In this document: piece by piece, positions 1 to 64,000 of the stretch
Layout of the letters: every line of letters begins with the position of its first letter
Numbering within the stretch: the stretch's first letter is position 1
Assembly (NCBI RefSeq): GCF_000425145.1
Contig: NZ_AULF01000015.1
Span: forward strand, 1-64,000
Origin: Pedobacter glucosidilyticus DSM 23534
GTDB lineage: Bacteria > Bacteroidota > Bacteroidia > Sphingobacteriales > Sphingobacteriaceae
Direction of reading: 5' to 3'
Length of the DNA: 64,000 nucleotides
Notes under the pieces: generated by a model
Database searches by the model: none
Seen by the model: only the letters and a program-made list of their open reading frames with translations
Told to the model about the DNA's origin: nothing
Translations under genes and position numbers: made by a program

Positions 1-244
1 CGATCATCCATTTCCGCCTTTTAAGCTTTAAAAAACAAGGTTTTCCGCGTAAGGGAAAGTCTCTGACAGAAATCTCATCGAAAAAACCCTTAGAAATTAG
101 CTTTTCAGAGGTGAACTCTTTGGGTTGTATATTCCTTTCTTGAAGATAGATGTAATAAGAATCTGATACAGTCTCTACTTTGTCCAGTTCAAAGTATTCG
201 CTAAGACCTTCCGGTAAGATTAATGATAGTAAGGTAGAATCCAA
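1..244 (-). CDS. ISAon1-type transposase, N-terminal-region ORF (partial)
   Basis: Conceptual translation of the minus strand from a TTG at 244 gives an open frame running off the left edge. It begins MDSTLLSLILPEGLSEYF and continues with KGFFDEI and RDFPLRGKPCFLKLKRRKW. This pattern (LPEG near the start, then FPLRGK and KRRKW) is what I recognise from the small ORF that precedes ISAon1-family DDE transposases in Bacteroidota. An in-frame TTG at 259 is an alternative start. The catalytic part would lie beyond position 1, so activity cannot be judged. Family assignment is from memory of the motif pattern; the terminal inverted repeat is not confirmed. Confidence 0.65.
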   Translation of the reverse strand, partial: MDSTLLSLILPEGLSEYFELDKVETVSDSYYIYLQERNIQPKEFTSEKLISKGFFDEISVRDFPLRGKPCFLKLKRRKWMI

Positions 245-280
245 AATATTGATTTTATACAAAATTAATCAAATCTTTAA

Positions 281-505
281 ACCTCCCCAACTTTTACGCT
301 TGATCCGCAAAAATTATTTGAAAACTTTATAGGCTGGCAGGTAGGATATGGTGCTTTTACATACAGTATTAAAGAAAAAAATAGAGTAATTAATTATGTT
401 AAAAATCAAGAAGAGCATCACAAACAAAAAACATATAAAGAAGAGTATATAGCCTTGCTTAATAAACATGGGATTGAGTTTGAAGAGAAATATTTATGGC
501 TATAA
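281..505 (+). pseudogene. C-terminal remnant of REP-associated tyrosine (Y1/IS200-like) transposase
   Basis: The plus-strand frame ending at the TAA of 503-505 encodes WQVGYGAFTYS, then NQEEHHKQKTYKEEY, then HGIEFEEKYLWL. These match the conserved C-terminus of RAYT/Y1_Tnp transposases (WQxGYGAFS, IxNQxEHHxxxTFxxEY, DExYLW). No start codon or HUH catalytic domain precedes it: an in-frame stop lies at 278-280, and upstream sequence belongs to the divergent ISAon1-type ORF. The gene is therefore a 5'-deleted remnant, probably cut by that insertion. The true homology seems to begin near 300. Confidence 0.7.
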
Positions 506-533
506 GTTTTAACAAACTTGTTTAGAAAACGCA

Positions 534-567
534 TAAAAAAACCTATATACCGGCCGATATATAGGTT
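534..567 (-). terminator. Rho-independent terminator after the small basic protein gene
   Basis: A perfect 10-bp stem (540-549 with 558-567, arm AACCTATATA) encloses an 8-nt loop. It is followed on the minus strand by a run of seven T (534-540). It sits about 30 bp past the stop of the minus-strand gene at 596-769. Confidence 0.8.
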
Positions 568-595
568 AAATCTTAGAAGAGTAAATTCTATCGAA

Positions 596-769
596 TTATT
601 TAGATGCGTTTAATGAAGCTAATACTTCATTGTTTTTTACAACTTGACTTCTTCCTTCTTTAGAACGACTTCCTACTTCGATGTTAGAAGCATTCTTAAG
701 AAACTGAACTTCAAGACGTGAAACGGTCTTATTTCTTCTGTCTTTTCTTTTTAAACGCGTTACTGCCAT
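596..769 (-). CDS. Small basic conserved protein (57 aa), unknown function
   Basis: Encodes a 57-residue, strongly basic protein beginning MAVTRLKRKDRRNK and ending NNEVLASLNASK. The ATG at 769 is chosen over an upstream in-frame ATG at 829 because the longer form would run into the tRNA-Cys gene. It has no signal peptide or membrane segment. The lysine/arginine-rich N-terminus suggests nucleic-acid or ribosome association, but that is inference. It lies 29 bp downstream of tRNA-Cys on the same strand and has its own terminator, so the two may be co-transcribed. I recognise it only as a conserved type of small Bacteroidota protein. Confidence 0.7.
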   Translation of the reverse strand: MAVTRLKRKDRRNKTVSRLEVQFLKNASNIEVGSRSKEGRSQVVKNNEVLASLNASK

Positions 770-798
770 GACTTTTTTTATATATAAAACTTTAAATG

Positions 799-869
799 AG
801 GTCGAGAGCGGATTCGAACCGCTGTACAAGGTTTTGCAGACCTCTGCCTAGCCACTCGGCCACTCGACC
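799..869 (-). tRNA. tRNA-Cys (GCA)
   Basis: The minus strand folds as a tRNA: acceptor GGTCGAG (869-863) pairs with CTCGACC (806-800), the T-arm contains GGTTCGAATCC, and the anticodon loop reads TCTGCAAAA with anticodon GCA. The discriminator base is U (position 799), as is usual for tRNA-Cys. The 3' CCA is not encoded. A clear promoter lies immediately upstream. Confidence 0.95.
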
Positions 870-886
870 TTTTCTTTTAAGGACTG

Positions 887-916
887 CAAAAATAGTAAAA
901 TTATTATACAAGTCAA
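887..916 (-). promoter_or_regulatory. Bacteroidota-type promoter of tRNA-Cys
   Basis: On the minus strand a -7 element TATTTTTG (894-887) matches TAnnTTTG. A TTG (916-914) lies 19 bp upstream as the -33 element. The predicted start of transcription lies about ten bases before the tRNA 5' end. Confidence 0.7.
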
Positions 917-1668
917 TTTTTAATGTAATTAATTCTCTTAATTTCTGTACAACAAATAGCAGCAGAAATGGCAACATTTAAAGATTCAGTATTCCCGGCA
1001 CCCGGTATGGTAACAGCTTCAGTAACTAAAGCTTTGATTTCCTTAGAGATACCATTTCCCTCACTACCCAAAACAATATATCCAGAAGAAGGCCATTTAA
1101 CTTCAAAAATATTTTTACCGTCTAATAAAGTACCATAAATAGGTGAAATATCTGTACTTAACAGCTCTTTTAAATCCGTATAAACAACTTTTACTCTGGC
1201 TAAAGAGCCCATAGTAGCTTGTACTACCTTTGGGTTATATACTTCTACCGTATCTGTTGAGCAAATAATTTTATCGAAACCAAACCAATCTAAGGTTCTA
1301 ATAATGGTTCCTAAATTGCCGGGATCTTGTATCCCATCTAATACAAAAGCCAGTTCATTATCTGCTTTATATTGCTTAAAACTATCTTGTTTCGGGATTT
1401 CTAAAATGGCTAAAGCTTCTTGTGGTGTTTTTAAAGTGCTAATTTTAGTTAAATCTTGATCACTCACCTCAAAAACTTTTTGTTTCTGAGATAATTTAGG
1501 CAATTTTGAAACATGAGCATCCAAACAATAAATACTTTGGACATTATACTGAGAGTTTAAAAATTCAGTTATAGATTTCATACCTTCAACTAAAAAAAGA
1601 CCGTTTTCTTTGCGGTATTTTTTTTGGTGTAGAGATTTGATAAAACTTATTTGAGATTTTGAAAGCAT
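913..1668 (-). CDS. TrmH/SpoU-family RNA 2'-O-methyltransferase
   Basis: This 251-aa protein has the two parts of an RlmB/TrmH-like enzyme. An N-terminal substrate-binding domain (about residues 1-95, with ENGLFLVEG) is followed by a SPOUT methyltransferase domain. SpoU motif 1 is NLGTIIRT (118-125), motif 2 is LGSEGNGIS (200-208) and motif 3 is IPGAGNTESLNVAISAA (221-237). It transfers methyl from SAM to a ribose 2'-OH in rRNA or tRNA; the exact target cannot be told from sequence. Its ATG overlaps by 10 bp the divergent TTG start of tamL, so the two genes share a compact promoter region inside each other's 5' ends. Confidence 0.9.
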   Translation of the reverse strand: MLSKSQISFIKSLHQKKYRKENGLFLVEGMKSITEFLNSQYNVQSIYCLDAHVSKLPKLSQKQKVFEVSDQDLTKISTLKTPQEALAILEIPKQDSFKQYKADNELAFVLDGIQDPGNLGTIIRTLDWFGFDKIICSTDTVEVYNPKVVQATMGSLARVKVVYTDLKELLSTDISPIYGTLLDGKNIFEVKWPSSGYIVLGSEGNGISKEIKALVTEAVTIPGAGNTESLNVAISAAICCTEIKRINYIKN

Positions 1669-3986
1669 ATATTATTTATCCTGTTACAATATTACTTCTT
1701 TTCACTTTAATTTTAGGTGCTTGTAGGTCTACTAAAAGATTAAAAGAAAATGAAGCTTTAATTACTAAGCTTAACATAAACGGGGTAGATAAAGAGTTTG
1801 AAGAGCAGGCAGAGTCTTACGTTTCTTTAGACATTAGACCTAATTCTCCTTTTAATTTATGGGTTTACAATACCTTCAATAAAAAAGGTAAAAAAAGTTT
1901 AGGCGAAGCTCCGCACCTTTTAGATAGCTCTTTGGTTGAAGTTTCAAGAGCACAAATTCAGAAGTTTTTAAACACAAAAGGTTTTTTAAATGCTAAAGTA
2001 GAAAGCGCTATAGCTTTACAAGAAAAAAAAGCAAGTATCACTTTTACAGCAGTACAGGGTCCATCTTTTAAGTTTAAAGACATAAGTTTTGATATTAAAA
2101 ATCAAGATATTAAAGATCTTTATTTAGCTAATAGAAATAAATTTACCCGTATAACCCCCGGTCAAAGATTAGATGAAGATAGCATTGCTTATGAAAGAGA
2201 CCAGGTTTATACGCTGATGAAAAAAAATGGTTATTATGATTTCATCAGGCAATATGTAAGAGCCGAAATAGATACCAATTTAAATAACAGTCAAGCAAAC
2301 GTTACCATAGAAATTTTAAATCCTGATACTACAACCCACCAACAATACACGCTTAACAATACTTATATCAGAATACAACCAAGTACCGGAATTATCAAAC
2401 AAGGAGCGCAAAGAAATACATCAGTAATAGATTCTCAGTATTATTTTTTCGATTACTCGAAATTTTTTAAAACATCTAAAGTAGCCCCTTATATTTTTCT
2501 AAATAAAGGCGAGCAATACTCAATAGAGAATGTAGAATTAACAAACCAACGCTTGTTTGAGCTCAATGTATTTAAAAGTGTGTCTGTTGATTTTAGGAAA
2601 AGACCCAATTCAACAGAGCTAGTGGGGCTAATAGATATTATCCCTTTAAAAAAGAAATCTAATAGGATAGACGGAGATTATACTTTTAACTCTAGTATTA
2701 CTGGGGCTAATTTGGGTTTAACTTATCAAAACAGAAATATTTTTGGTGGAGCAGAAATTTTAGAAATTAAATTAAGAGGTGGTTTACAGTTTGATAAGAA
2801 TCTTACAGGAAGTATTTCTGATAGATTGCTAAGTAGAGACTACCAAATAGGTGCTAGTTTAACCTTTCCCAGATTGGTAACACCTTTTAACCTGCCCTTT
2901 ATCGGTTATAGTGGTATTCCAAGAACCAGATTAGGTACTAATTTTCAGATATATGAATTAAAAGATAGGTACTTAAGAAGAGCGCTAGGTACCAACTTTA
3001 CCCATGATTGGGTAGAAACAAAATATAAACTACATTCTTTAACTCCCATAAATATACAGTACGCTTTAGGTATGATAGACCCTGTGGTAGAGCAGGATTT
3101 GATTAACAGAGGCTATGCTTTCTTTTTAAATACCTTAAGGTCTCAGTTGGTTTCAAGCTCTATCTACAATTACACACTTAATTTAGCGAGGCTTTCAACG
3201 CTAAGTAATTTTACTTTTTTTAATGGAATAGTAGAAGTAGGTGGTAATACAGCAGCTCTAGCAGCACAGGCTATTGGTAAAAGCAATACGAGAGGACAAA
3301 AAACTTTATTGGGAGTTCCTTATTATCAGTTTGCTAGGTTAGAAACAGATTTTAGATTTTATAAATATTTGGGTCAAGAAAAACAATTTGTAGTAAGGCT
3401 AAACCCAGGTATTGGCTATTCTTATGGCAACGTTAAATCCTTACCTTTTGATAAACAATTTTTTGCTGGCGGTTCAAGTGGTATCAGAGCTTGGCAAGCC
3501 CGTACATTAGGTCCTGGTAACTATAACCGAAGCTCTTTAGAAAGTGATTCTACACGTTTAAATTTAAGAAATATTGACCAATTGGGAGATTTAAAGTTTG
3601 AAGGTAATTTAGAGTATCGCTTTAAAATTTTAGATAATTTTTTTGGTAGTAAAGTAAAAGGAGCAACTTTTGTTGATTTTGGTAATATATGGCAGCTAAG
3701 AGATAATGGTTTTGAAGGCGCACAAATTAAATTCAATAAATTATGGCAACAGATGGCCATAGGAACAGGTGTAGGTTTACGTTTTGATGTTTCTTTCTTT
3801 GTGTTTAGACTAGATGCTGGTTTTAAAGTTAAAGATCCACAATTTAGAGGTGCAGACCAATGGATAACCAAATACTATTTTGACAGAGAAGCTAAAAAGC
3901 AGTTGAAAGCTACTTATGCAGATACCAATAATCCAGACCGTTACTCTACAACACAAATCCAGTTTGGTATAGGAATGCCTTTCTAA
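1659..3986 (+). CDS. tamL: TamL-type BamA/TamA-family outer-membrane assembly lipoprotein
   Basis: This 775-aa protein starts with a lipoprotein signal ending in LGAC (Cys22), as in the Bacteroidota TamL variant of TamA. POTRA-like segments follow (about 100-330), then a long Omp85 barrel (about 340-775) containing the GGSSGIRAWQARTLGPG lid/L6-loop-type motif and a C-terminal Phe. It probably inserts or assembles outer-membrane proteins together with TamB, which is not in this window. The start is TTG at 1659; no ATG gives the intact signal peptide. That start overlaps the divergent methyltransferase gene. The 3' end is tail-to-tail with the next gene, only 2 bp away. Confidence 0.85.
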   Translation: MKAYIIYPVTILLLFTLILGACRSTKRLKENEALITKLNINGVDKEFEEQAESYVSLDIRPNSPFNLWVYNTFNKKGKKSLGEAPHLLDSSLVEVSRAQIQKFLNTKGFLNAKVESAIALQEKKASITFTAVQGPSFKFKDISFDIKNQDIKDLYLANRNKFTRITPGQRLDEDSIAYERDQVYTLMKKNGYYDFIRQYVRAEIDTNLNNSQANVTIEILNPDTTTHQQYTLNNTYIRIQPSTGIIKQGAQRNTSVIDSQYYFFDYSKFFKTSKVAPYIFLNKGEQYSIENVELTNQRLFELNVFKSVSVDFRKRPNSTELVGLIDIIPLKKKSNRIDGDYTFNSSITGANLGLTYQNRNIFGGAEILEIKLRGGLQFDKNLTGSISDRLLSRDYQIGASLTFPRLVTPFNLPFIGYSGIPRTRLGTNFQIYELKDRYLRRALGTNFTHDWVETKYKLHSLTPINIQYALGMIDPVVEQDLINRGYAFFLNTLRSQLVSSSIYNYTLNLARLSTLSNFTFFNGIVEVGGNTAALAAQAIGKSNTRGQKTLLGVPYYQFARLETDFRFYKYLGQEKQFVVRLNPGIGYSYGNVKSLPFDKQFFAGGSSGIRAWQARTLGPGNYNRSSLESDSTRLNLRNIDQLGDLKFEGNLEYRFKILDNFFGSKVKGATFVDFGNIWQLRDNGFEGAQIKFNKLWQQMAIGTGVGLRFDVSFFVFRLDAGFKVKDPQFRGADQWITKYYFDREAKKQLKATYADTNNPDRYSTTQIQFGIGMPF

Positions 3987-3988
3987 GT

Positions 3989-4531
3989 TTAAAAAAGATT
4001 TTTTAAACCATCAAATACACTTTCTATAAAAGTACCCATAGATAAGCCTTTACTGTAATTAAAATAGATATAAGCCATTAAAATAAAAACCATCAAGCCT
4101 ATTAATTTTCTAAACATATAGCCTAGCAATATTAAACCCACAGGTATGGCTAGTAAAATATACCAACTTATACGGATGGGAGTTAAGCTTTCGCTTGATT
4201 TATAGATGTAGTATAAGTTAGAAACATCAGTTTCATCATTTTCATGTTTAATGTACATGAAAGTAGATTTTTCTACAGGCATATCCCAAGCAGCCACACC
4301 ATCATGAAAAATTAAATCTTTACTAAAACCATTAATATCAAATTTATAAGTTCCGTTGATAGATGTTCTTGGATTTTTTAAAGAATCTGTAGCAATAATA
4401 GCTATTTTATCAGCTTTTAAAAAGCTTTCTTTAATGATGAAATCTTTGATAATAAAATTTTCATGCGTTTGAGAAAAAGCGGTTATCATACCAGATAAGA
4501 AGAAAATAAACAAAGTAAAAAGTCTTATCAT
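3989..4531 (-). CDS. Hypothetical membrane protein with signal peptide
   Basis: The 180-aa product has a signal peptide (about 1-20), a polar extracytoplasmic region containing NPRTSINGTYKFDINGF and HDGVAAWDMPV, and two hydrophobic helices near the C-terminus (about 122-141 and 145-160). I do not recognise a named family. Its ATG overlaps the stop of the patatin gene (ATGA, 4528-4531), so translation is coupled and the protein may assist or be exported with that enzyme. Function is unknown. Confidence 0.7.
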   Translation of the reverse strand: MIRLFTLFIFFLSGMITAFSQTHENFIIKDFIIKESFLKADKIAIIATDSLKNPRTSINGTYKFDINGFSKDLIFHDGVAAWDMPVEKSTFMYIKHENDETDVSNLYYIYKSSESLTPIRISWYILLAIPVGLILLGYMFRKLIGLMVFILMAYIYFNYSKGLSMGTFIESVFDGLKNLF

Positions 4532-6840
4532 TCTATAGCTCTTTTATTATAAAGTAAGTATCCGATATGGAATAAAATCCCGAACGGACGGGGTTGATTT
4601 TGGTAATAATTAAAATTTAATGCAACTGGTCCAACAGGACTATGGTACACCACAGAACTTGCACCTATGAAGTGTCTGTCAGAAAAAAGCGTTCCCAATT
4701 TTGTTTGTTGCAAACCTTTTAAATTAACCTCCTCAAAAGGTTGAAAAACATATCCCTCTAAACGCAAATCTAAGTTTCTTTTTAATAAAAAGATATGCTT
4801 CATTCCTAAACTTAAATATTTATCGGCCCTTAAATTATCTAAAAATATAGACCGAGAGTCTTGTAAAGGATAAAATGCCGCTGTACTTAACAAATTACTT
4901 TTAAAAGTGGTAAAGGTTGGTCGGTTAGCGTAAACATTATCAGTAACATAAGCTACATGATAGTGTGGAGCTATGCGGTAAAACTTCTCGGCCTTTATAT
5001 CAAATTTAAACCACTGCCTATTATTGGCTGATGAAGTGATGAGATTAAACTCTGGCGTATTGCGCAAAATATTACCAGGGTTATAGCTTTCTGTACCGGT
5101 ATAATAAGATAAACCATAACTTAGATAAGACCCCGTATTAGCGTACTGCTTGTAGTTAAGTTTATTTTTAGTGTATCTGATGGAGGACAAAAAGCCATCA
5201 AAAGTTGATTTATCTAATACATCACCAACATTAAAATTGTCAGTAGGACTATAGTTATCCCGGTTATGAAAATAAGCTCCACGTAAAGTTAAAATGGTGT
5301 TATTCCTTATCGGGATACCAAATTTTATACCCACCCTTCTGTCGGATTGTTTAATAAATGCTGGAGGGCGATTATTGATGGCAAATAGTTCGCCCGAGCT
5401 AAAATAATCCCAATTGTTATACACAAATTCGGTTTCAAAAAAGATAGGTGTTTTAAAAGGGAAATCAACCCTGATGGCACTTTGTGCTGATTGGTAAAAA
5501 CGACCCGAATAAAAATTACTATTAAAAGTGTAAGCTAGCTTATTTAAATAATTGTACTGCAAGCCCAAAAAAATATTACTGATAGGTCTGCTAGAAATAT
5601 TACCACCTAAATCAACCTTAAAATTGGTTTCTGATTGTACTTGAACATCAAATTCATAATTATTAGTCTCTGGTTTAAATTTTAAGCTCGGATAAACAGT
5701 TTCAAAATTATCATCGCCCAAAAGTTTATAATAACCTTCTTTAATTTCTAAAAGCGATAACTGCTTGTTATCGTAATTAAAAGTGTTTTTAATATAAGAG
5801 CGCTTTTTAGAGTTTACTCCGTAAACGTTTACTTGATTAAAAGTTAGGTATGGATTCTTGTTGGTAAAAGCTTTACGTTTAGCAGTAAGCACTTCTGATG
5901 ATGCCCTTTGCGCAATTTTAGCTTTAATTTCAGCCATATTGGCTAATGTTTTTAAGTAGCCGGCTTGTATAATGGCTTTCACAGGTTTAAAATTGGTAGC
6001 GCTAAAGTTTGCCATTTCTGGTTCTATATAAATACCATTTTTACCAATTGCACTAGAATCAGTCTTACTTAAAAAAAGATAAACCAGCAGGCGGTTCATC
6101 AATTTATCGTCATTATCTTTGGGATAATCTGTAAAGTTTTTGGATGAAACATTAGCACCAATGATTACATCAGGGTTAAAGTCTTTCTTCATCACATCAA
6201 CCGGGAAATTATTATACAAGCCACCATCAAAAACATATTTTCCATCTATCTTTATTGGGCGATAAACTAAAGGAACTGTCATGCTACCTCTTACAGCCTC
6301 AGCCAAATTTCCCTTCCTTAGTGCTATCATTTCTTGCGAAAGCACATCAGACACCATACATCTGTAAGGGATAAATAAATGATCAAAATTATCTTTAGCA
6401 TTAGCTGAAGCTTGCGATAACAATTCTATCAAAGCAAAATTTAAAGGAATATCATTGATTAAATTAGAACGTAGTTTTAAATTAAAACCAGAATCAATTT
6501 GGATTTTAGCTGTAAAAAAGGAAGGGTTTTCTGGCTTTTTTTGATAAAAATAGCTGTAGTTACTACTGTATTTGCCTGCTACCCAATTCTGAAATTCATC
6601 GCTTAAAGCAATATACTCTATTTCTTCTGGCGAATATCCTGCTGCATACATAGCGCCAACTACAGCACCCATAGAAGTACCTGTAATATAATCTATAGGA
6701 ATATTATTTTCTTCTAAAGCTTTTAAAACGCCAATATGAGCTAAGCCTTTAGCACCGCCACCGCTAAAAACTAATCCAACTTTTTGGGCATAAGTACTTT
6801 TGATACAAACAATAAGGATAAGGAGGATTATATTTTTCAC
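4528..6840 (-). CDS. Patatin-like phospholipase with C-terminal outer-membrane barrel
   Basis: The protein has a signal peptide, then a patatin domain with the oxyanion motif SGGGAKG (26-32), nucleophile GTSMG (Ser56) and catalytic Asp in DGGLYNN (Asp205). A POTRA-like region (about 330-410) and an Omp85/surface-antigen-like barrel (to the end) follow. The layout resembles PlpD-type autotransported lipases, so it likely hydrolyses phospholipids at or outside the outer membrane. I use the GTG at 6840 because it directly precedes a good signal peptide (KNIILLILIVCIKSTYA); an in-frame TTG at 6858 would add six residues. It is coupled to the membrane protein downstream. Confidence 0.85.
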   Translation of the reverse strand: MKNIILLILIVCIKSTYAQKVGLVFSGGGAKGLAHIGVLKALEENNIPIDYITGTSMGAVVGAMYAAGYSPEEIEYIALSDEFQNWVAGKYSSNYSYFYQKKPENPSFFTAKIQIDSGFNLKLRSNLINDIPLNFALIELLSQASANAKDNFDHLFIPYRCMVSDVLSQEMIALRKGNLAEAVRGSMTVPLVYRPIKIDGKYVFDGGLYNNFPVDVMKKDFNPDVIIGANVSSKNFTDYPKDNDDKLMNRLLVYLFLSKTDSSAIGKNGIYIEPEMANFSATNFKPVKAIIQAGYLKTLANMAEIKAKIAQRASSEVLTAKRKAFTNKNPYLTFNQVNVYGVNSKKRSYIKNTFNYDNKQLSLLEIKEGYYKLLGDDNFETVYPSLKFKPETNNYEFDVQVQSETNFKVDLGGNISSRPISNIFLGLQYNYLNKLAYTFNSNFYSGRFYQSAQSAIRVDFPFKTPIFFETEFVYNNWDYFSSGELFAINNRPPAFIKQSDRRVGIKFGIPIRNNTILTLRGAYFHNRDNYSPTDNFNVGDVLDKSTFDGFLSSIRYTKNKLNYKQYANTGSYLSYGLSYYTGTESYNPGNILRNTPEFNLITSSANNRQWFKFDIKAEKFYRIAPHYHVAYVTDNVYANRPTFTTFKSNLLSTAAFYPLQDSRSIFLDNLRADKYLSLGMKHIFLLKRNLDLRLEGYVFQPFEEVNLKGLQQTKLGTLFSDRHFIGASSVVYHSPVGPVALNFNYYQNQPRPFGILFHIGYLLYNKRAIE

Positions 6841-6874
6841 GTAGCTAAAAATAATCAATTAGTTTAAAGATTGC

Positions 6875-6882
6875 TACCTTTG
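6875..6882 (+). promoter_or_regulatory. -7 promoter element of the DEAD-box helicase gene
   Basis: TACCTTTG matches TAnnTTTG and ends 6 bp before the ATG at 6889. This implies a very short leader and argues against the in-frame TTG at 6871 as the start codon. No convincing -33 TTTG is seen, so confidence is moderate. Confidence 0.45.
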
Positions 6883-6888
6883 GACAGC

Positions 6889-8118
6889 ATGAAATTCAAT
6901 AAATACCATATATCACCAGAGTTAAAAAGAAGTTTAGAAGAATTAGGTTTCAAAAAACCTACCGATATACAATTTAAGTCTATCCCTCAAATTTTATCTG
7001 GACAAGATATTTTGGCCATAGCCCAAACTGGAACGGGTAAAACTGCTGCTTTTGCGATTCCTTTAATTAGCATGTTGCAAGAAAAGAAACGCTACCAGCA
7101 AGAGCAACATGTAAAAGCTGTTGTGATGGTGCCTACCAGAGAATTAGCCTTGCAAATACAAGATGTTTTTGTTGAATTAGCTAAGTATACAAACATTAAA
7201 ACCACTGCTATTATTGGTGGTGTAGCTATAGACCCACAACTTCAAGAAATAAAAGAAGGTGTTGATATTTTAATTGCTACGCCTGGCCGTATTATGGATT
7301 TGGTGCACAAAAGCATCCTTAACCTAAAAAAAATAGACTATTTAGTCTTAGATGAGGCCGATCACATGCTGGCAAAAGGTTTTTATGCTGATATACAGAA
7401 GCTCATAACCTTTTTACCACGAAGAAGACAAACTATGTTTTTTTCGGCTACCATTAATGAAACTATTAAAGATTTGGCTTATGCTCTGGTAAATAAGCCT
7501 GTAAGGATTCAATTATCACCCAAAGACCCTGTTTCAAAAAATGTAGACCATGCAGTTATATATGTTGAAATGGATGATAAAAGGTTCTTTTTAGAGAGGT
7601 TGATAAAGGAAAATCCGGAAACGAAAATGATGGTTTTTGTAAGAACAAAAGTTAGAGCAGAACGTGTGGCAAAAGCTATGGAAAGAGTTGCTATTACCAC
7701 CGCAACCATACATGGCGATAAAGAGCAACAAGATAGATTTGATGTTTTAGAAGATTTTAGAACCGGTAAAATAAAAGTTTTAATAGCTACCGATGTAAGT
7801 TCTAGAGGGATAGATGTAAAAGGCGTAGACTATGTTATTAATTATGATTTGCCCGATGTAGCCGAAAATTATGTTCACCGTATAGGACGAACTGGTAGAG
7901 GGATAAGCAGGGGAAAAGCTATATCATTTTGTAGTGAAGAAGAAAAAGCAATACTCGCCGAAATAGAAACTTACTTAACAAACCCGATTAAGACAATGGA
8001 AGTACGCCATACAGAGTATGAAGAAACATTGGCTATTTCAGAAGATAACCCTCATGATTGGAAGAGTTTATTGAAAGAAGCAGCCCAAGAACCACTTAAA
8101 AAGCGAAAGAAAAAATAA
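6889..8118 (+). CDS. DEAD-box ATP-dependent RNA helicase
   Basis: This 409-aa protein has every core motif of the family: Q motif FKKPTDIQ (21-28), Walker A AQTGTGKT (45-52), PTRELALQ (82-89), TPGR (131-134), DEAD (155-158), SAT, and HRIGRTGR in the second RecA domain. A short basic tail, KKRKKK, ends the protein. It resembles RhlE/DeaD-type helicases that unwind structured RNA during ribosome assembly or mRNA decay; the subtype cannot be fixed. It diverges from the patatin gene across a gap of about 50 bp. Confidence 0.93.
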   Translation: MKFNKYHISPELKRSLEELGFKKPTDIQFKSIPQILSGQDILAIAQTGTGKTAAFAIPLISMLQEKKRYQQEQHVKAVVMVPTRELALQIQDVFVELAKYTNIKTTAIIGGVAIDPQLQEIKEGVDILIATPGRIMDLVHKSILNLKKIDYLVLDEADHMLAKGFYADIQKLITFLPRRRQTMFFSATINETIKDLAYALVNKPVRIQLSPKDPVSKNVDHAVIYVEMDDKRFFLERLIKENPETKMMVFVRTKVRAERVAKAMERVAITTATIHGDKEQQDRFDVLEDFRTGKIKVLIATDVSSRGIDVKGVDYVINYDLPDVAENYVHRIGRTGRGISRGKAISFCSEEEKAILAEIETYLTNPIKTMEVRHTEYEETLAISEDNPHDWKSLLKEAAQEPLKKRKKK

Positions 8119-8161
8119 TTTTCTTTTTGATAATCAGTCACTTGTTTATAAAACAAGAAAA

Positions 8162-8194
8162 TTTGCGTTAAAACGCATAAAAATTATACCTTTG
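8162..8194 (+). promoter_or_regulatory. Promoter of SRP RNA
   Basis: A -33 TTTG (8162-8165) is separated by 21 bp from a -7 TACCTTTG (8187-8194). The mature RNA begins about five bases later. This is one of the clearest primary-sigma promoters in the window. Confidence 0.8.
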
Positions 8195-8198
8195 TGCC

Positions 8199-8297
8199 GG
8201 GTTAGTCTTCTACGACCAGCTCCTTCTGAACTCCCCCAGGGTGGGAACGCAGCAAGGGTAAGAGGTTGTAGCGGTGCGATAGAAGGTGCTAGCCCAT
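8199..8297 (+). ncRNA. ffs: Signal recognition particle RNA, small bacterial type (4.5S)
   Basis: The terminal stem GGGTTAG (8199-8205) pairs with CTAGCCC (8289-8295). The conserved apical region CAGGGTGGGAACGCAGCAAG contains the GGAA tetraloop and the AGCAAG bulge bound by Ffh. The length of about 100 nt is normal. It lies between a perfect promoter and a long T tract (8297-8304) that serves as terminator. Confidence 0.92.
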
Positions 8298-8389
8298 TTT
8301 TTTTCTTCTTTATATTTCTACCAGTATTTTTTTCTGTTAATTTCTGATAAAACAATCGATTTAAATGATTAAAAAAAGATTATTTTAAA

Positions 8390-8397
8390 TAGATTTG
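8390..8397 (+). promoter_or_regulatory. -7 element upstream of fsa
   Basis: TAGATTTG matches TAnnTTTG and lies 79 bp before the fsa ATG, giving a leader of roughly 70 nt. The -33 element is not obvious. Confidence 0.45.
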
Positions 8398-8476
8398 CAT
8401 CTGAGATGGATACATCATATATATTAAATTCAACAAATTAACCAAATACATATTCACAATTTTCAAATTAAACAAC

Positions 8477-9136
8477 ATGAAATTTTTTATAGATACCGCA
8501 AACCTTGCACAAATTAAAGAAGCACAAGATTTAGGCGTATTAGATGGCGTAACTACCAACCCAAGCTTAATGGCTAAAGAAGGTATTACCGGAGAAGAAA
8601 ACGTTTTAAATCATTACAGAGCTATTTGCGATCTTGTTGATGATAACGTTAGTGCAGAAGTAATTTCTACAGATTTTGAAGGTATGGTAAAAGAAGGTGA
8701 AGCTTTAGCTGCTTTAAACCCTAAAATTGTAGTAAAAATCCCTATGATTAAAGACGGTATTAAAGCTTTAAAGTATTTCAGTAGCAAAGGAATCAGAACC
8801 AATTGTACTTTAATTTTCTCTGCTGGGCAAGCACTTTTGGCTGCTAAAGCAGGCGCAAGTTATGTGTCTCCTTTCTTAGGTCGTTTAGATGATATTGGTG
8901 CTGATAGCTTTGGTTTAATTGAAGATATTCGTTTAATATTTGATAATTACGGATATGAAACCGAAATTTTAGCAGCTTCTATCAGAAACTCTGTACATAT
9001 TGTAGAGTGTGCTAAAATTGGCGCCGATGTAATGACTGGACCTTTATCTTCTATCATGGGATTATTAAAACACCCATTAACTGATAACGGTTTAGCACAG
9101 TTTTTAGCAGACCACGCTAAAGCAGCAGGTAAATAA
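8477..9136 (+). CDS. fsa: Fructose-6-phosphate aldolase / small transaldolase
   Basis: The 219-aa length and sequence match the short TalC/FSA subfamily of transaldolases. The N-terminus is MKFFIDTANLAQI, TTNPSL lies at 26-31, and the Schiff-base lysine is in VVKIPM (Lys87). GIRTNCTLIFS and YVSPFLGRLDD are the usual barrel-strand motifs. It either transfers dihydroxyacetone units in the non-oxidative pentose phosphate pathway or cleaves fructose 6-phosphate; the two activities cannot be separated by sequence alone. The gene appears monocistronic, with its own promoter and a hairpin downstream. Confidence 0.9.
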   Translation: MKFFIDTANLAQIKEAQDLGVLDGVTTNPSLMAKEGITGEENVLNHYRAICDLVDDNVSAEVISTDFEGMVKEGEALAALNPKIVVKIPMIKDGIKALKYFSSKGIRTNCTLIFSAGQALLAAKAGASYVSPFLGRLDDIGADSFGLIEDIRLIFDNYGYETEILAASIRNSVHIVECAKIGADVMTGPLSSIMGLLKHPLTDNGLAQFLADHAKAAGK

Positions 9137-9187
9137 ACTTGGTGATATAATAAAAGAGCGAAATTAAAAAGCTCTTTCTAAAAAAAG

Positions 9188-9233
9188 TCCTCAATATTTA
9201 GTTTATCAACTTTATATTGAGGATTTGTTATTT
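9188..9233 (+). terminator. Probable terminator after fsa
   Basis: A 10-bp perfect stem (TCCTCAATAT, 9188-9197, with 9214-9223) around a 16-nt loop is followed by a T-rich stretch. A second, weaker hairpin (9153-9159 with 9171-9177) precedes it. Confidence 0.5.
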
Positions 9234-9388
9234 AATAGTTCTTCGTATGATAGGATAATTAATAATGATTTTCAGATTGTCTAAAGTCAAATTTGTTATC
9301 AAATATCCAGAACAAAGAAAATTTATTCACATTAGCCTACATCATCAATTATTATCATAAGATTTGTAAACTTATTTCTAAATCTTAA

Positions 9389-11224
9389 ATGAAACTTGTT
9401 ATAGCCGAAAAACCATCTGTTGCCCGCGAACTCGCAAAAGTTTTTGGAGCCACCAATAAAAAAGGGGGATATATAGAAGGAAAAGGCTATAGTTTTACTT
9501 GGGCATTTGGTCATTTATTGCAATTGGCACCTCCACAAGATTATGGTTTTTACGGATGGAAACAGCAAAATTTACCCATGCTTCCGCATAAATTTAAGTT
9601 GGCCGTAAGAAAAATTAAAACCAAAGATGGGGTAATAGAAGACCCTGCCGTAAGAAAGCAATTAGATGTTATCAAAGCTTTGTTTGATGAGTGTACAGAA
9701 ATTATAGTTGCTACTGATGCTGGGCGAGAAGGAGAGCTCATCTTTCGATATATTTACTATTATTTGAAATGTAAAAAGCCTTTCCGCCGTTTATGGATTT
9801 CTTCTCAAACAGATGCTGCTATTAAAGATGGTTTTAGAAACCTCAAACCCGGGTCTGATTATGATACGCTTTTTAATTCGGCCCATTGCCGCTCAGAGTC
9901 TGATTGGTTAGTAGGGATGAATGCTACCCAAGCTTTAAGTATCTCGGCAGGAAACAAAGCCGTACTTTCTTTGGGAAGGGTGCAAACGCCAACCTTAGCT
10001 ATGATTTGCCAGCGCTATCTTGAAATTCAACAATTTGTACCTCAAATATATTTTCAGGTAGCCATACAATTAAATAAAGATGGACATCTTTTTAGAGCTA
10101 TCTCAGCAGTAAATTATAAAAGCAAAGAAGAAGCAGAAACCGTTTTAGGTCAGGTTTTAGATGTTGCAGCTGGACATCCAACAGGTGGGCATATCACCAA
10201 AGTAGAAGCAAAAGCTAAAAAAGAACCACCACCTTTACTGCATGATTTAAGTAGCTTACAGCAGGAAGCTAATAAGAAAAAAGGTTATACTGCCGACCAA
10301 ACATTGGGTATTTTACAACAATTATATGAAAGTAAGTTGGTTACCTATCCGCGTACAGGAAGCAGATACATTGGAGATGATATTTATGCAGGTATACCAG
10401 CTTTAATTGCCAAGTACCAACAGCATCCACAATTTGGTAAACAAGCCGAATATTTAGCCACCATAAAGCTTAATAAGCGAAGTGTTAATGCTAAAAAAGT
10501 GACAGATCACCATGCTATTTTACCAACTGGCGAAAATGCCGGCTATTCATCAGAAGATAAGCAAGCTGTGTATGATATGGTTGTTGGTCGTATGTTAGAA
10601 GCTTTTCATCAAGAGTGTATCAAAGAAACTACGAAGATAAGTGTAAGTTCTGGGGCTGATTTTATAGCCAACGGTACGGTGATACAATCTGCGGGTTGGC
10701 GTTCGGTTTTTAATGATCCTGATGATGAAAAGAAAGAGGGCGAAAACGCTTCTCTACCAAAAGTAGCTCAAGATGAGTATTTACCTGTTACCAATAAAGC
10801 TGTTTTAGAAAAACAAACCAAGCCTAAGCCCTTGTATACCGAGGCTACTTTACTTAAAGCATTAGAAACTTGCGGTAAAGATATAGAAGATGAAGAGCTA
10901 CGTTACGCCATGAAAGAAAGTGGTTTAGGTACACCTGCTACCCGGGCATCCATCATAGAAACACTAATTAAACGAGAGTATATCGGTAGGGAGAAAAAGA
11001 ATTTAGTACCTACTAAAAAGGGCTTAGCCGTTTATGAGGTGGTAAAAGATAAAAAAATAGCCCATGCCGAGCTTACCGGACAGTGGGAAAAACGTTTAGA
11101 AGAAATAAGATCTGGTGCTTCTGTACAAGATTTTAAGGCAGAAATAACAGCTTATACCAAAACCATCACACAAGAGCTACTAGCAGCAGGGCAAGGTTTG
11201 CATCAAGTTTTGCAAGAGTCTTAA
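9389..11224 (+). CDS. topB: DNA topoisomerase III (type IA)
   Basis: The 611-aa protein begins with the Toprim signature MKLVIAEKPSVARELAKVFG. It has the acidic Toprim motif ATDAGREGELI (about 110-120) and the active-site tyrosine in VTYPRTGSRY (Tyr320). SLGRVQTPTLAMI and the GLGTPATRASIIETL motif in the last third are typical of TopB. It relaxes negative supercoils and decatenates via a single-strand break. No C-terminal zinc fingers are seen, as in other short TopB forms. It ends about 50 bp from the convergent NtrC-type regulator. Confidence 0.93.
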   Translation: MKLVIAEKPSVARELAKVFGATNKKGGYIEGKGYSFTWAFGHLLQLAPPQDYGFYGWKQQNLPMLPHKFKLAVRKIKTKDGVIEDPAVRKQLDVIKALFDECTEIIVATDAGREGELIFRYIYYYLKCKKPFRRLWISSQTDAAIKDGFRNLKPGSDYDTLFNSAHCRSESDWLVGMNATQALSISAGNKAVLSLGRVQTPTLAMICQRYLEIQQFVPQIYFQVAIQLNKDGHLFRAISAVNYKSKEEAETVLGQVLDVAAGHPTGGHITKVEAKAKKEPPPLLHDLSSLQQEANKKKGYTADQTLGILQQLYESKLVTYPRTGSRYIGDDIYAGIPALIAKYQQHPQFGKQAEYLATIKLNKRSVNAKKVTDHHAILPTGENAGYSSEDKQAVYDMVVGRMLEAFHQECIKETTKISVSSGADFIANGTVIQSAGWRSVFNDPDDEKKEGENASLPKVAQDEYLPVTNKAVLEKQTKPKPLYTEATLLKALETCGKDIEDEELRYAMKESGLGTPATRASIIETLIKREYIGREKKNLVPTKKGLAVYEVVKDKKIAHAELTGQWEKRLEEIRSGASVQDFKAEITAYTKTITQELLAAGQGLHQVLQES

Positions 11225-11275
11225 TAAAATTTATTTAGAGCTATAAAGGGTATGGTATTCTTAAATAAGCTATAT

Positions 11276-12613
11276 TCAATCTATCTCATAACGCTCAATT
11301 TTAGCATAAAGCGTTTTTCTGTCAATATTTAAAAGTTTAGCTGCTTTAGATTTATTATATTTTACTTTCTCTAAAGTTTGTGTAATCAAAAGTTTTTCAT
11401 TTTGCTCGTTAATAGCTTTTAAATCTGATGTAGAATCATTTTGAACGGCTTGTTGTCTGTTTACTGTAAATAACATTTCATCAGGTAAAGCGCTTACTTC
11501 TGCCGTTTCTGTAGGGCTTAAAAGTACCATTCTTTTAATCACATTTTTAAGCTCTCTTAAGTTTCCTGGCCATGAATAGCGTAGCAATAAATCTTTAACT
11601 TCTGGCGATAGCAGTTTTACATTTCTTTGCAATTCCTGATTAGAAAGGTTGATGAAATGAGTAATAAAAAGCTCTAAATCTTTTCCTCTTGCCCTTAATG
11701 GAGGTAATTGAATTTTAAACTCATTTAAACGGTGGTACAGGTCTTCTCTGAAATCTCCACGAGCTACACTATCCATTAAATCATCATTGGTAGCTGTTAA
11801 AATTCTAACATCAACTTTAATTTGTTTGGTGCTTCCTAAAGGTTGTATAGTTCTTTCTTGCAAGGCCCTTAATAACTTTACCTGCACTTCATAACTTAAA
11901 TTACCAACCTCATCCAAAAATAAAGTACCGCCATTAGCAACTTCAAATTGCCCTTTTTTATCTTGTAAAGCACCTGTAAAAGCACCTTTAATATGTCCAA
12001 AAAGCTCGCTAGCAGCTAAATCTTTAGATAAAGCTCCGCAGTCTATAGCTATAAAAGGTTTATGGTTGCGGTTGCTTTGGGTATGGATGGTTCTTGCGGC
12101 ATATTCTTTTCCTGTTCCACTTTCTCCCTGAATGATAACCGACATATCCGTAGGGGCAACCAAATCTATATAACTGTATAATTTATTAGCCTCTGGGCTA
12201 TTGCCTTTAATAATGGTATCAGGACTAGTACTTTTTTTAGGTAAACTTTCTACTTTTTTATTCAAAGCATTACTCATGATCATGAGTAATTCATCAGGAT
12301 TCACAGGTTTGGTGATATAATCAAAAGCACCTAGTCTCATTGCTTTAACAGCCGTTGGTACATCGTTGAAACTGGTCATGATGATAGCAGACATTCCTAA
12401 ATTTTTGTGGGCAACATGGTTTAAAATGTCTAAACCTGTACCATCTGGCAAACGGTAGTCTAGCAATAATAGGTCAAAAGAGTTTTCATCAAGCAGTTTA
12501 AGACCATTTTTGATGGTATTTGCTGCTTCTACCACATGTTGGTGTTTTTTTAAAAAACCTTGTAAGAGTTGTGAAAAAGTAATATCGTCTTCAACGATAA
12601 GTATTTTTGCCAT
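11276..12613 (-). CDS. Sigma-54-dependent NtrC-family response regulator
   Basis: The 445-aa product has a receiver domain (1-120) with acidic pocket EDD (8-10), phospho-acceptor Asp52 and Lys102. An AAA+ domain follows, with Walker A GESGTGKE (163-170), sigma-54-contacting GAFTGA (210-215) and Walker B GGTLFLDEVG (228-237). A Fis-type helix-turn-helix closes it (about 405-440, KSKAAKLLNIDRKTLYAKI). It should activate sigma-54 promoters after phosphorylation. The ATG at 12613 starts exactly at MAKILIVEDD; the longer frame to 12658 adds an implausible leader. No histidine kinase is adjacent, so its partner and targets are unknown. Confidence 0.9.
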   Translation of the reverse strand: MAKILIVEDDITFSQLLQGFLKKHQHVVEAANTIKNGLKLLDENSFDLLLLDYRLPDGTGLDILNHVAHKNLGMSAIIMTSFNDVPTAVKAMRLGAFDYITKPVNPDELLMIMSNALNKKVESLPKKSTSPDTIIKGNSPEANKLYSYIDLVAPTDMSVIIQGESGTGKEYAARTIHTQSNRNHKPFIAIDCGALSKDLAASELFGHIKGAFTGALQDKKGQFEVANGGTLFLDEVGNLSYEVQVKLLRALQERTIQPLGSTKQIKVDVRILTATNDDLMDSVARGDFREDLYHRLNEFKIQLPPLRARGKDLELFITHFINLSNQELQRNVKLLSPEVKDLLLRYSWPGNLRELKNVIKRMVLLSPTETAEVSALPDEMLFTVNRQQAVQNDSTSDLKAINEQNEKLLITQTLEKVKYNKSKAAKLLNIDRKTLYAKIERYEID

Positions 12614-12645
12614 AAAAACCTGTACTGTACAAGTTAAAAAACACA

Positions 12646-12669
12646 AAAGCCGGACCAAAGTCCGGCTTT
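12646..12669 (-). terminator. Terminator between the DTTKQ-repeat protein and NtrC-type regulator
   Basis: A perfect 10-bp stem AAAGCCGGAC (12646-12655) with 12660-12669 has a 4-nt loop and a T-rich tract on the minus-strand side. It lies about 40 bp after the stop of the gene at 12709-13131. Confidence 0.8.
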
Positions 12670-12708
12670 ATGCATCATTTATGTGTGTTAATTGTTAAAA
12701 TGATTAAT

Positions 12709-13131
12709 TTATTGTACTACTTTACCGTCTGCACCAATTCTGATGGCTCTTACTTCCTCACCTTTTTTTACCTCAATTTGGTAATACTCTTTATCTTCTG
12801 ATTTAACTAAAGTTGCTGAGCTAGGTATCCACTCTTTAAATAAATCTGCCTGTAAAGTGGTTTTTACTGCCTCTGGAAGATCTTCCATATTTACTGGAGT
12901 AGATTGCTCTGCGGTTTGAGTGTTTTGTTTAGTAGTGTCTTGCGCAACCTCACTATACATAGACTCTTCTTGCTTTGGCGCAGGTGTTTGTTTAGTAGTA
13001 TCCTGTTTCACCGTGTCTTGTTTGGTGGTGTCTTGCGAAGCAAATGTTCTGTCAAAAGATAATGATTTTGCTTCTGCTGTTGCTAATCCTGCGAATGCTA
13101 ATACTGCTGCTGATAAAATGAACTTTTTCAT
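12709..13131 (-). CDS. Secreted protein with DTTKQ repeats and PepSY-like C-terminus
   Basis: The 140-aa product carries a signal peptide (about 1-21, ending near AEAKS), then a low-complexity linker with repeated DTTKQ/DTVKQ units (about 33-75). A small C-terminal domain (about 80-140, LPEAVKTTL to IRIGADGKVVQ) follows. That domain resembles the PepSY-like proteins common in Bacteroidota periplasms (one LPxxVxxxL helix followed by a YxIEVKKG strand). Function is unknown. The linker is presumably a flexible spacer. It has its own terminator downstream. Confidence 0.65.
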   Translation of the reverse strand: MKKFILSAAVLAFAGLATAEAKSLSFDRTFASQDTTKQDTVKQDTTKQTPAPKQEESMYSEVAQDTTKQNTQTAEQSTPVNMEDLPEAVKTTLQADLFKEWIPSSATLVKSEDKEYYQIEVKKGEEVRAIRIGADGKVVQ

Positions 13132-13315
13132 AACTTATATATTTAATTTTAATGTTTAACAATACAAACCTATGTTTGATAATGATGCCAAACGATAAAT
13201 AATAATATAAGTGTTTGATAATTAGAATTTTAAAAAATGTATGAGTATTTCTTTATTGTAGATAAACTCCACACTTTGTTGCATCATACAACGATTTATT
13301 TACTTCATACCCAGT

Positions 13316-14230
13316 TTAAACTTCTCCTTTTATTTCTTCAAGTTTGAATTTATAGGCCATACTGCTGACTTTAATAGGTAGTTTCAGCTCTTCGCTCATG
13401 GTGTGTATAAAACAAGCGCCATAGTAAAAAATAAAGGACGAATAGAAAATGTATAGCATCACCAATAAAATGGCACCAGAAGTACCATAAATCTCATTAA
13501 TATTAGAGTTGATAAGTGCTGCTTTCAGGATGATTTTTCCGATAGTAAATAAAATAGCTGTAAAAGTGCTTCCTAAAAAACTAATACGCCAATAGGGTTT
13601 TCCATCAGCAATAAACCTAAAAGCAATGCTAAACCAAGTAGTAGCTACGCTTAAAAATATCAGTTCGTTAAGAAAATTACCTAAAATAGGCAGGTAGCCA
13701 AATTCTTTTTCCAGATATATTCTTATCCCTTCTAATAGAAAAACTATAAATAATAAAAAACCACCTAAGCTTATGATACCCAAGGATTTTGCCCTTTGCC
13801 TGATATGGAATTTAAAACCGGGATGTTCTTTTACTTTGATACTCCATAACTGGTTAATGGTATTTCTGATGATGACAAATAGGGTAGTAGAAACAAAGAG
13901 CAAAAAAATAAACCCCAAAACGGTGATGTACCACGTTTCGCTCATGGCATAAATATTTCTTAAAATGCTTCTTATTTCATCTGCGCTAACAGTTCCTATA
14001 TTTTCAGAAAGTTTTTCCAGTATATTTTGTCCAAATTCTTTTCGGTTAAAGAACATCCCAAACAATTGTAAAAGCACAATAATGATAGCCGGTAAGGCAA
14101 AAGTTGCGAAAAAAGCTGTAGAAGCAGCTAGTCTTAAAGGGTCGTTTTTCTTAAAATTCTCAAAAGCAAGTCTGGCAAATAAAGTAAAATGTTTTAAATG
14201 CCTTATAAATCTCTTTCTTTTAGATTCCAT
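13316..14230 (-). CDS. YihY/BrkB-family inner-membrane protein
   Basis: The 304-aa product begins with a basic cytoplasmic segment (MESKRKRFIRHLKHF). It has about six hydrophobic helices and the family features RLAASTAFFATFALPAIIIVLLQ near the start and YGTSGAILLVMLYIFYSSFIFYYGACF near the end. These define the YihY/BrkB family, historically mislabelled ribonuclease BN. The transport or envelope role is not established. It faces proB divergently across about 108 bp. Confidence 0.88.
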   Translation of the reverse strand: MESKRKRFIRHLKHFTLFARLAFENFKKNDPLRLAASTAFFATFALPAIIIVLLQLFGMFFNRKEFGQNILEKLSENIGTVSADEIRSILRNIYAMSETWYITVLGFIFLLFVSTTLFVIIRNTINQLWSIKVKEHPGFKFHIRQRAKSLGIISLGGFLLFIVFLLEGIRIYLEKEFGYLPILGNFLNELIFLSVATTWFSIAFRFIADGKPYWRISFLGSTFTAILFTIGKIILKAALINSNINEIYGTSGAILLVMLYIFYSSFIFYYGACFIHTMSEELKLPIKVSSMAYKFKLEEIKGEV

Positions 14231-14338
14231 ACCATGAGTTAAACAAAAATAGAACCACTAAAAAAGCAGCTTTAATTGCACTGATTTAACCTAATTCAAT
14301 TCAAATTTTTATAGTTTTACGCTTCAAATAAAAAGAGA

Positions 14339-15373
14339 TTGAAGAAGCCCATAATCGTTATCAAATTTGGTTCGGCCTCCATTACCACTAGTAAAGGAGA
14401 GCTTGATGAACTGGTAGTGAGTGAAATAGCCCGTCAGATTGCCCAATTACATCAAAATTATAATATTGTTTTAGTTTCATCGGGTGCGGTAGCAGCAGGT
14501 AAAAAGCATTTACAACAATATGCAGGCACTTTAATAGAGCGTAAAGCGGCAGCAGCCATTGGCAATCCTTTGTTATTGCAAACCTATTCTAAATATTTTG
14601 CGCCTTTTCAATTAGCAATTGCCCAAAGTTTGTGCGAGCGTCATCATTTCTCTAACAGAGACCAGTTTTTACAGCTTAAAAAAACCTATGAAGAACTCTG
14701 GAAAAACGGTATCATACCCGTTGCCAATGAAAATGATGTGGTGAGCAACCTCGAACTTAAGTTTTCTGATAATGATGAATTAGCAACTTTAATAGCGGTT
14801 GGTTTTGGTGCCGAGCAGATTTTATACAGCACTTCTGTTCCGGGTGTTTTAGATGCCGATGGACAAGTGATTCCAGAAATAAAAGTGATAGATAAAGAAG
14901 CTTTATCCCTAGCTAAAAAGGAGAAATCTGCCGTAGGTTTAGGTGGGATGACATCTAAACTTAACTTTGCCCGTTTAGCAACCCAAATGGGTATAAAAGC
15001 TGTAATTTTTGGCGTACGTACACAAGATGGCATTTTAAAAGCCATTAAAGGAGAAACTGGTACAGTATGTTTGGCACAGCCTTGTAACATTCCATCCAGA
15101 AATAAATGGTTGGCCAGCGGTAGTTTGGTTACCGGGCAGCTTCAGGTTGATGATGGAGCACAAAAAGCTTTAAAAGCAAGACATAGTTTATTAGCTGTAG
15201 GCGTTAAAAAAGTATTAAGAGATTTTGAAGCAGGCGAGGTGTTTGAAATTTCAGACGAGAAAGGCATAGCTTTCGCAGTGGCAAAATCTAAAATAGATTC
15301 AAAAATTTTAAGTTCAGATACCAAAAAGCAAAACTTGGAAATTGCTCATGCAGATGACATCGTTTTACTTTAA
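14339..15373 (+). CDS. proB: Glutamate 5-kinase
   Basis: This 344-aa enzyme phosphorylates glutamate, the first step of proline synthesis. The amino-acid-kinase domain has IVIKFGSASIT (6-16), VSSGAVAAGKKHL and NENDVVS, GMTSKL is in the nucleotide site, and a PUA-like C-terminal domain is present (about 255-335). The start is TTG at 14339, preceded by an A/G-rich AAAAAGAGA; no ATG precedes the conserved first strand. proA follows after 12 bp, so the two form an operon. proC is not seen here. Confidence 0.92.
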   Translation: MKKPIIVIKFGSASITTSKGELDELVVSEIARQIAQLHQNYNIVLVSSGAVAAGKKHLQQYAGTLIERKAAAAIGNPLLLQTYSKYFAPFQLAIAQSLCERHHFSNRDQFLQLKKTYEELWKNGIIPVANENDVVSNLELKFSDNDELATLIAVGFGAEQILYSTSVPGVLDADGQVIPEIKVIDKEALSLAKKEKSAVGLGGMTSKLNFARLATQMGIKAVIFGVRTQDGILKAIKGETGTVCLAQPCNIPSRNKWLASGSLVTGQLQVDDGAQKALKARHSLLAVGVKKVLRDFEAGEVFEISDEKGIAFAVAKSKIDSKILSSDTKKQNLEIAHADDIVLL

Positions 15374-15385
15374 ATTTTATAGGAA

Positions 15386-16633
15386 ATGGAAAATATTCAG
15401 GATATATTAAAAGCAGCATCCAAAGCAACAACAGTCATTAAAAATTTATCTGCGGAAAAAAAGCAGGCTGTTTTACACGATTTAGCTAAAGATTTAATCA
15501 AGCATAGCGATTTGATTATAGCTGAAAATCAGAAGGATTTAGTTAAAATGGATGATGCAGATCCTAAAAAAGATAGGCTATTACTTTCTGCCGATAGAAT
15601 TATTGGCTTGGCTAAAAGCGTAAATGAAGTTGCTGTTTTAGAAGATCCAACGGGGCAGCTTTTATCAGAGAAAACCTTACCTAACGGACTTCAAGTGCAA
15701 AAGAAAACAGTTGCACTGGGTGTTGTTGGGGTGATATATGAATCGAGACCTAATGTAACCATAGATGTAGCTGCTTTATGTATACGCTCGGGTAATGTTT
15801 GTTTGCTAAGAGGCGGTACCGATGCTTATTTTACCAATATCTGTTTGGTAGATATTATCCGTAATGTTTTAATGGCACATCAGCTAAATCCTGATATTGT
15901 ACAGCTGATGCCGGTAGACCGTAAATATGTGCAAGAATTGCTTACAGCAACCAAATATGTAGATATTATTATCCCTAGAGGCTCGCAGCAATTGATAGAT
16001 TTTGTAAGACAAAACGCTAAAGTTCCGGTAATAGAAACTGGTGCTGGGGTTTGCCATACTTATGTAGAAAGTACTGCTAATTTAGAAAAGGCATCAAAAA
16101 TTATCACCAATGCTAAAGTGAGCAGACCATCTGTTTGTAATTCTTTAGACACCGTTGTCGTGGATAGAAGTGTTACCGCAGATTTATTGAAATTAGTTGC
16201 TGATGATTTGCTACCTCATGCCGTAGAAATTTTCGCTGATGATTATGCTCATCAAATCCTGAGCGATTTAAAATATCCTTTCCTGCAAAGGGCAGAAGCA
16301 GAAGACTTTGGTCGCGAGTTTTTATCCCTAAAATGTTCTGTTAAAGTTGTGGATGGGATAGAGGAAGCTTTAGCGCATATTAGCGAGTTTTCTTCCAAAC
16401 ATTCTGAAGCTATTGTTTCAGAAGATCCAGATCTTATCCACAAATTTATGAATGATGTTGATGCTGCGGCTGTTTATGCCAATGCTTCAACTCGCTTTAC
16501 CGATGGTGGCGAGTTTGGTCTAGGTGCAGAAATAGGCATCTCTACGCAAAAACTACACGCTCGTGGTCCTTTTGCATTAGAAAAACTCGTGACAGAAAAA
16601 TGGTATGTGACAGGTAACGGGCAGGTGAGGTAA
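15386..16633 (+). CDS. proA: Glutamate-5-semialdehyde dehydrogenase (gamma-glutamyl phosphate reductase)
   Basis: The 415-aa protein reduces gamma-glutamyl phosphate with NADPH, the second step of proline synthesis. Family motifs include VIYESRPNVTIDVAALCIRS (117-136), RGGTDA and the catalytic cysteine in SRPSVCNSLD (Cys251). The C-terminus RFTDGGEFGLGAEIGIST is also characteristic. It is translated from an ATG 12 bp after proB with GGAAA upstream, consistent with a two-gene proBA operon. No terminator is evident downstream. Confidence 0.94.
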   Translation: MENIQDILKAASKATTVIKNLSAEKKQAVLHDLAKDLIKHSDLIIAENQKDLVKMDDADPKKDRLLLSADRIIGLAKSVNEVAVLEDPTGQLLSEKTLPNGLQVQKKTVALGVVGVIYESRPNVTIDVAALCIRSGNVCLLRGGTDAYFTNICLVDIIRNVLMAHQLNPDIVQLMPVDRKYVQELLTATKYVDIIIPRGSQQLIDFVRQNAKVPVIETGAGVCHTYVESTANLEKASKIITNAKVSRPSVCNSLDTVVVDRSVTADLLKLVADDLLPHAVEIFADDYAHQILSDLKYPFLQRAEAEDFGREFLSLKCSVKVVDGIEEALAHISEFSSKHSEAIVSEDPDLIHKFMNDVDAAAVYANASTRFTDGGEFGLGAEIGISTQKLHARGPFALEKLVTEKWYVTGNGQVR

Positions 16634-16642
16634 GTTTTGGGA

Positions 16643-16665
16643 GTCCGCAGTCGGTGGTCCGCAGT
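16643..16665. repeat. Short direct repeat GTCCGCAGT
   Basis: Two exact copies of GTCCGCAGT (16643-16651 and 16657-16665) and a degenerate third (near 16669) lie in the 120-bp gap between proA and the next gene. The block is locally GC-rich compared with its surroundings. Confidence 0.5.
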
Positions 16666-16753
16666 TTGAAGTCTGGGTGGTTAAAGCTGGTGGTTTTTGA
16701 AAGAAGAACATTCAGAGGAATAGTTTGTTCATCATATATTAACATTTAAAAAG

Positions 16754-17599
16754 ATGAAACATATACTTATCATATTGGCGTTATTTTGCTTTTCTTGTAA
16801 TGAAAAAGCGCAAACACAAGACAAAAAGCGAGATCAGTTTGCAACCATCAGTTCTTACTTTCATCCGGATTGGGCTAATCAAAAACATTGGGATGATGGC
16901 TTGGCAGAAGTAGCTGTTTATGAAGCCACTCGTACCATTTACGGTAAAGTAAGAAGTTTTGATTATACCTATATCACTGTATCAGAAGATTTTAATAAAG
17001 CTTTTAGGGTTAAAACCGATGATTACCAGCGTAAAGATCTTTACAAAGTATTAAAAGTGAATGCTTTTGCTCGTATCCCTACGGATAATTATCCTTATCA
17101 TTTCTTAACTTCTATGTTTTTCCTCAGAGAAAACGCTTTGGTATTAGATAAAATGACTACTAGCTCGCAAGAGTGGTGCGGCAATACTTTTAAAGAATAC
17201 CTTCAAGACCATAAAGGTTTTAATCTTGCCTATCATTCTTATTGGGATAACGAAGGCGATGGGGAAACCAAAATTGCAGCAGGAATTTTATTAGAAGACC
17301 AATTAAATTATACTTTAAGAGCCTTGAAATTTCAAGAAGGTTTAACCTTCTCCGCTCCGGTTTTAGAAAGTCAGATTAGCAGTAAAGTAGGCAAGCTAAA
17401 AGTTTACGACGCCAATTTTAAAATTAGCGATGATAAAGCTTCTAACACTTGGAAGGTAGAGCTTACTTTAGAGAAAGATAAAGTAAATATGTATTATTTT
17501 GCGAAAGCTTATCCTAACGTACTCATGAAACAAAATACTTGGGACGGTAGAAACCTCGTTTTAAAAGACCTTTCTAGATATGCTTATTGGCAACAATAA
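16754..17599 (+). CDS. Hypothetical lipoprotein, paired with GH113-like gene
   Basis: The 281-aa product has a short lipoprotein signal with lipobox CFSC (Cys15), then a mostly beta region. Conserved-looking segments are HWDDGLAEVAVYEATRTIYGK, KMTTSSQEWCGNTFKEY and YHSYWDNEGDGE. I recognise no named domain. It overlaps the next gene by 20 bp, which indicates translational coupling. The partner looks like a glycosidase, so this protein may help it at the cell surface; that is inference. Confidence 0.7.
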   Translation: MKHILIILALFCFSCNEKAQTQDKKRDQFATISSYFHPDWANQKHWDDGLAEVAVYEATRTIYGKVRSFDYTYITVSEDFNKAFRVKTDDYQRKDLYKVLKVNAFARIPTDNYPYHFLTSMFFLRENALVLDKMTTSSQEWCGNTFKEYLQDHKGFNLAYHSYWDNEGDGETKIAAGILLEDQLNYTLRALKFQEGLTFSAPVLESQISSKVGKLKVYDANFKISDDKASNTWKVELTLEKDKVNMYYFAKAYPNVLMKQNTWDGRNLVLKDLSRYAYWQQ

Positions 17600-18614
17600 A
17601 ATCTTACTGGTTTTTACTTTTTTGTTGCTCTCTTGTTCACAGGCCGAGTCTCAGAAGAAAAATGCCGTTTGGGTAAAAGATAAAATCAACGGGATAAGTT
17701 TTGTTGCACCGCCACGTGTGGTTGATGATGCCTGGTCTGTAGAAATTAAAAATATTCAAGCAGGTTGGGTGGCTATTATTCCTTATGCTTTTTCAAATGT
17801 AAACGAGCCTGCCGTTATTTATCATCCCGAAAGGCAGTACTGGGGAGAATCTTTAGAAGGTGTAAAAGCCACCATTAAACAGGCCCATGCTAACGGACTA
17901 AAAGTAATGGTAAAACCACAAGTTTGGCTGCAAAGAGGTGCCTGGATAGGTAGCTTTGATTTAGCCACCGAAGCCCAATGGCAGCAATGGGAGCAAGATT
18001 ATGAAAAGTATATCTTAACCTTTGCACAACTAGCCAAGCAAGAGCAAGCCGATATGATTTGTATTGGTACCGAGTATAGAAATGCAGCCATTAAACGCCC
18101 ACAATTTTGGTTAAGGCTTATCGCTGATATTAGAAAAGTATATTCAGGAAAATTAACCTATTGCGCCAATTGGGATGATTACCAGCAAATCACCTTTTGG
18201 CAAGATTTAGATTTTGTAGGTATTAGCGGCTATTTCCCAATCTCAGAAGCCAAAGAACCTAGCGTTAAAGAACTGGTGAAAGCCTGGAAACCCTACCAGC
18301 AACAGCTAGCGAAATTCAGTAAAGAAGTAGCTAAGCCCATTTTATTTACCGAGTACGGCTACCGTAGCATGGAGCAACCCGCTTGGAAATCTTGGGAGGC
18401 AGAATATCAAAAAAGAAACATAAACCAACAGGCACAAGCCAATGCTTATGAAGCCCTTTTCTTGAGTTTATGGAAAGAACCTTGGTTTGCCGGAGGCTTC
18501 GCATGGAAATGGTATTCCTCTTTCAGAAGAATGAACCCGATCCAAAACGACGATTGGACTCCACAAAATAAAAAAGCGCAAGCCGTTATAAAAGCTTACT
18601 ATGAAAAGTATTGA
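17580..18614 (+). CDS. GH113-like TIM-barrel glycoside hydrolase, lipoprotein
   Basis: The 344-aa product carries lipobox LLSC (Cys19) and then a single barrel domain. INGISFVAPPR begins the first strand, GLKVMVKPQVWLQRGAW forms an early strand, CIGTEYR supplies a candidate acid/base (Glu165) and LFTEYGYR a candidate nucleophile (Glu258). This pattern fits the GH113 (beta-mannanase-related, clan GH-A) group often annotated as TIM-barrel-like glycoside hydrolase. The substrate is unknown. It overlaps the upstream lipoprotein gene, so the two are one unit. Confidence 0.78.
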   Translation: MLIGNNKILLVFTFLLLSCSQAESQKKNAVWVKDKINGISFVAPPRVVDDAWSVEIKNIQAGWVAIIPYAFSNVNEPAVIYHPERQYWGESLEGVKATIKQAHANGLKVMVKPQVWLQRGAWIGSFDLATEAQWQQWEQDYEKYILTFAQLAKQEQADMICIGTEYRNAAIKRPQFWLRLIADIRKVYSGKLTYCANWDDYQQITFWQDLDFVGISGYFPISEAKEPSVKELVKAWKPYQQQLAKFSKEVAKPILFTEYGYRSMEQPAWKSWEAEYQKRNINQQAQANAYEALFLSLWKEPWFAGGFAWKWYSSFRRMNPIQNDDWTPQNKKAQAVIKAYYEKY

Positions 18615-18677
18615 TGGGATAAGATAGGGACCTTCTCCCAGACATATTCGAGCGTTGTTCGGGAAAACACCCCTATT

Positions 18678-18774
18678 TCTCGAAGAAGTCTCGAAGAGGT
18701 CTCGAACAAGTGTGCAAAAAGACTGGCAAAATCCGGCAAATGGGGGCATCTTGCGGCAAAACCCGGCAAAATGG
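18678..18774. repeat. Cluster of short tandem and spaced repeats
   Basis: Three 11-bp units in tandem (TCTCGAAGAAG, TCTCGAAGAGG, TCTCGAACAAG at 18678-18710) are followed by two copies of a 19-20-bp unit of the form GGCAAAAYCCGGCAAA (18725-18743 and 18755-18774), 30 bp apart. The 300-bp gap 18615-18912 otherwise holds no supportable gene. Confidence 0.7.
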
Positions 18775-18912
18775 CCTTATAATATTGACTTTTGTTTTAC
18801 AAACTGGCATCTTTTGTACAAACGAATACTGATAGCTTTAAAGAAGAAGTTGTTAAAAAGTGTTTTGATTTTTAATAACAGTAATACTCACCCTTCTAAC
18901 TTAACACTCAAG

Positions 18913-19803
18913 TTAAGATTCTCTCTGTTGAGTTTTATAGTTTACCGGAGAAATACCCATTAGTTTTTTAAACATTCTTGAAAAATAAAATGGGTCTTGA
19001 AAACCTAGTTCCATACTAATTTCTTTGATATTTCGATCTGTAAAACATAAGTACTGACAAGATTTTTTAACTTTTAACAAATTGAAATATTGGTTGGGTG
19101 AAGTTCCTGTTTTAGCTCTAAATAATCTTGAAAAATGAGAAATAGAAAGACGATGTTGTTGAGAAAACTCTTCAATATTAAATCTTTTATCTAGGTTCTT
19201 TTTCATGAATGCTATAGATTTAGATACAATATCTATTTGATTGATAGAGTTTTGAATGTTCTCTAAATAAATAAAAGAAGAAATATATGATAATACTTTT
19301 AACTGGCAGATTTCAATTTCTCTTTCATTTACACAACTTTCTATCATTCCATAAATTTGGTTAAAAAGCTCAATACGCTCTTCTCTATAAGGCAAATCCA
19401 TACTATTACTTTCTTGATATCTTTGATATAGGTGATTTGCATGTTCTCCATCAAAGTGAATCCAGTAAATAGACCAAGGCTCTTGAATGGAGCTGTAATA
19501 TTGAAATGCGGTATGTTTAGGGATAATAATAAAGGTATTTTGTTGTAGATTGATGTGGCGATTGGGTAATTCTACAACTCCAGAACCTTTAACACAATAT
19601 AATAAAGTGTAATGCTGGTCGCCAGTTCTACTTTGATAGTTGTGATGAGTAGCATTTGGATAATACCCTAAAGCTGTAACATACAAACCTTTAATTAAAA
19701 AATTATTGCTTACTATCCTTTTTGTATTGGATGGTAAAAAAAGCATTTTTTGTTCTGTAGCTTCTTCTTTAATGAAATTTTGAGTAATAGTTTTTTCCTC
19801 CAT
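18913..19803 (-). CDS. AraC-family transcriptional regulator
   Basis: The 296-aa protein has an N-terminal cupin effector domain (about 40-165, with LLYCVKGSGVVELPNR and QNTFIIIPKHTAFQYY). The C-terminal double helix-turn-helix (about 195-290) contains LSISHFSRLFRAKTGTSPNQYF and the family signature IKEISMELGFQDPFYFSRMFKKLMGISPVNYK. It probably senses a sugar from glycan breakdown and activates nearby genes. It lies next to the T9SS operon, and three promoters in the region carry AraC-type 21-bp-spaced direct repeats; assigning those sites to this protein is inference. Confidence 0.9.
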   Translation of the reverse strand: MEEKTITQNFIKEEATEQKMLFLPSNTKRIVSNNFLIKGLYVTALGYYPNATHHNYQSRTGDQHYTLLYCVKGSGVVELPNRHINLQQNTFIIIPKHTAFQYYSSIQEPWSIYWIHFDGEHANHLYQRYQESNSMDLPYREERIELFNQIYGMIESCVNEREIEICQLKVLSYISSFIYLENIQNSINQIDIVSKSIAFMKKNLDKRFNIEEFSQQHRLSISHFSRLFRAKTGTSPNQYFNLLKVKKSCQYLCFTDRNIKEISMELGFQDPFYFSRMFKKLMGISPVNYKTQQRES

Positions 19804-20161
19804 AAAATTTAATCTTTTTGATCTAAATCAAGATTTGAATAACTGCTACAAGTAATCTTGTGCTATAAGAATTTTTAGCTACAGGTGGATGATGTATAGC
19901 CATATCATCTGGGGAGGTAATCATAAAGTTTCTATAGATTTCTATGAAAACTTATAGATTGAAATGATACAGTTCGATGACATCATCATGATGTATTTTA
20001 ATTATCTTTTAAGAATAGCGCTAAAATTAAATAGCAGTTTGTAATAATCTAGTTTATATCAGTTTGCTATAAGAACAAATAAAGTTGGGTATACCCTAAT
20101 GAGAATTTTAAAAAAAGTGTAAAAGTTACATTTAAACTTTTTGAAACTCATTTTTTTAAAT
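19804..20161. other. Intergenic region upstream of the AraC gene
   Basis: No gene is seen in these 358 bp. The stretch holds a perfect interrupted palindrome ACATCAT-C-ATGATGT (19980-19994), a second small one ACAAG-taat-CTTGT (19848-19861), and on the minus strand the near-promoter TTTATTTG. It is the likely control region of the regulator gene. Confidence 0.4.
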
Positions 20162-20200
20162 GAAAAAGGGGTAAATGCTATTTGCATCTACCCCTTTTTC
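20162..20200 (-). terminator. Strong terminator of the T9SS protein operon
   Basis: A 12-bp perfect stem (20162-20173 with 20189-20200, arm GAAAAAGGGGTA) is extended by ATGC/GCAT (20175-20178 with 20184-20187). The A/T flanks allow termination in both directions. It follows the stop at 20225. Confidence 0.8.
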
Positions 20201-20224
20201 ATCATACTTTGAAATGAATCGAAT

Positions 20225-23200
20225 TTATTTTTTGATGATTTTTACTTGTCTAATATGATTACTATTTGAAATTGTTAATAAGTAAATACCTGGTTCAAAA
20301 CCATTACTCATATTTAAAGAATAGCCATTGTTTAAACTATCTGCACTTATGCTTTGGGCTAATAACTGTTTCCCTGTAATGGAGAAAATTCTTAAATTAA
20401 CCATTCCAGAATCAAATTCATTACTTTGTATAGATAAAACATCTTGTACAGGATTAGGATAAATTCTTAACTCAGGCTTTTGTAAAGTAAAAGTAGCATA
20501 CGTAATAGCCAGTTCTTTATAAGTTCCATCAACATCATACTGAACTAAACGGTAGTAATTAACACCATTTAATGGTTTTGAATCAAAAGCTATATAACTA
20601 GCAGCTTCATTTTTAGCAGCTATGGTTAATATATTATTGAAATCAATACCATTTTGGGAGCGTTGTACAACATAAACTTTATTGTTTGTTTCTGATAAAG
20701 TTTTCCAACCAAGTTTAATGCTGTTAGAAAGGCCCTCGGCAGTAAAACTTGCTAATGTTACTGGTAAAACATCTAGATTTTTATTTCCTAAAGCGAAGTA
20801 AATATTACTATTGCTTAAGGTCCAATCACTACTATTAGATGTGCTGATAACAGAGGATGCTGGAGCATTTACATTTAATCCCTGATAAGTACCATCTATA
20901 GTTGTAGCATTAGCAATAACATCAATATCATTGCCACCATCATCTGTACCATATAAAATGCTTACATTTTTGTAAGTTGCGTTTGGCCCGCTAGTAACTC
21001 TAGCCATCCATCTTCTTTTTGATGATAAACTGGTTACACCAGTTCCAACAGACCCTCCTTCTGCTGCAGTAATAGTTAGGCCTACAAAAGTTGCAGGAGC
21101 GCTTACCGCTTTCATATCTGTAAAAGTAATTCTTCTGTACTGTCCGCCAGAACCCACAGGAAAGTTTACAGCAGCAGTATTATCACTTCTAACCCTTAAG
21201 ATAAGGGTACCACCCTCTATAAAACTAGTAGCGCTACCTGCTGCGGGTAAATTATTACAAGTAAGGGTATTACTAGGGCCAAGTTTGATAATCCCACGGG
21301 TAAATACTAGGGGAATACTAGCAGAAGTTAAAATAATATCATCATTCAAGATTAACCCAGCACTATTATCAATAGTTAAAGTATTGATAGTTTTAGAAGT
21401 AATGTTATTAGTACTGATGAATGCTGATGGAATTTCTGCACCTGCAATAGCTTGTACATTTCCTCTGTAGGTAATGTTAATATTAGCAGCGCCACCACGT
21501 TCCACCTGATTGCCTAAAAGTTTAGCAGGAGCGGTAATTTCTACTGCAATGGTTGTGATACCACTAAACTGGTTAAGCGTAAGTGTACTTTGATTGTTTA
21601 ATTCGCCTGCTAATAATCTTAAAGCTCTAATAATACTAATAGGGGTGCTAAGTGTTGCACCTATAGGATTGTTTAAGGCCAAAGATTGTATATTTCCAAA
21701 ACTTCCACTACCACTTATTTCTTGTAAGCTTGTACCATTTAAGGTTAATGAGTTTCCTGAGCTTGGGTTTTTAGAAAAATCTATAGTACCATTATTAACT
21801 AAATTTCCACCTACAGATACGGGTTTTCCAATATTATTACTTAAGCCAAAGCTATTTAACCTACCTTGAGCTCCAACGGTTAAATTACCTTTTACTTTGA
21901 GTTCTTGTGCCAAATCTGAAAATTGCAGGGTACCTTCAATACTCAACTTTGCTACACTAACTCCTCCAATACTTTCAACATTTTGGGTTACGGTATGGCC
22001 ATTACTAATAGTCACTTCGTCGGTTTCTAAAGGGATATTTCCATTAGTCCAAGTATTAGCATCAAGCCAATTTCCGCTCGCAATAGATGTAATTTGTCTT
22101 GGTGGAGCGGGAATGCTTGAATTAACAGTTAGTAACAATTTAATTTCTCCGCTATTAAAATTAGCTGTTGCTGCTTGAGTAGCTGTAATTTCTGTGGTTC
22201 CAATACCTGTTATACTAACTTGATTACCGTTTATAATAGCAACATTGGTATTGCTGCTACTGTAGGTAAATGCTCCATCACTATTACTACTTGGGGCTGT
22301 AAGGTTAAATGCAGCATCATTATCTAATTTGGTGATATTTGGGAAGTTAGCTAAAATAGGATCTTGTTTAGTTGCTGGGCTTAGAATAATAGCATCAAAA
22401 CCCAAATCATATTCTGTTGCAGCACTATTTTTATCTGTAACATTAAATCTGAAATTATAAGTTGCTGGATTAGTACCAAAAGTGAAATTACCTAAATCAA
22501 CCAGCTCAAAAGAACCTGTTGGACTGTAACAATCAATTTCTGTATTTAAGGTTTGGCTACCAATACTTAATCTGAATTTACCATAAGTAGGTCCTTTTCT
22601 TACCATAGCTTTTACATTACATTCGCCAGTTTGGCTTACTCTTAAAGCATACTGTATCCAGTTATTGGTTGCATTTGCTTCTAGTTTAGAGAGGTAAGAT
22701 CCGCTGGCATCGCCTAATAGAACATCTCCCTCTGTAGCAGTAGAACTTTTAGAAGTAGCCTGTGCTTCCGCCTCATAAACATTTAGATACTCACCAATAG
22801 TTTTAGACATGATAGACTTATAATAAGTGTAAGTGCCAGAGTAGGAGCCATTGGCTCTTCTGATACCAACACCCATACCCTCGCTCTCAGTAGCATTTCT
22901 ATCTTCTGGTGTAATAGTAACACCTGTGCGTAATCCATTATCAAATATGGCCCAATGTACAATATATCTTACGCCAGCTTTTAAAGCCATCTCCGTGTTA
23001 CGTTGCATAATCTCTCTGGTAACACGATCACTTGCAGCATTTGTTCCATTAATATAGCCTACAACATTTAGATATTCGTAAGTGCCAGTTTCACCTAAAT
23101 AAAGGTTATTTCTCCCAAATAAAGTAGAAGTAGGGCATCTATCTTTAATGTATTTAATCAAATCATTAAAATCATCCACAGAAGATGGCGTATTCGATTT

Positions 23201-23995
23201 CCAATTGGAGAAAGAATATAAATCCATATTCAGATAAGGAACAACCCTATCTATCATGGTAGGCCAAGTATACGTTTGGCCTTTATTTACATGGTTAAAT
23301 TCTGCTGCACCTAAAACAGTAACACCTTGTTTATTGGCTGCATTTCTAGCATCAGTTATAGCTTTTTGTCTAATTTGAAGCCATTTTATAAAGCCGTTAA
23401 TTCTTGTGTTTTGCGTGGTTACAGATGGTAAGTTAGGCGATTCATTAACAAAGCCTAACATTCCATCACCTTCCCAATTAGAAAGGATAAAAGTTTTTCC
23501 TGTATTTTGATAAGTATTACACAGATAAGTAGTGAAATTGTAAATTTCATTATAAAGTTTTGATTCTTCCTCTGGACTAATACCATCCTGAAAATTTGTA
23601 ACATTACCATTGTTGGTAAGTTCAAATGTGGTTAATACATAAGTTTTAAATTGAGTTCTGTTGAAAGCATCTTGAAAGTAAGAAGTTTGCGCTAAATCTG
23701 TTAATGTAAAAGTATTGGTGTTTAGGTTTGGCCAGTTATTACCCCAATATCTGGGATAGTTTATCGCTGTAGAACGTCCCATAAAAAGTTTAATCACTTT
23801 GCTACCCATAGCTTCAATTTCATCCACTCCTTCTTTCATAAAATCTTTACTAGGGTCAAAACGGTATTTACCATTCATGTGTGTAATACCAATAATTTCT
23901 GATAAGCTAGTATTAGGTGGGTAGGGAGACTGTCCATAACTTTTTATGGATACAAAAAGAAGAGAAAATAGAATACTATAAATTATTGTTTTCAT
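20225..23995 (-). CDS. Multidomain T9SS-secreted protein with glycosidase-like TIM barrel
   Basis: About 1256 aa. A signal peptide is followed by a barrel domain (about 25-400) with candidate catalytic glutamates in SNWEGDG (Glu175) and LGETGTY (Glu302), spaced as in clan GH-A. A CBM6/35-like beta-sandwich follows (about 405-540, NNWIQYALRVSQTGECNVKA), then an Ig-like Big segment (about 550-635) and a G8-like stretch beginning SGNWLDANTWTNG (about 640). Next come beta-repeats, then a T9SS type A sorting domain (LRIYPNPVQDVLSIQS to the C-terminal KK). I know no exact GH family for the barrel. The ATG at 23995 gives a better signal peptide than 24016. A paralogue lies at 54612-56528. Confidence 0.75.
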   Translation of the reverse strand: MKTIIYSILFSLLFVSIKSYGQSPYPPNTSLSEIIGITHMNGKYRFDPSKDFMKEGVDEIEAMGSKVIKLFMGRSTAINYPRYWGNNWPNLNTNTFTLTDLAQTSYFQDAFNRTQFKTYVLTTFELTNNGNVTNFQDGISPEEESKLYNEIYNFTTYLCNTYQNTGKTFILSNWEGDGMLGFVNESPNLPSVTTQNTRINGFIKWLQIRQKAITDARNAANKQGVTVLGAAEFNHVNKGQTYTWPTMIDRVVPYLNMDLYSFSNWKSNTPSSVDDFNDLIKYIKDRCPTSTLFGRNNLYLGETGTYEYLNVVGYINGTNAASDRVTREIMQRNTEMALKAGVRYIVHWAIFDNGLRTGVTITPEDRNATESEGMGVGIRRANGSYSGTYTYYKSIMSKTIGEYLNVYEAEAQATSKSSTATEGDVLLGDASGSYLSKLEANATNNWIQYALRVSQTGECNVKAMVRKGPTYGKFRLSIGSQTLNTEIDCYSPTGSFELVDLGNFTFGTNPATYNFRFNVTDKNSAATEYDLGFDAIILSPATKQDPILANFPNITKLDNDAAFNLTAPSSNSDGAFTYSSSNTNVAIINGNQVSITGIGTTEITATQAATANFNSGEIKLLLTVNSSIPAPPRQITSIASGNWLDANTWTNGNIPLETDEVTISNGHTVTQNVESIGGVSVAKLSIEGTLQFSDLAQELKVKGNLTVGAQGRLNSFGLSNNIGKPVSVGGNLVNNGTIDFSKNPSSGNSLTLNGTSLQEISGSGSFGNIQSLALNNPIGATLSTPISIIRALRLLAGELNNQSTLTLNQFSGITTIAVEITAPAKLLGNQVERGGAANINITYRGNVQAIAGAEIPSAFISTNNITSKTINTLTIDNSAGLILNDDIILTSASIPLVFTRGIIKLGPSNTLTCNNLPAAGSATSFIEGGTLILRVRSDNTAAVNFPVGSGGQYRRITFTDMKAVSAPATFVGLTITAAEGGSVGTGVTSLSSKRRWMARVTSGPNATYKNVSILYGTDDGGNDIDVIANATTIDGTYQGLNVNAPASSVISTSNSSDWTLSNSNIYFALGNKNLDVLPVTLASFTAEGLSNSIKLGWKTLSETNNKVYVVQRSQNGIDFNNILTIAAKNEAASYIAFDSKPLNGVNYYRLVQYDVDGTYKELAITYATFTLQKPELRIYPNPVQDVLSIQSNEFDSGMVNLRIFSITGKQLLAQSISADSLNNGYSLNMSNGFEPGIYLLTISNSNHIRQVKIIKK

Positions 23996-24042
23996 ATAAT
24001 TATAATGTGATATCATATTATGAGCGGATAATGGTTTTCCTT

Positions 24043-26013
24043 CTAGTTTTTAATCACTTTAATTTTCTTAGAAATATCTTTAGCTTCCACGGTTAAAATG
24101 TAAATGCCTTTTTTGTATACATACCCCATATCTATGGCATAATCTGTTTTTAATTGCTCTTTAGCAAGCTGTTTAGACCACAAGCTCTTACCTGAGGTAT
24201 CAAAAAGGTTTACTTGAATAAAATCATCTTGAAGATTTGGTATGGATAAGTTAAGCGTTTGGATAACTGGATTAGGATAATAAGAAACACTTATATCATG
24301 TAAGTTTGCCTCAGCACTAGCGTATTTTAGAATACTAGATGTACCGTTTTGATCAAATTGAACTAAACGGTAATAATTTGTTCCTGAAATTGGACTTCTA
24401 TCATAATCTACATAATCGTATCCTGCATATTTTGCCTTTATTTCTAAAATATCCTGAAAACTAATACCATCTGTAGAACGCTGTACAGTAAATGTTTTAT
24501 TCGCAATTTCCGATGCGGTTTTCCATGTTAATTTTATTTCTTTATTATGCGTGGCTACAGCATTAAAATAAAGTAAATCAACAGGCAAAGTGCCCGCTGT
24601 GCCTAATGTGAAATAGTTATCAGTGGTACTTAAATTCCAATCGTTACTATTGGTAGCTGTAATGATATTACTAGTAATACTTGTATTGGCTAAAGCTTCA
24701 TAAGCACCTCCTAAAGTTGTAGAAGTGCCAATAGCGCTAACATTGCTACCTCCATCTGAATTACCAAAAGTAAAGTTTATACTTTTATAGATAGCATTGT
24801 AAACGGTGTTTGCTGGGCCGCTAGGTAATATTTTAACTAACCATCTTCTACTGCTAGTGATGCTACTTAAGCCAGACCCCGCTGTACCACCTGTAGGAGT
24901 TCCTAAGCTGATGCTTACAAAAGTTGCCGGGCTACCTACTGATTTCATATCGCCAAAAGTTACCTTTCTGTATTCGCCTCCAGAACCGATAGGGAAATTT
25001 ACCGGAGCAGTATTATCACTTCTAACTCTGATAGCTACAGTACCACCTTGTATAAAACTAGTTGTGCTACCTGCCGCAGGGAGATTATTACAAGTAAGGG
25101 TTACACCGTTTCCAAGACTGATGATACCATTTGTGAAAGTAAGTGGTGTACCATTAGAGGTAAGAATAACATCGTAATTTAATAGCAACCCAGCGCTGTT
25201 GTTGATGGTAATGCCGTTTGCTGTTCTTGAAGTTAAATCATTAGTAGTCAAATAGGAACTAGGTATTTCTGAACCTGCAACTGCCTGTACGGAGCCTCTG
25301 TAAATGATATTAATGGCAGCTGTGCTGTTATTACCACGAGTAACCTGATTTCCGGTAAATGCAGCCGGAGCAGTAATATCTATAGTAGCTGATGTTAAGC
25401 TTGCTAAAGAATGGTTTATAGTTACCGTACTTTGATTGTTTAAAGTGCCCGATGTAAGTATTAATGAACGAGCTATAACAATAGGAGTATTAATAACAAC
25501 ACCATTACTATTGTTAAGTTCAATAATTTGAAAATAAGATCCAAAACTACCAGTACCACTTATACTTTGTTGAGTTGTACCATTTAAAGTAAGAGAAGGT
25601 GTAGCCGTATTGGTGAAATTTTTAGTAAAATCTGCTGTACCATCATTGATGAAATTTCCTCCCAGATATAACCTTTTAGCCACATTATTAGTTACCCCAT
25701 AACTGTTATAAATACCAGTAGTACCTATGGTGAAATTACCTGTTACACGCATTTCCTGCGCATTGTCAGCAAAAATAATAGTACCATTAACAGTTAAACT
25801 TGCTATAGTTACACCACCTGTAGTACCATTATTTTGTGTTACGGTATGTCCTTGTGTAATGATAACATCATCGGCAGCGGTAGGTACTATGCCGTTTTCC
25901 CAAGTAGTAGTGGCTGTCCAGTTTCCGCTGGCAATAGAAACTCTTTGTGCAGCTTTTAAGCTGCTAGCAAGCAAAAGTATAGCTAGTAAAAAAGTTGAGT
26001 AAAGTTTTCTCAT
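24043..26013 (-). CDS. T9SS-secreted G8-like/beta-repeat protein
   Basis: The 656-aa product has a signal peptide and then a G8-like start (SGNWTATTTWENGIVP, about 29-44). Beta-rich repeats with LTCNNLPAAGS follow, then a fibronectin-like segment (LPVDLLYFNAVATHNKEIKLTW) and a T9SS type A sorting domain with YYPNPVIQTLNLSI. It is collinear over its whole length with the C-terminal half of the next gene product, which adds a barrel and CBM in front. It should be exported and attached at or released from the surface, perhaps as a glycan-binding protein. It is first in a two-gene operon (48 bp gap). Confidence 0.75.
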   Translation of the reverse strand: MRKLYSTFLLAILLLASSLKAAQRVSIASGNWTATTTWENGIVPTAADDVIITQGHTVTQNNGTTGGVTIASLTVNGTIIFADNAQEMRVTGNFTIGTTGIYNSYGVTNNVAKRLYLGGNFINDGTADFTKNFTNTATPSLTLNGTTQQSISGTGSFGSYFQIIELNNSNGVVINTPIVIARSLILTSGTLNNQSTVTINHSLASLTSATIDITAPAAFTGNQVTRGNNSTAAINIIYRGSVQAVAGSEIPSSYLTTNDLTSRTANGITINNSAGLLLNYDVILTSNGTPLTFTNGIISLGNGVTLTCNNLPAAGSTTSFIQGGTVAIRVRSDNTAPVNFPIGSGGEYRKVTFGDMKSVGSPATFVSISLGTPTGGTAGSGLSSITSSRRWLVKILPSGPANTVYNAIYKSINFTFGNSDGGSNVSAIGTSTTLGGAYEALANTSITSNIITATNSNDWNLSTTDNYFTLGTAGTLPVDLLYFNAVATHNKEIKLTWKTASEIANKTFTVQRSTDGISFQDILEIKAKYAGYDYVDYDRSPISGTNYYRLVQFDQNGTSSILKYASAEANLHDISVSYYPNPVIQTLNLSIPNLQDDFIQVNLFDTSGKSLWSKQLAKEQLKTDYAIDMGYVYKKGIYILTVEAKDISKKIKVIKN

Positions 26014-26067
26014 GTTTATTTTATTTATTGAATAATTGGTTACGACTATGGAAAATTTTGTCGACCT

Positions 26068-26124
26068 CTAAAATATTCACGAGAACGGTTTAAATAAATG
26101 GATTATAATAGCATAAGCATAGAT
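26068..26124 (-). promoter_or_regulatory. AraC-type operator and promoter of the T9SS protein operon
   Basis: On the minus strand ATCTAT (26124-26119) and ATCCAT (26103-26098) form a direct repeat with a 21-bp period. The -7-like TATTTTAG (26075-26068) begins exactly 49 nt after the first repeat begins. An A tract (26129-26124) precedes the site, as in the two sister sites. The ATG of the operon is 55 bp downstream. Confidence 0.65.
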
Positions 26125-26235
26125 TTTTTGGCTATATAACGTTTAAGATATTTTTTAATAGGTAAATACTATTATCTCAATCAAAACAGCTGGAAAAGAG
26201 AAAAATTTGTTTAGCATCTACTTTATGTAAAAGTT

Positions 26236-26297
26236 AAAAAGTCCATTTAAATGCAATTTCTGTCTATTGAAACTAGTATTTATTCATTTTAGATTTG
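26236..26297 (+). promoter_or_regulatory. AraC-type operator and promoter of the GH2 gene
   Basis: An A tract, then GTCCAT (26241-26246) and GTCTAT (26262-26267), give a direct repeat with a 21-bp period and TGCAATTTC between them. ATTG (26266-26269) can serve as -33, with TAGATTTG (26290-26297) as -7, 49 nt after the first repeat begins. The leader would be about 35 nt. Confidence 0.7.
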
Positions 26298-26334
26298 GAT
26301 GAACCACTGCTTATGAATTTTAAAAAAGTATAAA

Positions 26335-28305
26335 ATGCTTAAAAAAATATTCGTGTTTATTCCTTTATTTTTAGGGATAATGATATCAAAATCACAAGTT
26401 ATTGAGGATGTATCACTAAATGGAAAATGGCAGTTCGTTATTGATAAAACTACTAAAGGCAATCAACAAAATTATGCCTTAAAGTTTCCACAAACTGCTA
26501 AAGATGTGATGGTTCCTCATACTTGGAATATTGAAGATGAACATCAGAACTATTATGGTAAAGCGTGGTATAAAAAAGACTTTGAAGCGCCACAGGAATG
26601 GAAAAATAGTGTGGTCATGTTACATTTTGGAGCTGTTTATCATGATGCTATAGTTTATCTAAATGGAAAAAAAATAGGAGAACATTTACAATCCGGGTAT
26701 ACTCCATTTTCTTTTGAAATCAGTAAATATTTAAATTATGGTACATCAAACCAGCTTGTGGTTTGTGTAGATAATAGTTTTTCAGAAAACATGCTGCCTT
26801 TTGCAAAATCTTTTGACTGGGCGGCAGATGGTGGGATAACCAGAAATGTAAAATTACATATCAGTTCAAAACCATCTATTAAATATTTGCATGTAACACC
26901 TCAATTAAACCTTAGGGATAGTTCAGCATCAGCTTTTATCAATATCAATTTAAATGAGCATGAAATTAACAAGCTGGCAATAAAAGTAATTTGTATAGAA
27001 AGGAAAACGGGTAAAGTGATGTTTAGTGAAGAAAAGGAGCTGAGTAAAGCAGCCAGAGGTTTCTCTTGGAGAGTTAAATTTGATAAAGTTATACCATGGC
27101 ATTTTGACAACCCAGCTTTGTATGATTTAAAAGTAACAACCCTAAGAAATGGTAAATCATCAGACATCAAGGAAGTACATTTTGGTTTTAGACAAATTGA
27201 TATAAAACAAGGTAATTGGTACTTAAATGGTGAGCTGGTGAGGTTACCTGGTATAGAATATATGCCGGGGAGTAATCCCGCTTATGGGATAGCAGAGCCT
27301 CTTAAGTTTATAGATTCTGTTGCCAGAAAGTTGAAAGACTTGAATATTGTGATTACACGTTTTCACTGGCAGCAAGACGAAGCATTTCTAAATAAGATGG
27401 ATGAACTTGGAATTTTAGTTCAGGAAGAGCTCCCTTGGTGGCAAAAACCTCAAAAGTTAAGCCCACAACTTTTGCAGGTAGCAAAATCTCAGCTTAGTGA
27501 AATGATTAATGCTCATTACAATCATCCTTCAATTTTTGCTTGGGGATTAAATAATGAAGTGGCCTCAACTTTAGAAGACAATAGCGCACTTAAAACCTTT
27601 GCCCAACAATTAGATACTTCGAGGCTATTCACTGTGATTAGTGATAGGCTGGATAAAAGATTAGCTACTGATCCATCTTTACATGGTGATTTACCCACAT
27701 GGAATGAATATGTTGGTACTTGGAATGGTAAAGATAGAACTGATTTACCAAACAGATTCGATAAAATTAATCCAATTGTTAAAGATAAAGGTTTGTTGAT
27801 TACAGAATACGGTTTATGCGAACCAGCATTTGCTGGAGGAGATTTAAGACGGATAGATGATATGTTGTACCATACCAAATTGTACCGCGAAAATCCTTAC
27901 ATACTAGGGTTTATTTACTTCTGTTTAAATGATTACCGTACGCAGATGGGAGAAGAGGGGTTAGGAAAGTATAAAATTAGACGTCATGGATTAACCAATG
28001 TTTATCTTCAGCCTAAACCTTCTTATCAGGTATTTAAGCAACTTTGTAGTCCGATAGATATTATTAAGGTCTCTAAAAAAGATGAAAATCATGCAATAGT
28101 AGAATTAGAAGTAAAGCATTCTATACCATCTTACACCTTACGTAATTATTGTTTAAAGTATCTGGATGTAAACGGGGAGACGAAAGAATTTATACTCAAA
28201 GAACTCAAACCTGGCGAGAAAATTACTATCACATTAACAAACATAAATAGCCAGTATGCTTTTGAAATTCTTAGACCAGATGGCTTTTTAGTAATCAAAT
28301 ATTAA
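26335..28305 (+). CDS. Glycoside hydrolase family 2 (beta-galactosidase-like)
   Basis: The 656-aa enzyme has a signal peptide (about 1-20). A GH2 sugar-binding jelly roll follows (about 25-180, SLNGKWQF, VPHTWN, YYGKAWYKKDF, VYLNGKKIGEH), then an Ig-like domain (about 185-295) and a TIM barrel (about 300-560). The acid/base is Glu408 in WGLNNEVAS and the nucleophile Glu491 in LITEYGL. GH2 enzymes act on beta-galactosides, beta-glucuronides or beta-mannosides; the context favours galactosides, but that is inference. It is transcribed from its own operator-linked promoter, divergent from the T9SS operon and ahead of SusC1. Confidence 0.9.
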   Translation: MLKKIFVFIPLFLGIMISKSQVIEDVSLNGKWQFVIDKTTKGNQQNYALKFPQTAKDVMVPHTWNIEDEHQNYYGKAWYKKDFEAPQEWKNSVVMLHFGAVYHDAIVYLNGKKIGEHLQSGYTPFSFEISKYLNYGTSNQLVVCVDNSFSENMLPFAKSFDWAADGGITRNVKLHISSKPSIKYLHVTPQLNLRDSSASAFININLNEHEINKLAIKVICIERKTGKVMFSEEKELSKAARGFSWRVKFDKVIPWHFDNPALYDLKVTTLRNGKSSDIKEVHFGFRQIDIKQGNWYLNGELVRLPGIEYMPGSNPAYGIAEPLKFIDSVARKLKDLNIVITRFHWQQDEAFLNKMDELGILVQEELPWWQKPQKLSPQLLQVAKSQLSEMINAHYNHPSIFAWGLNNEVASTLEDNSALKTFAQQLDTSRLFTVISDRLDKRLATDPSLHGDLPTWNEYVGTWNGKDRTDLPNRFDKINPIVKDKGLLITEYGLCEPAFAGGDLRRIDDMLYHTKLYRENPYILGFIYFCLNDYRTQMGEEGLGKYKIRRHGLTNVYLQPKPSYQVFKQLCSPIDIIKVSKKDENHAIVELEVKHSIPSYTLRNYCLKYLDVNGETKEFILKELKPGEKITITLTNINSQYAFEILRPDGFLVIKY

Positions 28306-28384
28306 TACATAAAGGCACTTTGTTTTTTTAAGTTACCTGATCAACATGCACATTTCTACCTCATAGTACTTATAAAAAAAAGTC

Positions 28385-28446
28385 AAAAAGTCTATGGTTT
28401 TGCAATTTCTATCCATTCTTAACAGCAGGAAGTCCCAATAAATTTG
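28385..28446 (+). promoter_or_regulatory. AraC-type operator and promoter of the first SusC/SusD operon
   Basis: The A tract, GTCTAT (28390-28395) and ATCCAT (28411-28416) repeat with a 21-bp period and TGCAATTTC between them, as upstream of GH2. TAAATTTG (28439-28446) is the -7 box, exactly 49 nt after the first repeat begins. This predicts a leader of about 190 nt (28450-28640) that holds an imperfect hairpin (28467-28488) but no gene. Confidence 0.7.
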
Positions 28447-28640
28447 AAAATAAGAAAATGGTATTCTGAATGATGTGCAATCATCAGAATTGCAAGAGCT
28501 ATTTAGGTGTAAAATTGGTTCTTGTTTTTTTCAACAAACCTGAACCAATAAGTTTTAAAACCAAACACAATAGCTAAAGATTTAGCCAATCTTTAGTAGC
28601 TCATGTTTAGCTAAGCTTACCAAAAGACCAAATTATAAGT

Positions 28641-31600
28641 ATGAATTATTTTTATTTAAAAAAATCAGGAAAACTACTCTTACTGCTTTTAATGGTTTAT
28701 TTACCTAGTCAGCTATTGGCCCAAAGTAAACAAACAACTACAGGTATAGAAGTGAGTGGAACAGTAAAAGACGAAAATGGAGAAGCTTTGATAGGAACTG
28801 TAGTTGCTATTAAAGGTAGTACAACGGCTACTACTACAGATGCAAATGGTAACTATAAGATAAAAGTTCCTAATGCTAAAACTGTACTTTCTTATTATAT
28901 GCTTGGTTTTCAGCGTATAGAAATTATGGTAGAAAATAAAAGTAAAATAGATGTTGTTTTACGCGAGTTAACTACTGCTCTTAATGAAGTTGTGGTAGTG
29001 GGCTATGGCTCTACCAATAGGAGAGATTTATCAGGGGCAGTTGTTTCAGTACAGGCAGAAGATATTGAGCGAAGAATGCCAACCAATTTAGCAGAAGCTT
29101 TACAAGGACAGGTTGCCGGAGTACAAATATCAACAGGGTCCGGACAGCCAGGAGAAGGGGCTTCTATTGTTATACGTGGTGCCTCTACCTTTAATGATGG
29201 TGGTATTGGACCATTATATGTAATAGATGGTGTACAACAGACCAATGCAGATGCTATCAATCCTAACGATATAGAATCTATAGACATATTAAAAGATGCG
29301 GCTTCGGCGGCTATCTATGGTGCTCGTTCTGCTAATGGTGTTATCATCATTACCACAAAACAAGGAAATAAAAAAGCACCAACCCTAGATGTTAGGTACC
29401 TGCACTCTATGAATAATCTGGCTAATAGTTTACCTCAACTTAACTCTGCACAATATAGAACCTTGCAAAAGAAACAAATGGAATATATTAATGGTGAGGG
29501 TAGAAATTTGGTGCCAGCTGCTGTAGTACAAGGTTTAGTGGCTCAAATGGCTGATAGTTTAAACTTTATTTTAAATAGCGATAATGATTACCAAGATGCA
29601 GTATTCGGGACAGCTAATAAAAACCAAATTGATGTGAATTTTGGCGGAGCAACAGATAATCTAAAGTATTTCTTATCCACTGGTTATCTAAAAGAAAATG
29701 GTATTATGGAGAATACCTCATTTGACCGTATTACCACCAGATTAAATGCTGATTATAATGCGACCAAGAAGTTAAACTTCTCTACCAGAATTAACTTTTC
29801 TTATGCTAAGAAAAAAGGCGCTGATGAGTCTAACTACCTCAATACCATGTTGGCCAGAAAGCCCAATTTATCTTTTTATTATCCTGATAACACCTTAATA
29901 GGTGTATTATGGGGTGGTAATCCTTTGGCCTTACCTGCAGAAACTAATTTTACCGATAGTTATGGAGGTACTTTTTATCAATTAGGAGAGTTTAAAATAT
30001 CTCCTCACTTAAAAATTACCAGTAGTTTAAATGCTAACTTATCATTGGCTAAGTATAAGTTCATGCGTCCTAGTTTCTTATTTAGTGGCGGGCTTACTAA
30101 TAGTGGTTCTTCTGTAGGTACCTTAAACTGGAACTGGATGAATGAAAACTATTTGAATTACAGCAGAACTTTTAATAAAGTACATACCATTACAGGGCTT
30201 GCAGGTGTTAGTGCTCAAGGTTGGAGAACAGAGTCTGATAGATTTAGCGGACGTAATTCTGCTACAGATGCTATTTATACGATGAATGCCTTCTCGGCTA
30301 ACTTCAATTTAGCTGCTACCAGAACAGAAGAATCAGTACATACTATGGCATCTGCATTTACAAGAATTGGTTATAACTATAAATCAAAGTATATTTTTAA
30401 TGCTACCGTACGTGTTGATGGTTCTTCAAGATTTGCCTCAAATAAAAAATACGGTTATTTCCCTTCTGCATCTGCTGCATGGAGATTCTCTGACGAGTCT
30501 TTTATGAAGTTTGCTAAAGGTGTTTTAAATGATGCTAAATTGAGAGTAAGTTATGGGGTTACCGGAAACGAAAGTATAGGTAATTACGATGCTATATTAT
30601 CTTACAGCGTTGGAGGTATTTATGATGATGTATCTGGTATAACGGCTTCACGTATAGCAGTTAATAATTTAGGATGGGAGCAAACTACACAATCAAATAT
30701 TGCTCTTGATTTAAGTTTTTACAAAAACAGATTTAACGTAACGGTAGACTATTATAACAAACAAACTGATGATTTACTCGCTAATTTTGAAATACCTAAA
30801 GAATGGGGATTTGATGTCGTAAGAAGAAATATTGGCTCTATTTCTAATAAAGGTATAGAGATAGATGTTAGAGGCGATATCATCAAGAAAAAAACATTTA
30901 GTTGGAATTTAGGACTTAACCTAACCAGAAATAATAACCAGATTGTATCTGTTGCTAATGGTCAGCCTTATTTATTCCAAAATGTTTGGTGGATTTCACA
31001 AGGTGGGCGTATTGGTGATTTCTTTGGCTATGAACAATTAAATATCTTCCCATACGACCAATCTAATGCTTTTTCTAATGATTGGCAGCAACTAACCCCA
31101 GTTTTCCAAACAGATGCTAACGGGCAAATGATAAAGGATGCAGCCGGAAAATACATATTAGATAGTTATACTTTAAATGGTGCCCCATATACAGGCAGTA
31201 TAAATCAAAAAACTTTTACTGATGGTACTTCTTTTAGAGGCGGTGATGTAAACTGGTACGATAACCCTAATGATGTTAACGGTAGAGGAATTATTAATGA
31301 TAGTGACAGGAAAGTATTAGGTAATGCACAGCCAGATTTTGTGGGCGGTATTAACACTACTTTTAACTATAAGAGATTTGGATTATTTATAGGAAGCTAT
31401 TTTTCTGTAGGTGGTCAAATTTATAATCAGGCAAGATACACGCTTAACCAAATGAGCATGCCTTTCTTCTCTACAGTTCCAAGTATGGATTTTGCCAATA
31501 ATTTTTGGATAAGACAAGGGGACGATACTAAATATCCAAGACCCTATGCAGACCAATATCAGAATGATCGTAATGTGAATTCTATTTATTTAGAAGATGC

Positions 31601-31838
31601 TTCATTTCTTAAAATCAGAAACATAAGATTAAGCTATTCATTACCTCCCAAAGTAACTACTAAACTTAAAATTAAGTCTTTGGGCATGTATGGATATGTA
31701 AATAATGCTTTCACTTTTACCAATTATTCTGGTTACGATCCTGAGTTTTCAAACTTTAGCGCACTAGCATTAGGTATGGATACCAATAGATATCCGCGTA
31801 AGCGTGAGTTTGGATTAGGCTTTAACTTAAATTTTTAA
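28641..31838 (+). CDS. SusC-like TonB-dependent outer-membrane transporter 1
   Basis: The 1065-aa protein has a signal peptide (ending near LLAQ, 28), a carboxypeptidase-D regulatory-like domain (about 37-112, VSGTVKDENGEALIGTVV) and a TonB box NEVVVVGYG (about 115-123). A plug domain with VIDGVQQTN, DIESIDILKDAASAAIYG and SANGVIIITT follows, then a 22-strand-type barrel to the C-terminal LNLNF. It imports oligosaccharides with the SusD partner that follows after 4 bp. No STN domain is present, so unlike SusC2 it is not expected to signal to an anti-sigma factor. Confidence 0.95.
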   Translation: MNYFYLKKSGKLLLLLLMVYLPSQLLAQSKQTTTGIEVSGTVKDENGEALIGTVVAIKGSTTATTTDANGNYKIKVPNAKTVLSYYMLGFQRIEIMVENKSKIDVVLRELTTALNEVVVVGYGSTNRRDLSGAVVSVQAEDIERRMPTNLAEALQGQVAGVQISTGSGQPGEGASIVIRGASTFNDGGIGPLYVIDGVQQTNADAINPNDIESIDILKDAASAAIYGARSANGVIIITTKQGNKKAPTLDVRYLHSMNNLANSLPQLNSAQYRTLQKKQMEYINGEGRNLVPAAVVQGLVAQMADSLNFILNSDNDYQDAVFGTANKNQIDVNFGGATDNLKYFLSTGYLKENGIMENTSFDRITTRLNADYNATKKLNFSTRINFSYAKKKGADESNYLNTMLARKPNLSFYYPDNTLIGVLWGGNPLALPAETNFTDSYGGTFYQLGEFKISPHLKITSSLNANLSLAKYKFMRPSFLFSGGLTNSGSSVGTLNWNWMNENYLNYSRTFNKVHTITGLAGVSAQGWRTESDRFSGRNSATDAIYTMNAFSANFNLAATRTEESVHTMASAFTRIGYNYKSKYIFNATVRVDGSSRFASNKKYGYFPSASAAWRFSDESFMKFAKGVLNDAKLRVSYGVTGNESIGNYDAILSYSVGGIYDDVSGITASRIAVNNLGWEQTTQSNIALDLSFYKNRFNVTVDYYNKQTDDLLANFEIPKEWGFDVVRRNIGSISNKGIEIDVRGDIIKKKTFSWNLGLNLTRNNNQIVSVANGQPYLFQNVWWISQGGRIGDFFGYEQLNIFPYDQSNAFSNDWQQLTPVFQTDANGQMIKDAAGKYILDSYTLNGAPYTGSINQKTFTDGTSFRGGDVNWYDNPNDVNGRGIINDSDRKVLGNAQPDFVGGINTTFNYKRFGLFIGSYFSVGGQIYNQARYTLNQMSMPFFSTVPSMDFANNFWIRQGDDTKYPRPYADQYQNDRNVNSIYLEDASFLKIRNIRLSYSLPPKVTTKLKIKSLGMYGYVNNAFTFTNYSGYDPEFSNFSALALGMDTNRYPRKREFGLGFNLNF

Positions 31839-31842
31839 TCAC

Positions 31843-33345
31843 ATGAATTATCAATATAAAATTTGCAAAACAAATCTTGTTGTATTTAAGGTTGTTGCAG
31901 TTGTTTTAATATTAACCATTTCTTCTTGTAATAAATTTTTAGAGCCAGAACCGATAAGTGAGGTTACGGCAGAAAATATGTGGCAAAACCAAAGAGATGT
32001 AAAAGCCGGAGTTGGAGAAATTTATTCCTCTTTTAGAGATGCATTGCGTTTAAACTTCTTTGATTGGGGCGAGTTACGCTCAGATAATTATGTATTAACA
32101 ACAGAAGCTGCTAGTGATAGGGGTAGGCTAATCTCTAATCAATTAACAACTGATATGGGTTGTACCAATTGGGCTGGTTTATATAAAGTTATCAATAATG
32201 CAAATTTTGCTATCAAAAATATTCCAAATGCAAACTTGCCAAATACGATAGAAAAAAACGATTTCCTTGCACAAGCTTATGCCATGAGAGCTTTATGCTA
32301 TTTCTATGCTGTACGTGTTTGGGGTGCTGTACCTGTTTACCTAGAGCCTATTGATAATTTAGATAAAGGTCAATTTAAAGAGAGAACTGCTAAAGAAGAA
32401 GTTTTACGTGATGTTATTATGCCCGACTTAAAAAAAGCAGAAGAGTTAATAGATCCTGCCAATGTAGAGCGTAAGCGAATTTCTAGATTTGGAATTTTGG
32501 CGATTCAAGCTGATGTTTCTATGTGGATGGAAGATTACGAAGCAGCAGATAGAACTATAGACAAAGTTAGGTCTATTTTAGGTGCAACTAGTCAGCCTTT
32601 TACCAGATTTGAACCTAGTATGGAAGTCTTAAAAAATACTTTCGTAACAGATTTGAATAATAAAACAGGTGATTTGGGCGATCGTTTGAGAGATGAGTAT
32701 GGCGCAGGTAATGAACTGCTATTTGTGATACATTTTGATTTAAAAGAATTAAATAACGTTGCACAGTACAGCATTATTCATAATTTGTTTCTGTCTGGGG
32801 TAATCTTATCACCAAAACTTACCAATATTTTTACAGCTGCAGCAAATACTAGTCCGCGTGATAATAGATTTGATAATTATCTACAAGCTTCAATAGCACC
32901 TGGGACATTTAAAGTAAATAAGTATGTAAGAAATGGCGGTACCATTAGCTTTAATGCTTTTCCAGAATGTGAAGTAGCTTATCCAGTATATCGCTATACA
33001 GACCTTGTCTTAATGCAAGCAGAAGCAAAAGCACATTTAGATCAATTTGCTGATGCCCTTAATTTGGTTGCAACTACAGTAAGAAGAAGAGCAGGTATAG
33101 AAGCTAGTACAAGAACCCAAGCTTCTTTTACTTCAAGAGATGAATTGGTTGATTATATTTTAGATGAACGCCAGAAGGAGCTCCTTGGAGAAGGTAAAAG
33201 ATGGTTTGATTTGGTTAGGAATAAGCGTGTAGTTAAAGTTATGGGCCCGATAAACGGTATCAGTAACGAGTCGCAAGCGTTATTCCCAATTAGTTATATA
33301 CACATCAATCAGAACCCAAATATTAAACAAAATCCTGGCTATTAA
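31843..33345 (+). CDS. SusD/RagB-family glycan-binding lipoprotein 1
   Basis: The 500-aa lipoprotein has lipobox ISSC, FLEPEPISEVTAENMW typical of the SusD N-terminus, and TPR-like helices (AQAYAMRALCYFYAVRVWGAVPVYLEP). The C-terminal signature is VDYILDERQKELLGEGKRWFDLVR. It forms the lid over the SusC barrel and binds oligosaccharide at the surface. It is second gene of the operon, 4 bp after susC and 12 bp before the fasciclin lipoprotein. Confidence 0.94.
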   Translation: MNYQYKICKTNLVVFKVVAVVLILTISSCNKFLEPEPISEVTAENMWQNQRDVKAGVGEIYSSFRDALRLNFFDWGELRSDNYVLTTEAASDRGRLISNQLTTDMGCTNWAGLYKVINNANFAIKNIPNANLPNTIEKNDFLAQAYAMRALCYFYAVRVWGAVPVYLEPIDNLDKGQFKERTAKEEVLRDVIMPDLKKAEELIDPANVERKRISRFGILAIQADVSMWMEDYEAADRTIDKVRSILGATSQPFTRFEPSMEVLKNTFVTDLNNKTGDLGDRLRDEYGAGNELLFVIHFDLKELNNVAQYSIIHNLFLSGVILSPKLTNIFTAAANTSPRDNRFDNYLQASIAPGTFKVNKYVRNGGTISFNAFPECEVAYPVYRYTDLVLMQAEAKAHLDQFADALNLVATTVRRRAGIEASTRTQASFTSRDELVDYILDERQKELLGEGKRWFDLVRNKRVVKVMGPINGISNESQALFPISYIHINQNPNIKQNPGY

Positions 33346-33357
33346 ATCTGAAAGAAT

Positions 33358-34026
33358 ATGAATAAGATAATTGATTTACACTTTAATATGCGCTCCAAAA
33401 TATTTAGCATATTGATGTTTTGCCTATTAACAATAGGGACATCTTGCCTTCAGAAAGATTATGACTATGAAGGAGAACCTTTAAATCCTAATATCAATAT
33501 GACTGCCTGGGAGTTTATGCAAAGCAGACCAGATATATTTTCAAGAATGATAGAAGCTGTTGAGTATGCAGAAATGCGTGACTTTTATACTCAAACTGAT
33601 AGAAAGTACACCTATTTATTTTTAAATAACACTGCAATGGAAAATTTTCTGGCTAAATATGGTGCCGGAGACTTTATAGGTGTTGATGTTGAAAAAGTAA
33701 GAAAATTACTCCTTTACCATATTATGGTAGGCGAGTATCATGCTTACAATAAAAAATTACCTATAGAACCTATTTATGTGAAAACTTTATTAGAAGGTGA
33801 AGATGGGCTTTTAACCATTATGGTAGAAAAATCTGCTCAGGCAACGGCAGTTTTTCAAGATCAAATTGTTAATGGTAATGTTATCATCAACCAATCTAAT
33901 AGTAATTATGCTAGTCAAAGAATAAACTCAGTAACTACAAATATTCTAGCTAATAATGGTCCTATCCATGTTTACAGAAACTATGCGTTTTTTAAAAGAA
34001 ATGCATCTTACGTAACAGCTTATTAA
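33358..34026 (+). CDS. Fasciclin-domain lipoprotein
   Basis: The 222-aa product has a lipoprotein signal ending in GTSC. One fasciclin-like (FAS1) domain follows, recognised from NMTAWEFMQSRPDIFSRMIEAVEYA, YLFLNNTAMENFLAKYG, LLLYHIMVGEY and a C-terminal NGPIHVYRNY. It is likely a surface adhesion or glycan-binding accessory of the SusC1/SusD1 complex. The first ATG (33358) has GAAAG upstream; an internal ATG at 33388 would give a more standard signal peptide (MRSKIFSILMFCLLTIGTSC), so the start is uncertain. Confidence 0.75.
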   Translation: MNKIIDLHFNMRSKIFSILMFCLLTIGTSCLQKDYDYEGEPLNPNINMTAWEFMQSRPDIFSRMIEAVEYAEMRDFYTQTDRKYTYLFLNNTAMENFLAKYGAGDFIGVDVEKVRKLLLYHIMVGEYHAYNKKLPIEPIYVKTLLEGEDGLLTIMVEKSAQATAVFQDQIVNGNVIINQSNSNYASQRINSVTTNILANNGPIHVYRNYAFFKRNASYVTAY

Positions 34027-34048
34027 TCATTTAAATAAATATAAAGTG

Positions 34049-35749
34049 ATGAAAACAATAAAATATTTGGCTTATATGCTTGTACTTATCATACTAAGCA
34101 TTACCGCTTGTAAAAAAGAAAGTACAATTGATATTGGAGATACAGAACCACCAGTTATAGAGCTGATGATAGAGGAATTAAAACCCGACTTAAATGTGGC
34201 AGATAATATTCCTTTAATTGGTGTAGTGTTTTCGGATTTAGGATTAAAATCTATAGATCTTAAAATAATAAAGATGGATGATTCTATTGAGGACTATAAA
34301 AAGATCAATACTTTTTATGATGATAAACAATACTCTATAAAAGAATTACCCTTATGGCAAGAAGATTTTAAATTTTTTCAGATTATAGCTACTGATATCG
34401 CAGATAGAGTTACAGAAATTAAGGTGCCAATATCTACTATTAGATACAAAGCTCCACCAGCTATAACGTTTGAACTTGCTGAAATTGCTTTTGATGAAAA
34501 TAATCCTAATGCAGTTTTGCCAACTACTAAGTTTACTGTAAGAGGGGCGGCAAGACTTAATAGGGTGGAAGTAAAGCTTTATAATAATAAATCAGCAACA
34601 CCTATAACCAATGTTCCTTTAGCAACACCTTTACCAGTAAATCAAGATTCTACTTACATTTTTGAACAAAATATTGTTTATAAAGACGGAGATATTGCTT
34701 TACAAGTTACTGCAATTGATGAGTACAATAAGTTAAGGATAGAAACGCTACCTATTAAGTACGTTGCTGTGCCCCCACCAGTTATTACTATCCTCGGACC
34801 TCCCGAGTTTGATGCTAACATTGGTGAAACTGTAAATCTTAGACTAAATATTACTTCTGCAAGTGGTGTTTCAAATGTGAAAATCAGTAAAATGAAACAA
34901 AACACCGAAATAGAAGCTCTACCTCTTTTGGTTTATAATAATTTACCAAGTGTAGATGTAAATAACCCGGTTACTTTAGGTGATAACGTAAGCGCTATAA
35001 GAGTATTAGTAACAGACAGATTAAATAGAACCAGTACTGTTGATATTCCTACTAACGTTGGTTTTGAAGTGCGTACTTTTACTCTGGGTAGTGATTTTTA
35101 TAATAGAGGAATAATTGAAGAGCCTAATATTTTACCATTTTATTCTATTGGCTTAAATAAAGCTATGACTATAGGAGAAGCTTTCTCTCAGATTAAGAAT
35201 ATAGATATGTATGTATTATGGTTCACCGGAACGCCGGCTTATACAGGTGATACAGGATTCCGCTTAATGGGGCCTAAAAATACGGTTTCTTTGGCTGCTA
35301 ATGAATCTTATTATGTGGGTGGAACTTACACATGGAATAATACATCCTATACATTCCCTTCTATGGTTCCTGCTAGTAATTGGCCTAATCGCAATCAAAC
35401 AACGATGTTAAAGATTGGTCCTTCTACTAACCAAGCAACTGTTGCTCCATTTAATACAGATAATGTTACCATTGCAGATTTAAAAGCATACAATGCTAAT
35501 CTTATTACTGGAGACAGGATGCCGTTTTTGTTAGAAGGTGACAACTGCTTATTAAGATTAGATCCTGCATCTGCTGGTGTAAGTGCTATAGGCTCTACTA
35601 CGGGCGTAACACAAAAAATATGTATTTTAAAAGTTGAAAAAATTCAACGCGAAACACGTCCTGTTACAACCTTTACAAACCCTTGGCCAACTTCACCATT
35701 TATAGGTAAAATAGCACAGGTAACATTTAAATTGAAAATACCGAAATAA
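34049..35749 (+). CDS. Surface lipoprotein with repeated Ig-like segments
   Basis: The 566-aa lipoprotein (lipobox ITAC; ATG 34049 preferred over GTG 34046) contains several beta-sandwich-like repeats (about 30-330, including PPVIELMIEELKPD and PPVITILGPPEFDANIGE). A distinct C-terminal module (about 340-566) contains TFTLGSDFYNRG. It occupies the SusE/SusF position and probably binds glycan at the surface. No exact family is recognised. It is last gene of the first SusC/SusD operon, before a strong terminator. Confidence 0.7.
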   Translation: MKTIKYLAYMLVLIILSITACKKESTIDIGDTEPPVIELMIEELKPDLNVADNIPLIGVVFSDLGLKSIDLKIIKMDDSIEDYKKINTFYDDKQYSIKELPLWQEDFKFFQIIATDIADRVTEIKVPISTIRYKAPPAITFELAEIAFDENNPNAVLPTTKFTVRGAARLNRVEVKLYNNKSATPITNVPLATPLPVNQDSTYIFEQNIVYKDGDIALQVTAIDEYNKLRIETLPIKYVAVPPPVITILGPPEFDANIGETVNLRLNITSASGVSNVKISKMKQNTEIEALPLLVYNNLPSVDVNNPVTLGDNVSAIRVLVTDRLNRTSTVDIPTNVGFEVRTFTLGSDFYNRGIIEEPNILPFYSIGLNKAMTIGEAFSQIKNIDMYVLWFTGTPAYTGDTGFRLMGPKNTVSLAANESYYVGGTYTWNNTSYTFPSMVPASNWPNRNQTTMLKIGPSTNQATVAPFNTDNVTIADLKAYNANLITGDRMPFLLEGDNCLLRLDPASAGVSAIGSTTGVTQKICILKVEKIQRETRPVTTFTNPWPTSPFIGKIAQVTFKLKIPK

Positions 35750-35776
35750 GTATTATTACAATAATACATTCAGTCT

Positions 35777-35825
35777 AATCAACTTTGAGTTTATACTCTT
35801 CATAAACTCGAAGTTGATTTTTTCT
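35777..35825 (+). terminator. Terminator of the first SusC/SusD operon
   Basis: An 18-bp stem with one G-U pair (35777-35794 with 35802-35819) and a 7-nt loop runs into a T tract (35818-35823). Confidence 0.85.
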
Positions 35826-36143
35826 TTAAAAAGCATTTATTCAAAATAGATAAGTGACTAATCAAATATCACTTTAATGCCGTTTGTTAATTGTACTATT
35901 TTTCTACTTCTGTTATTGGATATAAATATTAATTTCTTTTTTTGTTAAGAGATAAATGTGTTATTTTTAATTTCCTTATTAAAAAAAACCAATTAATATT
36001 TAAAATTATTTTTCTTACATCATTTAAAGCATACAGAAGATTATTAATAAATCAGTTAATTTTAAAAGAACATCACACGGTGGGTAATTAGACAATAAAT
36101 GTACTGTAGACGTTTATTTGTGTTTAGTTAATGGTAAATTTCT
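35826..36143. other. AT-rich intergenic region before the sigma factor gene
   Basis: No gene is seen. It is very AT-rich, with several poly-T/A tracts. A near-match to the -7 box, TTTATTTG, lies at about 36113-36120. None of the AraC-type repeats of the other promoters is present, so this operon is controlled differently. Confidence 0.4.
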
Positions 36144-36722
36144 ATGACTGAAGAAAAAAGTAAAGTTGGATCGTTAGATAAGAAAAAATTTAAAGAGATT
36201 TTTAATGAAAATTATCAATCTTTATTCTTTTTAGGTCGTAATTATTTAGAGGATGAGGATGAAGCTAAAGGGGTAGTTCAAGAAGCTTTTGTTAAATTAT
36301 GGGATATTTGGGAAGATTTAAAGGAAGATACTAATCATCGTAATTTTTTATTTAAAATGGTGAAAAATAATTGTTTGAATATTTTGAAAAGGAGACAATT
36401 ATTGCTTAAACATCATGAGAAAATTAAATCATTAGAATTACATTATCAATACGAGAGTTTAAATAGGATAGGGTTTGACTACCTACAGGTAAAAGAATTA
36501 AAAGAAAAAATAGATCTATCTATTAAGAATTTACCAGAACACTGTAGAATTGTTTTTGAGCTAAGTAGGTTTGAACAATTAAAAAATAGAGAAATTGCAG
36601 AACGTTTGGGTGTTTCCCAGAAAACTGTTGAAGCGCATCTAACCAAAGCTTTAAAGATACTACGTTCAGATTTAAAAGAATATCTGCCATTGCTTGTTTT
36701 TTTAACTAGGTTACTTCGTTAA
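36144..36722 (+). CDS. ECF-type sigma-70 factor (FecI-like)
   Basis: The 192-aa protein has sigma region 2 (about 18-85; IFNENYQSLFFLGRNYLEDEDEAKGVVQEAFVKLWDIWE) and region 4 (about 125-180; LPEHCRIVFELSRFEQLKNREIAERLGVSQKTVEAHLTKALKIL). This is the standard layout of Bacteroidota ECF factors paired with FecR-like anti-sigma proteins and STN-bearing SusC receptors. All three are encoded consecutively here, so it should drive transcription of susC2/susD2 when substrate binds the receptor. Confidence 0.92.
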   Translation: MTEEKSKVGSLDKKKFKEIFNENYQSLFFLGRNYLEDEDEAKGVVQEAFVKLWDIWEDLKEDTNHRNFLFKMVKNNCLNILKRRQLLLKHHEKIKSLELHYQYESLNRIGFDYLQVKELKEKIDLSIKNLPEHCRIVFELSRFEQLKNREIAERLGVSQKTVEAHLTKALKILRSDLKEYLPLLVFLTRLLR

Positions 36723-36802
36723 AGCCAAAAAAATATTTTTTTTCATTTTTCTTCAATTTATCATTAGGGTAAATCCTTCTTTATTTGTTTACTTAACAAA
36801 CC

Positions 36803-37801
36803 ATGAATAAGTTGGACGGAAATCTATTATCTAAAATAATAACGGGAGAAGCTACTGCTGCCGAGAAAGAGTCATTTTACGAAACTTTGGAAAATAACAA
36901 AGAAGCAGAAAATGATTTTTACGAAACAAAAAGTCTTTGGTTAAAATTAGGTAGTCAATATCAAACGAATGATATAGAAGCCGAGTTTGAAGAAACTTGG
37001 GGTCTTATAAAGCACAATAAGAGAGGAAGTATTCTTAAGCTGATAAGAAGAAGCCTAAAATATGCTGCAATCTTCTTGGTTGTTTTTTCATTAGGAGCAA
37101 TATTAGGTTATCTGGTATTAAGAAATATTAAGAATTATCCAGATCAAGGAGTTCATAAATTTAGTTCTTTAAAGGGAAGTTTAAGTAGTGTTGAGCTTCC
37201 TGATGGGACAAAAGTTTGGCTAAATGCTGGTACAGAGCTAACTTATAAAGAAGATTTAGAGAATAAGCAAAGGTTAGCTGAATTAAAGGGAGAAGCCTAT
37301 TTTGAAGTAAAACATCGTGAAGATTTTCCTTTGTTAGTAAAAGTTGGAAAAGTTACCGTGAGAGATTTAGGTACTACTTTCAATATAAAAGCCTATTCTT
37401 CTGAATCTGTTGTTACTTCTTTAATTGAAGGTAAAGCAGATATTCTTTCAGAAAAAGGTAACATTCTTACAGCTTTAAGTCCAGGACAAACAGCCACTTA
37501 TTCTCATAAGACAGGTAGAATTGTACTCAGTTCTTTAAACGAATCTACAGTTAATGCTTGGCGAAATCAAAAATTCGTACTGAACAATGAAAAACTAGAA
37601 GATATTTTTAAAGAATTAAGTATTTGGTATGATGTAGAGTTTGAGTTTAAAGACCAAGAAATTAAAGATAGCAGATATTCTTTGAGTGTGAAGAAAGAAA
37701 CATCATTAGTTAAAGTTCTAGAGATGTTACGTTTAACTACTCGTTTTAATTATGAAATAAAGAATAGGGTTGGCCAGCCTGATAAAATCACCATTTATTA
37801 A
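36803..37801 (+). CDS. FecR-like anti-sigma factor
   Basis: The 332-aa inner-membrane protein has a cytoplasmic N-terminal part (about 1-80), one membrane helix (about 88-108, YAAIFLVVFSLGAILGYLVL), a periplasmic FecR domain (about 120-225; VELPDGTKVWLNAGTELTYKE, RDLGTTFNIKAY) and a DUF4974 domain (about 252-325; NEKLEDIFKELSIWYDVEFEF). It holds the preceding sigma factor inactive until signalled by the STN domain of the SusC encoded downstream. It lies 80 bp after the sigma gene. Confidence 0.92.
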   Translation: MNKLDGNLLSKIITGEATAAEKESFYETLENNKEAENDFYETKSLWLKLGSQYQTNDIEAEFEETWGLIKHNKRGSILKLIRRSLKYAAIFLVVFSLGAILGYLVLRNIKNYPDQGVHKFSSLKGSLSSVELPDGTKVWLNAGTELTYKEDLENKQRLAELKGEAYFEVKHREDFPLLVKVGKVTVRDLGTTFNIKAYSSESVVTSLIEGKADILSEKGNILTALSPGQTATYSHKTGRIVLSSLNESTVNAWRNQKFVLNNEKLEDIFKELSIWYDVEFEFKDQEIKDSRYSLSVKKETSLVKVLEMLRLTTRFNYEIKNRVGQPDKITIY

Positions 37802-37844
37802 AATCTAATATTCATTAAATATGACATAAAATAAGAATGTAAAG

Positions 37845-37904
37845 TTGATTTTTTTGAGAAAAGGGGAGGTTTCTCAAAATCAATAAAAGGCATTTCTAAT
37901 GCCT
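37845..37904 (+). promoter_or_regulatory. Two hairpins in the susC2 leader
   Basis: Hairpin 1 pairs TTGATTTT/GAGAAA (37845-37861) with TTTCTCAAAATCAA (37870-37883), leaving a small T bulge and an 8-nt purine loop. Hairpin 2 is AGGCAT-ttcta-ATGCCT (37888-37904). Both lie within the 128-bp gap before susC2, so they may fold in the mRNA leader or form an attenuator. Their role is inference. Confidence 0.5.
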
Positions 37905-37929
37905 ATTATTAACCTACTAAACCTAAATT

Positions 37930-40900
37930 ATGAATAAAAGTAAAATACTTCAGATTAATCAAAAATCTGGATCAGGGAAGTTTCTTGCTATAATAAAAAT
38001 AGCAATCTTGCTGATTATCCATTCCACCATAGTATTTGCCTCAGATACCTTGGCAAAAGATATTAAGTTCAATATCAAAGTTCATAATGCTACGCTTATT
38101 AAAGTTTTAAGCGAAGTAGAAAAAGCTACTGATTATGGCTTTTTGATAAAAACAGACCAATTAAACTTAAATAAAAAATACTCTTTAGATTTAAAAAATG
38201 TTGATATAGAACAGGTTTTGAACAAAGTTTTGGATAGAACCTTGTTTACTTATACCATTATTGATAATAATATTGTTATTAGCAAAGTATTACCTGCAAA
38301 CCTTAATAAACCTGTAATAAAATCAATAAATATAAAGGGTAAAGTCTTAGATGATACAGGTTTACCATTACCCGGAGTATCTGTATCGGTAAAAGGTACA
38401 ACCAATGCTACCCTTACAGATGTAAATGGAAATTATAGCATTAATAATGTTGCGGAAGATGCCGTACTAAGATTTTCATTTTTAGGGATGACCACCCAAG
38501 AAATTCCTGTAGAAGGAAAATCTATAATTAACATTACTTTAAAACAAGAATCTATAGCAACAGAAGAAGTTGTAGTAGTGGCTTATGGTACACAAAGAAA
38601 AGAAACTTTAACAGGCTCTATATCTACATTAAAAGGAACAGAAATTTTAAATACCAGATCACCAAACTTAATTCAGAATGTTCAGGGAAAGATTTCAGGC
38701 GTACAAATCAGACAAAGCAGCAGTCAACCTGGTGGTGGACAGACTTCTATTAACATACGTGGTTTTGGTACGCCTTTAATCGTTATTGATGGCGTAATAA
38801 GAGATGGAGTTGGCGAGTTTGAAAGATTAGATCCTAATGATATAGAAAGTATATCTGTTTTAAAAGATGGTTCAGCAGCTATATATGGTATTGGAGCATC
38901 TAATGGTGTTATTTTAGTAACAACAAAAAAAGGAAGCTCTGGTCCTGTAAAAGTTAACTACTCTAACAATCTTGGATTTTCTTCACCTACAAGTATTCCT
39001 AAAGCAGTTAATTCTGCAGATTGGGTTGACCTTAGGAATGAATTGGGTGCCAATATTTGGCTTGGGCCAACTAATACCAGAGAAGAAACGCAAAAATATA
39101 AAGATGGGGTAGAACCAGGTTATGAAAGTGTAGATTGGTATAATGAGACCATGAAGCCTAGTGCAATACAGCAACAGCATAATTTATCTTTACGTGGCGG
39201 AAGTGAAAATATTAAATACTTTGTAAGTACAGGTTATACAAAAGATAACGGATTAGTTAGAGAGAATCCTTTAAACTTTCAACAATTTAATTTTAGAGCT
39301 AATAGCGATATTAAATTAGCCAAATCTCTGGATTTAAATATTAATCTTTTTGGAAGAAGAGATTTAAACAATCAGATAGCTGGAGGATTTACCAGTATAC
39401 TCTCTGGTGTTTATGGTGCAGTTCCTTACCAAAAACCTTATATTAATGATGATCCTAATTTTCCTGCTGCTATTGTTGCAGGCACAACCAATCCGGTAGC
39501 CCTTATTCGACCAGATTTAACAGGTTATAATGATACCAAAACAAATTTATTAAGGTCTTCTATATCTTTAAACTATAAGATACCTGGTGTTAAAGGGCTT
39601 GAAGCAAGAATTTTTGGTGCTTTTGATTTAAACAATTCATCTAACAAATTTCTATCCAGACAAATAAAATTATATAGGTTAGATCCAGTTACGCAAGAAA
39701 CTGTACAAGCATCAACTTATTCTAGTGATGCTATTTCATTTAACTTGCCAAGTTCTCAAAGACTAAACTTACAAAGTCAGTTAAATTATAAAGCATCTTT
39801 TAATAATAAGCATAATATATCAAGCATGTTTTTACATGAGTTAAGAACTATAGACTCTCAATCGATATTTGCAAGAAGAGATATAGATTTCTTTACAGTT
39901 GATGTATTAGCTCAAGGAAGTTTAATAAATCAAACTAATGATGGCAATGAATTACAACAGCGTTACGAATCATTTATTGGAAGATTTAACTATGATTTTA
40001 AGCAAAAATATTTAGCAGAATTTGTTTTTAGGCAAGACGGCTCCTTTAGATATGGTCCTAACCAAAGATGGGGTTTTTTTCCGGGGGTAATGCTTGCCTG
40101 GAGAGTATCTGAAGAAGGTTTCATCAAAAATAATTTAAGCTTCTTACAAAATATGAAGTTAAGAGTTTCTTACGGAGAAACTGGTGAAGATGTTGGACAG
40201 CCTTTTCAATACGTAGCGGGATACCAAACTGGTTCTAGTTTAGGATATGAGTTTGTTGATGGTGTTTATAAAACATTGGTACAAGCACCTTTATTAGTGA
40301 ATAACAATCTGTCTTGGTCTCGTTCCAAAATATTAAATGCTGGTATAGATTTGGAGTTATTTAAAAATGGTTTGTTTGGTTTAACATTTGATGTTTACCG
40401 TAGAAACAGAGAGGGGCTTCTAGCTACAAGAGCAGGTTCTTTACCTAATACTTTTGGGGCTTCATTACCTCAAGAAAATCTTAACTCTGATAGAGTGCAA
40501 GGTTTTGATTTTACTATCAATCATAGAAATAAAATAGGTGAGTTTTCTTATGGTATAAGTGCCAATATGAATATCTCTCAGTCTATGAATTTGTATAGAG
40601 AGCAAAATCCATTTCAGTCTAGTTATTCTAAATGGAAAAATGATCAATCATACCGTAATAAGAATATCATCTGGGGCTATGATGTAATTGGGCGTTTCCA
40701 AAATTGGGAGGAAATCAGAAATTATCCTGTTTTTATGGACGGTACAACAGGTAATATAAGCCAGCTACCTGGAGATCCTATTTATCGTGACGTGAATGGG
40801 GATGGATTAATTACTACAGATGATATGTTACCAATGTTTAGAGGAGGACAGGTATTGGCGAGTGGTTCATCAAGTCCTGATTATACTTCTGGACAGCCTC

Positions 40901-41409
40901 CTGTTCAGTTTGGATTTAACTTTAACGGATCTTACAAAGGGTTTGATTTTAATGTTCTTGTTCAAGGAGCAGCAAATTATACCATAAATTTAGGAAACGA
41001 GTGGCAAACACCTTTATTTTCTGATAGAAATGCACCTCAATATCTAATGGATAGATGGCGTCTAGCGGATTATTATGACAAAGATAGTGAATGGGTACCT
41101 GGATATTTTCCAGCAACAAGAAGACCACTAGATGCGCCAACTATCAGACTAACAAATAATATTTACAGAAGAAATGCTTCTTATGTAAGATTAAAAAATA
41201 TTGAGATTGGATATACTATACCAAAAAAATTATTGAATCAAGTAAAGATTGATAATTTGAGAATACATGCAAATGCAACAAACATTTATACACGTACGGA
41301 TAGAATTCTTAAATTATTTGATCCAGAAAGAGGAGAGGGCGACTTCGGTTCTAATTATGCTTATCCTTTGATAAAGTCTATCAATTTAGGATTAAACGTT
41401 ACCTTTTAA
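37930..41409 (+). CDS. SusC-like TonB-dependent transporter/transducer 2 with STN domain
   Basis: The 1159-aa protein has a signal peptide (about 1-37) and an STN domain (about 45-118; IKFNIKVHNATLIKVLSEVEKAT, LDRTLFTYTIIDNNIVISK). A carboxypeptidase-D-like domain (about 135-210), TonB box EEVVVVAYG (about 215-223), plug (VIDGVIRDG, IESISVLKDGSAAIYGIGASNGVILVTT) and barrel ending in LGLNVTF follow. The STN domain contacts a FecR-type anti-sigma factor, whose gene is immediately upstream, making this a signalling transporter. It lacks sequence features that would fix the substrate. Confidence 0.95.
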   Translation: MNKSKILQINQKSGSGKFLAIIKIAILLIIHSTIVFASDTLAKDIKFNIKVHNATLIKVLSEVEKATDYGFLIKTDQLNLNKKYSLDLKNVDIEQVLNKVLDRTLFTYTIIDNNIVISKVLPANLNKPVIKSINIKGKVLDDTGLPLPGVSVSVKGTTNATLTDVNGNYSINNVAEDAVLRFSFLGMTTQEIPVEGKSIINITLKQESIATEEVVVVAYGTQRKETLTGSISTLKGTEILNTRSPNLIQNVQGKISGVQIRQSSSQPGGGQTSINIRGFGTPLIVIDGVIRDGVGEFERLDPNDIESISVLKDGSAAIYGIGASNGVILVTTKKGSSGPVKVNYSNNLGFSSPTSIPKAVNSADWVDLRNELGANIWLGPTNTREETQKYKDGVEPGYESVDWYNETMKPSAIQQQHNLSLRGGSENIKYFVSTGYTKDNGLVRENPLNFQQFNFRANSDIKLAKSLDLNINLFGRRDLNNQIAGGFTSILSGVYGAVPYQKPYINDDPNFPAAIVAGTTNPVALIRPDLTGYNDTKTNLLRSSISLNYKIPGVKGLEARIFGAFDLNNSSNKFLSRQIKLYRLDPVTQETVQASTYSSDAISFNLPSSQRLNLQSQLNYKASFNNKHNISSMFLHELRTIDSQSIFARRDIDFFTVDVLAQGSLINQTNDGNELQQRYESFIGRFNYDFKQKYLAEFVFRQDGSFRYGPNQRWGFFPGVMLAWRVSEEGFIKNNLSFLQNMKLRVSYGETGEDVGQPFQYVAGYQTGSSLGYEFVDGVYKTLVQAPLLVNNNLSWSRSKILNAGIDLELFKNGLFGLTFDVYRRNREGLLATRAGSLPNTFGASLPQENLNSDRVQGFDFTINHRNKIGEFSYGISANMNISQSMNLYREQNPFQSSYSKWKNDQSYRNKNIIWGYDVIGRFQNWEEIRNYPVFMDGTTGNISQLPGDPIYRDVNGDGLITTDDMLPMFRGGQVLASGSSSPDYTSGQPPVQFGFNFNGSYKGFDFNVLVQGAANYTINLGNEWQTPLFSDRNAPQYLMDRWRLADYYDKDSEWVPGYFPATRRPLDAPTIRLTNNIYRRNASYVRLKNIEIGYTIPKKLLNQVKIDNLRIHANATNIYTRTDRILKLFDPERGEGDFGSNYAYPLIKSINLGLNVTF

Positions 41410-41419
41410 TTATTGAGTT

Positions 41420-43375
41420 ATGAAAAAATTGAACGTTATATATTTATTTATCATCACATTATTACTAAGTGCATGTGGTAAAGATTTTTTAGATGCTAAA
41501 GTTACTAATAAAGTCTCTGCAGATGCTTTATACGGAGATGAGAAAGGTATTTTAGCTTATCTGGCTTCTATTTATCAGCAATTACCGATAGAAGATTTTA
41601 ATTATAAACCTAGAGCGGATTTTGGATTTAACACTTATTCTGCAGGTAGTCACGCTGGAGAATATTTTTTAGTTGCTACTCCTGATGCAGTTGCATCTAG
41701 AGGTTTTCATATTATGTATGGAAAGGGCGGAGCACAAGCACCTTATTGGGTAGAAGCTTATAAGCTTATTAGAGATATCAATATACTTGAAGAAGCCGTT
41801 CCTAGTATTAAAACCTCTGTTCTCTCTGAAGCAAAAAAACAATCATTAATAGGTGAGGCTGCATTTTGTAGGGCTTACACTTATTTTGCATTAGCCAAAA
41901 GATATGGAGGTGTACCTATTCTTACTAAAACACAAGATTTTAGTGGGAATATAGAAGACTTAAAACTTACCAGAGCAACAGAGAAAGAAACTTATGATTT
42001 TATATTGGCACAATGTGATACTGCTGCAAAATACCTTATTCCAGCAGAGGAAAGAAGAGCCACCAAAGCAGCAGCTTGGGCATTAAAATCAAGAGTTGCT
42101 TTATATGCAGCCTCCATTACAAAATATCCTGTTAACAATGGTTCCTCAGAAGCTTACAGACAAAAGTTAGTAGACGGTATGCCTTCTACAGCAGTAGCCA
42201 ATGATTATTATACTAAATGTATAGAAGCGTCTTTACAAATCATTAATCCTAATGCGGATATAGGTCCTACAGGTCATGGTTTATATATGCCAAATCCTGC
42301 TTCGCCTGCAGAGGCAGCCGCAAATTACCAAGGGCTATTTGAAAATGCACAAAGAGCTAGAGTTGAAGCTATCTTTATTAAAGGATATACGCTTCCTGGA
42401 GTAGGTACTGGTCACAATTGGGATCTCTTAATGTGTACACCACAAGTAAGTAATGGTTATAATGATGGAGGAACAGTAAATCCTACTTTAGATCTTATCG
42501 ATTTATACGAAACCTATACCTCAAACGGAGCTAGCGTACCTATCAATACCAGAAACGATAACAGCTTGCTATATGCCTCACCAACCGCAAATAGCCAAAC
42601 ACAATACAAACATTTTAATGATCCTCAAGATATTTTTGCAGGTAAAGATGCTAGAATGTTTGCAACAATTATTACCCCTAGTTCTATTTGGAAGAATACA
42701 AAAATTATTTCTCAGGCAGGATTAGTTAGGCCAAACGGTACATTTATTTACAGACAAGATGGTAGTGCTGTAAAAGATGGTACAACTTATTATTCTTACG
42801 GAGCTAGTAGTCCTACCTCTTATTCTGGGTTTAATATTAATTCCAGATATTCTTTAACAGGTTTTTTTGTAAAAAAATATGTTGTAGAAAATAATAATCC
42901 ATTACCTGTTTCTGGTTCTTGTACTCAGGATTTTATTGAAATGCGTTACGCAGAGGTATTATTAAATTTTGCTGAAGCAGTTCTAGAGAGTGGCTACACA
43001 GCCAATAATGCCCAAGCTTTAGCAACAAAAGCTGTAAATATTATCAGAAAAAGAGCAGGTCATACCTATGAAATCCCAAGTGTTACACTAGAACAAGTAT
43101 TACGCGAGAGAAGAGTAGAGTTTGGTATGGAGAATTCCTACACACTTTGGGATTTAATCAGAAGAAGACAGTATCATGTTATTTATAATTCATTTAAGCA
43201 TAAAGTTTTATGCCCTGTGTTAGACTTAACCACAACACCGGTTTCCTATTTCTTCGTGAGAGATATCAGCAATAAAGTTTCTGGTACCATGACATGGGGT
43301 TCTGGCGGAGATATTCGTGATTATTATCTCGCAATTCCTGGAACTGGCGCTAACGGATTGATACCTAATAACTAA
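41420..43375 (+). CDS. SusD/RagB-family glycan-binding lipoprotein 2
   Basis: The 651-aa lipoprotein (lipobox LSAC) shows SusD hallmarks: KDFLDAKVTNKVSADALYGDEKGILAYLASIYQQL, GEAAFCRAYTYFALAKRYGGVPIL and the C-terminal signature LEQVLRERRVEFGMENSYTLWDLIRRRQYHV. It is larger than SusD1 (500 aa) because of insertions in the middle, which often reflect binding of a larger ligand. It lies 10 bp after susC2 and forms its surface lid. Confidence 0.94.
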   Translation: MKKLNVIYLFIITLLLSACGKDFLDAKVTNKVSADALYGDEKGILAYLASIYQQLPIEDFNYKPRADFGFNTYSAGSHAGEYFLVATPDAVASRGFHIMYGKGGAQAPYWVEAYKLIRDINILEEAVPSIKTSVLSEAKKQSLIGEAAFCRAYTYFALAKRYGGVPILTKTQDFSGNIEDLKLTRATEKETYDFILAQCDTAAKYLIPAEERRATKAAAWALKSRVALYAASITKYPVNNGSSEAYRQKLVDGMPSTAVANDYYTKCIEASLQIINPNADIGPTGHGLYMPNPASPAEAAANYQGLFENAQRARVEAIFIKGYTLPGVGTGHNWDLLMCTPQVSNGYNDGGTVNPTLDLIDLYETYTSNGASVPINTRNDNSLLYASPTANSQTQYKHFNDPQDIFAGKDARMFATIITPSSIWKNTKIISQAGLVRPNGTFIYRQDGSAVKDGTTYYSYGASSPTSYSGFNINSRYSLTGFFVKKYVVENNNPLPVSGSCTQDFIEMRYAEVLLNFAEAVLESGYTANNAQALATKAVNIIRKRAGHTYEIPSVTLEQVLRERRVEFGMENSYTLWDLIRRRQYHVIYNSFKHKVLCPVLDLTTTPVSYFFVRDISNKVSGTMTWGSGGDIRDYYLAIPGTGANGLIPNN

Positions 43376-43395
43376 TTCATCTTAAACAATACAAT

Positions 43396-44139
43396 ATGAA
43401 TAAGAAGATTTTTAATTTAATATTATTAGCAGTGGTGATGATGGTATCATCCTGTGAAATAGATAATTATGACCAACCTGAGGCCATTATATTTGGTAGA
43501 ATTGTAGATCAGGATGGTGAGAATGTACAATCAGACGTATCTGCACAGGGCACAAAGATTATTTATTTTGAGAAAGGTAATTTCGCAGCTCCAGAAAGAC
43601 AAGCTATTACACCTAAAATAGATGGAACTTATGAGAGAGGGTTGATATTTCCTGGATTTTATGATATCGTGGTTCGTGATGCTAATTTCAGAAATTTGGA
43701 TACACTTAAAAACTATGAAATTAAGGCTGGTAGAAATGAGTTAAACTTTACAGTTCAGCCTTATATAAAGGTTAGAGATTTAAGTATTGTAAAGAATGGA
43801 AATCTTATTGTAGCCAAATTTAAGCTTTCAACCCCGGGAAGTACCACAACCAGAGTAGCATCAACACAACTATTTAGCTATATAGATAAAGTTGTAAGTA
43901 TAGGAACCAGATTTGCAACACAACCAACCAATGCAGGTCTTTTAACTTTAAATAGAATACCTGGCGCAAATGAAGAGTTTACTTTACAGATAGATTTATC
44001 CTTACAAGGAAATTTATTCTCTAAATATCCAACAGCAACAAAATTCTGGTTTAGGGTTGGTGCAGTGGTGGTAACTGCAGATGCCACCGGAACTCCAAGG
44101 TGGAATTATTCAGAACCTATACAATTAGCTATCAACTAA
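43396..44139 (+). CDS. DUF3823-family surface lipoprotein
   Basis: The 247-aa lipoprotein (lipobox SSC; CEIDNYDQPEAIIFGRIVDQDG) has an N-terminal carboxypeptidase-regulatory-like beta domain (to about 125) and a C-terminal beta domain with IKVRDLSIVKNGNLIVAKFKLS. This is the pattern of DUF3823 proteins that follow susC/susD genes in Bacteroidota. It likely serves as a surface glycan-binding accessory. It is last gene of the second operon, 20 bp after susD2. Confidence 0.82.
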   Translation: MNKKIFNLILLAVVMMVSSCEIDNYDQPEAIIFGRIVDQDGENVQSDVSAQGTKIIYFEKGNFAAPERQAITPKIDGTYERGLIFPGFYDIVVRDANFRNLDTLKNYEIKAGRNELNFTVQPYIKVRDLSIVKNGNLIVAKFKLSTPGSTTTRVASTQLFSYIDKVVSIGTRFATQPTNAGLLTLNRIPGANEEFTLQIDLSLQGNLFSKYPTATKFWFRVGAVVVTADATGTPRWNYSEPIQLAIN

Positions 44140-44155
44140 AATATGTTAAATCCAT

Positions 44156-44184
44156 CAGGTTCATCATGTATCATGATGAACCTG
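44156..44184. promoter_or_regulatory. Perfect 13-bp palindromic hairpin between operons 2 and 3
   Basis: CAGGTTCATCATG (44156-44168) pairs perfectly with 44172-44184 around a 3-nt loop. It lies 16 bp after the DUF3823 stop. No T tract follows, so it may be a processing or weak termination hairpin, or a palindromic operator for the GH97 operon. The remaining 170 bp to the GH97 start hold no gene. Confidence 0.5.
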
Positions 44185-44353
44185 TAAAATTAGAAATTAT
44201 ATAACCCTGTTAATAGTTTAATAAGGCAAAGTTGAGACATACTTAAAGCCTTATTTAACATTAACCTAAGCATAGCTATTGCTTTTTTAAAATTTAAGAT
44301 AACCGGTTTGTTATCATAAAAAAATGAGAATAGGTATTAGAATAAGTCTAGAA

Positions 44354-46279
44354 ATGAAGAGAATTTTAGTGTCATTTATAAGCTGTTTATTAGGTATACA
44401 GTTTTTGTATGCCCAATATCAGGTACAATCTCCAGACAAGAAAGTTGATTTTTTAATTGATATATCAGAAGAAGGAAGCTTATCTGGTAAAATATTATTT
44501 AATCGTGAACATGTGCTTACAGCCCAGTTGGTAAATTTTGAGTTCAATACCAGCATGCCCGAATTAAAAAATAAGCTCATGCTTATCGATACTAAAGTTA
44601 CAACTACAGATGAAACTTGGATACCAGTATTAAAGAGATTTGATAAAGTAAGGAACAATTATACCGAGATATTGATAAATCTTCAAGAAAAAGTTGCTCC
44701 AAAACGTAAGCTACAACTGATTGCCAGAGTTTATAATGATGGCGTAGCTTACAGAGTAAAATTTCCTAAATCTGTAAATGGCGTAGATTATTTGATTAAA
44801 GAAGAACATTCAACTTTTTCTTTTGGTGAAGATCGTATTTGTTGGGCGGCAGATCATATAAAGCCAGTATCTCCTCAAGAATCTTTTTTTTATAAACGTA
44901 AACTATCAGAGCTCACACAAAAAATGCTTATTGGTTTGCCTTTAACAGTTAAAATATCTGATAAATGCTATGCCGTAATTACCGAAGCAGACCTAACTGA
45001 TTATGCAGGTATGTATTTAAAAAAAGAGCAAAATAAATTTGGCCTTAGCATGATGTTATCACCATCAATAGATAGCAGTCAAACAACTAAAGTTACCAAA
45101 AAAGAAGCTTTTAATACGCCTTGGAGAGTAGTCCTTGTAGGTGAAACTCCGGGTCGTTTAGTAGAGTCAGAAATGATTAATAATCTTAATCCTCCTTGTG
45201 CTATTGAAGATCCATCTTGGATAAAGCCTGGTATTTCTGCTTGGGACAATTGGTACAGTAATGATGTAAAGATGGATGAACCAACCATTAAGCAATTTAT
45301 AGATCTAGCTTCTGATATGACTTGGCCTTACATGATTGTAGATTGGCAATGGTATGGTGAATACAATAAAGCACAGGCTGATATTACCAAATCTGCTCCG
45401 AATATCAATATGCCCCAATTAATTCAGTACGCTAAAGATAAAAATGTAAAACTCATATTATGGCTTTATTGGACGGATGTAAACCGCTCTGATTGGGATG
45501 CTGTATGTGCGCTTTATGAAAAATGGGGTATTGCTGGCGTAAAAATAGATTTTATGGATCGTGATGACCAAGAAATGGTAAACTGGTATGAGCGTATTGT
45601 TAAAACAGCTGCTAAGTATAAATTGATGGTTAATTTTCATGGTGCTTATAAACCAACCGGATTGGGTAGAACATATCCTAATCAGGTTACAAGAGAAGGA
45701 GTTCTTGGTAATGAATGGAATAAATGGTCTCTAATGGTTACACCAGAACACCTTTGTACTTTACCTTTTACCAGAATGCTAGCTGGTCCAATGGATTTTA
45801 CTCCTGGTGGTTTTGAAAATAGGAAGATAGATGACTTTCGTATCCAAAGTCCCACTCAAAGTATGTTAACTCGGTCTAATACGTTAGCGCAATTTGTAGT
45901 TTTTGATAGCCCATTAACTGTAGCCTGCGATCATCCTAACAGTTATAAAAACCAAGTAGGTAGCGAATTTTTAAAGAAAGTAAAAACCGTTTGGGATGAT
46001 ACTAAAGTATTGAATGGGGCTGTAGGAGAATACATTACCATGGCCAGAAGAGATAAAAAAAGCTGGTTTATAGGTGCCCTTAATAACAGCGATACTAGAA
46101 CATTAGCACTTAAGTTAGATTTTCTGGGCGAAGGTAAGTTTAAGATGATCAGTTATGAAGATGATGCTTTAGCACATAAGGCCTTAAAAAAAGAAAAAAT
46201 AGTAACCAATAAAAGTGAAATCAAAATTGCTTTATCTGCCGGAGGGGGATTTGCAGCTTACCTAGAACCCTCTGAATAA
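44354..46279 (+). CDS. Glycoside hydrolase family 97 (retaining alpha-galactosidase-like)
   Basis: The 641-aa protein has a signal peptide (to about 21), a GH97 N-terminal beta-supersandwich (to about 290), a TIM barrel (about 295-530; WDNWYSNDVKMDEPTIKQFIDLA, YMIVDWQWYG, LILWLYWTDV, GVKIDFMDRDDQEMVNWY) and a C-terminal beta domain. Asp399 in KIDFMD sits where retaining GH97 alpha-galactosidases carry their nucleophile, and Glu448 (TREGVLG) is a candidate acid/base. The inverting SusB subgroup lacks that Asp, so alpha-galactosidase is favoured. The ATG at 44354 gives a normal signal peptide; 44324 would add ten residues. It is first gene of an eight-gene unit. Confidence 0.88.
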   Translation: MKRILVSFISCLLGIQFLYAQYQVQSPDKKVDFLIDISEEGSLSGKILFNREHVLTAQLVNFEFNTSMPELKNKLMLIDTKVTTTDETWIPVLKRFDKVRNNYTEILINLQEKVAPKRKLQLIARVYNDGVAYRVKFPKSVNGVDYLIKEEHSTFSFGEDRICWAADHIKPVSPQESFFYKRKLSELTQKMLIGLPLTVKISDKCYAVITEADLTDYAGMYLKKEQNKFGLSMMLSPSIDSSQTTKVTKKEAFNTPWRVVLVGETPGRLVESEMINNLNPPCAIEDPSWIKPGISAWDNWYSNDVKMDEPTIKQFIDLASDMTWPYMIVDWQWYGEYNKAQADITKSAPNINMPQLIQYAKDKNVKLILWLYWTDVNRSDWDAVCALYEKWGIAGVKIDFMDRDDQEMVNWYERIVKTAAKYKLMVNFHGAYKPTGLGRTYPNQVTREGVLGNEWNKWSLMVTPEHLCTLPFTRMLAGPMDFTPGGFENRKIDDFRIQSPTQSMLTRSNTLAQFVVFDSPLTVACDHPNSYKNQVGSEFLKKVKTVWDDTKVLNGAVGEYITMARRDKKSWFIGALNNSDTRTLALKLDFLGEGKFKMISYEDDALAHKALKKEKIVTNKSEIKIALSAGGGFAAYLEPSE

Positions 46280-46309
46280 GATCCGTTTTTATAAAATTAA
46301 ACCTAACAA

Positions 46310-48172
46310 ATGAGAAAAAGTATCTGTTTACTTATCCTAAATTTTTGTTTACTAAGTGTAACCCTTGGTCAACAAGTTATCAATATCGGTACTATGGGAT
46401 TAAAGCCTAATAGTAAAGATAATGCTATTACTTATTTTAAAAAGGCTTTACAACAAGCCAAGCAATACCCGTCTTCAAAAATAGTTTTTCCAAAAGGTGT
46501 TTATCATTTTATACCAGATATTAACGATACACCTACAGAAAAAACGTATATAGCAAATGAGCTATCTGGCTTTAAAGATTTAATTATAGATGGACAAGGT
46601 TCGGAGTTTATATTTCATGGAAGAACAATTCCATTTAATATTACGAAGTGCGAAAATATAACATTTCAGAATTTTTCTGTGGATTATGATAGACCCATGG
46701 TAACCCAAGGAGAGTTCGTTTTAGTAAGCGATACAGCTATACATCTTAAAATAGATAAAAAGCAATATCCTTATGAAATAGTTAATAAAAAAGTATGGTA
46801 TTTAGGTAAAGGTTGGCGTTCTGATAAAGCTAAGTACGGACAAGTTTTTGATAAAAAAACCGGTAATATTATTCCTCAAACACATGACGAGCCTGCTGGC
46901 GATTTTTATGCACATGAAGCCAAAGAGTTAAAACCCGGACTTATCTCTTTCAAAGGACCATTTAACTGGATAAAACGTCCCGAAATAAGCAATATCATCA
47001 CGATGTATAACTATATCTATGCTGCCAATTCTTTCCAGTTTGCTACATGCAAAGATGTTAACATTAAGGATATTACCTTATATCATGGAGGAAGTTTAGC
47101 AATTTATGCTACAGCAACAGAAAATATTTTTATAGACAATTTTGATATTATAGCAAGAGCATCTAAGCAAAGGTTATTTGCCAATATGGCTGATGGTATT
47201 CACTTAAAAGGATGCAAAGGTTTAATCAAAATAGAAAATTGCGAATATAACGGAGGGGGAGACGATTTTGTTAATGTACACAATATGTATGCACCAATTG
47301 AAGAAAAATTATCTTCTCATAAACTATTAGTAAAAAGTTTCAAAGGTTTTCATTTTGGAGAGGGGGAAGATGTATGGTATGTAGATGTTAAAACCGGGAA
47401 GAAAGTAGCTACTAATCATATCAAGTCTATTAAGCTTGTTAGTGGTTCAGATTGGAAAGGCACTTTTGAAGTAGAATTTGATAAGCCTATTTCCGATTTG
47501 GTTGATACGGCAGATGTGATGGAAAGTGCAGAGTGGTTACCATCTGTTGAAATTAGAAACAATAGAATCATGAAAAGACATCGTGGTACAGGTATAAGGG
47601 CAACTACACCTAAAAAAGTCTTAATAGAAGGGAATTACTTTACTACAGCAGGCCATGCTTTATTGATAGAAGGAGACCTGGAAGGTTGGATGGAATCTGG
47701 TGCTAATGAAGACATGATTATCAAAAATAATGTTTTTGATAATTGTATGACTTCTGGTAGTGTTACCGGAGGTCGTTGGGAGTGGGGAGAAGCTGTTATA
47801 GATATTACACCATCCGTTTTACCTACTGATGAAGATTCAAAACCTTATCATCGTAATATCATCATCACAAATAATAAGTTTCTGCATTTTGATTATCCGA
47901 TTTTAAGAGCAAGGTCAGTTGGTAATCTCCAATTTACCAATAATACACTTACAAGAACTTATAACTATGAACCTTATACCATAGTCAAAGCTAACTTCTT
48001 ATTAGAAGGATGCCGAGATGTTAAAATTACAGGAAATCAATTTTCTAAAGACTTTTTAGGAAAAAACATCAGTACCACTTTCATGAAAAAAGAAGATTTA
48101 ACAGTTGGTCCAGAACAAGGTTTGAAGATAGAAAACAACGGAAAAATATATACAGATAAACTAGAATGGTAA
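46310..48172 (+). CDS. GH110-like alpha-1,3-galactosidase (right-handed beta-helix)
   Basis: The 620-aa secreted protein (signal to about 20) starts with GTMGLKPNSKDNAITYFKKAL and a region typical of beta-helix glycosidases. The helix then contains ITLYHGGSLAIYAT, ADGIHLKGCKGLIKIENC and EYNGGGDDFVNVHN. The DGIH...GCxG...DDxxNVH pattern matches GH110 alpha-1,3-galactosidases as I know them; the acidic residues there are catalytic candidates. It would remove terminal alpha-1,3-galactose, in accord with the GH97 gene just upstream (30 bp). Activity on this substrate is inference from family. Confidence 0.78.
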   Translation: MRKSICLLILNFCLLSVTLGQQVINIGTMGLKPNSKDNAITYFKKALQQAKQYPSSKIVFPKGVYHFIPDINDTPTEKTYIANELSGFKDLIIDGQGSEFIFHGRTIPFNITKCENITFQNFSVDYDRPMVTQGEFVLVSDTAIHLKIDKKQYPYEIVNKKVWYLGKGWRSDKAKYGQVFDKKTGNIIPQTHDEPAGDFYAHEAKELKPGLISFKGPFNWIKRPEISNIITMYNYIYAANSFQFATCKDVNIKDITLYHGGSLAIYATATENIFIDNFDIIARASKQRLFANMADGIHLKGCKGLIKIENCEYNGGGDDFVNVHNMYAPIEEKLSSHKLLVKSFKGFHFGEGEDVWYVDVKTGKKVATNHIKSIKLVSGSDWKGTFEVEFDKPISDLVDTADVMESAEWLPSVEIRNNRIMKRHRGTGIRATTPKKVLIEGNYFTTAGHALLIEGDLEGWMESGANEDMIIKNNVFDNCMTSGSVTGGRWEWGEAVIDITPSVLPTDEDSKPYHRNIIITNNKFLHFDYPILRARSVGNLQFTNNTLTRTYNYEPYTIVKANFLLEGCRDVKITGNQFSKDFLGKNISTTFMKKEDLTVGPEQGLKIENNGKIYTDKLEW

Positions 48173-48186
48173 AAAAAATAAATCAT

Positions 48187-50046
48187 ATGAAAAGAATTTT
48201 GATAACAGCAGTACTAGCTGTTTTAATGGTGTTAAATGTAGCTGCAAAAGACTACGATGTTATTATTGCTGGTGGTGGTACAGGTGGTTTTGCTGCTGCA
48301 GTACAAGCTGCAAGAATGGGATGTAATGTATTGCTTATTGAAGAAACAGATTGGTTAGGTGGGCAAATGTCGGCAGCAGGTGTTGCTACAATGGATGAGG
48401 GTACTGTGGGGATAAGAAATCATGGTATTTACCAAGAATTTTACCATAAAGCAGATCAATATTACAAAAATATTGGAGAAACTGTAGGTACATGCTATTG
48501 GAATTCAGAATCTTGTGCTGTTGAACCATCGGTTGGTCAGGTTCTTATTTACGATATGATTAAGAAAGTAAATAAACTGGGTAAAGGGCATATAGATGTT
48601 ATGCTTTACACCAAAGTAGTAGAGGTATTTAAACAAGGAGATAAAATAAACGCTGTGAAGATTGAAAAGGGATTATCAGGAGCAAAAAAAACCGAAAAAA
48701 TTGCCTGTAAGATCTTGGTTGATGCAACCGAGTATGGCGATGTTATTCCCTTAACCGGTGCGAGATACAGAATTGCAAAGCATGTAAGCGGTAGTATTGA
48801 GCATGCTTCTAAAGTTCAAGATTTTACTTGGACAGCTATTGTAAAAGAATATAGTGCTGGCGTACCAGAAGAATTAAAAGTTAAAACACCTCCAAAAGGT
48901 TATGAAGCTTACAAAAGACACTTGTCTTATATTAAGCGTCATACGGCTGATGATTATAATGTGTATGCAAATCCTACAAGTTGGAATACTGTAGCTTATT
49001 ATAGGGGTTTACCTAATTCAGAAACTAAAGGTATAGATGAATATACTACTAAAACAGAATTAAATATTGCACAAAATGATGTACCTGTTTCTGTTGGTGA
49101 TATTGAAGTACCAGAATTGAGATGGAAAAAGGAGATGGAACTCCGTAAAAAAACATTAGGTCTAATTTATTACATGCAGAACGAGCTTGGTTTAAATTGG
49201 TCTGTAGACGTTTCTCAAAAATATGATAGTCCTTATAACATATGGTTAACAAATAAAATGGTAACAGATTTTCCAGATTTAAAGCCTTATGAAGCAGTAT
49301 TAAAACATTTTCCTGTGATGCCATATGTAAGAGAAAGCAGAAGAATAGTTGGTTTACATACACTAATAAGTTCTGAAATAGATCGTACTAAAAAACCTGT
49401 TCCTTTCAAAGATGCCATTTCTATTAATGATTATCCAGAGGATTTACATGGCTCTAAACGTCCTCAGGATTTAGATATTGATATAGATCCTGCAGCAAGT
49501 TCTGCAGCAGAATCTCATGATTGGGATTCAAGAACAGGGGCTTTTTATGTACCCATGAGATCTTTTATCCCAGAGAAAATAGATGGTTTTCTAGCTGCAG
49601 AGAAAAATATTTCTCAATCTCGTTTGGTAAACGGGGCAACCAGATTACAGCCAAGTACGATGCTTAATGGTCAGGCGGTAGGTAACATAGCTGCACTTTC
49701 AGTAAAGTTAGGTGTGCAACCGCGAAATGTTCCGGCAGTATTGGTTCAGGTAGAGCAGTTAGAAGCTGGAGCTCCACTTTATGGAAAACCTATCATAGAT
49801 CTAGTTAAAGGCACAGATAACTGGAAATCGGCACAATTATGTTTAATAAATGGATTGTTGGACATGCCAGGAAAAAGATTTTTTCCTGAAGACCCTATAT
49901 CTAAAGAGAACTTTGAAAAAATTGTAAAAGATAATAATCTTAAAATAGAAACGCCTAAAGGAGTTATAACAAGAGCTTTTGCAGCCGAGCTATTCAGAAA
50001 TTATTTAGTTGCTGAAGCAAATTCAATGATTTCAAAAGTTAAATAA
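48187..50046 (+). CDS. Secreted FAD-dependent oxidoreductase (PF12831-like)
   Basis: The 619-aa protein begins with a signal peptide (MKRILITAVLAVLMVLNVAAK) and a Rossmann FAD motif DVIIAGGGTGGFAAAVQAARMG (about 24-45), followed by EETDWLGGQMSAAGVATMDEG. Later motifs ATEYGDVIPLTGARYR and MLNGQAVGNIAALSVKLGVQP are usual for FAD_oxidored proteins found in polysaccharide loci. The reaction is unknown; export suggests it acts on a sugar or a sugar-bound group. The ATG at 48187 is preferred over 48166. Confidence 0.8.
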   Translation: MKRILITAVLAVLMVLNVAAKDYDVIIAGGGTGGFAAAVQAARMGCNVLLIEETDWLGGQMSAAGVATMDEGTVGIRNHGIYQEFYHKADQYYKNIGETVGTCYWNSESCAVEPSVGQVLIYDMIKKVNKLGKGHIDVMLYTKVVEVFKQGDKINAVKIEKGLSGAKKTEKIACKILVDATEYGDVIPLTGARYRIAKHVSGSIEHASKVQDFTWTAIVKEYSAGVPEELKVKTPPKGYEAYKRHLSYIKRHTADDYNVYANPTSWNTVAYYRGLPNSETKGIDEYTTKTELNIAQNDVPVSVGDIEVPELRWKKEMELRKKTLGLIYYMQNELGLNWSVDVSQKYDSPYNIWLTNKMVTDFPDLKPYEAVLKHFPVMPYVRESRRIVGLHTLISSEIDRTKKPVPFKDAISINDYPEDLHGSKRPQDLDIDIDPAASSAAESHDWDSRTGAFYVPMRSFIPEKIDGFLAAEKNISQSRLVNGATRLQPSTMLNGQAVGNIAALSVKLGVQPRNVPAVLVQVEQLEAGAPLYGKPIIDLVKGTDNWKSAQLCLINGLLDMPGKRFFPEDPISKENFEKIVKDNNLKIETPKGVITRAFAAELFRNYLVAEANSMISKVK

Positions 50047-50065
50047 TATCATTCAATTATCAATA

Positions 50066-50608
50066 ATGGATAGAAGATCAAGTATTCAAACACTGTTAAT
50101 AGGTTCCTTAGCTACCCTAGTTTTACCATCTTGCTCATGGTTTAGCAGAGAGCCTGCCGTGATGTTGAAAAATATCACTTTAGAAATCAGAGAGGAAGAC
50201 ATTATTGCCGCTATTTGTGATACGCTTATACCAGAAACTAAAAAGCAAGAAACTGTTATCCCTGGAGCATTAGGAACTCAAGCGCTTGAATTTTCGTTAA
50301 CGATGGTAGATGATTGTTATGCACCAAAACAACAGCAAAAGTTTGTGAAAGGGCTTAAAGAATTTGATTTATTATGCGAGCAAAGGTTGGGTAATTCTTT
50401 TCATAAACTAGAGGCTGATGAAAAATTAGCATTTTTAAGGACAATTGCCACAGGCGATAGTATCCCTTCAGATATAACTTTTTTCTTTCAAAACTTACGT
50501 CAGCTTACCATACGTTCATACACACATTCAGAATTTTATCTAACAAAAGTTCAGGAATACAAGCTTGTACCCGGTGTGTTTTATGGTTGTGTAAAAGTTG
50601 TTTCTTAA
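50066..50608 (+). CDS. Gluconate 2-dehydrogenase subunit 3-like small subunit
   Basis: The 180-aa product has an N-terminal twin-arginine-like MDRRSSIQTLLIG and lipobox LPSC, then a domain with EEDIIAAICDTLIPETKKQETVIPGALGTQALEF. That is the pattern of the gluconate-2-dehydrogenase subunit 3 family (PF13618). Such small subunits accompany GMC-type catalytic subunits and carry them through the Tat pathway. It lies 11 bp before the GMC gene. It likely forms the dehydrogenase with it. Confidence 0.85.
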   Translation: MDRRSSIQTLLIGSLATLVLPSCSWFSREPAVMLKNITLEIREEDIIAAICDTLIPETKKQETVIPGALGTQALEFSLTMVDDCYAPKQQQKFVKGLKEFDLLCEQRLGNSFHKLEADEKLAFLRTIATGDSIPSDITFFFQNLRQLTIRSYTHSEFYLTKVQEYKLVPGVFYGCVKVVS

Positions 50609-50619
50609 CAATAAAAATC

Positions 50620-52326
50620 ATGGAGGATATAAATAAAAATAACACTTTTGATGCTATTGTCATCGGTTCAGGAATTAGTGGTGGCTGGGCGGCTAAGGAA
50701 TTTTGCGAGAAGGGACTAAAAACATTAGTTCTTGAAAGGGGAAGAAATGTTGAGCACATTAAAGATTACCCAACAACCAATATGATGCCTTGGGAATTTA
50801 AACACCGAGGTGATATTCCTTACGAAATTCAAAAAAATAATCCCGTTGTAAGTAGATGTTACGCTTTTAGAGAAGATGCACAACATTTTTTTGTTAAAGA
50901 TACAGAACATCCATACATACAAGAAAAGCCTTTTGATTGGATAAGAGGTTACCAAGTTGGAGGTAAATCTTTACTTTGGGCCAGACAAACCCAACGCTGG
51001 AGCGACTTTGATTTTGAAGGGCCAAAAAGAGATGGCTTTGCTGTTGATTGGCCAATACGTTATAAAGATCTTGATGCTTGGTATAGCTACGTAGAAAAAT
51101 TTGCAGGAATATCAGGTAATAAAGATGGTTTACCCAATCTCCCAGATGGAGAGTTTTTACCGCCTTTAGAACTTACCTGTGTTGAAAATTATTTTAAAGA
51201 TTTTGTTGCCAAGAATTATAAAGGTAGAGATGTAATTTATGGCCGTTGTGCACATTTAACTAAGCCAGAGCCTATACATTTTGAGCAAGGAAGAGTACAA
51301 TGCCAAAATAGAAGCTTATGTCAAAGAGGCTGCCCTTTTGGAGGATATTTCAGTAGTAATTCTAGTACTTTACCTTGGGCAAAAAAAACTGGTAATTTAA
51401 TGCTGCGACCTTTTTCTGTTGTTCACTCCATTATTTATGATGATAAAAAGAATAAAGCTGTTGGCGTAAAAGTAATTGATGCTAATACAAAAGAATCAAA
51501 AGAATATTTTGCGCCAATTATTTTCGTAAATGCAGGAGCTTTTAATACCAACCTTATCTTATTAAATTCTAAGTCAGAAAGATTTCCAAATGGTTTGGGT
51601 AATGATAACGGGTTATTAGGTAAATACGTTGCTTTTCATAATTACAGAGCCAGTATTTATGCTACTTATGATGGTTTTCAAGATAGCACCCATACCGGAG
51701 GAAGACGGCCAACCAGTGCTTATTTGCCGAGGTTTAAAAATTTATATAAGCAGGAAACAGATTTTTTAAGAGGTTATGCTTCAACCTTTATTGCAGAAAA
51801 GTGGCCAATAAATAACTACGAAGGTATTGGGGATACTTTAAAAGAAAATCTACTGGATGAGCCGAGTTTAAGCTCATGGCAAATCAAATCTGGTATGATG
51901 GGAGAGACTATCCCTAAAGAAACCAATTATCTGGCTCTAGACACAGAAAAAAAAGACGCATGGGGTATTCCATTGTTAAGAATCAATATTGATTATGATG
52001 ACAATGATGAAAAAATGATACAAGATTTCTTTGAAACCATGACAGATATGTATACCAAAGCTGGTTTCAAAAATATCAAAACAGAAGACACCAAACAAGC
52101 ACCAGGATTAGACATTCATCACATGGGTGGCGTAAGAATGGGAAAAGACCCAGAAACTTCTTTACTAAATAAATGGAATCAATTACATAATTGTCCGAAT
52201 GTATTTGTTACAGATGGGGCTTGTATGACATCTACAGCTACACAAAATCCTTCTCTAACCTTTATGGCTTTAGCAGCAAGGGCAGCAAATTATGCGGTAG
52301 AACAATTAAAAAAGGGAGAGCTATAA
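50620..52326 (+). CDS. GMC-family oxidoreductase, probable glycoside 3-dehydrogenase catalytic subunit
   Basis: The 568-aa flavoprotein has FAD motif AIVIGSGISGGWAAKEFCEKG (12-32), GYQVGGKSLLWA (110-121), catalytic pair His500/His501 in DIHHMGGVRMG and Asn543 in ATQNPSLT. A CX5CX3C motif (Cys228, Cys234, Cys238) matches the 3Fe-4S site known in FAD-dependent glucose/glycoside dehydrogenase alpha subunits. It has no signal peptide and probably travels with the small subunit. It would oxidise a sugar hydroxyl, plausibly C3. No cytochrome c partner is encoded nearby. The ATG at 50620 is preferred over 50587. Confidence 0.82.
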   Translation: MEDINKNNTFDAIVIGSGISGGWAAKEFCEKGLKTLVLERGRNVEHIKDYPTTNMMPWEFKHRGDIPYEIQKNNPVVSRCYAFREDAQHFFVKDTEHPYIQEKPFDWIRGYQVGGKSLLWARQTQRWSDFDFEGPKRDGFAVDWPIRYKDLDAWYSYVEKFAGISGNKDGLPNLPDGEFLPPLELTCVENYFKDFVAKNYKGRDVIYGRCAHLTKPEPIHFEQGRVQCQNRSLCQRGCPFGGYFSSNSSTLPWAKKTGNLMLRPFSVVHSIIYDDKKNKAVGVKVIDANTKESKEYFAPIIFVNAGAFNTNLILLNSKSERFPNGLGNDNGLLGKYVAFHNYRASIYATYDGFQDSTHTGGRRPTSAYLPRFKNLYKQETDFLRGYASTFIAEKWPINNYEGIGDTLKENLLDEPSLSSWQIKSGMMGETIPKETNYLALDTEKKDAWGIPLLRINIDYDDNDEKMIQDFFETMTDMYTKAGFKNIKTEDTKQAPGLDIHHMGGVRMGKDPETSLLNKWNQLHNCPNVFVTDGACMTSTATQNPSLTFMALAARAANYAVEQLKKGEL

Positions 52327-52353
52327 AGCTTTTCTCATAAATGAAAATTATAT

Positions 52354-53220
52354 ATGACAAATAGAAGATTATTTATAAAACAAAGCAGTCTTGCATTGGC
52401 TGCCTTGGCAATCACTCCTTCATGTGTTTGGGGAGCATCATCTCAGAAAACTCTCGGCATTCAGCTTTACTCTTTAAGAGATATTTTAGAAAGTAATCCT
52501 CAAAAAGTTCTCTCTAAAGTAGCTGATATAGGATACAAACAAGTAGAAGTTTATGGTTATAATAATGGTAAATTTTGGGACTTAGAAGTAAAAGAACTTA
52601 AAAAAATATTAGCAGCTAACGGATTAGAAAGTCCGAGTGGACATTATGGTATGGATGATTTTTTAAGTGGTACTAAAGATAATTTAGATGAAATGATAGA
52701 GGTTTCTAAACAGCTAAATCATCAATATTTGGTTATCCCAGCATTAAAAGAGTCTCTTAGGCAATCTGCTGATGATTATAAGAAATTAGCTAAACAATTT
52801 AATGCCATTGGTGAGAGATGTAAGACAAACGGACTAAAACTAGGTTATCATAACCATGATTATGAGTTTATAAAATATGGTTCACAAACTGGATATGATA
52901 TTTTACTTCAGAATACTAATCCTGCTTTGGTAGATTTTGAGATGGACATTTATTGGGTGGCTAGAGCTGGACTTAATCCTGTTGATTTATTTAATAAATA
53001 TCCTAATCGTTTTGTGATGTGGCACATAAAGGATATGGATAAACAAAAGCCACAATTGAACACCGAAATAGGTAATGGTTCTATAGACTTTAAAAAAATA
53101 TTTGCTGAGCGTAAGTCATCGGGTATCAAATACTATTATTTAGAGCAAGAAAACTTTAACATAGATCCATTTGAGAGTATTAGTAAAAGTTATCAGTACC
53201 TGCAAAAGGAGCTTTTATAA
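52354..53220 (+). CDS. Tat-exported TIM-barrel sugar epimerase/isomerase-like protein
   Basis: The 288-aa protein begins with an excellent twin-arginine motif (NRRLFIK) and a lipobox (ITPSC), so it is likely a Tat lipoprotein. Its barrel (about 35-288) is of the AP_endonuc_2 type: LGIQLYSLRDIL, DIGYKQVEVYGYN, GYHNHDYEF, DFEMDIYWVARAG, MWHIKDMD, EQENF. Proteins of this type act as sugar epimerases or, in some loci, as 3-keto-glycoside lyases/hydrolases. Its position 27 bp after the GMC gene supports a role on an oxidised sugar. The reaction is inference. Confidence 0.8.
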   Translation: MTNRRLFIKQSSLALAALAITPSCVWGASSQKTLGIQLYSLRDILESNPQKVLSKVADIGYKQVEVYGYNNGKFWDLEVKELKKILAANGLESPSGHYGMDDFLSGTKDNLDEMIEVSKQLNHQYLVIPALKESLRQSADDYKKLAKQFNAIGERCKTNGLKLGYHNHDYEFIKYGSQTGYDILLQNTNPALVDFEMDIYWVARAGLNPVDLFNKYPNRFVMWHIKDMDKQKPQLNTEIGNGSIDFKKIFAERKSSGIKYYYLEQENFNIDPFESISKSYQYLQKELL

Positions 53221-53272
53221 TTTAATTCAACATTCAGGTCTAATTTCTATTTCAATATATCCAACCATTTAA

Positions 53273-54505
53273 ATGAACGATAAAAAAAACACAAGAATAT
53301 TAAACGCAGCGGTAGTAGTAGCAGCCTTAGGCTATTTTGTAGACATCTATGATTTATTACTATTCAGCATCGTAAGAGTACCCAGTTTAGTATCCATGGG
53401 CTTAACAGGGGATACCTTAACGAATGAAGGCATATACATATTAAATGCCCAGATGTTGGGATTACTGATAGGCGGATTGGTATGGGGCGTATTAGGAGAT
53501 AAGAAAGGTAGATTATCTGTGTTATTTGGTTCCATATTTATCTATTCTATAGCCAATATCGCTAATGGCTTTGTAGAGAGTACGGATGCATACGCCTTTT
53601 GGCGTTTTATAGCGGGCTTTGGTTTAGCAGGAGAATTAGGAGCCGGAATAACCTTGGTAGCAGAGATTATGCCCAAAGAGAAGCGAGGATATGCGACAAC
53701 GATAGTGGCCTCTATAGGCGTAAGTGGGGCAGTGGTAGCCTATTTCATAGCCCAATATTTTGATTGGCGCACCTCATTTTTCATAGGCGGAGGATTAGGA
53801 CTGTCATTATTATTACTTCGAGTAGGAGTAACAGAATCGGGGATGTTTAAGAAAGCCCACCATAGTAATGAGAAGAGTGGAGATTTTATGATGTTATTGA
53901 AAAGCCGAAAGCGTTTTTTAAAATACTTAGGCTGTGTAGTGATAGGAGTACCCTTATGGTTTGTGGTAGGAATCTTGATAACCTTATCACCAGAGTTTGG
54001 TAAAGTATTACAAGTAGATGGCGAAGTAAACGGCGGAGCAGCTGTAGCTTGCTGTTATGCAGGTTTGGTGCTAGGCGATATAGCGAGTGGTTTGCTAAGC
54101 CAATACCTAAAAAGCAGGAAGAAGGTAGTCTATGTATATCTGTTTTTATCAGTCATAGGTATAAGTTTATTTCTAGGCTCCAGTCAAATCAGTTTAACTA
54201 CTTTTTATAGTATCTGTATATTTTTAGGATTTTCTGTAGGCTACTGGGTAATCTTCATGACGATAGCAACCGAGCAGTTTGGTACTAACATCAGAGCCAC
54301 GGTAACTACCACAGTACCCAATGTAGTAAGAGGAGCAGTAGTGCCACTAAGCTTGTTGTTTCAGTTTTTCACAGGCTTTTTCAATAACAACTTAATACAT
54401 GCAGGTATAGCAGTAGGGATCATCAGTTTAGGCTTAGCATTTTGGGCTTTAAAATACATGGAGGAAACCTTTACTAAAGATTTGGATTATCTAGAAGAAT
54501 CATAG
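53273..54505 (+). CDS. Major facilitator superfamily transporter (sugar-type)
   Basis: The 410-aa protein has about twelve membrane helices. The A-like motif GGLVWGVLGDKKGRLSVLFGS (loop 2-3) and FGLAGELGAGITLVAEIMPKEKRGY resemble sugar or metabolite/proton symporters. As last gene of the operon it likely imports the oxidised or freed monosaccharide from the periplasm. Codon use looks different from its neighbours (GTA, ATA, GGA, TTA are frequent, while neighbours use GTT, ATT, GGT). Confidence 0.82.
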   Translation: MNDKKNTRILNAAVVVAALGYFVDIYDLLLFSIVRVPSLVSMGLTGDTLTNEGIYILNAQMLGLLIGGLVWGVLGDKKGRLSVLFGSIFIYSIANIANGFVESTDAYAFWRFIAGFGLAGELGAGITLVAEIMPKEKRGYATTIVASIGVSGAVVAYFIAQYFDWRTSFFIGGGLGLSLLLLRVGVTESGMFKKAHHSNEKSGDFMMLLKSRKRFLKYLGCVVIGVPLWFVVGILITLSPEFGKVLQVDGEVNGGAAVACCYAGLVLGDIASGLLSQYLKSRKKVVYVYLFLSVIGISLFLGSSQISLTTFYSICIFLGFSVGYWVIFMTIATEQFGTNIRATVTTTVPNVVRGAVVPLSLLFQFFTGFFNNNLIHAGIAVGIISLGLAFWALKYMEETFTKDLDYLEES

Positions 54506-54542
54506 CTTTTCTAATATTGAATATTTTGCACTTGTTTTTTTA

Positions 54543-54583
54543 ATTAAATCCCTAATTCGAAAGAATCGGGGATTTAATGTTTT
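54543..54583 (+). terminator. Terminator of the GH97-to-MFS operon
   Basis: Stem ATTAAATCCCT (54543-54553) with 54568-54578 extends past one mismatch into ATTC-GAAA-GAAT (54555-54566), with a GAAA tetraloop. GTTTTACTT follows. Confidence 0.8.
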
Positions 54584-54611
54584 ACTTAATAGTACTTTTG
54601 TAGAGAAATAA

Positions 54612-56528
54612 TTATTGCAATATTAGTTTCTTAACAATCGTTTTCCCTTCACTATTTACTCTTAATAAATAGATTCCTTTATTAAGATTTGATAAATCAA
54701 ACTGTTGTTTACCCATTAAGCCGTATTGTTGCATCACTTGCTTACCAGATAAATCAAACATAGTAATATCATAAAGCTTGTTTAACTCGGTAGAAAAGTT
54801 ATGTATAACAGGGTTAGGATAAAATTTGAAATCAGTGAAAACCACATCTTCTGTAGTATGAATTTTTTCAAGTAGTGGGCTGTTACGAGCAAATGATGTA
54901 ACATTAAAGAATTGACCAGTACTTGGTATTATTTCAATAGCATCAATTCCTAAATCATATTCAGCTCCTGTTTTTCCTTCTACATTGAATTTGAAATTAT
55001 AACTAGCAGGACTACCATTAAATTTAATTTTACCTAAAGTAACTTCAGCAAAAGTGTTATCACCTGTTTTGTAACAATCTACAACTGTATTTAATACAGT
55101 GCTTCCAACTGTTAATTTAAATTTACCATAAGTTGGTCCTTTCCGATATTTTACTTTTATGGTGCATGAGTCTGTTTGTGAAACTCTTAAGGTGTATTGT
55201 ATCCAATCACCAACGGCATTAGCGTCTAATTTAGAAAAATAAAGACCGCTTGCTCCAGTGTAAATAACATCACTCTCTGTATCTCCAGTACTTTTTGCAG
55301 TAAGTTGGGCTTCAGCCTCATAAGTATGTAAATACTCACCTATTGTTTTAGGCATTATAGCTTTATAGTAGTTGTAAATGCCAGAATATGATCCATCAGC
55401 TCTTCTAATTCCAGTACCTTTTAATTGGCTCTCTGTTGCATTTTGTCCGGGCGGAAGCACTACCCCTTGCCTCAAACCGTTACAATATATTTGCCAATGC
55501 AAAATGTATCTTATACCAAATTTTAAAGCAAGTTCTGTATTTCTTTGCATAATTTGTCTTGAGACACGGTCACTATAGTCGTTATGAGCCGGGATATCTC
55601 CAACAACACTATAATTCTCAAAAGTTCCAGTTTCACCTAAGTAGATATTGTTAGCTCCAAATAAGTCAGAATCAGGACATTTAGCTTTAATGTAGTTTAA
55701 TGTGCCATTAAAGTCGTCAACAGTTTCTGGTGTATTGGACTTCCAATTAGAAAAAGAATATAAATCCATATTCAATTTTGGTACTACAGAGTCTATAACA
55801 GTGGGCCAATCGTAAGTTTTTCTGATAGAAACATGATTGAATTCTGCAGCGCCCAGTACAGTTACGCCTGTCTTGTTTGCGGCTGTTCTGGCAGCAGATA
55901 TAGCATTTTGTCTAATTTGAAACCATTTTACTAATCCTGCCAAACGTATGGATTGAACGGTAGGAGATGGTAACGGACTTTCGTTAACAAACCCTAACAT
56001 TCCGTCGCCTTCCCAATTTGCAAGTATAAAAGTTTTCCCAGTACCAGCATAAGTATTACAGAGATAGGTAGTGAAATTGTAGATTTCATTGTAAAGATTT
56101 GTTTCTTCTGTAGGGCTAATACCATCCTTGAAATTGGTTACATTTCCTGGATTTGTCATCTCAAATGCAGTAAGCACATAAGTTTTAAATTGAGTACGAT
56201 TAAATGCATCTTGAAAATAACTGGTTTGTGCCAAAGCTGTTAAGTTTGTAAATGTGGGCCATGTATTCCCCCAATAGCTTGGATAAGAGACTGCGGTAGA
56301 TTTTCCCATAAATAATTTAATCACACTGGTTCCCATATTCTCAATTTCATCAACTCCTTCTTTCATAAAATCTTTAGAAGGGTTAAATCTGTAAGTCCCA
56401 TTCATGTGAATGACACCAATAATGTCCGAAAGTTTTGTGGAAGTAGGATAGGGAGTTTGACCTAAAGTCTGTTGGTTGAATTTTAAGCAAATGACTGCTA
56501 AAATCCATAAAAAATAGATTTTTTTCAT
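54612..56528 (-). CDS. T9SS-secreted glycosidase-like TIM-barrel plus CBM protein (paralogue)
   Basis: The 638-aa product has a signal peptide, then a barrel (about 25-410) nearly collinear with the N-terminal half of the protein at 20225-23995. Candidate catalytic glutamates are Glu173 (ANWEGDG) and Glu299 (YLGETGTF). A CBM6/35-like domain (about 415-550, GDWIQYTLRVSQTDSCTIKV) and a T9SS type A sorting domain (FKFYPNPVIHNFST onward) follow. It has no G8-like insertion. The barrel matches no family I can name; clan GH-A-like is inference. It lies convergent with the MFS gene. Confidence 0.75.
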   Translation of the reverse strand: MKKIYFLWILAVICLKFNQQTLGQTPYPTSTKLSDIIGVIHMNGTYRFNPSKDFMKEGVDEIENMGTSVIKLFMGKSTAVSYPSYWGNTWPTFTNLTALAQTSYFQDAFNRTQFKTYVLTAFEMTNPGNVTNFKDGISPTEETNLYNEIYNFTTYLCNTYAGTGKTFILANWEGDGMLGFVNESPLPSPTVQSIRLAGLVKWFQIRQNAISAARTAANKTGVTVLGAAEFNHVSIRKTYDWPTVIDSVVPKLNMDLYSFSNWKSNTPETVDDFNGTLNYIKAKCPDSDLFGANNIYLGETGTFENYSVVGDIPAHNDYSDRVSRQIMQRNTELALKFGIRYILHWQIYCNGLRQGVVLPPGQNATESQLKGTGIRRADGSYSGIYNYYKAIMPKTIGEYLHTYEAEAQLTAKSTGDTESDVIYTGASGLYFSKLDANAVGDWIQYTLRVSQTDSCTIKVKYRKGPTYGKFKLTVGSTVLNTVVDCYKTGDNTFAEVTLGKIKFNGSPASYNFKFNVEGKTGAEYDLGIDAIEIIPSTGQFFNVTSFARNSPLLEKIHTTEDVVFTDFKFYPNPVIHNFSTELNKLYDITMFDLSGKQVMQQYGLMGKQQFDLSNLNKGIYLLRVNSEGKTIVKKLILQ

Positions 56529-56688
56529 AAAAGGGTTTATTAAATTGGTTAATAATTAAATCATTCACAGCAAGGTTGTTATGAATGCTTAGTTAAAACA
56601 AATCAGAAGAAATTTACCCTAATGAAATGAAGAAATTATTGTAAATAGTTTTAATGTTTAGGTAGAGTAAAAAAAAACTCCTTAATAT

Positions 56689-56722
56689 AAAAAAAATAGC
56701 CAAGCGTTTAAACACTTAGCTA
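56689..56722 (-). terminator. Terminator of the FKBP gene
   Basis: A 10-bp stem with two G-U pairs (56697-56706 with 56713-56722) has loop TTTAAA and a run of at least eight T on the minus strand. Confidence 0.8.
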
Positions 56723-56748
56723 TATTAAAAATTAAATCTTTATATATT

Positions 56749-57465
56749 TTACTGACCAATTTTAATCAGTTCAACTTCAAAAATTAAAGTGCTGTAAGGT
56801 GGAATATCCTGTCCGGCACCATTTTCTCCGTATCCTAACTTATAAGGGATATAAAATTTATATTTAGAACCTACCGACATTAATTGTACACCCTCAGTCC
56901 AACCTGGTATAACCCTGTTTAATTGTAAATTAATAGGTTCACCGCGGTCGTAAGAGCTGTCAAACTGTTTACCGTTTAATAAAGAACCTTTATAATGCAC
57001 CGTAACAAAATCTTCTGCTTTAGGTTTTGCGCCTGTACCTTCCGTAAGAACCTCATATTGTAAGCCGCTTGCAGTTTCTTTAATGCCAGCTTTTACTTTA
57101 TTTTCTGCAAGAAATTTTTCGTTGCTCGCAATGGCTTCGCTAAATTTTGCTTTGGTAGCAGCCTGTAAAAAACTTCCAATTGCATTAGAAGCCTGCTCGT
57201 CTGTTAATAGGGAAGAATCGCCTTTAAAAACATCTTCCATAGCTTTAGAAAGCATAGCATAGTTTAAAGAAGTTACACCATCAGCTTTTAAGCCTTGGGC
57301 TATTTTAAAACCAAAAGAATAGCTGGCAGAGTCTACCGCTGTTAATGCTGGCGCTACAACTGGTGTTTTTTGAGCTGCTTTCTTTTTAGATTTAGTTTGT
57401 GCGTTAATTGTTGTAAAGCTTCCTACTAAAAGTAAAGCTGTTAAGGTTAAATATGTTCTTTTCAT
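56749..57465 (-). CDS. FKBP-type peptidyl-prolyl cis-trans isomerase, exported
   Basis: The 238-aa product has a signal peptide (ending near INAQ), an N-terminal FkpA/Mip-type dimerisation helix region (about 40-125; VDSASYSFGFKIAQGLKADG) and a C-terminal FKBP domain (about 130-237; DFVTVHYKGSLLNGKQFDSSYDRG, VIPGWTEGVQLMSVGSKYKFYIP, LIFEVELI). It assists folding of envelope proteins in the periplasm. It lies alone with its own terminator. Confidence 0.93.
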   Translation of the reverse strand: MKRTYLTLTALLLVGSFTTINAQTKSKKKAAQKTPVVAPALTAVDSASYSFGFKIAQGLKADGVTSLNYAMLSKAMEDVFKGDSSLLTDEQASNAIGSFLQAATKAKFSEAIASNEKFLAENKVKAGIKETASGLQYEVLTEGTGAKPKAEDFVTVHYKGSLLNGKQFDSSYDRGEPINLQLNRVIPGWTEGVQLMSVGSKYKFYIPYKLGYGENGAGQDIPPYSTLIFEVELIKIGQ

Positions 57466-57569
57466 TTAATTAAAATATGGCTAAATATATAAATAACAAA
57501 CGAATCTAAATTTTTATAAGAATAATTTTTTGTTTATTGATTTGCTAATTAAATTAGTATTTTAGCTTT

Positions 57570-58943
57570 ATGGATAGGTTGTACGCAATTGTTGATATAG
57601 AAACTACAGGAAGCCATGCAAGTGCTAATGGCATTACAGAGATTGCTATAGTAATATTTGATGGCACCAAAGTGGTTCAAAAGTTTGAATCTCTAGTAAA
57701 TCCGCAGCAAACTATTCCGCCTTTTATACAATCTCTTACAGGTATAGATGATGAGATGACTGCCCAAGCACCTTTATTTGAAGATTTAGCACCTCAGATT
57801 TTTAATTTATTAGAAGGGAAAGTATTTGTAGCGCACAACGTAAATTTTGATTATTCTTTTGTTCATTACCATTTAAAAAAAGCGGGTTACCAGCTCAATA
57901 GTAAAAAATTGTGTACGGTACGTCTAGCCAGAAAAATATTGCCTGGTTTTCCATCCTATAGTTTAGGTAAACTCTGTAGGCAGTTAGAAATCAGCATAGA
58001 AAATAGACACAGGGCCATGGGAGATGCCTTTGCTACAGCTTCTTTATTTAAAATCCTTATCAACAGAGACCAGTCGGATGTAATTGCCTTAGCCCTAAAA
58101 GCAAACTCAAAAGAGCATATATTACCTCCACTTTTAGACAAAGAACAACTCAATAGATTACCACATGCACCTGGGGTTTATTATTTTAAAAACAAACAAA
58201 AGAAAATTGTTTATGTGGGTAAGGCTGTAAATATTTATAAACGTGTTTGTAGTCATTTCGCCAATAATAATCCCGATGAAAAAAAACAAGCTTTTTTAAA
58301 ACATGTCAAATATGTAGATTTTGAAGTTTGTGGCTCAGAATTACAAGCTTTAATTTTTGAGGCTATAGAAATTAAAAGATTATGGCCCAAAGAAAATAGG
58401 GCTTTAAAAAATCCGGAGCTAAGGTTTGCCTTATATGTTTATGAAAATCAGGCGGGTTATCTTACTCTTGGAGTTGGTAAAAAGATTAAATTTTTGAAAC
58501 CTTACCATAGCTTTAATAGCAAGGCAGAGGCTATTTTGTTCCTCAGAAAACTTATAGAAAACCACGAGCTATGCCCTAAGTTGTGTGGGTTTAAAAGTAC
58601 GTTAACCAAAGAAATACATGCTGCAATATGTTGTGATGCTTGCTTAAAACAAGAGGATGCGCTTACGTATAACCAAAGGGTTGCTGCTGCCTTAAAAACC
58701 TTTGCTGATGAATTTAAGAGCTATTTGATTATAGATGAGGGAAGAGATGAACATGAAAAATGCTGTATATTAATAGAAAAAGGAGATTTTTATGGTATGG
58801 GCTATTTGCAAAGTCAAGAAATTGTAAGTGAGCTTGATGATATTAAATCCAAAGTTACACCTTATCCTTCTTACAATTTTATTCAAAAAACCGTCTTTGA
58901 TTTTGCTTTTAAAAACCCTGATAAACTAATCTTGTTACAATAA
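57570..58943 (+). CDS. DnaQ-like exonuclease fused to GIY-YIG nuclease
   Basis: The 457-aa protein joins a DEDDh exonuclease domain (about 1-165; DIETTG with Asp9/Glu11, AHNVNFDYSF, HRAMGDAFAT) to a GIY-YIG/UvrC-like domain (about 198-280; PGVYYFKNKQKKIVYVGKA). A C-terminal cysteine-containing region (about 330-380) follows. This combination resembles the DnaQ/Cho-type proteins found across Bacteroidota, probably with a repair or nucleic-acid-processing role. It starts at an ATG directly before the first catalytic strand. Confidence 0.88.
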   Translation: MDRLYAIVDIETTGSHASANGITEIAIVIFDGTKVVQKFESLVNPQQTIPPFIQSLTGIDDEMTAQAPLFEDLAPQIFNLLEGKVFVAHNVNFDYSFVHYHLKKAGYQLNSKKLCTVRLARKILPGFPSYSLGKLCRQLEISIENRHRAMGDAFATASLFKILINRDQSDVIALALKANSKEHILPPLLDKEQLNRLPHAPGVYYFKNKQKKIVYVGKAVNIYKRVCSHFANNNPDEKKQAFLKHVKYVDFEVCGSELQALIFEAIEIKRLWPKENRALKNPELRFALYVYENQAGYLTLGVGKKIKFLKPYHSFNSKAEAILFLRKLIENHELCPKLCGFKSTLTKEIHAAICCDACLKQEDALTYNQRVAAALKTFADEFKSYLIIDEGRDEHEKCCILIEKGDFYGMGYLQSQEIVSELDDIKSKVTPYPSYNFIQKTVFDFAFKNPDKLILLQ

Positions 58944-58974
58944 GATTTAAAATAAGATGTTTATCTTCATCAGT

Positions 58975-60552
58975 ATGAAAAAAATACTTTTTACTGCTGT
59001 CGTGATCAGTGTTTCCTCAGTTATTTTTGCTCAGGATCAAACACCTATAAAATATGCTCAAAGTATAACCGTTGCAGACGCTACAAAAAAATTAAGTGTT
59101 TTAGCTGCCGATGATTTTGCCGGAAGAGAAACTGGTGATTTAGGTGCACAAAAAGCCGCTGAGTATATCAGAAACCATTTCAAAAGTATAGGACTTAAAG
59201 CCCCTGTAAATGGTGATTATTTTCAGAGATTGGATTTAAGAGAACAATATCTTTCTAAAACCAATGTAATTGCCAATGGTGAGACCCTAGAATTTTTTAA
59301 AGATTTCTATTTGAGTGGTATATCAGAAGCCAAAATTCAAAAGACTTTTAAAAACTTTGTTTTTGTAGGCTACGGTATTATCTCTGAAAGATATGATGAT
59401 TTAAGCAATCTTAACTTAGAGGGTAAAGTTGCTATTGTACTTCCGGGAGAGCCAGCAAGAAATGGTAAATCTCTAATTACAGCTAACGGTAATTATTCTG
59501 ATTGGACAAGCAATCGTACGAAAAAAATAGACGCTTTAAAGGCTAAAAAACCTCAAGCTATCATCATCCTAAGCGAGCAGGTAAACCGTATGTCGCAAAA
59601 CGGAACCAATAAAGATCGTCCGGCTTTGATGTTGGGTGATACTAAATCTAACATACCCATTATTTACCTTACTAAAGCGGCATTAGGCAAGCTGATGGGT
59701 GGTACTAAGAAAGATCTTACTACAGAAACTAATCAGATTCTTAACGGCCTAAAACCTGCTTCATTTACTTTTAATGGTAATTTAGATGTTGATATAGAAC
59801 TTATCATCAAGCCTTTAGAGGCTGATAATGTATTAGGTTTCTTAGAAGGTACAGATGAAAAGCTGAAAAATGAAGTTGTCGTTATTACCGCACATTACGA
59901 CCATATTGGCGTTGCAGATGATGGCGACGTATATAATGGAGCTGATGATGATGCCTCTGGTACAACAGCTGTAATGGAATTGGCAGAAGCTTTCGTACAG
60001 GCCAAAAAAGAGGGGAAAGGACCCAAAAGAAGCATCCTATTTATGACTGTAGTAGGTGAAGAAAAGGGGCTTTTAGGTTCAGAATGGTATTCTAGAAATC
60101 CGGCTTTTCCTTTAGCTAATACTATCACTAATTTAAATATTGATATGATAGGTAGGGTAGGCGATTTGTATAAAAAACATCCAGATTCTGCTAACTATAT
60201 TTACGTTATAGGTTCGGATAAATTGAGTTCGAGCCTAAAAAATATTAGTGAAAAAGCCAACAAGACTTATCTCAACATGATTTTAGATTACAGGTATGAT
60301 GATCCTGCAGATCCAAATCGTTTTTACTACCGTTCAGATCATTATAATTTTGCTAAGCATAACATCCCGGTTATTTTCTATTTCAATGGTACACATGAAG
60401 ATTATCACAAAAAAACCGATGAAATAGGAAAAATAAATTTTCCTTTATTAGTGAAAAGAGCGCAGTTGGTGTTTTACACTGCCTGGGATTTGGTTAACAG
60501 AGCAGAACGCCCGGCTGTAGATAGGCAAAATGATATGCCTAGTAATAGATAG
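58975..60552 (+). CDS. M28-family metallopeptidase with PA domain
   Basis: The 525-aa protein has a signal peptide (from MKKILFTAV), a protease-associated insert (about 100-260) and an M28 catalytic domain. Its Zn ligands are visible: TAHYDHIG (His), GADDDASGTTA (Asp), VVGEEKGLLGS (Glu-Glu), NIDMIGR (Asp) and DHYNFAKHNIPVIF (His). It is a probable periplasmic or secreted aminopeptidase. The ATG at 58975 gives a proper signal peptide; the upstream 58957 adds six residues. Confidence 0.9.
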   Translation: MKKILFTAVVISVSSVIFAQDQTPIKYAQSITVADATKKLSVLAADDFAGRETGDLGAQKAAEYIRNHFKSIGLKAPVNGDYFQRLDLREQYLSKTNVIANGETLEFFKDFYLSGISEAKIQKTFKNFVFVGYGIISERYDDLSNLNLEGKVAIVLPGEPARNGKSLITANGNYSDWTSNRTKKIDALKAKKPQAIIILSEQVNRMSQNGTNKDRPALMLGDTKSNIPIIYLTKAALGKLMGGTKKDLTTETNQILNGLKPASFTFNGNLDVDIELIIKPLEADNVLGFLEGTDEKLKNEVVVITAHYDHIGVADDGDVYNGADDDASGTTAVMELAEAFVQAKKEGKGPKRSILFMTVVGEEKGLLGSEWYSRNPAFPLANTITNLNIDMIGRVGDLYKKHPDSANYIYVIGSDKLSSSLKNISEKANKTYLNMILDYRYDDPADPNRFYYRSDHYNFAKHNIPVIFYFNGTHEDYHKKTDEIGKINFPLLVKRAQLVFYTAWDLVNRAERPAVDRQNDMPSNR

Positions 60553-60669
60553 TTTTTAGGACAGTAGGAAAATGCTGATATGACTTTTAATAATCTCTAG
60601 CTGATTTCTTTATTTGGTACAATTTTTAACAGCATAAGAATAGTTTTATTAATAGCTAAACTTATCAAT

Positions 60670-60978
60670 ATGAAAAGATTAATTTACTTCGCATTAACAG
60701 TCTTCATGTTTATGGGTTCTGTAAATGCTTTTGCATCGGGTACAGAAAAACGTAACCCAGAATTAACAGAACGTCAGAAAGTAAGATTACAAGAAATCTC
60801 TCAACGTGTTGAGGAAATCAAATCTTTAGATCGTTCGAAATTAAGTAGAGAAGAGCGTAAAGAGATCAAAAATGAATTGTTAGAGATGAAAAAAGAATCT
60901 AAGGCATTGTCTGGAGGTGTTTATTTATCTGCAACAGCTATCATCATTATTTTATTAGTATTGATTTTAGTTTTCTAG
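60670..60978 (+). CDS. Small membrane protein with coiled-coil
   Basis: The 102-aa product has a signal peptide (about 1-23), a charged helical segment (about 28-78; TERQKVRLQEISQRVEEIKSLDRSKLSREERKEIKNELLEMKKESKAL) and a C-terminal membrane helix (about 83-102). I recognise it as a common small Bacteroidota protein but know no function. It has a strong terminator directly downstream. Confidence 0.75.
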   Translation: MKRLIYFALTVFMFMGSVNAFASGTEKRNPELTERQKVRLQEISQRVEEIKSLDRSKLSREERKEIKNELLEMKKESKALSGGVYLSATAIIIILLVLILVF

Positions 60979-60996
60979 AATTATATCTCTTTAAAT

Positions 60997-61032
60997 AAAA
61001 AAGCTCGATTTTGATTAAAATCGAGCTTTTTT
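60997..61032 (+). terminator. Rho-independent terminator, bidirectional
   Basis: A perfect 16-bp stem (60997-61012 with 61017-61032, core AGCTCGATTTT) has a 4-nt loop and an A tract on one side and T tract on the other. Confidence 0.9.
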
Positions 61033-61169
61033 ATGATGTTGATTTTTTGATTTTAGTGAATGAGAGATTGTTTTTTGTTATGGGGAGTGAAGATTTATTT
61101 ATGTTATAAGTTTCTCTTATCCTAGTAGGTTAGAGGCTTCTTTTTATTGGCTATTGCGCTAAAGGCTTT

Positions 61170-61860
61170 CCGGCCTCATAGGCGGCCAGCCCTAGGCACT
61201 TTTTCTTGAAAAAAAAGTCCCCAAAAAACGAGGAACGAGTTCATGAATACCTAAGAAAAAAATAAACAAAAAATGAATAATTCAAGGCTGCTGAATATTT
61301 GTCGTTTCGTCTTAATAAATCTTTATCCACAATCCTGAGTGGTGTGAAAGGCTTTGCATATTTAAAGTTTCTACAACACCCGTCGGATTGTTTTCCGATA
61401 GTTCTTTATGAAAGTTTATGCAAAAGATTTATTTGCCTACACTTCCAAATCTTCATAGGCCGTCCTTCGTTCTTCGGAAAGGCAAATTTGATTTTTAAAG
61501 GAACTTCCTAAATATCCGCTTTTCAAATCTTTTTACTCTTTAATTTTGAATTTATACTTCTTAAGGCATTTAGGTCTTTTTACTTTATACTTTTGACTTT
61601 TTACTTAAACAAAGCCTATAGCGAATGCGGTTTTGTGTTCGAGTTTATACTAACTTTCATAAACCACTTGCTAGCAAAAATAAGCGCTCACTGTTTTTGA
61701 GTGTGGATAAGCCTTGTGTGGTAATGGCTCCTGCGGGATTGTTCAAGGATTTATTCATTAGTTTTTATTGATTTTTAAAGGTATTCATGAATTCGCACAG
61801 GCTCATTTTGATTACTTTTTTCCTCTAAAAAGTAATGGGCCTCGCCGGCTCTTGAGGCGG
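61170..61860. repeat. Intergenic element flanked by imperfect inverted repeats
   Basis: The left arm (61170-61252) and right arm (61779-61860) are imperfect inverted copies about 82 bp long. In both the order is a GGC/CCTC-rich block, an ACTTTTT-xxx-AAAAAGT hairpin, then TTCATGAATACCT next to the core. The 526-bp core includes a small inner inverted repeat (ATTTGCCT 61431-61438 with 61480-61487) and no gene I can support. The whole gap 61033-61951 is otherwise empty. Confidence 0.65.
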
Positions 61861-61951
61861 ATAATTACTATCATTAAAGATACTGAACTAAGTTTTAGGT
61901 GATTGATAACTGCCATAGTCTATTTAAATTTTACAATACTTATTATTGCAC

Positions 61952-61987
61952 AAAAAAGCTCTTTTTTTTCTTAAACCGAGCTTTTTT
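61952..61987 (-). terminator. Terminator after galT
   Basis: A 10-bp stem AAAAAAGCTC (61952-61961) with 61978-61987 has a 16-nt loop; the poly-A arm reads as poly-T on the minus strand. It follows the galT stop by about 20 bp. Confidence 0.7.
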
Positions 61988-62008
61988 GTAAATATTGGTT
62001 TGGTTTAA

Positions 62009-63052
62009 TTAGCCTAAATAATGCACTAAGCTTAAATCTTTTAACTTTTTAGCAGCTTGTTCTGGTGTAATATCACGTTGCGGATTAGCCAACATTTCAT
62101 AACCTACCATAAACTTCTTTACCGTAGCTGAGCGTAACAAAGGCGGATAAAAGTGCATGTGCCAATGCCACTCCGGATGGTCGCCATCATTTACAGGTGC
62201 TTGGTGCATACCAGCAGAATATGGGAATGAGGTCTCAAATAAATTATCGTATTTGATGGTTAATTGCTTTAAAATTTCTGCTAAAGCAGTTTTCTCAGCC
62301 TCGGTAAATTCAAGAATATTTTGAACTTGTCTTTTACTGATGATCATAGTCTCATATGGCCATACTGCCCAAAAAGGTACTAAGGCAACAAAATGCTCAT
62401 TCTTTAAAATCACACGTTCTTGGCTTTCTAGCTCTATTTCCAAATAAGCACTTAATAAGCTTTTTTGGTTTTCTTGATAATACTTTAAAAACTGTACACT
62501 TTCTTTTGCAGGCTCTACCGGTACCGAGCTTTGCGCCCAAATTTGTCCGTGAGGGTGGGGGTTACTACATCCCATCACATCGCCTTTGTTTTCAAATATT
62601 TGGATGTGTTTTATCCAGTTATGAGAGGTAGACAAGTCTCTAAACTCTGTTTGCCATAAAGTAATAACATCTTCTATAGCTTTTACTTCCATCTGCGGAA
62701 GCGTAAGATCATGTCGTGGCGAGAAACAGATAACTCTGCAAATGCCACGTTCGCTAGTGGCTTGTAATAAATCACTTTTATTTACTTTTCCTTCCGGAGT
62801 ATCTTGTAATAAAGAAGAAAAATCATTGGTAAATGCATATGGACCTGTGTATGCAGGATTTACAGAGCCATCAGAACGGGTATTACCCGGGCATAAATAA
62901 CAGCTTGCATCATATTGCGGTCTTGGGGTATTGTTAACAGTTTCTACTTTACCTTGCCATGGTCTTTTGGTACGATGCGGAGAAACCATTACCCATTCGC
63001 CAGTTAATATATTTAAACGCTTATGCGGATGTTCATCAAAATTAAATTCCAT
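62009..63052 (-). CDS. galT: Galactose-1-phosphate uridylyltransferase
   Basis: The 347-aa enzyme exchanges galactose-1-phosphate and UDP-glucose in the Leloir pathway. It shows the N-terminal HPHKRLNILTGEWVMVSPHRTKRPW, Zn-type cysteines Cys51/Cys54 (CYLCPGN) and the nucleophilic HPH motif (NPHPHGQIW, His168). PVNDGDHPEWHWHMHFYPPLLR supplies the second metal-site region. The ATG shares one base with the galK stop (TAATG), so the two are translationally coupled. Confidence 0.95.
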   Translation of the reverse strand: MEFNFDEHPHKRLNILTGEWVMVSPHRTKRPWQGKVETVNNTPRPQYDASCYLCPGNTRSDGSVNPAYTGPYAFTNDFSSLLQDTPEGKVNKSDLLQATSERGICRVICFSPRHDLTLPQMEVKAIEDVITLWQTEFRDLSTSHNWIKHIQIFENKGDVMGCSNPHPHGQIWAQSSVPVEPAKESVQFLKYYQENQKSLLSAYLEIELESQERVILKNEHFVALVPFWAVWPYETMIISKRQVQNILEFTEAEKTALAEILKQLTIKYDNLFETSFPYSAGMHQAPVNDGDHPEWHWHMHFYPPLLRSATVKKFMVGYEMLANPQRDITPEQAAKKLKDLSLVHYLG

Positions 63053-64000
63053 TAGGCTAAAATTCTTGTACCGTCTTCTATTTGCGATATGTAAACATTC
63101 ATTCCTTTATTCAGCTTATTAAAATAAGCCTCTTTAACTCTTTTAATCACTTCGTCTAAATGCGCTTCTTTTACTAAAGAAATTACGCAGCCACCAAAGC
63201 CACCACCCATCATCCTAGCACCTAAAATAGCTTCCTCTTTTTTGGTACAGCTTACAATAAAATCTAGCTCAGGGCAACTTACTTCATACAATTCGCTTAA
63301 ACCAGTATGGGTTTCGTACATCTTCTGACCAAAGGCTTCTATATTTCCGGCTTCTAAATCAGCGCAAGCGGCTAACAATCTGTTGTTTTCTTCTACTACA
63401 TACTTGCAGCGGTTATAAATATCTGCACTAGCATCATGCAAGCATTCTTCAACCATTTCTATGCTAGCATCTCTTAAGAATTTAACTTCGGGATATTTTT
63501 GTTGGATGATAGAAACACCTTCTTGACACTGACTGCTTCTAACATTATATTCTGATGAAGCTAAAGAATGCTTTACCATAGAATCAAAAAGCACTATTTT
63601 AATTCCTTCTAATTCAAAAGATACATATTCAAATTCCAAAGAGCGACAATCTAGTTTAATCACATGGCCTTTTTTACCAAAAACGCTGGCAAATTGGTCC
63701 ATAATACCACATTTAACACCTACAAATTCGTTCTCGCCTTTTTGTGCAATTTTAGCAATATCCATTTTAGATAATTGCAAATTGTATAGCTCGCTTAAAG
63801 CAAAAGCAACCGCACATTCTAAAGCAGCTGATGATGACATGCCGGCGCCTAAAGGAACATCTCCCGAAATAACGGCATTGAAACCTTTAATTTGCTTATT
63901 GGCTTTTAAAAGCTGGTCAACAATACATATAACATAGTTAGGCCATCCTTTTTCAGAGAAGCTGTAGTTGTTTAATGAGGTTTCAATCTCATCATCCATA
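63052..64000 (-). CDS. galK: Galactokinase (N-terminus beyond the window)
   Basis: The visible 315 residues are the C-terminal 80 percent of a GHMP-family galactokinase. ATP-binding PLGAGMSSSAALECA and the C-terminal GARMMGGGFGGCVISLV are diagnostic. It phosphorylates galactose for the Leloir pathway. The Met at 63999 is internal, since normal galactokinases have about 70 more residues before it; the GRTNLIGEHTDY-type motif is missing because the window ends. galT follows with a one-base overlap. Confidence 0.95.
   Translation of the reverse strand, partial: MDDEIETSLNNYSFSEKGWPNYVICIVDQLLKANKQIKGFNAVISGDVPLGAGMSSSAALECAVAFALSELYNLQLSKMDIAKIAQKGENEFVGVKCGIMDQFASVFGKKGHVIKLDCRSLEFEYVSFELEGIKIVLFDSMVKHSLASSEYNVRSSQCQEGVSIIQQKYPEVKFLRDASIEMVEECLHDASADIYNRCKYVVEENNRLLAACADLEAGNIEAFGQKMYETHTGLSELYEVSCPELDFIVSCTKKEEAILGARMMGGGFGGCVISLVKEAHLDEVIKRVKEAYFNKLNKGMNVYISQIEDGTRILA

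Follow-up and report, generated by a model that had tools for sequence, protein, structure and literature searches.

A shared candidate operator for a one-component AraC-family regulator at a polysaccharide locus of Pedobacter glucosidilyticus

In Pedobacter-like bacteria, most attention is drawn by the HTCS, SusR and ECF/FecR systems. The window analysed here, a stretch of 64,000 nucleotides from Pedobacter glucosidilyticus DSM 23534 (contig NZ_AULF01000015.1), encodes a one-component AraC-family protein close to three promoters that carry similar pairs of hexamers, and thus raises the question of whether these promoters share one operator and which protein would read it. The features concerned are the following:

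18913..19803, minus strand: AraC-family regulator, the proposed binder (296 aa; Pfam PF02311, PF00165, PF12833)
20225..26013, minus strand: predicted target 1, a two-gene G8/T9SS-tail operon (24043-26013 first, then 20225-24016)
26068-26075, minus strand, read from 26075 to 26068: -7 box of operator 1, TATTTTAG, with five of the six specified TAnnTTTG letters and one mismatch
26098..26124, minus strand: candidate operator 1, ATCTAT (26124)-N15-ATCCAT (26103), with TGCTATT in the spacer, 5' of the G8 operon
26241..26267, plus strand: candidate operator 2, GTCCAT (26241)-N15-GTCTAT (26262), with TGCAATT in the spacer, 5' of GH2
26290-26297, plus strand: -7 box of operator 2, TAGATTTG, with all six TAnnTTTG letters
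26335..28305, plus strand: predicted target 2, a GH2 glycoside hydrolase (PF02837, PF00703, PF02836)
28390..28416, plus strand: candidate operator 3, GTCTAT (28390)-N15-ATCCAT (28411), with TGCAATT in the spacer, 5' of SusC1
28439-28446, plus strand: -7 box of operator 3, TAAATTTG, with all six TAnnTTTG letters
28641..33345, plus strand: predicted target 3, SusC1 (28641-31838) and SusD1 (31843-33345)

The first-pass annotation had read three hexamer pairs with a 21-bp period, each preceded by an A tract, and had placed the first repeat of each pair 49 nt upstream of a TAnnTTTG-like box. All of its coordinates are correct, the A tract is present at the three sites, and the distance of 49 nt is exact in each case. 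The annotation had also pointed to a common middle, TGCAATTTC, in two of the sites; since the third has TGCTATTAT in phase with it, an element TGCnATT is common to all three, at an identical offset in the spacer. The sites therefore display two features of AraC-type operators that recur in the loci of relatives considered below, namely a direct pair of half-sites with a period of about 21 bp and a fixed distance to a promoter box.

Common AT-rich hexamers picked after the fact might produce such a picture by coincidence. Indeed, the bare double hexamer RTCYAT-N15-RTCYAT matches 21 times across the 4.02 Mb genome, whereas its reversed control matches 45 times; it was dropped as genome-wide evidence because it is not enriched. 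Against coincidence stands the promoter box: three of the 21 double hexamers, exactly the reported sites, have at least five of the six box letters at +49, while the other 18 have 0 to 4.

Conservation in the nearest relative also argues against coincidence. When a 30-mer pattern was searched, both plus-strand sites were found in one of 59 other genomes, that of P. glucosidilyticus UBA7667 (G010). In this genome the order AraC-G8-G8-GH2-SusC is preserved, with identities of 97% for the regulator, 90 and 85% for the G8 proteins, 89% for GH2 and 97% for SusC1; over the 20 kb compared, the nucleotide match starts at 18921, still within the terminal part of the regulator gene. G010 retains the motif in front of its orthologues of the G8, GH2 and SusC genes, as the first-pass annotation would have it. 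In particular, the core of operator 3 (28380-28419) is identical at 40 of 40 positions and its -7 stretch (28439-28448) at 10 of 10, the spacer between core and box at 12 of 19, and the remaining SusC1 intergenic region at 157 of 260. The stretch of operator 2 (26231-26299) is identical at 66 of 69 positions and the G8-operon site at 58 of 67; the contrast is weaker at GH2 and small at the G8 site, as the remainder of their common intergenic region is itself identical at 147 of 184. At operator 1, GTCTAT replaces ATCTAT, which preserves RTCYAT, and the letters of the -7 box are identical. With up to three mismatches allowed, the 30-mer pattern matched 3 of 60 and 9 of 399 genomes, the own genome being included in both counts; matches beyond the own genome and G010 (1 and 7 genomes) were left aside as probably due to chance, since all of them are at three mismatches. 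The motif in relatives is looser than the 30-mer pattern, as the orthologue-anchored search revealed.

This orthologue-anchored search started from the regulator, which has a match at E<=1e-60 in 56 of 301 genomes of the family. Loci of 20 kb each were taken around 34 orthologues that are 40-53% identical to the regulator; they correspond to the best 35, minus G258, of the 55 matches besides those of the window and G010. A strict scan, in which at least 11 of 12 hexamer letters and at least five of six box letters at exactly 49 nt were required, yielded 34 matches in 26 of the 34 loci. Controls with RTCYAT at six wrong spacings gave 2, 1, 1, 0, 0 and 1 matches, and those with seven other hexamers gave 0-5, the 5 belonging to the reverse complement of the motif. 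Three of the 34 strict-scan matches were called by the script as lying inside a long open frame. Exact pairs occur 43 times in the 34 loci, and 42 of them are followed by a TAnnTTTR box with at least five of six letters, at 49 nt in 35 cases and at 48 nt in 7, where each spacing is the best-scoring one in the range 46-52, and A or G had been allowed as the final letter of the box after the strict scan. The consensus in relatives reads ATGRTAAWATT-RTCCAT-CTTTT...-TT-RTCCAT-TT...TAnnTTTR. The three sites of the window deviate from it 5' of the first hexamer.

A position matrix and a profile, R1, were both built from 35 sites drawn from 26 of these 34 loci, with nothing taken from the window or from G010. 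The matrix finds a site above 15 bits in 32 of the 34 loci and in none of the reversed loci, two loci (L088 and L102) being without such a site. Since 26 of the loci supplied the training sites, the exact-pair and matrix counts are partly in-sample. In 31 of the 34 loci, the tblastn match to the regulator is preceded, 47-300 bp before its start, by a site that points away from it. In one locus (L086) the sole site is not upstream of the regulator. The region upstream of the window's own regulator has no matrix site, unlike that of most relatives, and autoregulation of this regulator was consequently dropped.

The matrix made from relatives was then applied to the 64 kb window, where it scores 31.0 bits at 26241, 28.9 at 28390 and 28.9 at 26124, with nothing else above 0; the best of 40 Markov-shuffled windows reached 8.9 bits and the reversed window 4.1 bits. 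On the whole genome, with 150 of 5399 first-look candidates scored, profile R1 ranks the same three sites first to third (E=9.7e-7 at 28390, 4.2e-5 at 26241 and 1.2e-4 at 26124), the next having an E value of 0.077. That a profile built without the three sites ranks them first makes coincidence very unlikely, and, taken together with the box at +49 and the conserved footprint in G010, we regard it as practically negligible. The first-pass annotation had named random genome-wide occurrence as a sign against its motif: this applies to the bare double hexamer, which stays at control level, and it does not apply to the boxed form, which is confined to these three sites. A possible fourth site in the genome (C23:55625, R1 E=0.0885) looked weak on reading and was not accepted.

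The association between motif and regulator extends to whole genomes. Profile R1 was run at E<=1e-4 over 80 further genomes, with stricter filters that lose weak matches (the third site of G010 is absent). Matches were found in 35 of 35 genomes with an orthologue of at least 40% identity and in 7 of 9 genomes with a regulator match of 36-40%, nine of 19 such genomes having been searched. Among the 36 genomes without a regulator match at E<=1e-60, all of which were checked (best match 2.1e-59; E<=1e-30 is reached in 16), six contain R1 matches, four of the matches being in G011, of the same genus. These six belong to the 16 genomes that have a paralogue only (29-37%, E 1e-60 to 1e-30), and none of the 20 genomes without a regulator match at E<=1e-30 has one. 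When the comparison is limited to orthologue genomes that contributed no training site, R1 matches are present in 9 of 9 vs 6 of 36 negatives (Fisher p=5.6e-6). These matches adjoin the regulator in five genomes (G079, G290, G282, G028 and G214), fall on the target promoters in G010, and lie elsewhere in G065, G227 and G315. Cruder counts of WRTCCAT-N15-RTCCATT point in the same direction, with 109 vs 53 for the reversed control in 34 orthologue-bearing genomes and 55 vs 48 in 34 other genomes; these counts exclude G065, G102, G060 and G094, which have tandem arrays or outlying counts, and with them the values are 165 (control 55) vs 107 (control 86).

What computation shows directly is that the sites exist, that their geometry is fixed, that they are conserved and that they are linked to the regulator's orthologues. 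As relatives have this signal next to their own copies of the regulator, it is very probably the docking site of this protein, and we consider it likely that the three sites represent one activator operator through which the regulator at 18913-19803 would control the G8 operon, GH2 and SusC1/SusD1. The single regulon proposed by the first-pass annotation is in this respect supported at the level of sequence, by the conservation in G010, the relatives-only profile, and the tie to orthologues in loci and genomes.

The protein itself fits such a role. It contains an N-terminal AraC_binding ligand domain (PF02311, residues 46-155) and two C-terminal AraC-type helix-turn-helix motifs (two stretches of PF00165; PF12833 at 218-291). 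It does not qualify as an orthologue of E. coli AraC, as its NF007860 score of 86 bits falls short of the cut-off, which is 208. Its C-terminal helix-turn-helix shares GF-D--YFSR-FKK with the structure of E. coli AraC (2k9s). The best PDB match of the helix-turn-helix region is an HTCS chain (12aw, E 2.3e-12), with 2k9s at 2.6e-8. The ligand domain is distantly similar, over residues 66-155 (E 5.2e-9), to BgaR (6nwh), a lactose sensor.

The affinity to an HTCS chain, together with the prediction for Bacteroides of HTCS motifs that consist of direct repeats with a mean of 21 bp, located 5' of susC-type operons and attributed to AraC-type domains (PMC3878776), leads to a different assignment, in which a hybrid two-component regulator (HTCS) would bind the sites. 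Eight HTH_18 matches of this genome are indeed located in open frames of 1342-1416 aa. Unlike the Bacteroides HTCS, the regulator of the window has one component and 296 aa, and is matched at E<=0.001 only by AraC_binding and helix-turn-helix families, with no kinase or receiver match. Using one 613-aa query piece at E<=1e-30, no HTCS match was found in the window, in the 20 kb that follow it or in the relative's locus L036, and a match was found in only 4 of the 34 orthologue loci. The sites track a one-component AraC gene. Binding by an HTCS is accordingly judged to be highly improbable.

A different AraC protein deserves more weight. In 12 distal stretches, 11 of which were picked for a pattern match among the matches listed, 17 exact pairs are present, of which 16 have the box 48-49 nt away; six of the 12 contain an AraC paralogue (31-36% identity) and seven a SusC. 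As such paralogues adjoin the same operator type, it appears to serve at least two branches of the subfamily, and the motif alone does not point to a single regulator. The operator would thus be the property of a subfamily, and in principle the three sites could be bound by a different AraC protein. The genome has 25 HTH_18 matches and contains a paralogue of 35% identity at contig position 64432, 45 kb away, which adjoins a GHMP kinase and GalT (galK-galT; window 62009-63999). In the tree, where some forks are open, the protein of the window groups with L076-L079 and neighbours, and the place of the 35% paralogue is unsure because of its long branch. A real operator bound by another AraC of the same subfamily, such as the one at 64432, or by several in common, would also account for the R1 matches in 6 of 16 paralogue-only genomes. 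However, no convincing site was found at the locus of this paralogue (at most 1.9 bits with the box and 3.1 bits for the operator only), six of eight same-genus genomes with only 34-37% matches have no R1 match, and synteny with the three targets is kept by the regulator at 18913. Such a binder therefore appears unlikely, and the regulator at 18913-19803 is preferred.

A broader reading is that the operator grammar, consisting of two RTCCAT 21 bp apart with the first 48-49 nt from TAnnTTTR, is common to the whole one-component AraC subfamily in this Bacteroidota family, including the 31-36% paralogues at different polysaccharide loci. We put this forward tentatively, as a possibility slightly more doubtful than not. 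If true, regulons for neighbouring sugars may be cross-wired, and the near-rigid 48-49 nt would mark a fixed contact geometry between AraC-type activators and the Bacteroidetes RNA polymerase.

As to the mechanism, the sites would be tandem AraC-type half-sites with the core RTCYAT, and a spacing of 21 bp would place them on the same face of the helix, so that a regulator dimer binding the operator as a direct repeat can occupy one face of the DNA. Bacteroidetes promoters consist of -33 and -7 elements. The second hexamer, which starts 28 nt before the -7 box, would fall on the -33 region, so that the promoter-proximal half-site overlaps it, as would suit an activator in contact with RNA polymerase there. 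In this arrangement, the ligand-bound regulator may recruit or stabilise RNA polymerase (class II-type activation), and three transcripts, namely the two-gene G8/T9SS operon, GH2 and SusC1/SusD1, would be switched on together.

This architecture is known in kind from E. coli AraC and the Bacteroides HTCS and is newly mapped here. The E. coli araI1-araI2 sites (I1 and I2) have a period of 21 bp, and the present arrangement resembles them in having two direct half-sites beside a promoter; the regulators are alike in being one-component proteins with an AraC_binding domain and a similar C-terminal helix-turn-helix. The E. coli half-site is quoted as TAGC-N7-TCCATA (PMC4514859), and the TCCATA core of one half-site compares with the RTCCAT core here. 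Unlike in E. coli, the promoter elements differ (-7 box TAnnTTTG), no TAGC box is found at the matching offset, there is no looping evidence at these sites, and three operons of a polysaccharide locus are involved. CgrA of Zobellia galactanivorans is likewise a one-component AraC-family protein, and its deletion slows growth on carrageenans (PMC5698469). Two AT-rich direct repeats are also reported for a XylR-like regulator of Vibrio (PMC12125979). Searches of the literature on AraC direct repeats with TAnnTTTG, on Bacteroidetes AraC galactose regulons and on Pedobacter found no paper describing the motif and regulon, which therefore seem undescribed in the literature covered. For polysaccharide loci of Pedobacter-like bacteria, a one-component AraC regulator can now be given a concrete candidate operator and a predicted regulon, and the rule of 21 bp plus 48-49 nt to the -7 box lets target promoters be read from sequence. 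A reading of raw sequence had recovered a true shared signal from three copies.

The "T9SS operon" of the first-pass annotation comprises a pair of genes whose secreted products have a G8 domain (PF10162, scoring above the cut-off in one and slightly below it in the other) and T9SS sorting tails (PF18962, TIGR04183); it does not encode the secretion machine. The nearest solved relatives of GH2 by sequence are of the beta-galactosidase, beta-glucuronidase or beta-galacturonidase type. Judging from short gaps, the SusC1/SusD1 operon probably extends through the following genes to 35749. The loci of relatives contain aldose 1-epimerase, GH97, GH2 and sugar porters, and for their GH97 the closest NCBIfam model is a retaining alpha-galactosidase, below its cut-off. 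These locus genes and the BgaR-like ligand domain, although GH95 and others are present in the loci too, suggest that the ligand may be galactose or a galactoside.

A search anchored on GH2 instead of the regulator covered 10 loci in named genomes and was left out of the main claim. It found an exact pair only in L036, from a Pedobacter relative, and in L043, from Chitinophaga, where the box is at 49 nt and there is no AraC match; two Flavobacterium loci (L039 and L040) have a weaker 22-bit site beside an AraC of 34% identity. The window additionally carries an ECF/FecR pair at 36144-37801.

In the nearest relative (locus L027), the nucleotide match to the window, over the 20 kb compared, starts at window position 18921, inside the 3' end of the gene for the AraC-family regulator (18913-19803, minus strand), and beyond this position the relative's DNA in the same comparison is without match to the window. 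Since the similarity starts at this end of the regulator gene, the regulator and its predicted targets may travel as a single block. Within the G8 operon (window 20225-26013, minus strand), two neighbouring secreted G8-domain proteins are similar to one another, and each shares 46-49% identity with the nearest relative's other copy; the pair is probably a duplication. Between this operon and the regulator gene, a terminator-like inverted repeat, AAAAAGGGGTA...TACCCCTTTTT (window 20160-20210), was noticed by eye; it was not reported by the consensus scan.

Two further loci were noted:

L045 5402-8362, spirochaete record: an AraC protein (29%) and a GH2 (36%) in divergent orientation
L043 9802, minus strand, Chitinophaga: 32-bit site with the -7 box at exactly 49 nt

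With the spirochaete arrangement, the GH2-AraC pairing thus spans phyla. The Chitinophaga site lies upstream of a SusC gene, divergent from a GH2 relative, and no AraC match was found within that locus at E<=1e-8.

At many of the relatives' sites (L076-L109), CCAAT-type letters stand a few nt 3' of the -7 box, roughly at the expected transcription start; in the window's three sites such letters are not clear.

At the window end, the following genes may form a galactose utilisation unit:

window 62009-63999: GalT and GHMP (galactokinase-type) kinase genes, adjoining a second AraC paralogue
contig 64432-65244 (L152): this second AraC paralogue (35%), just beyond the window end
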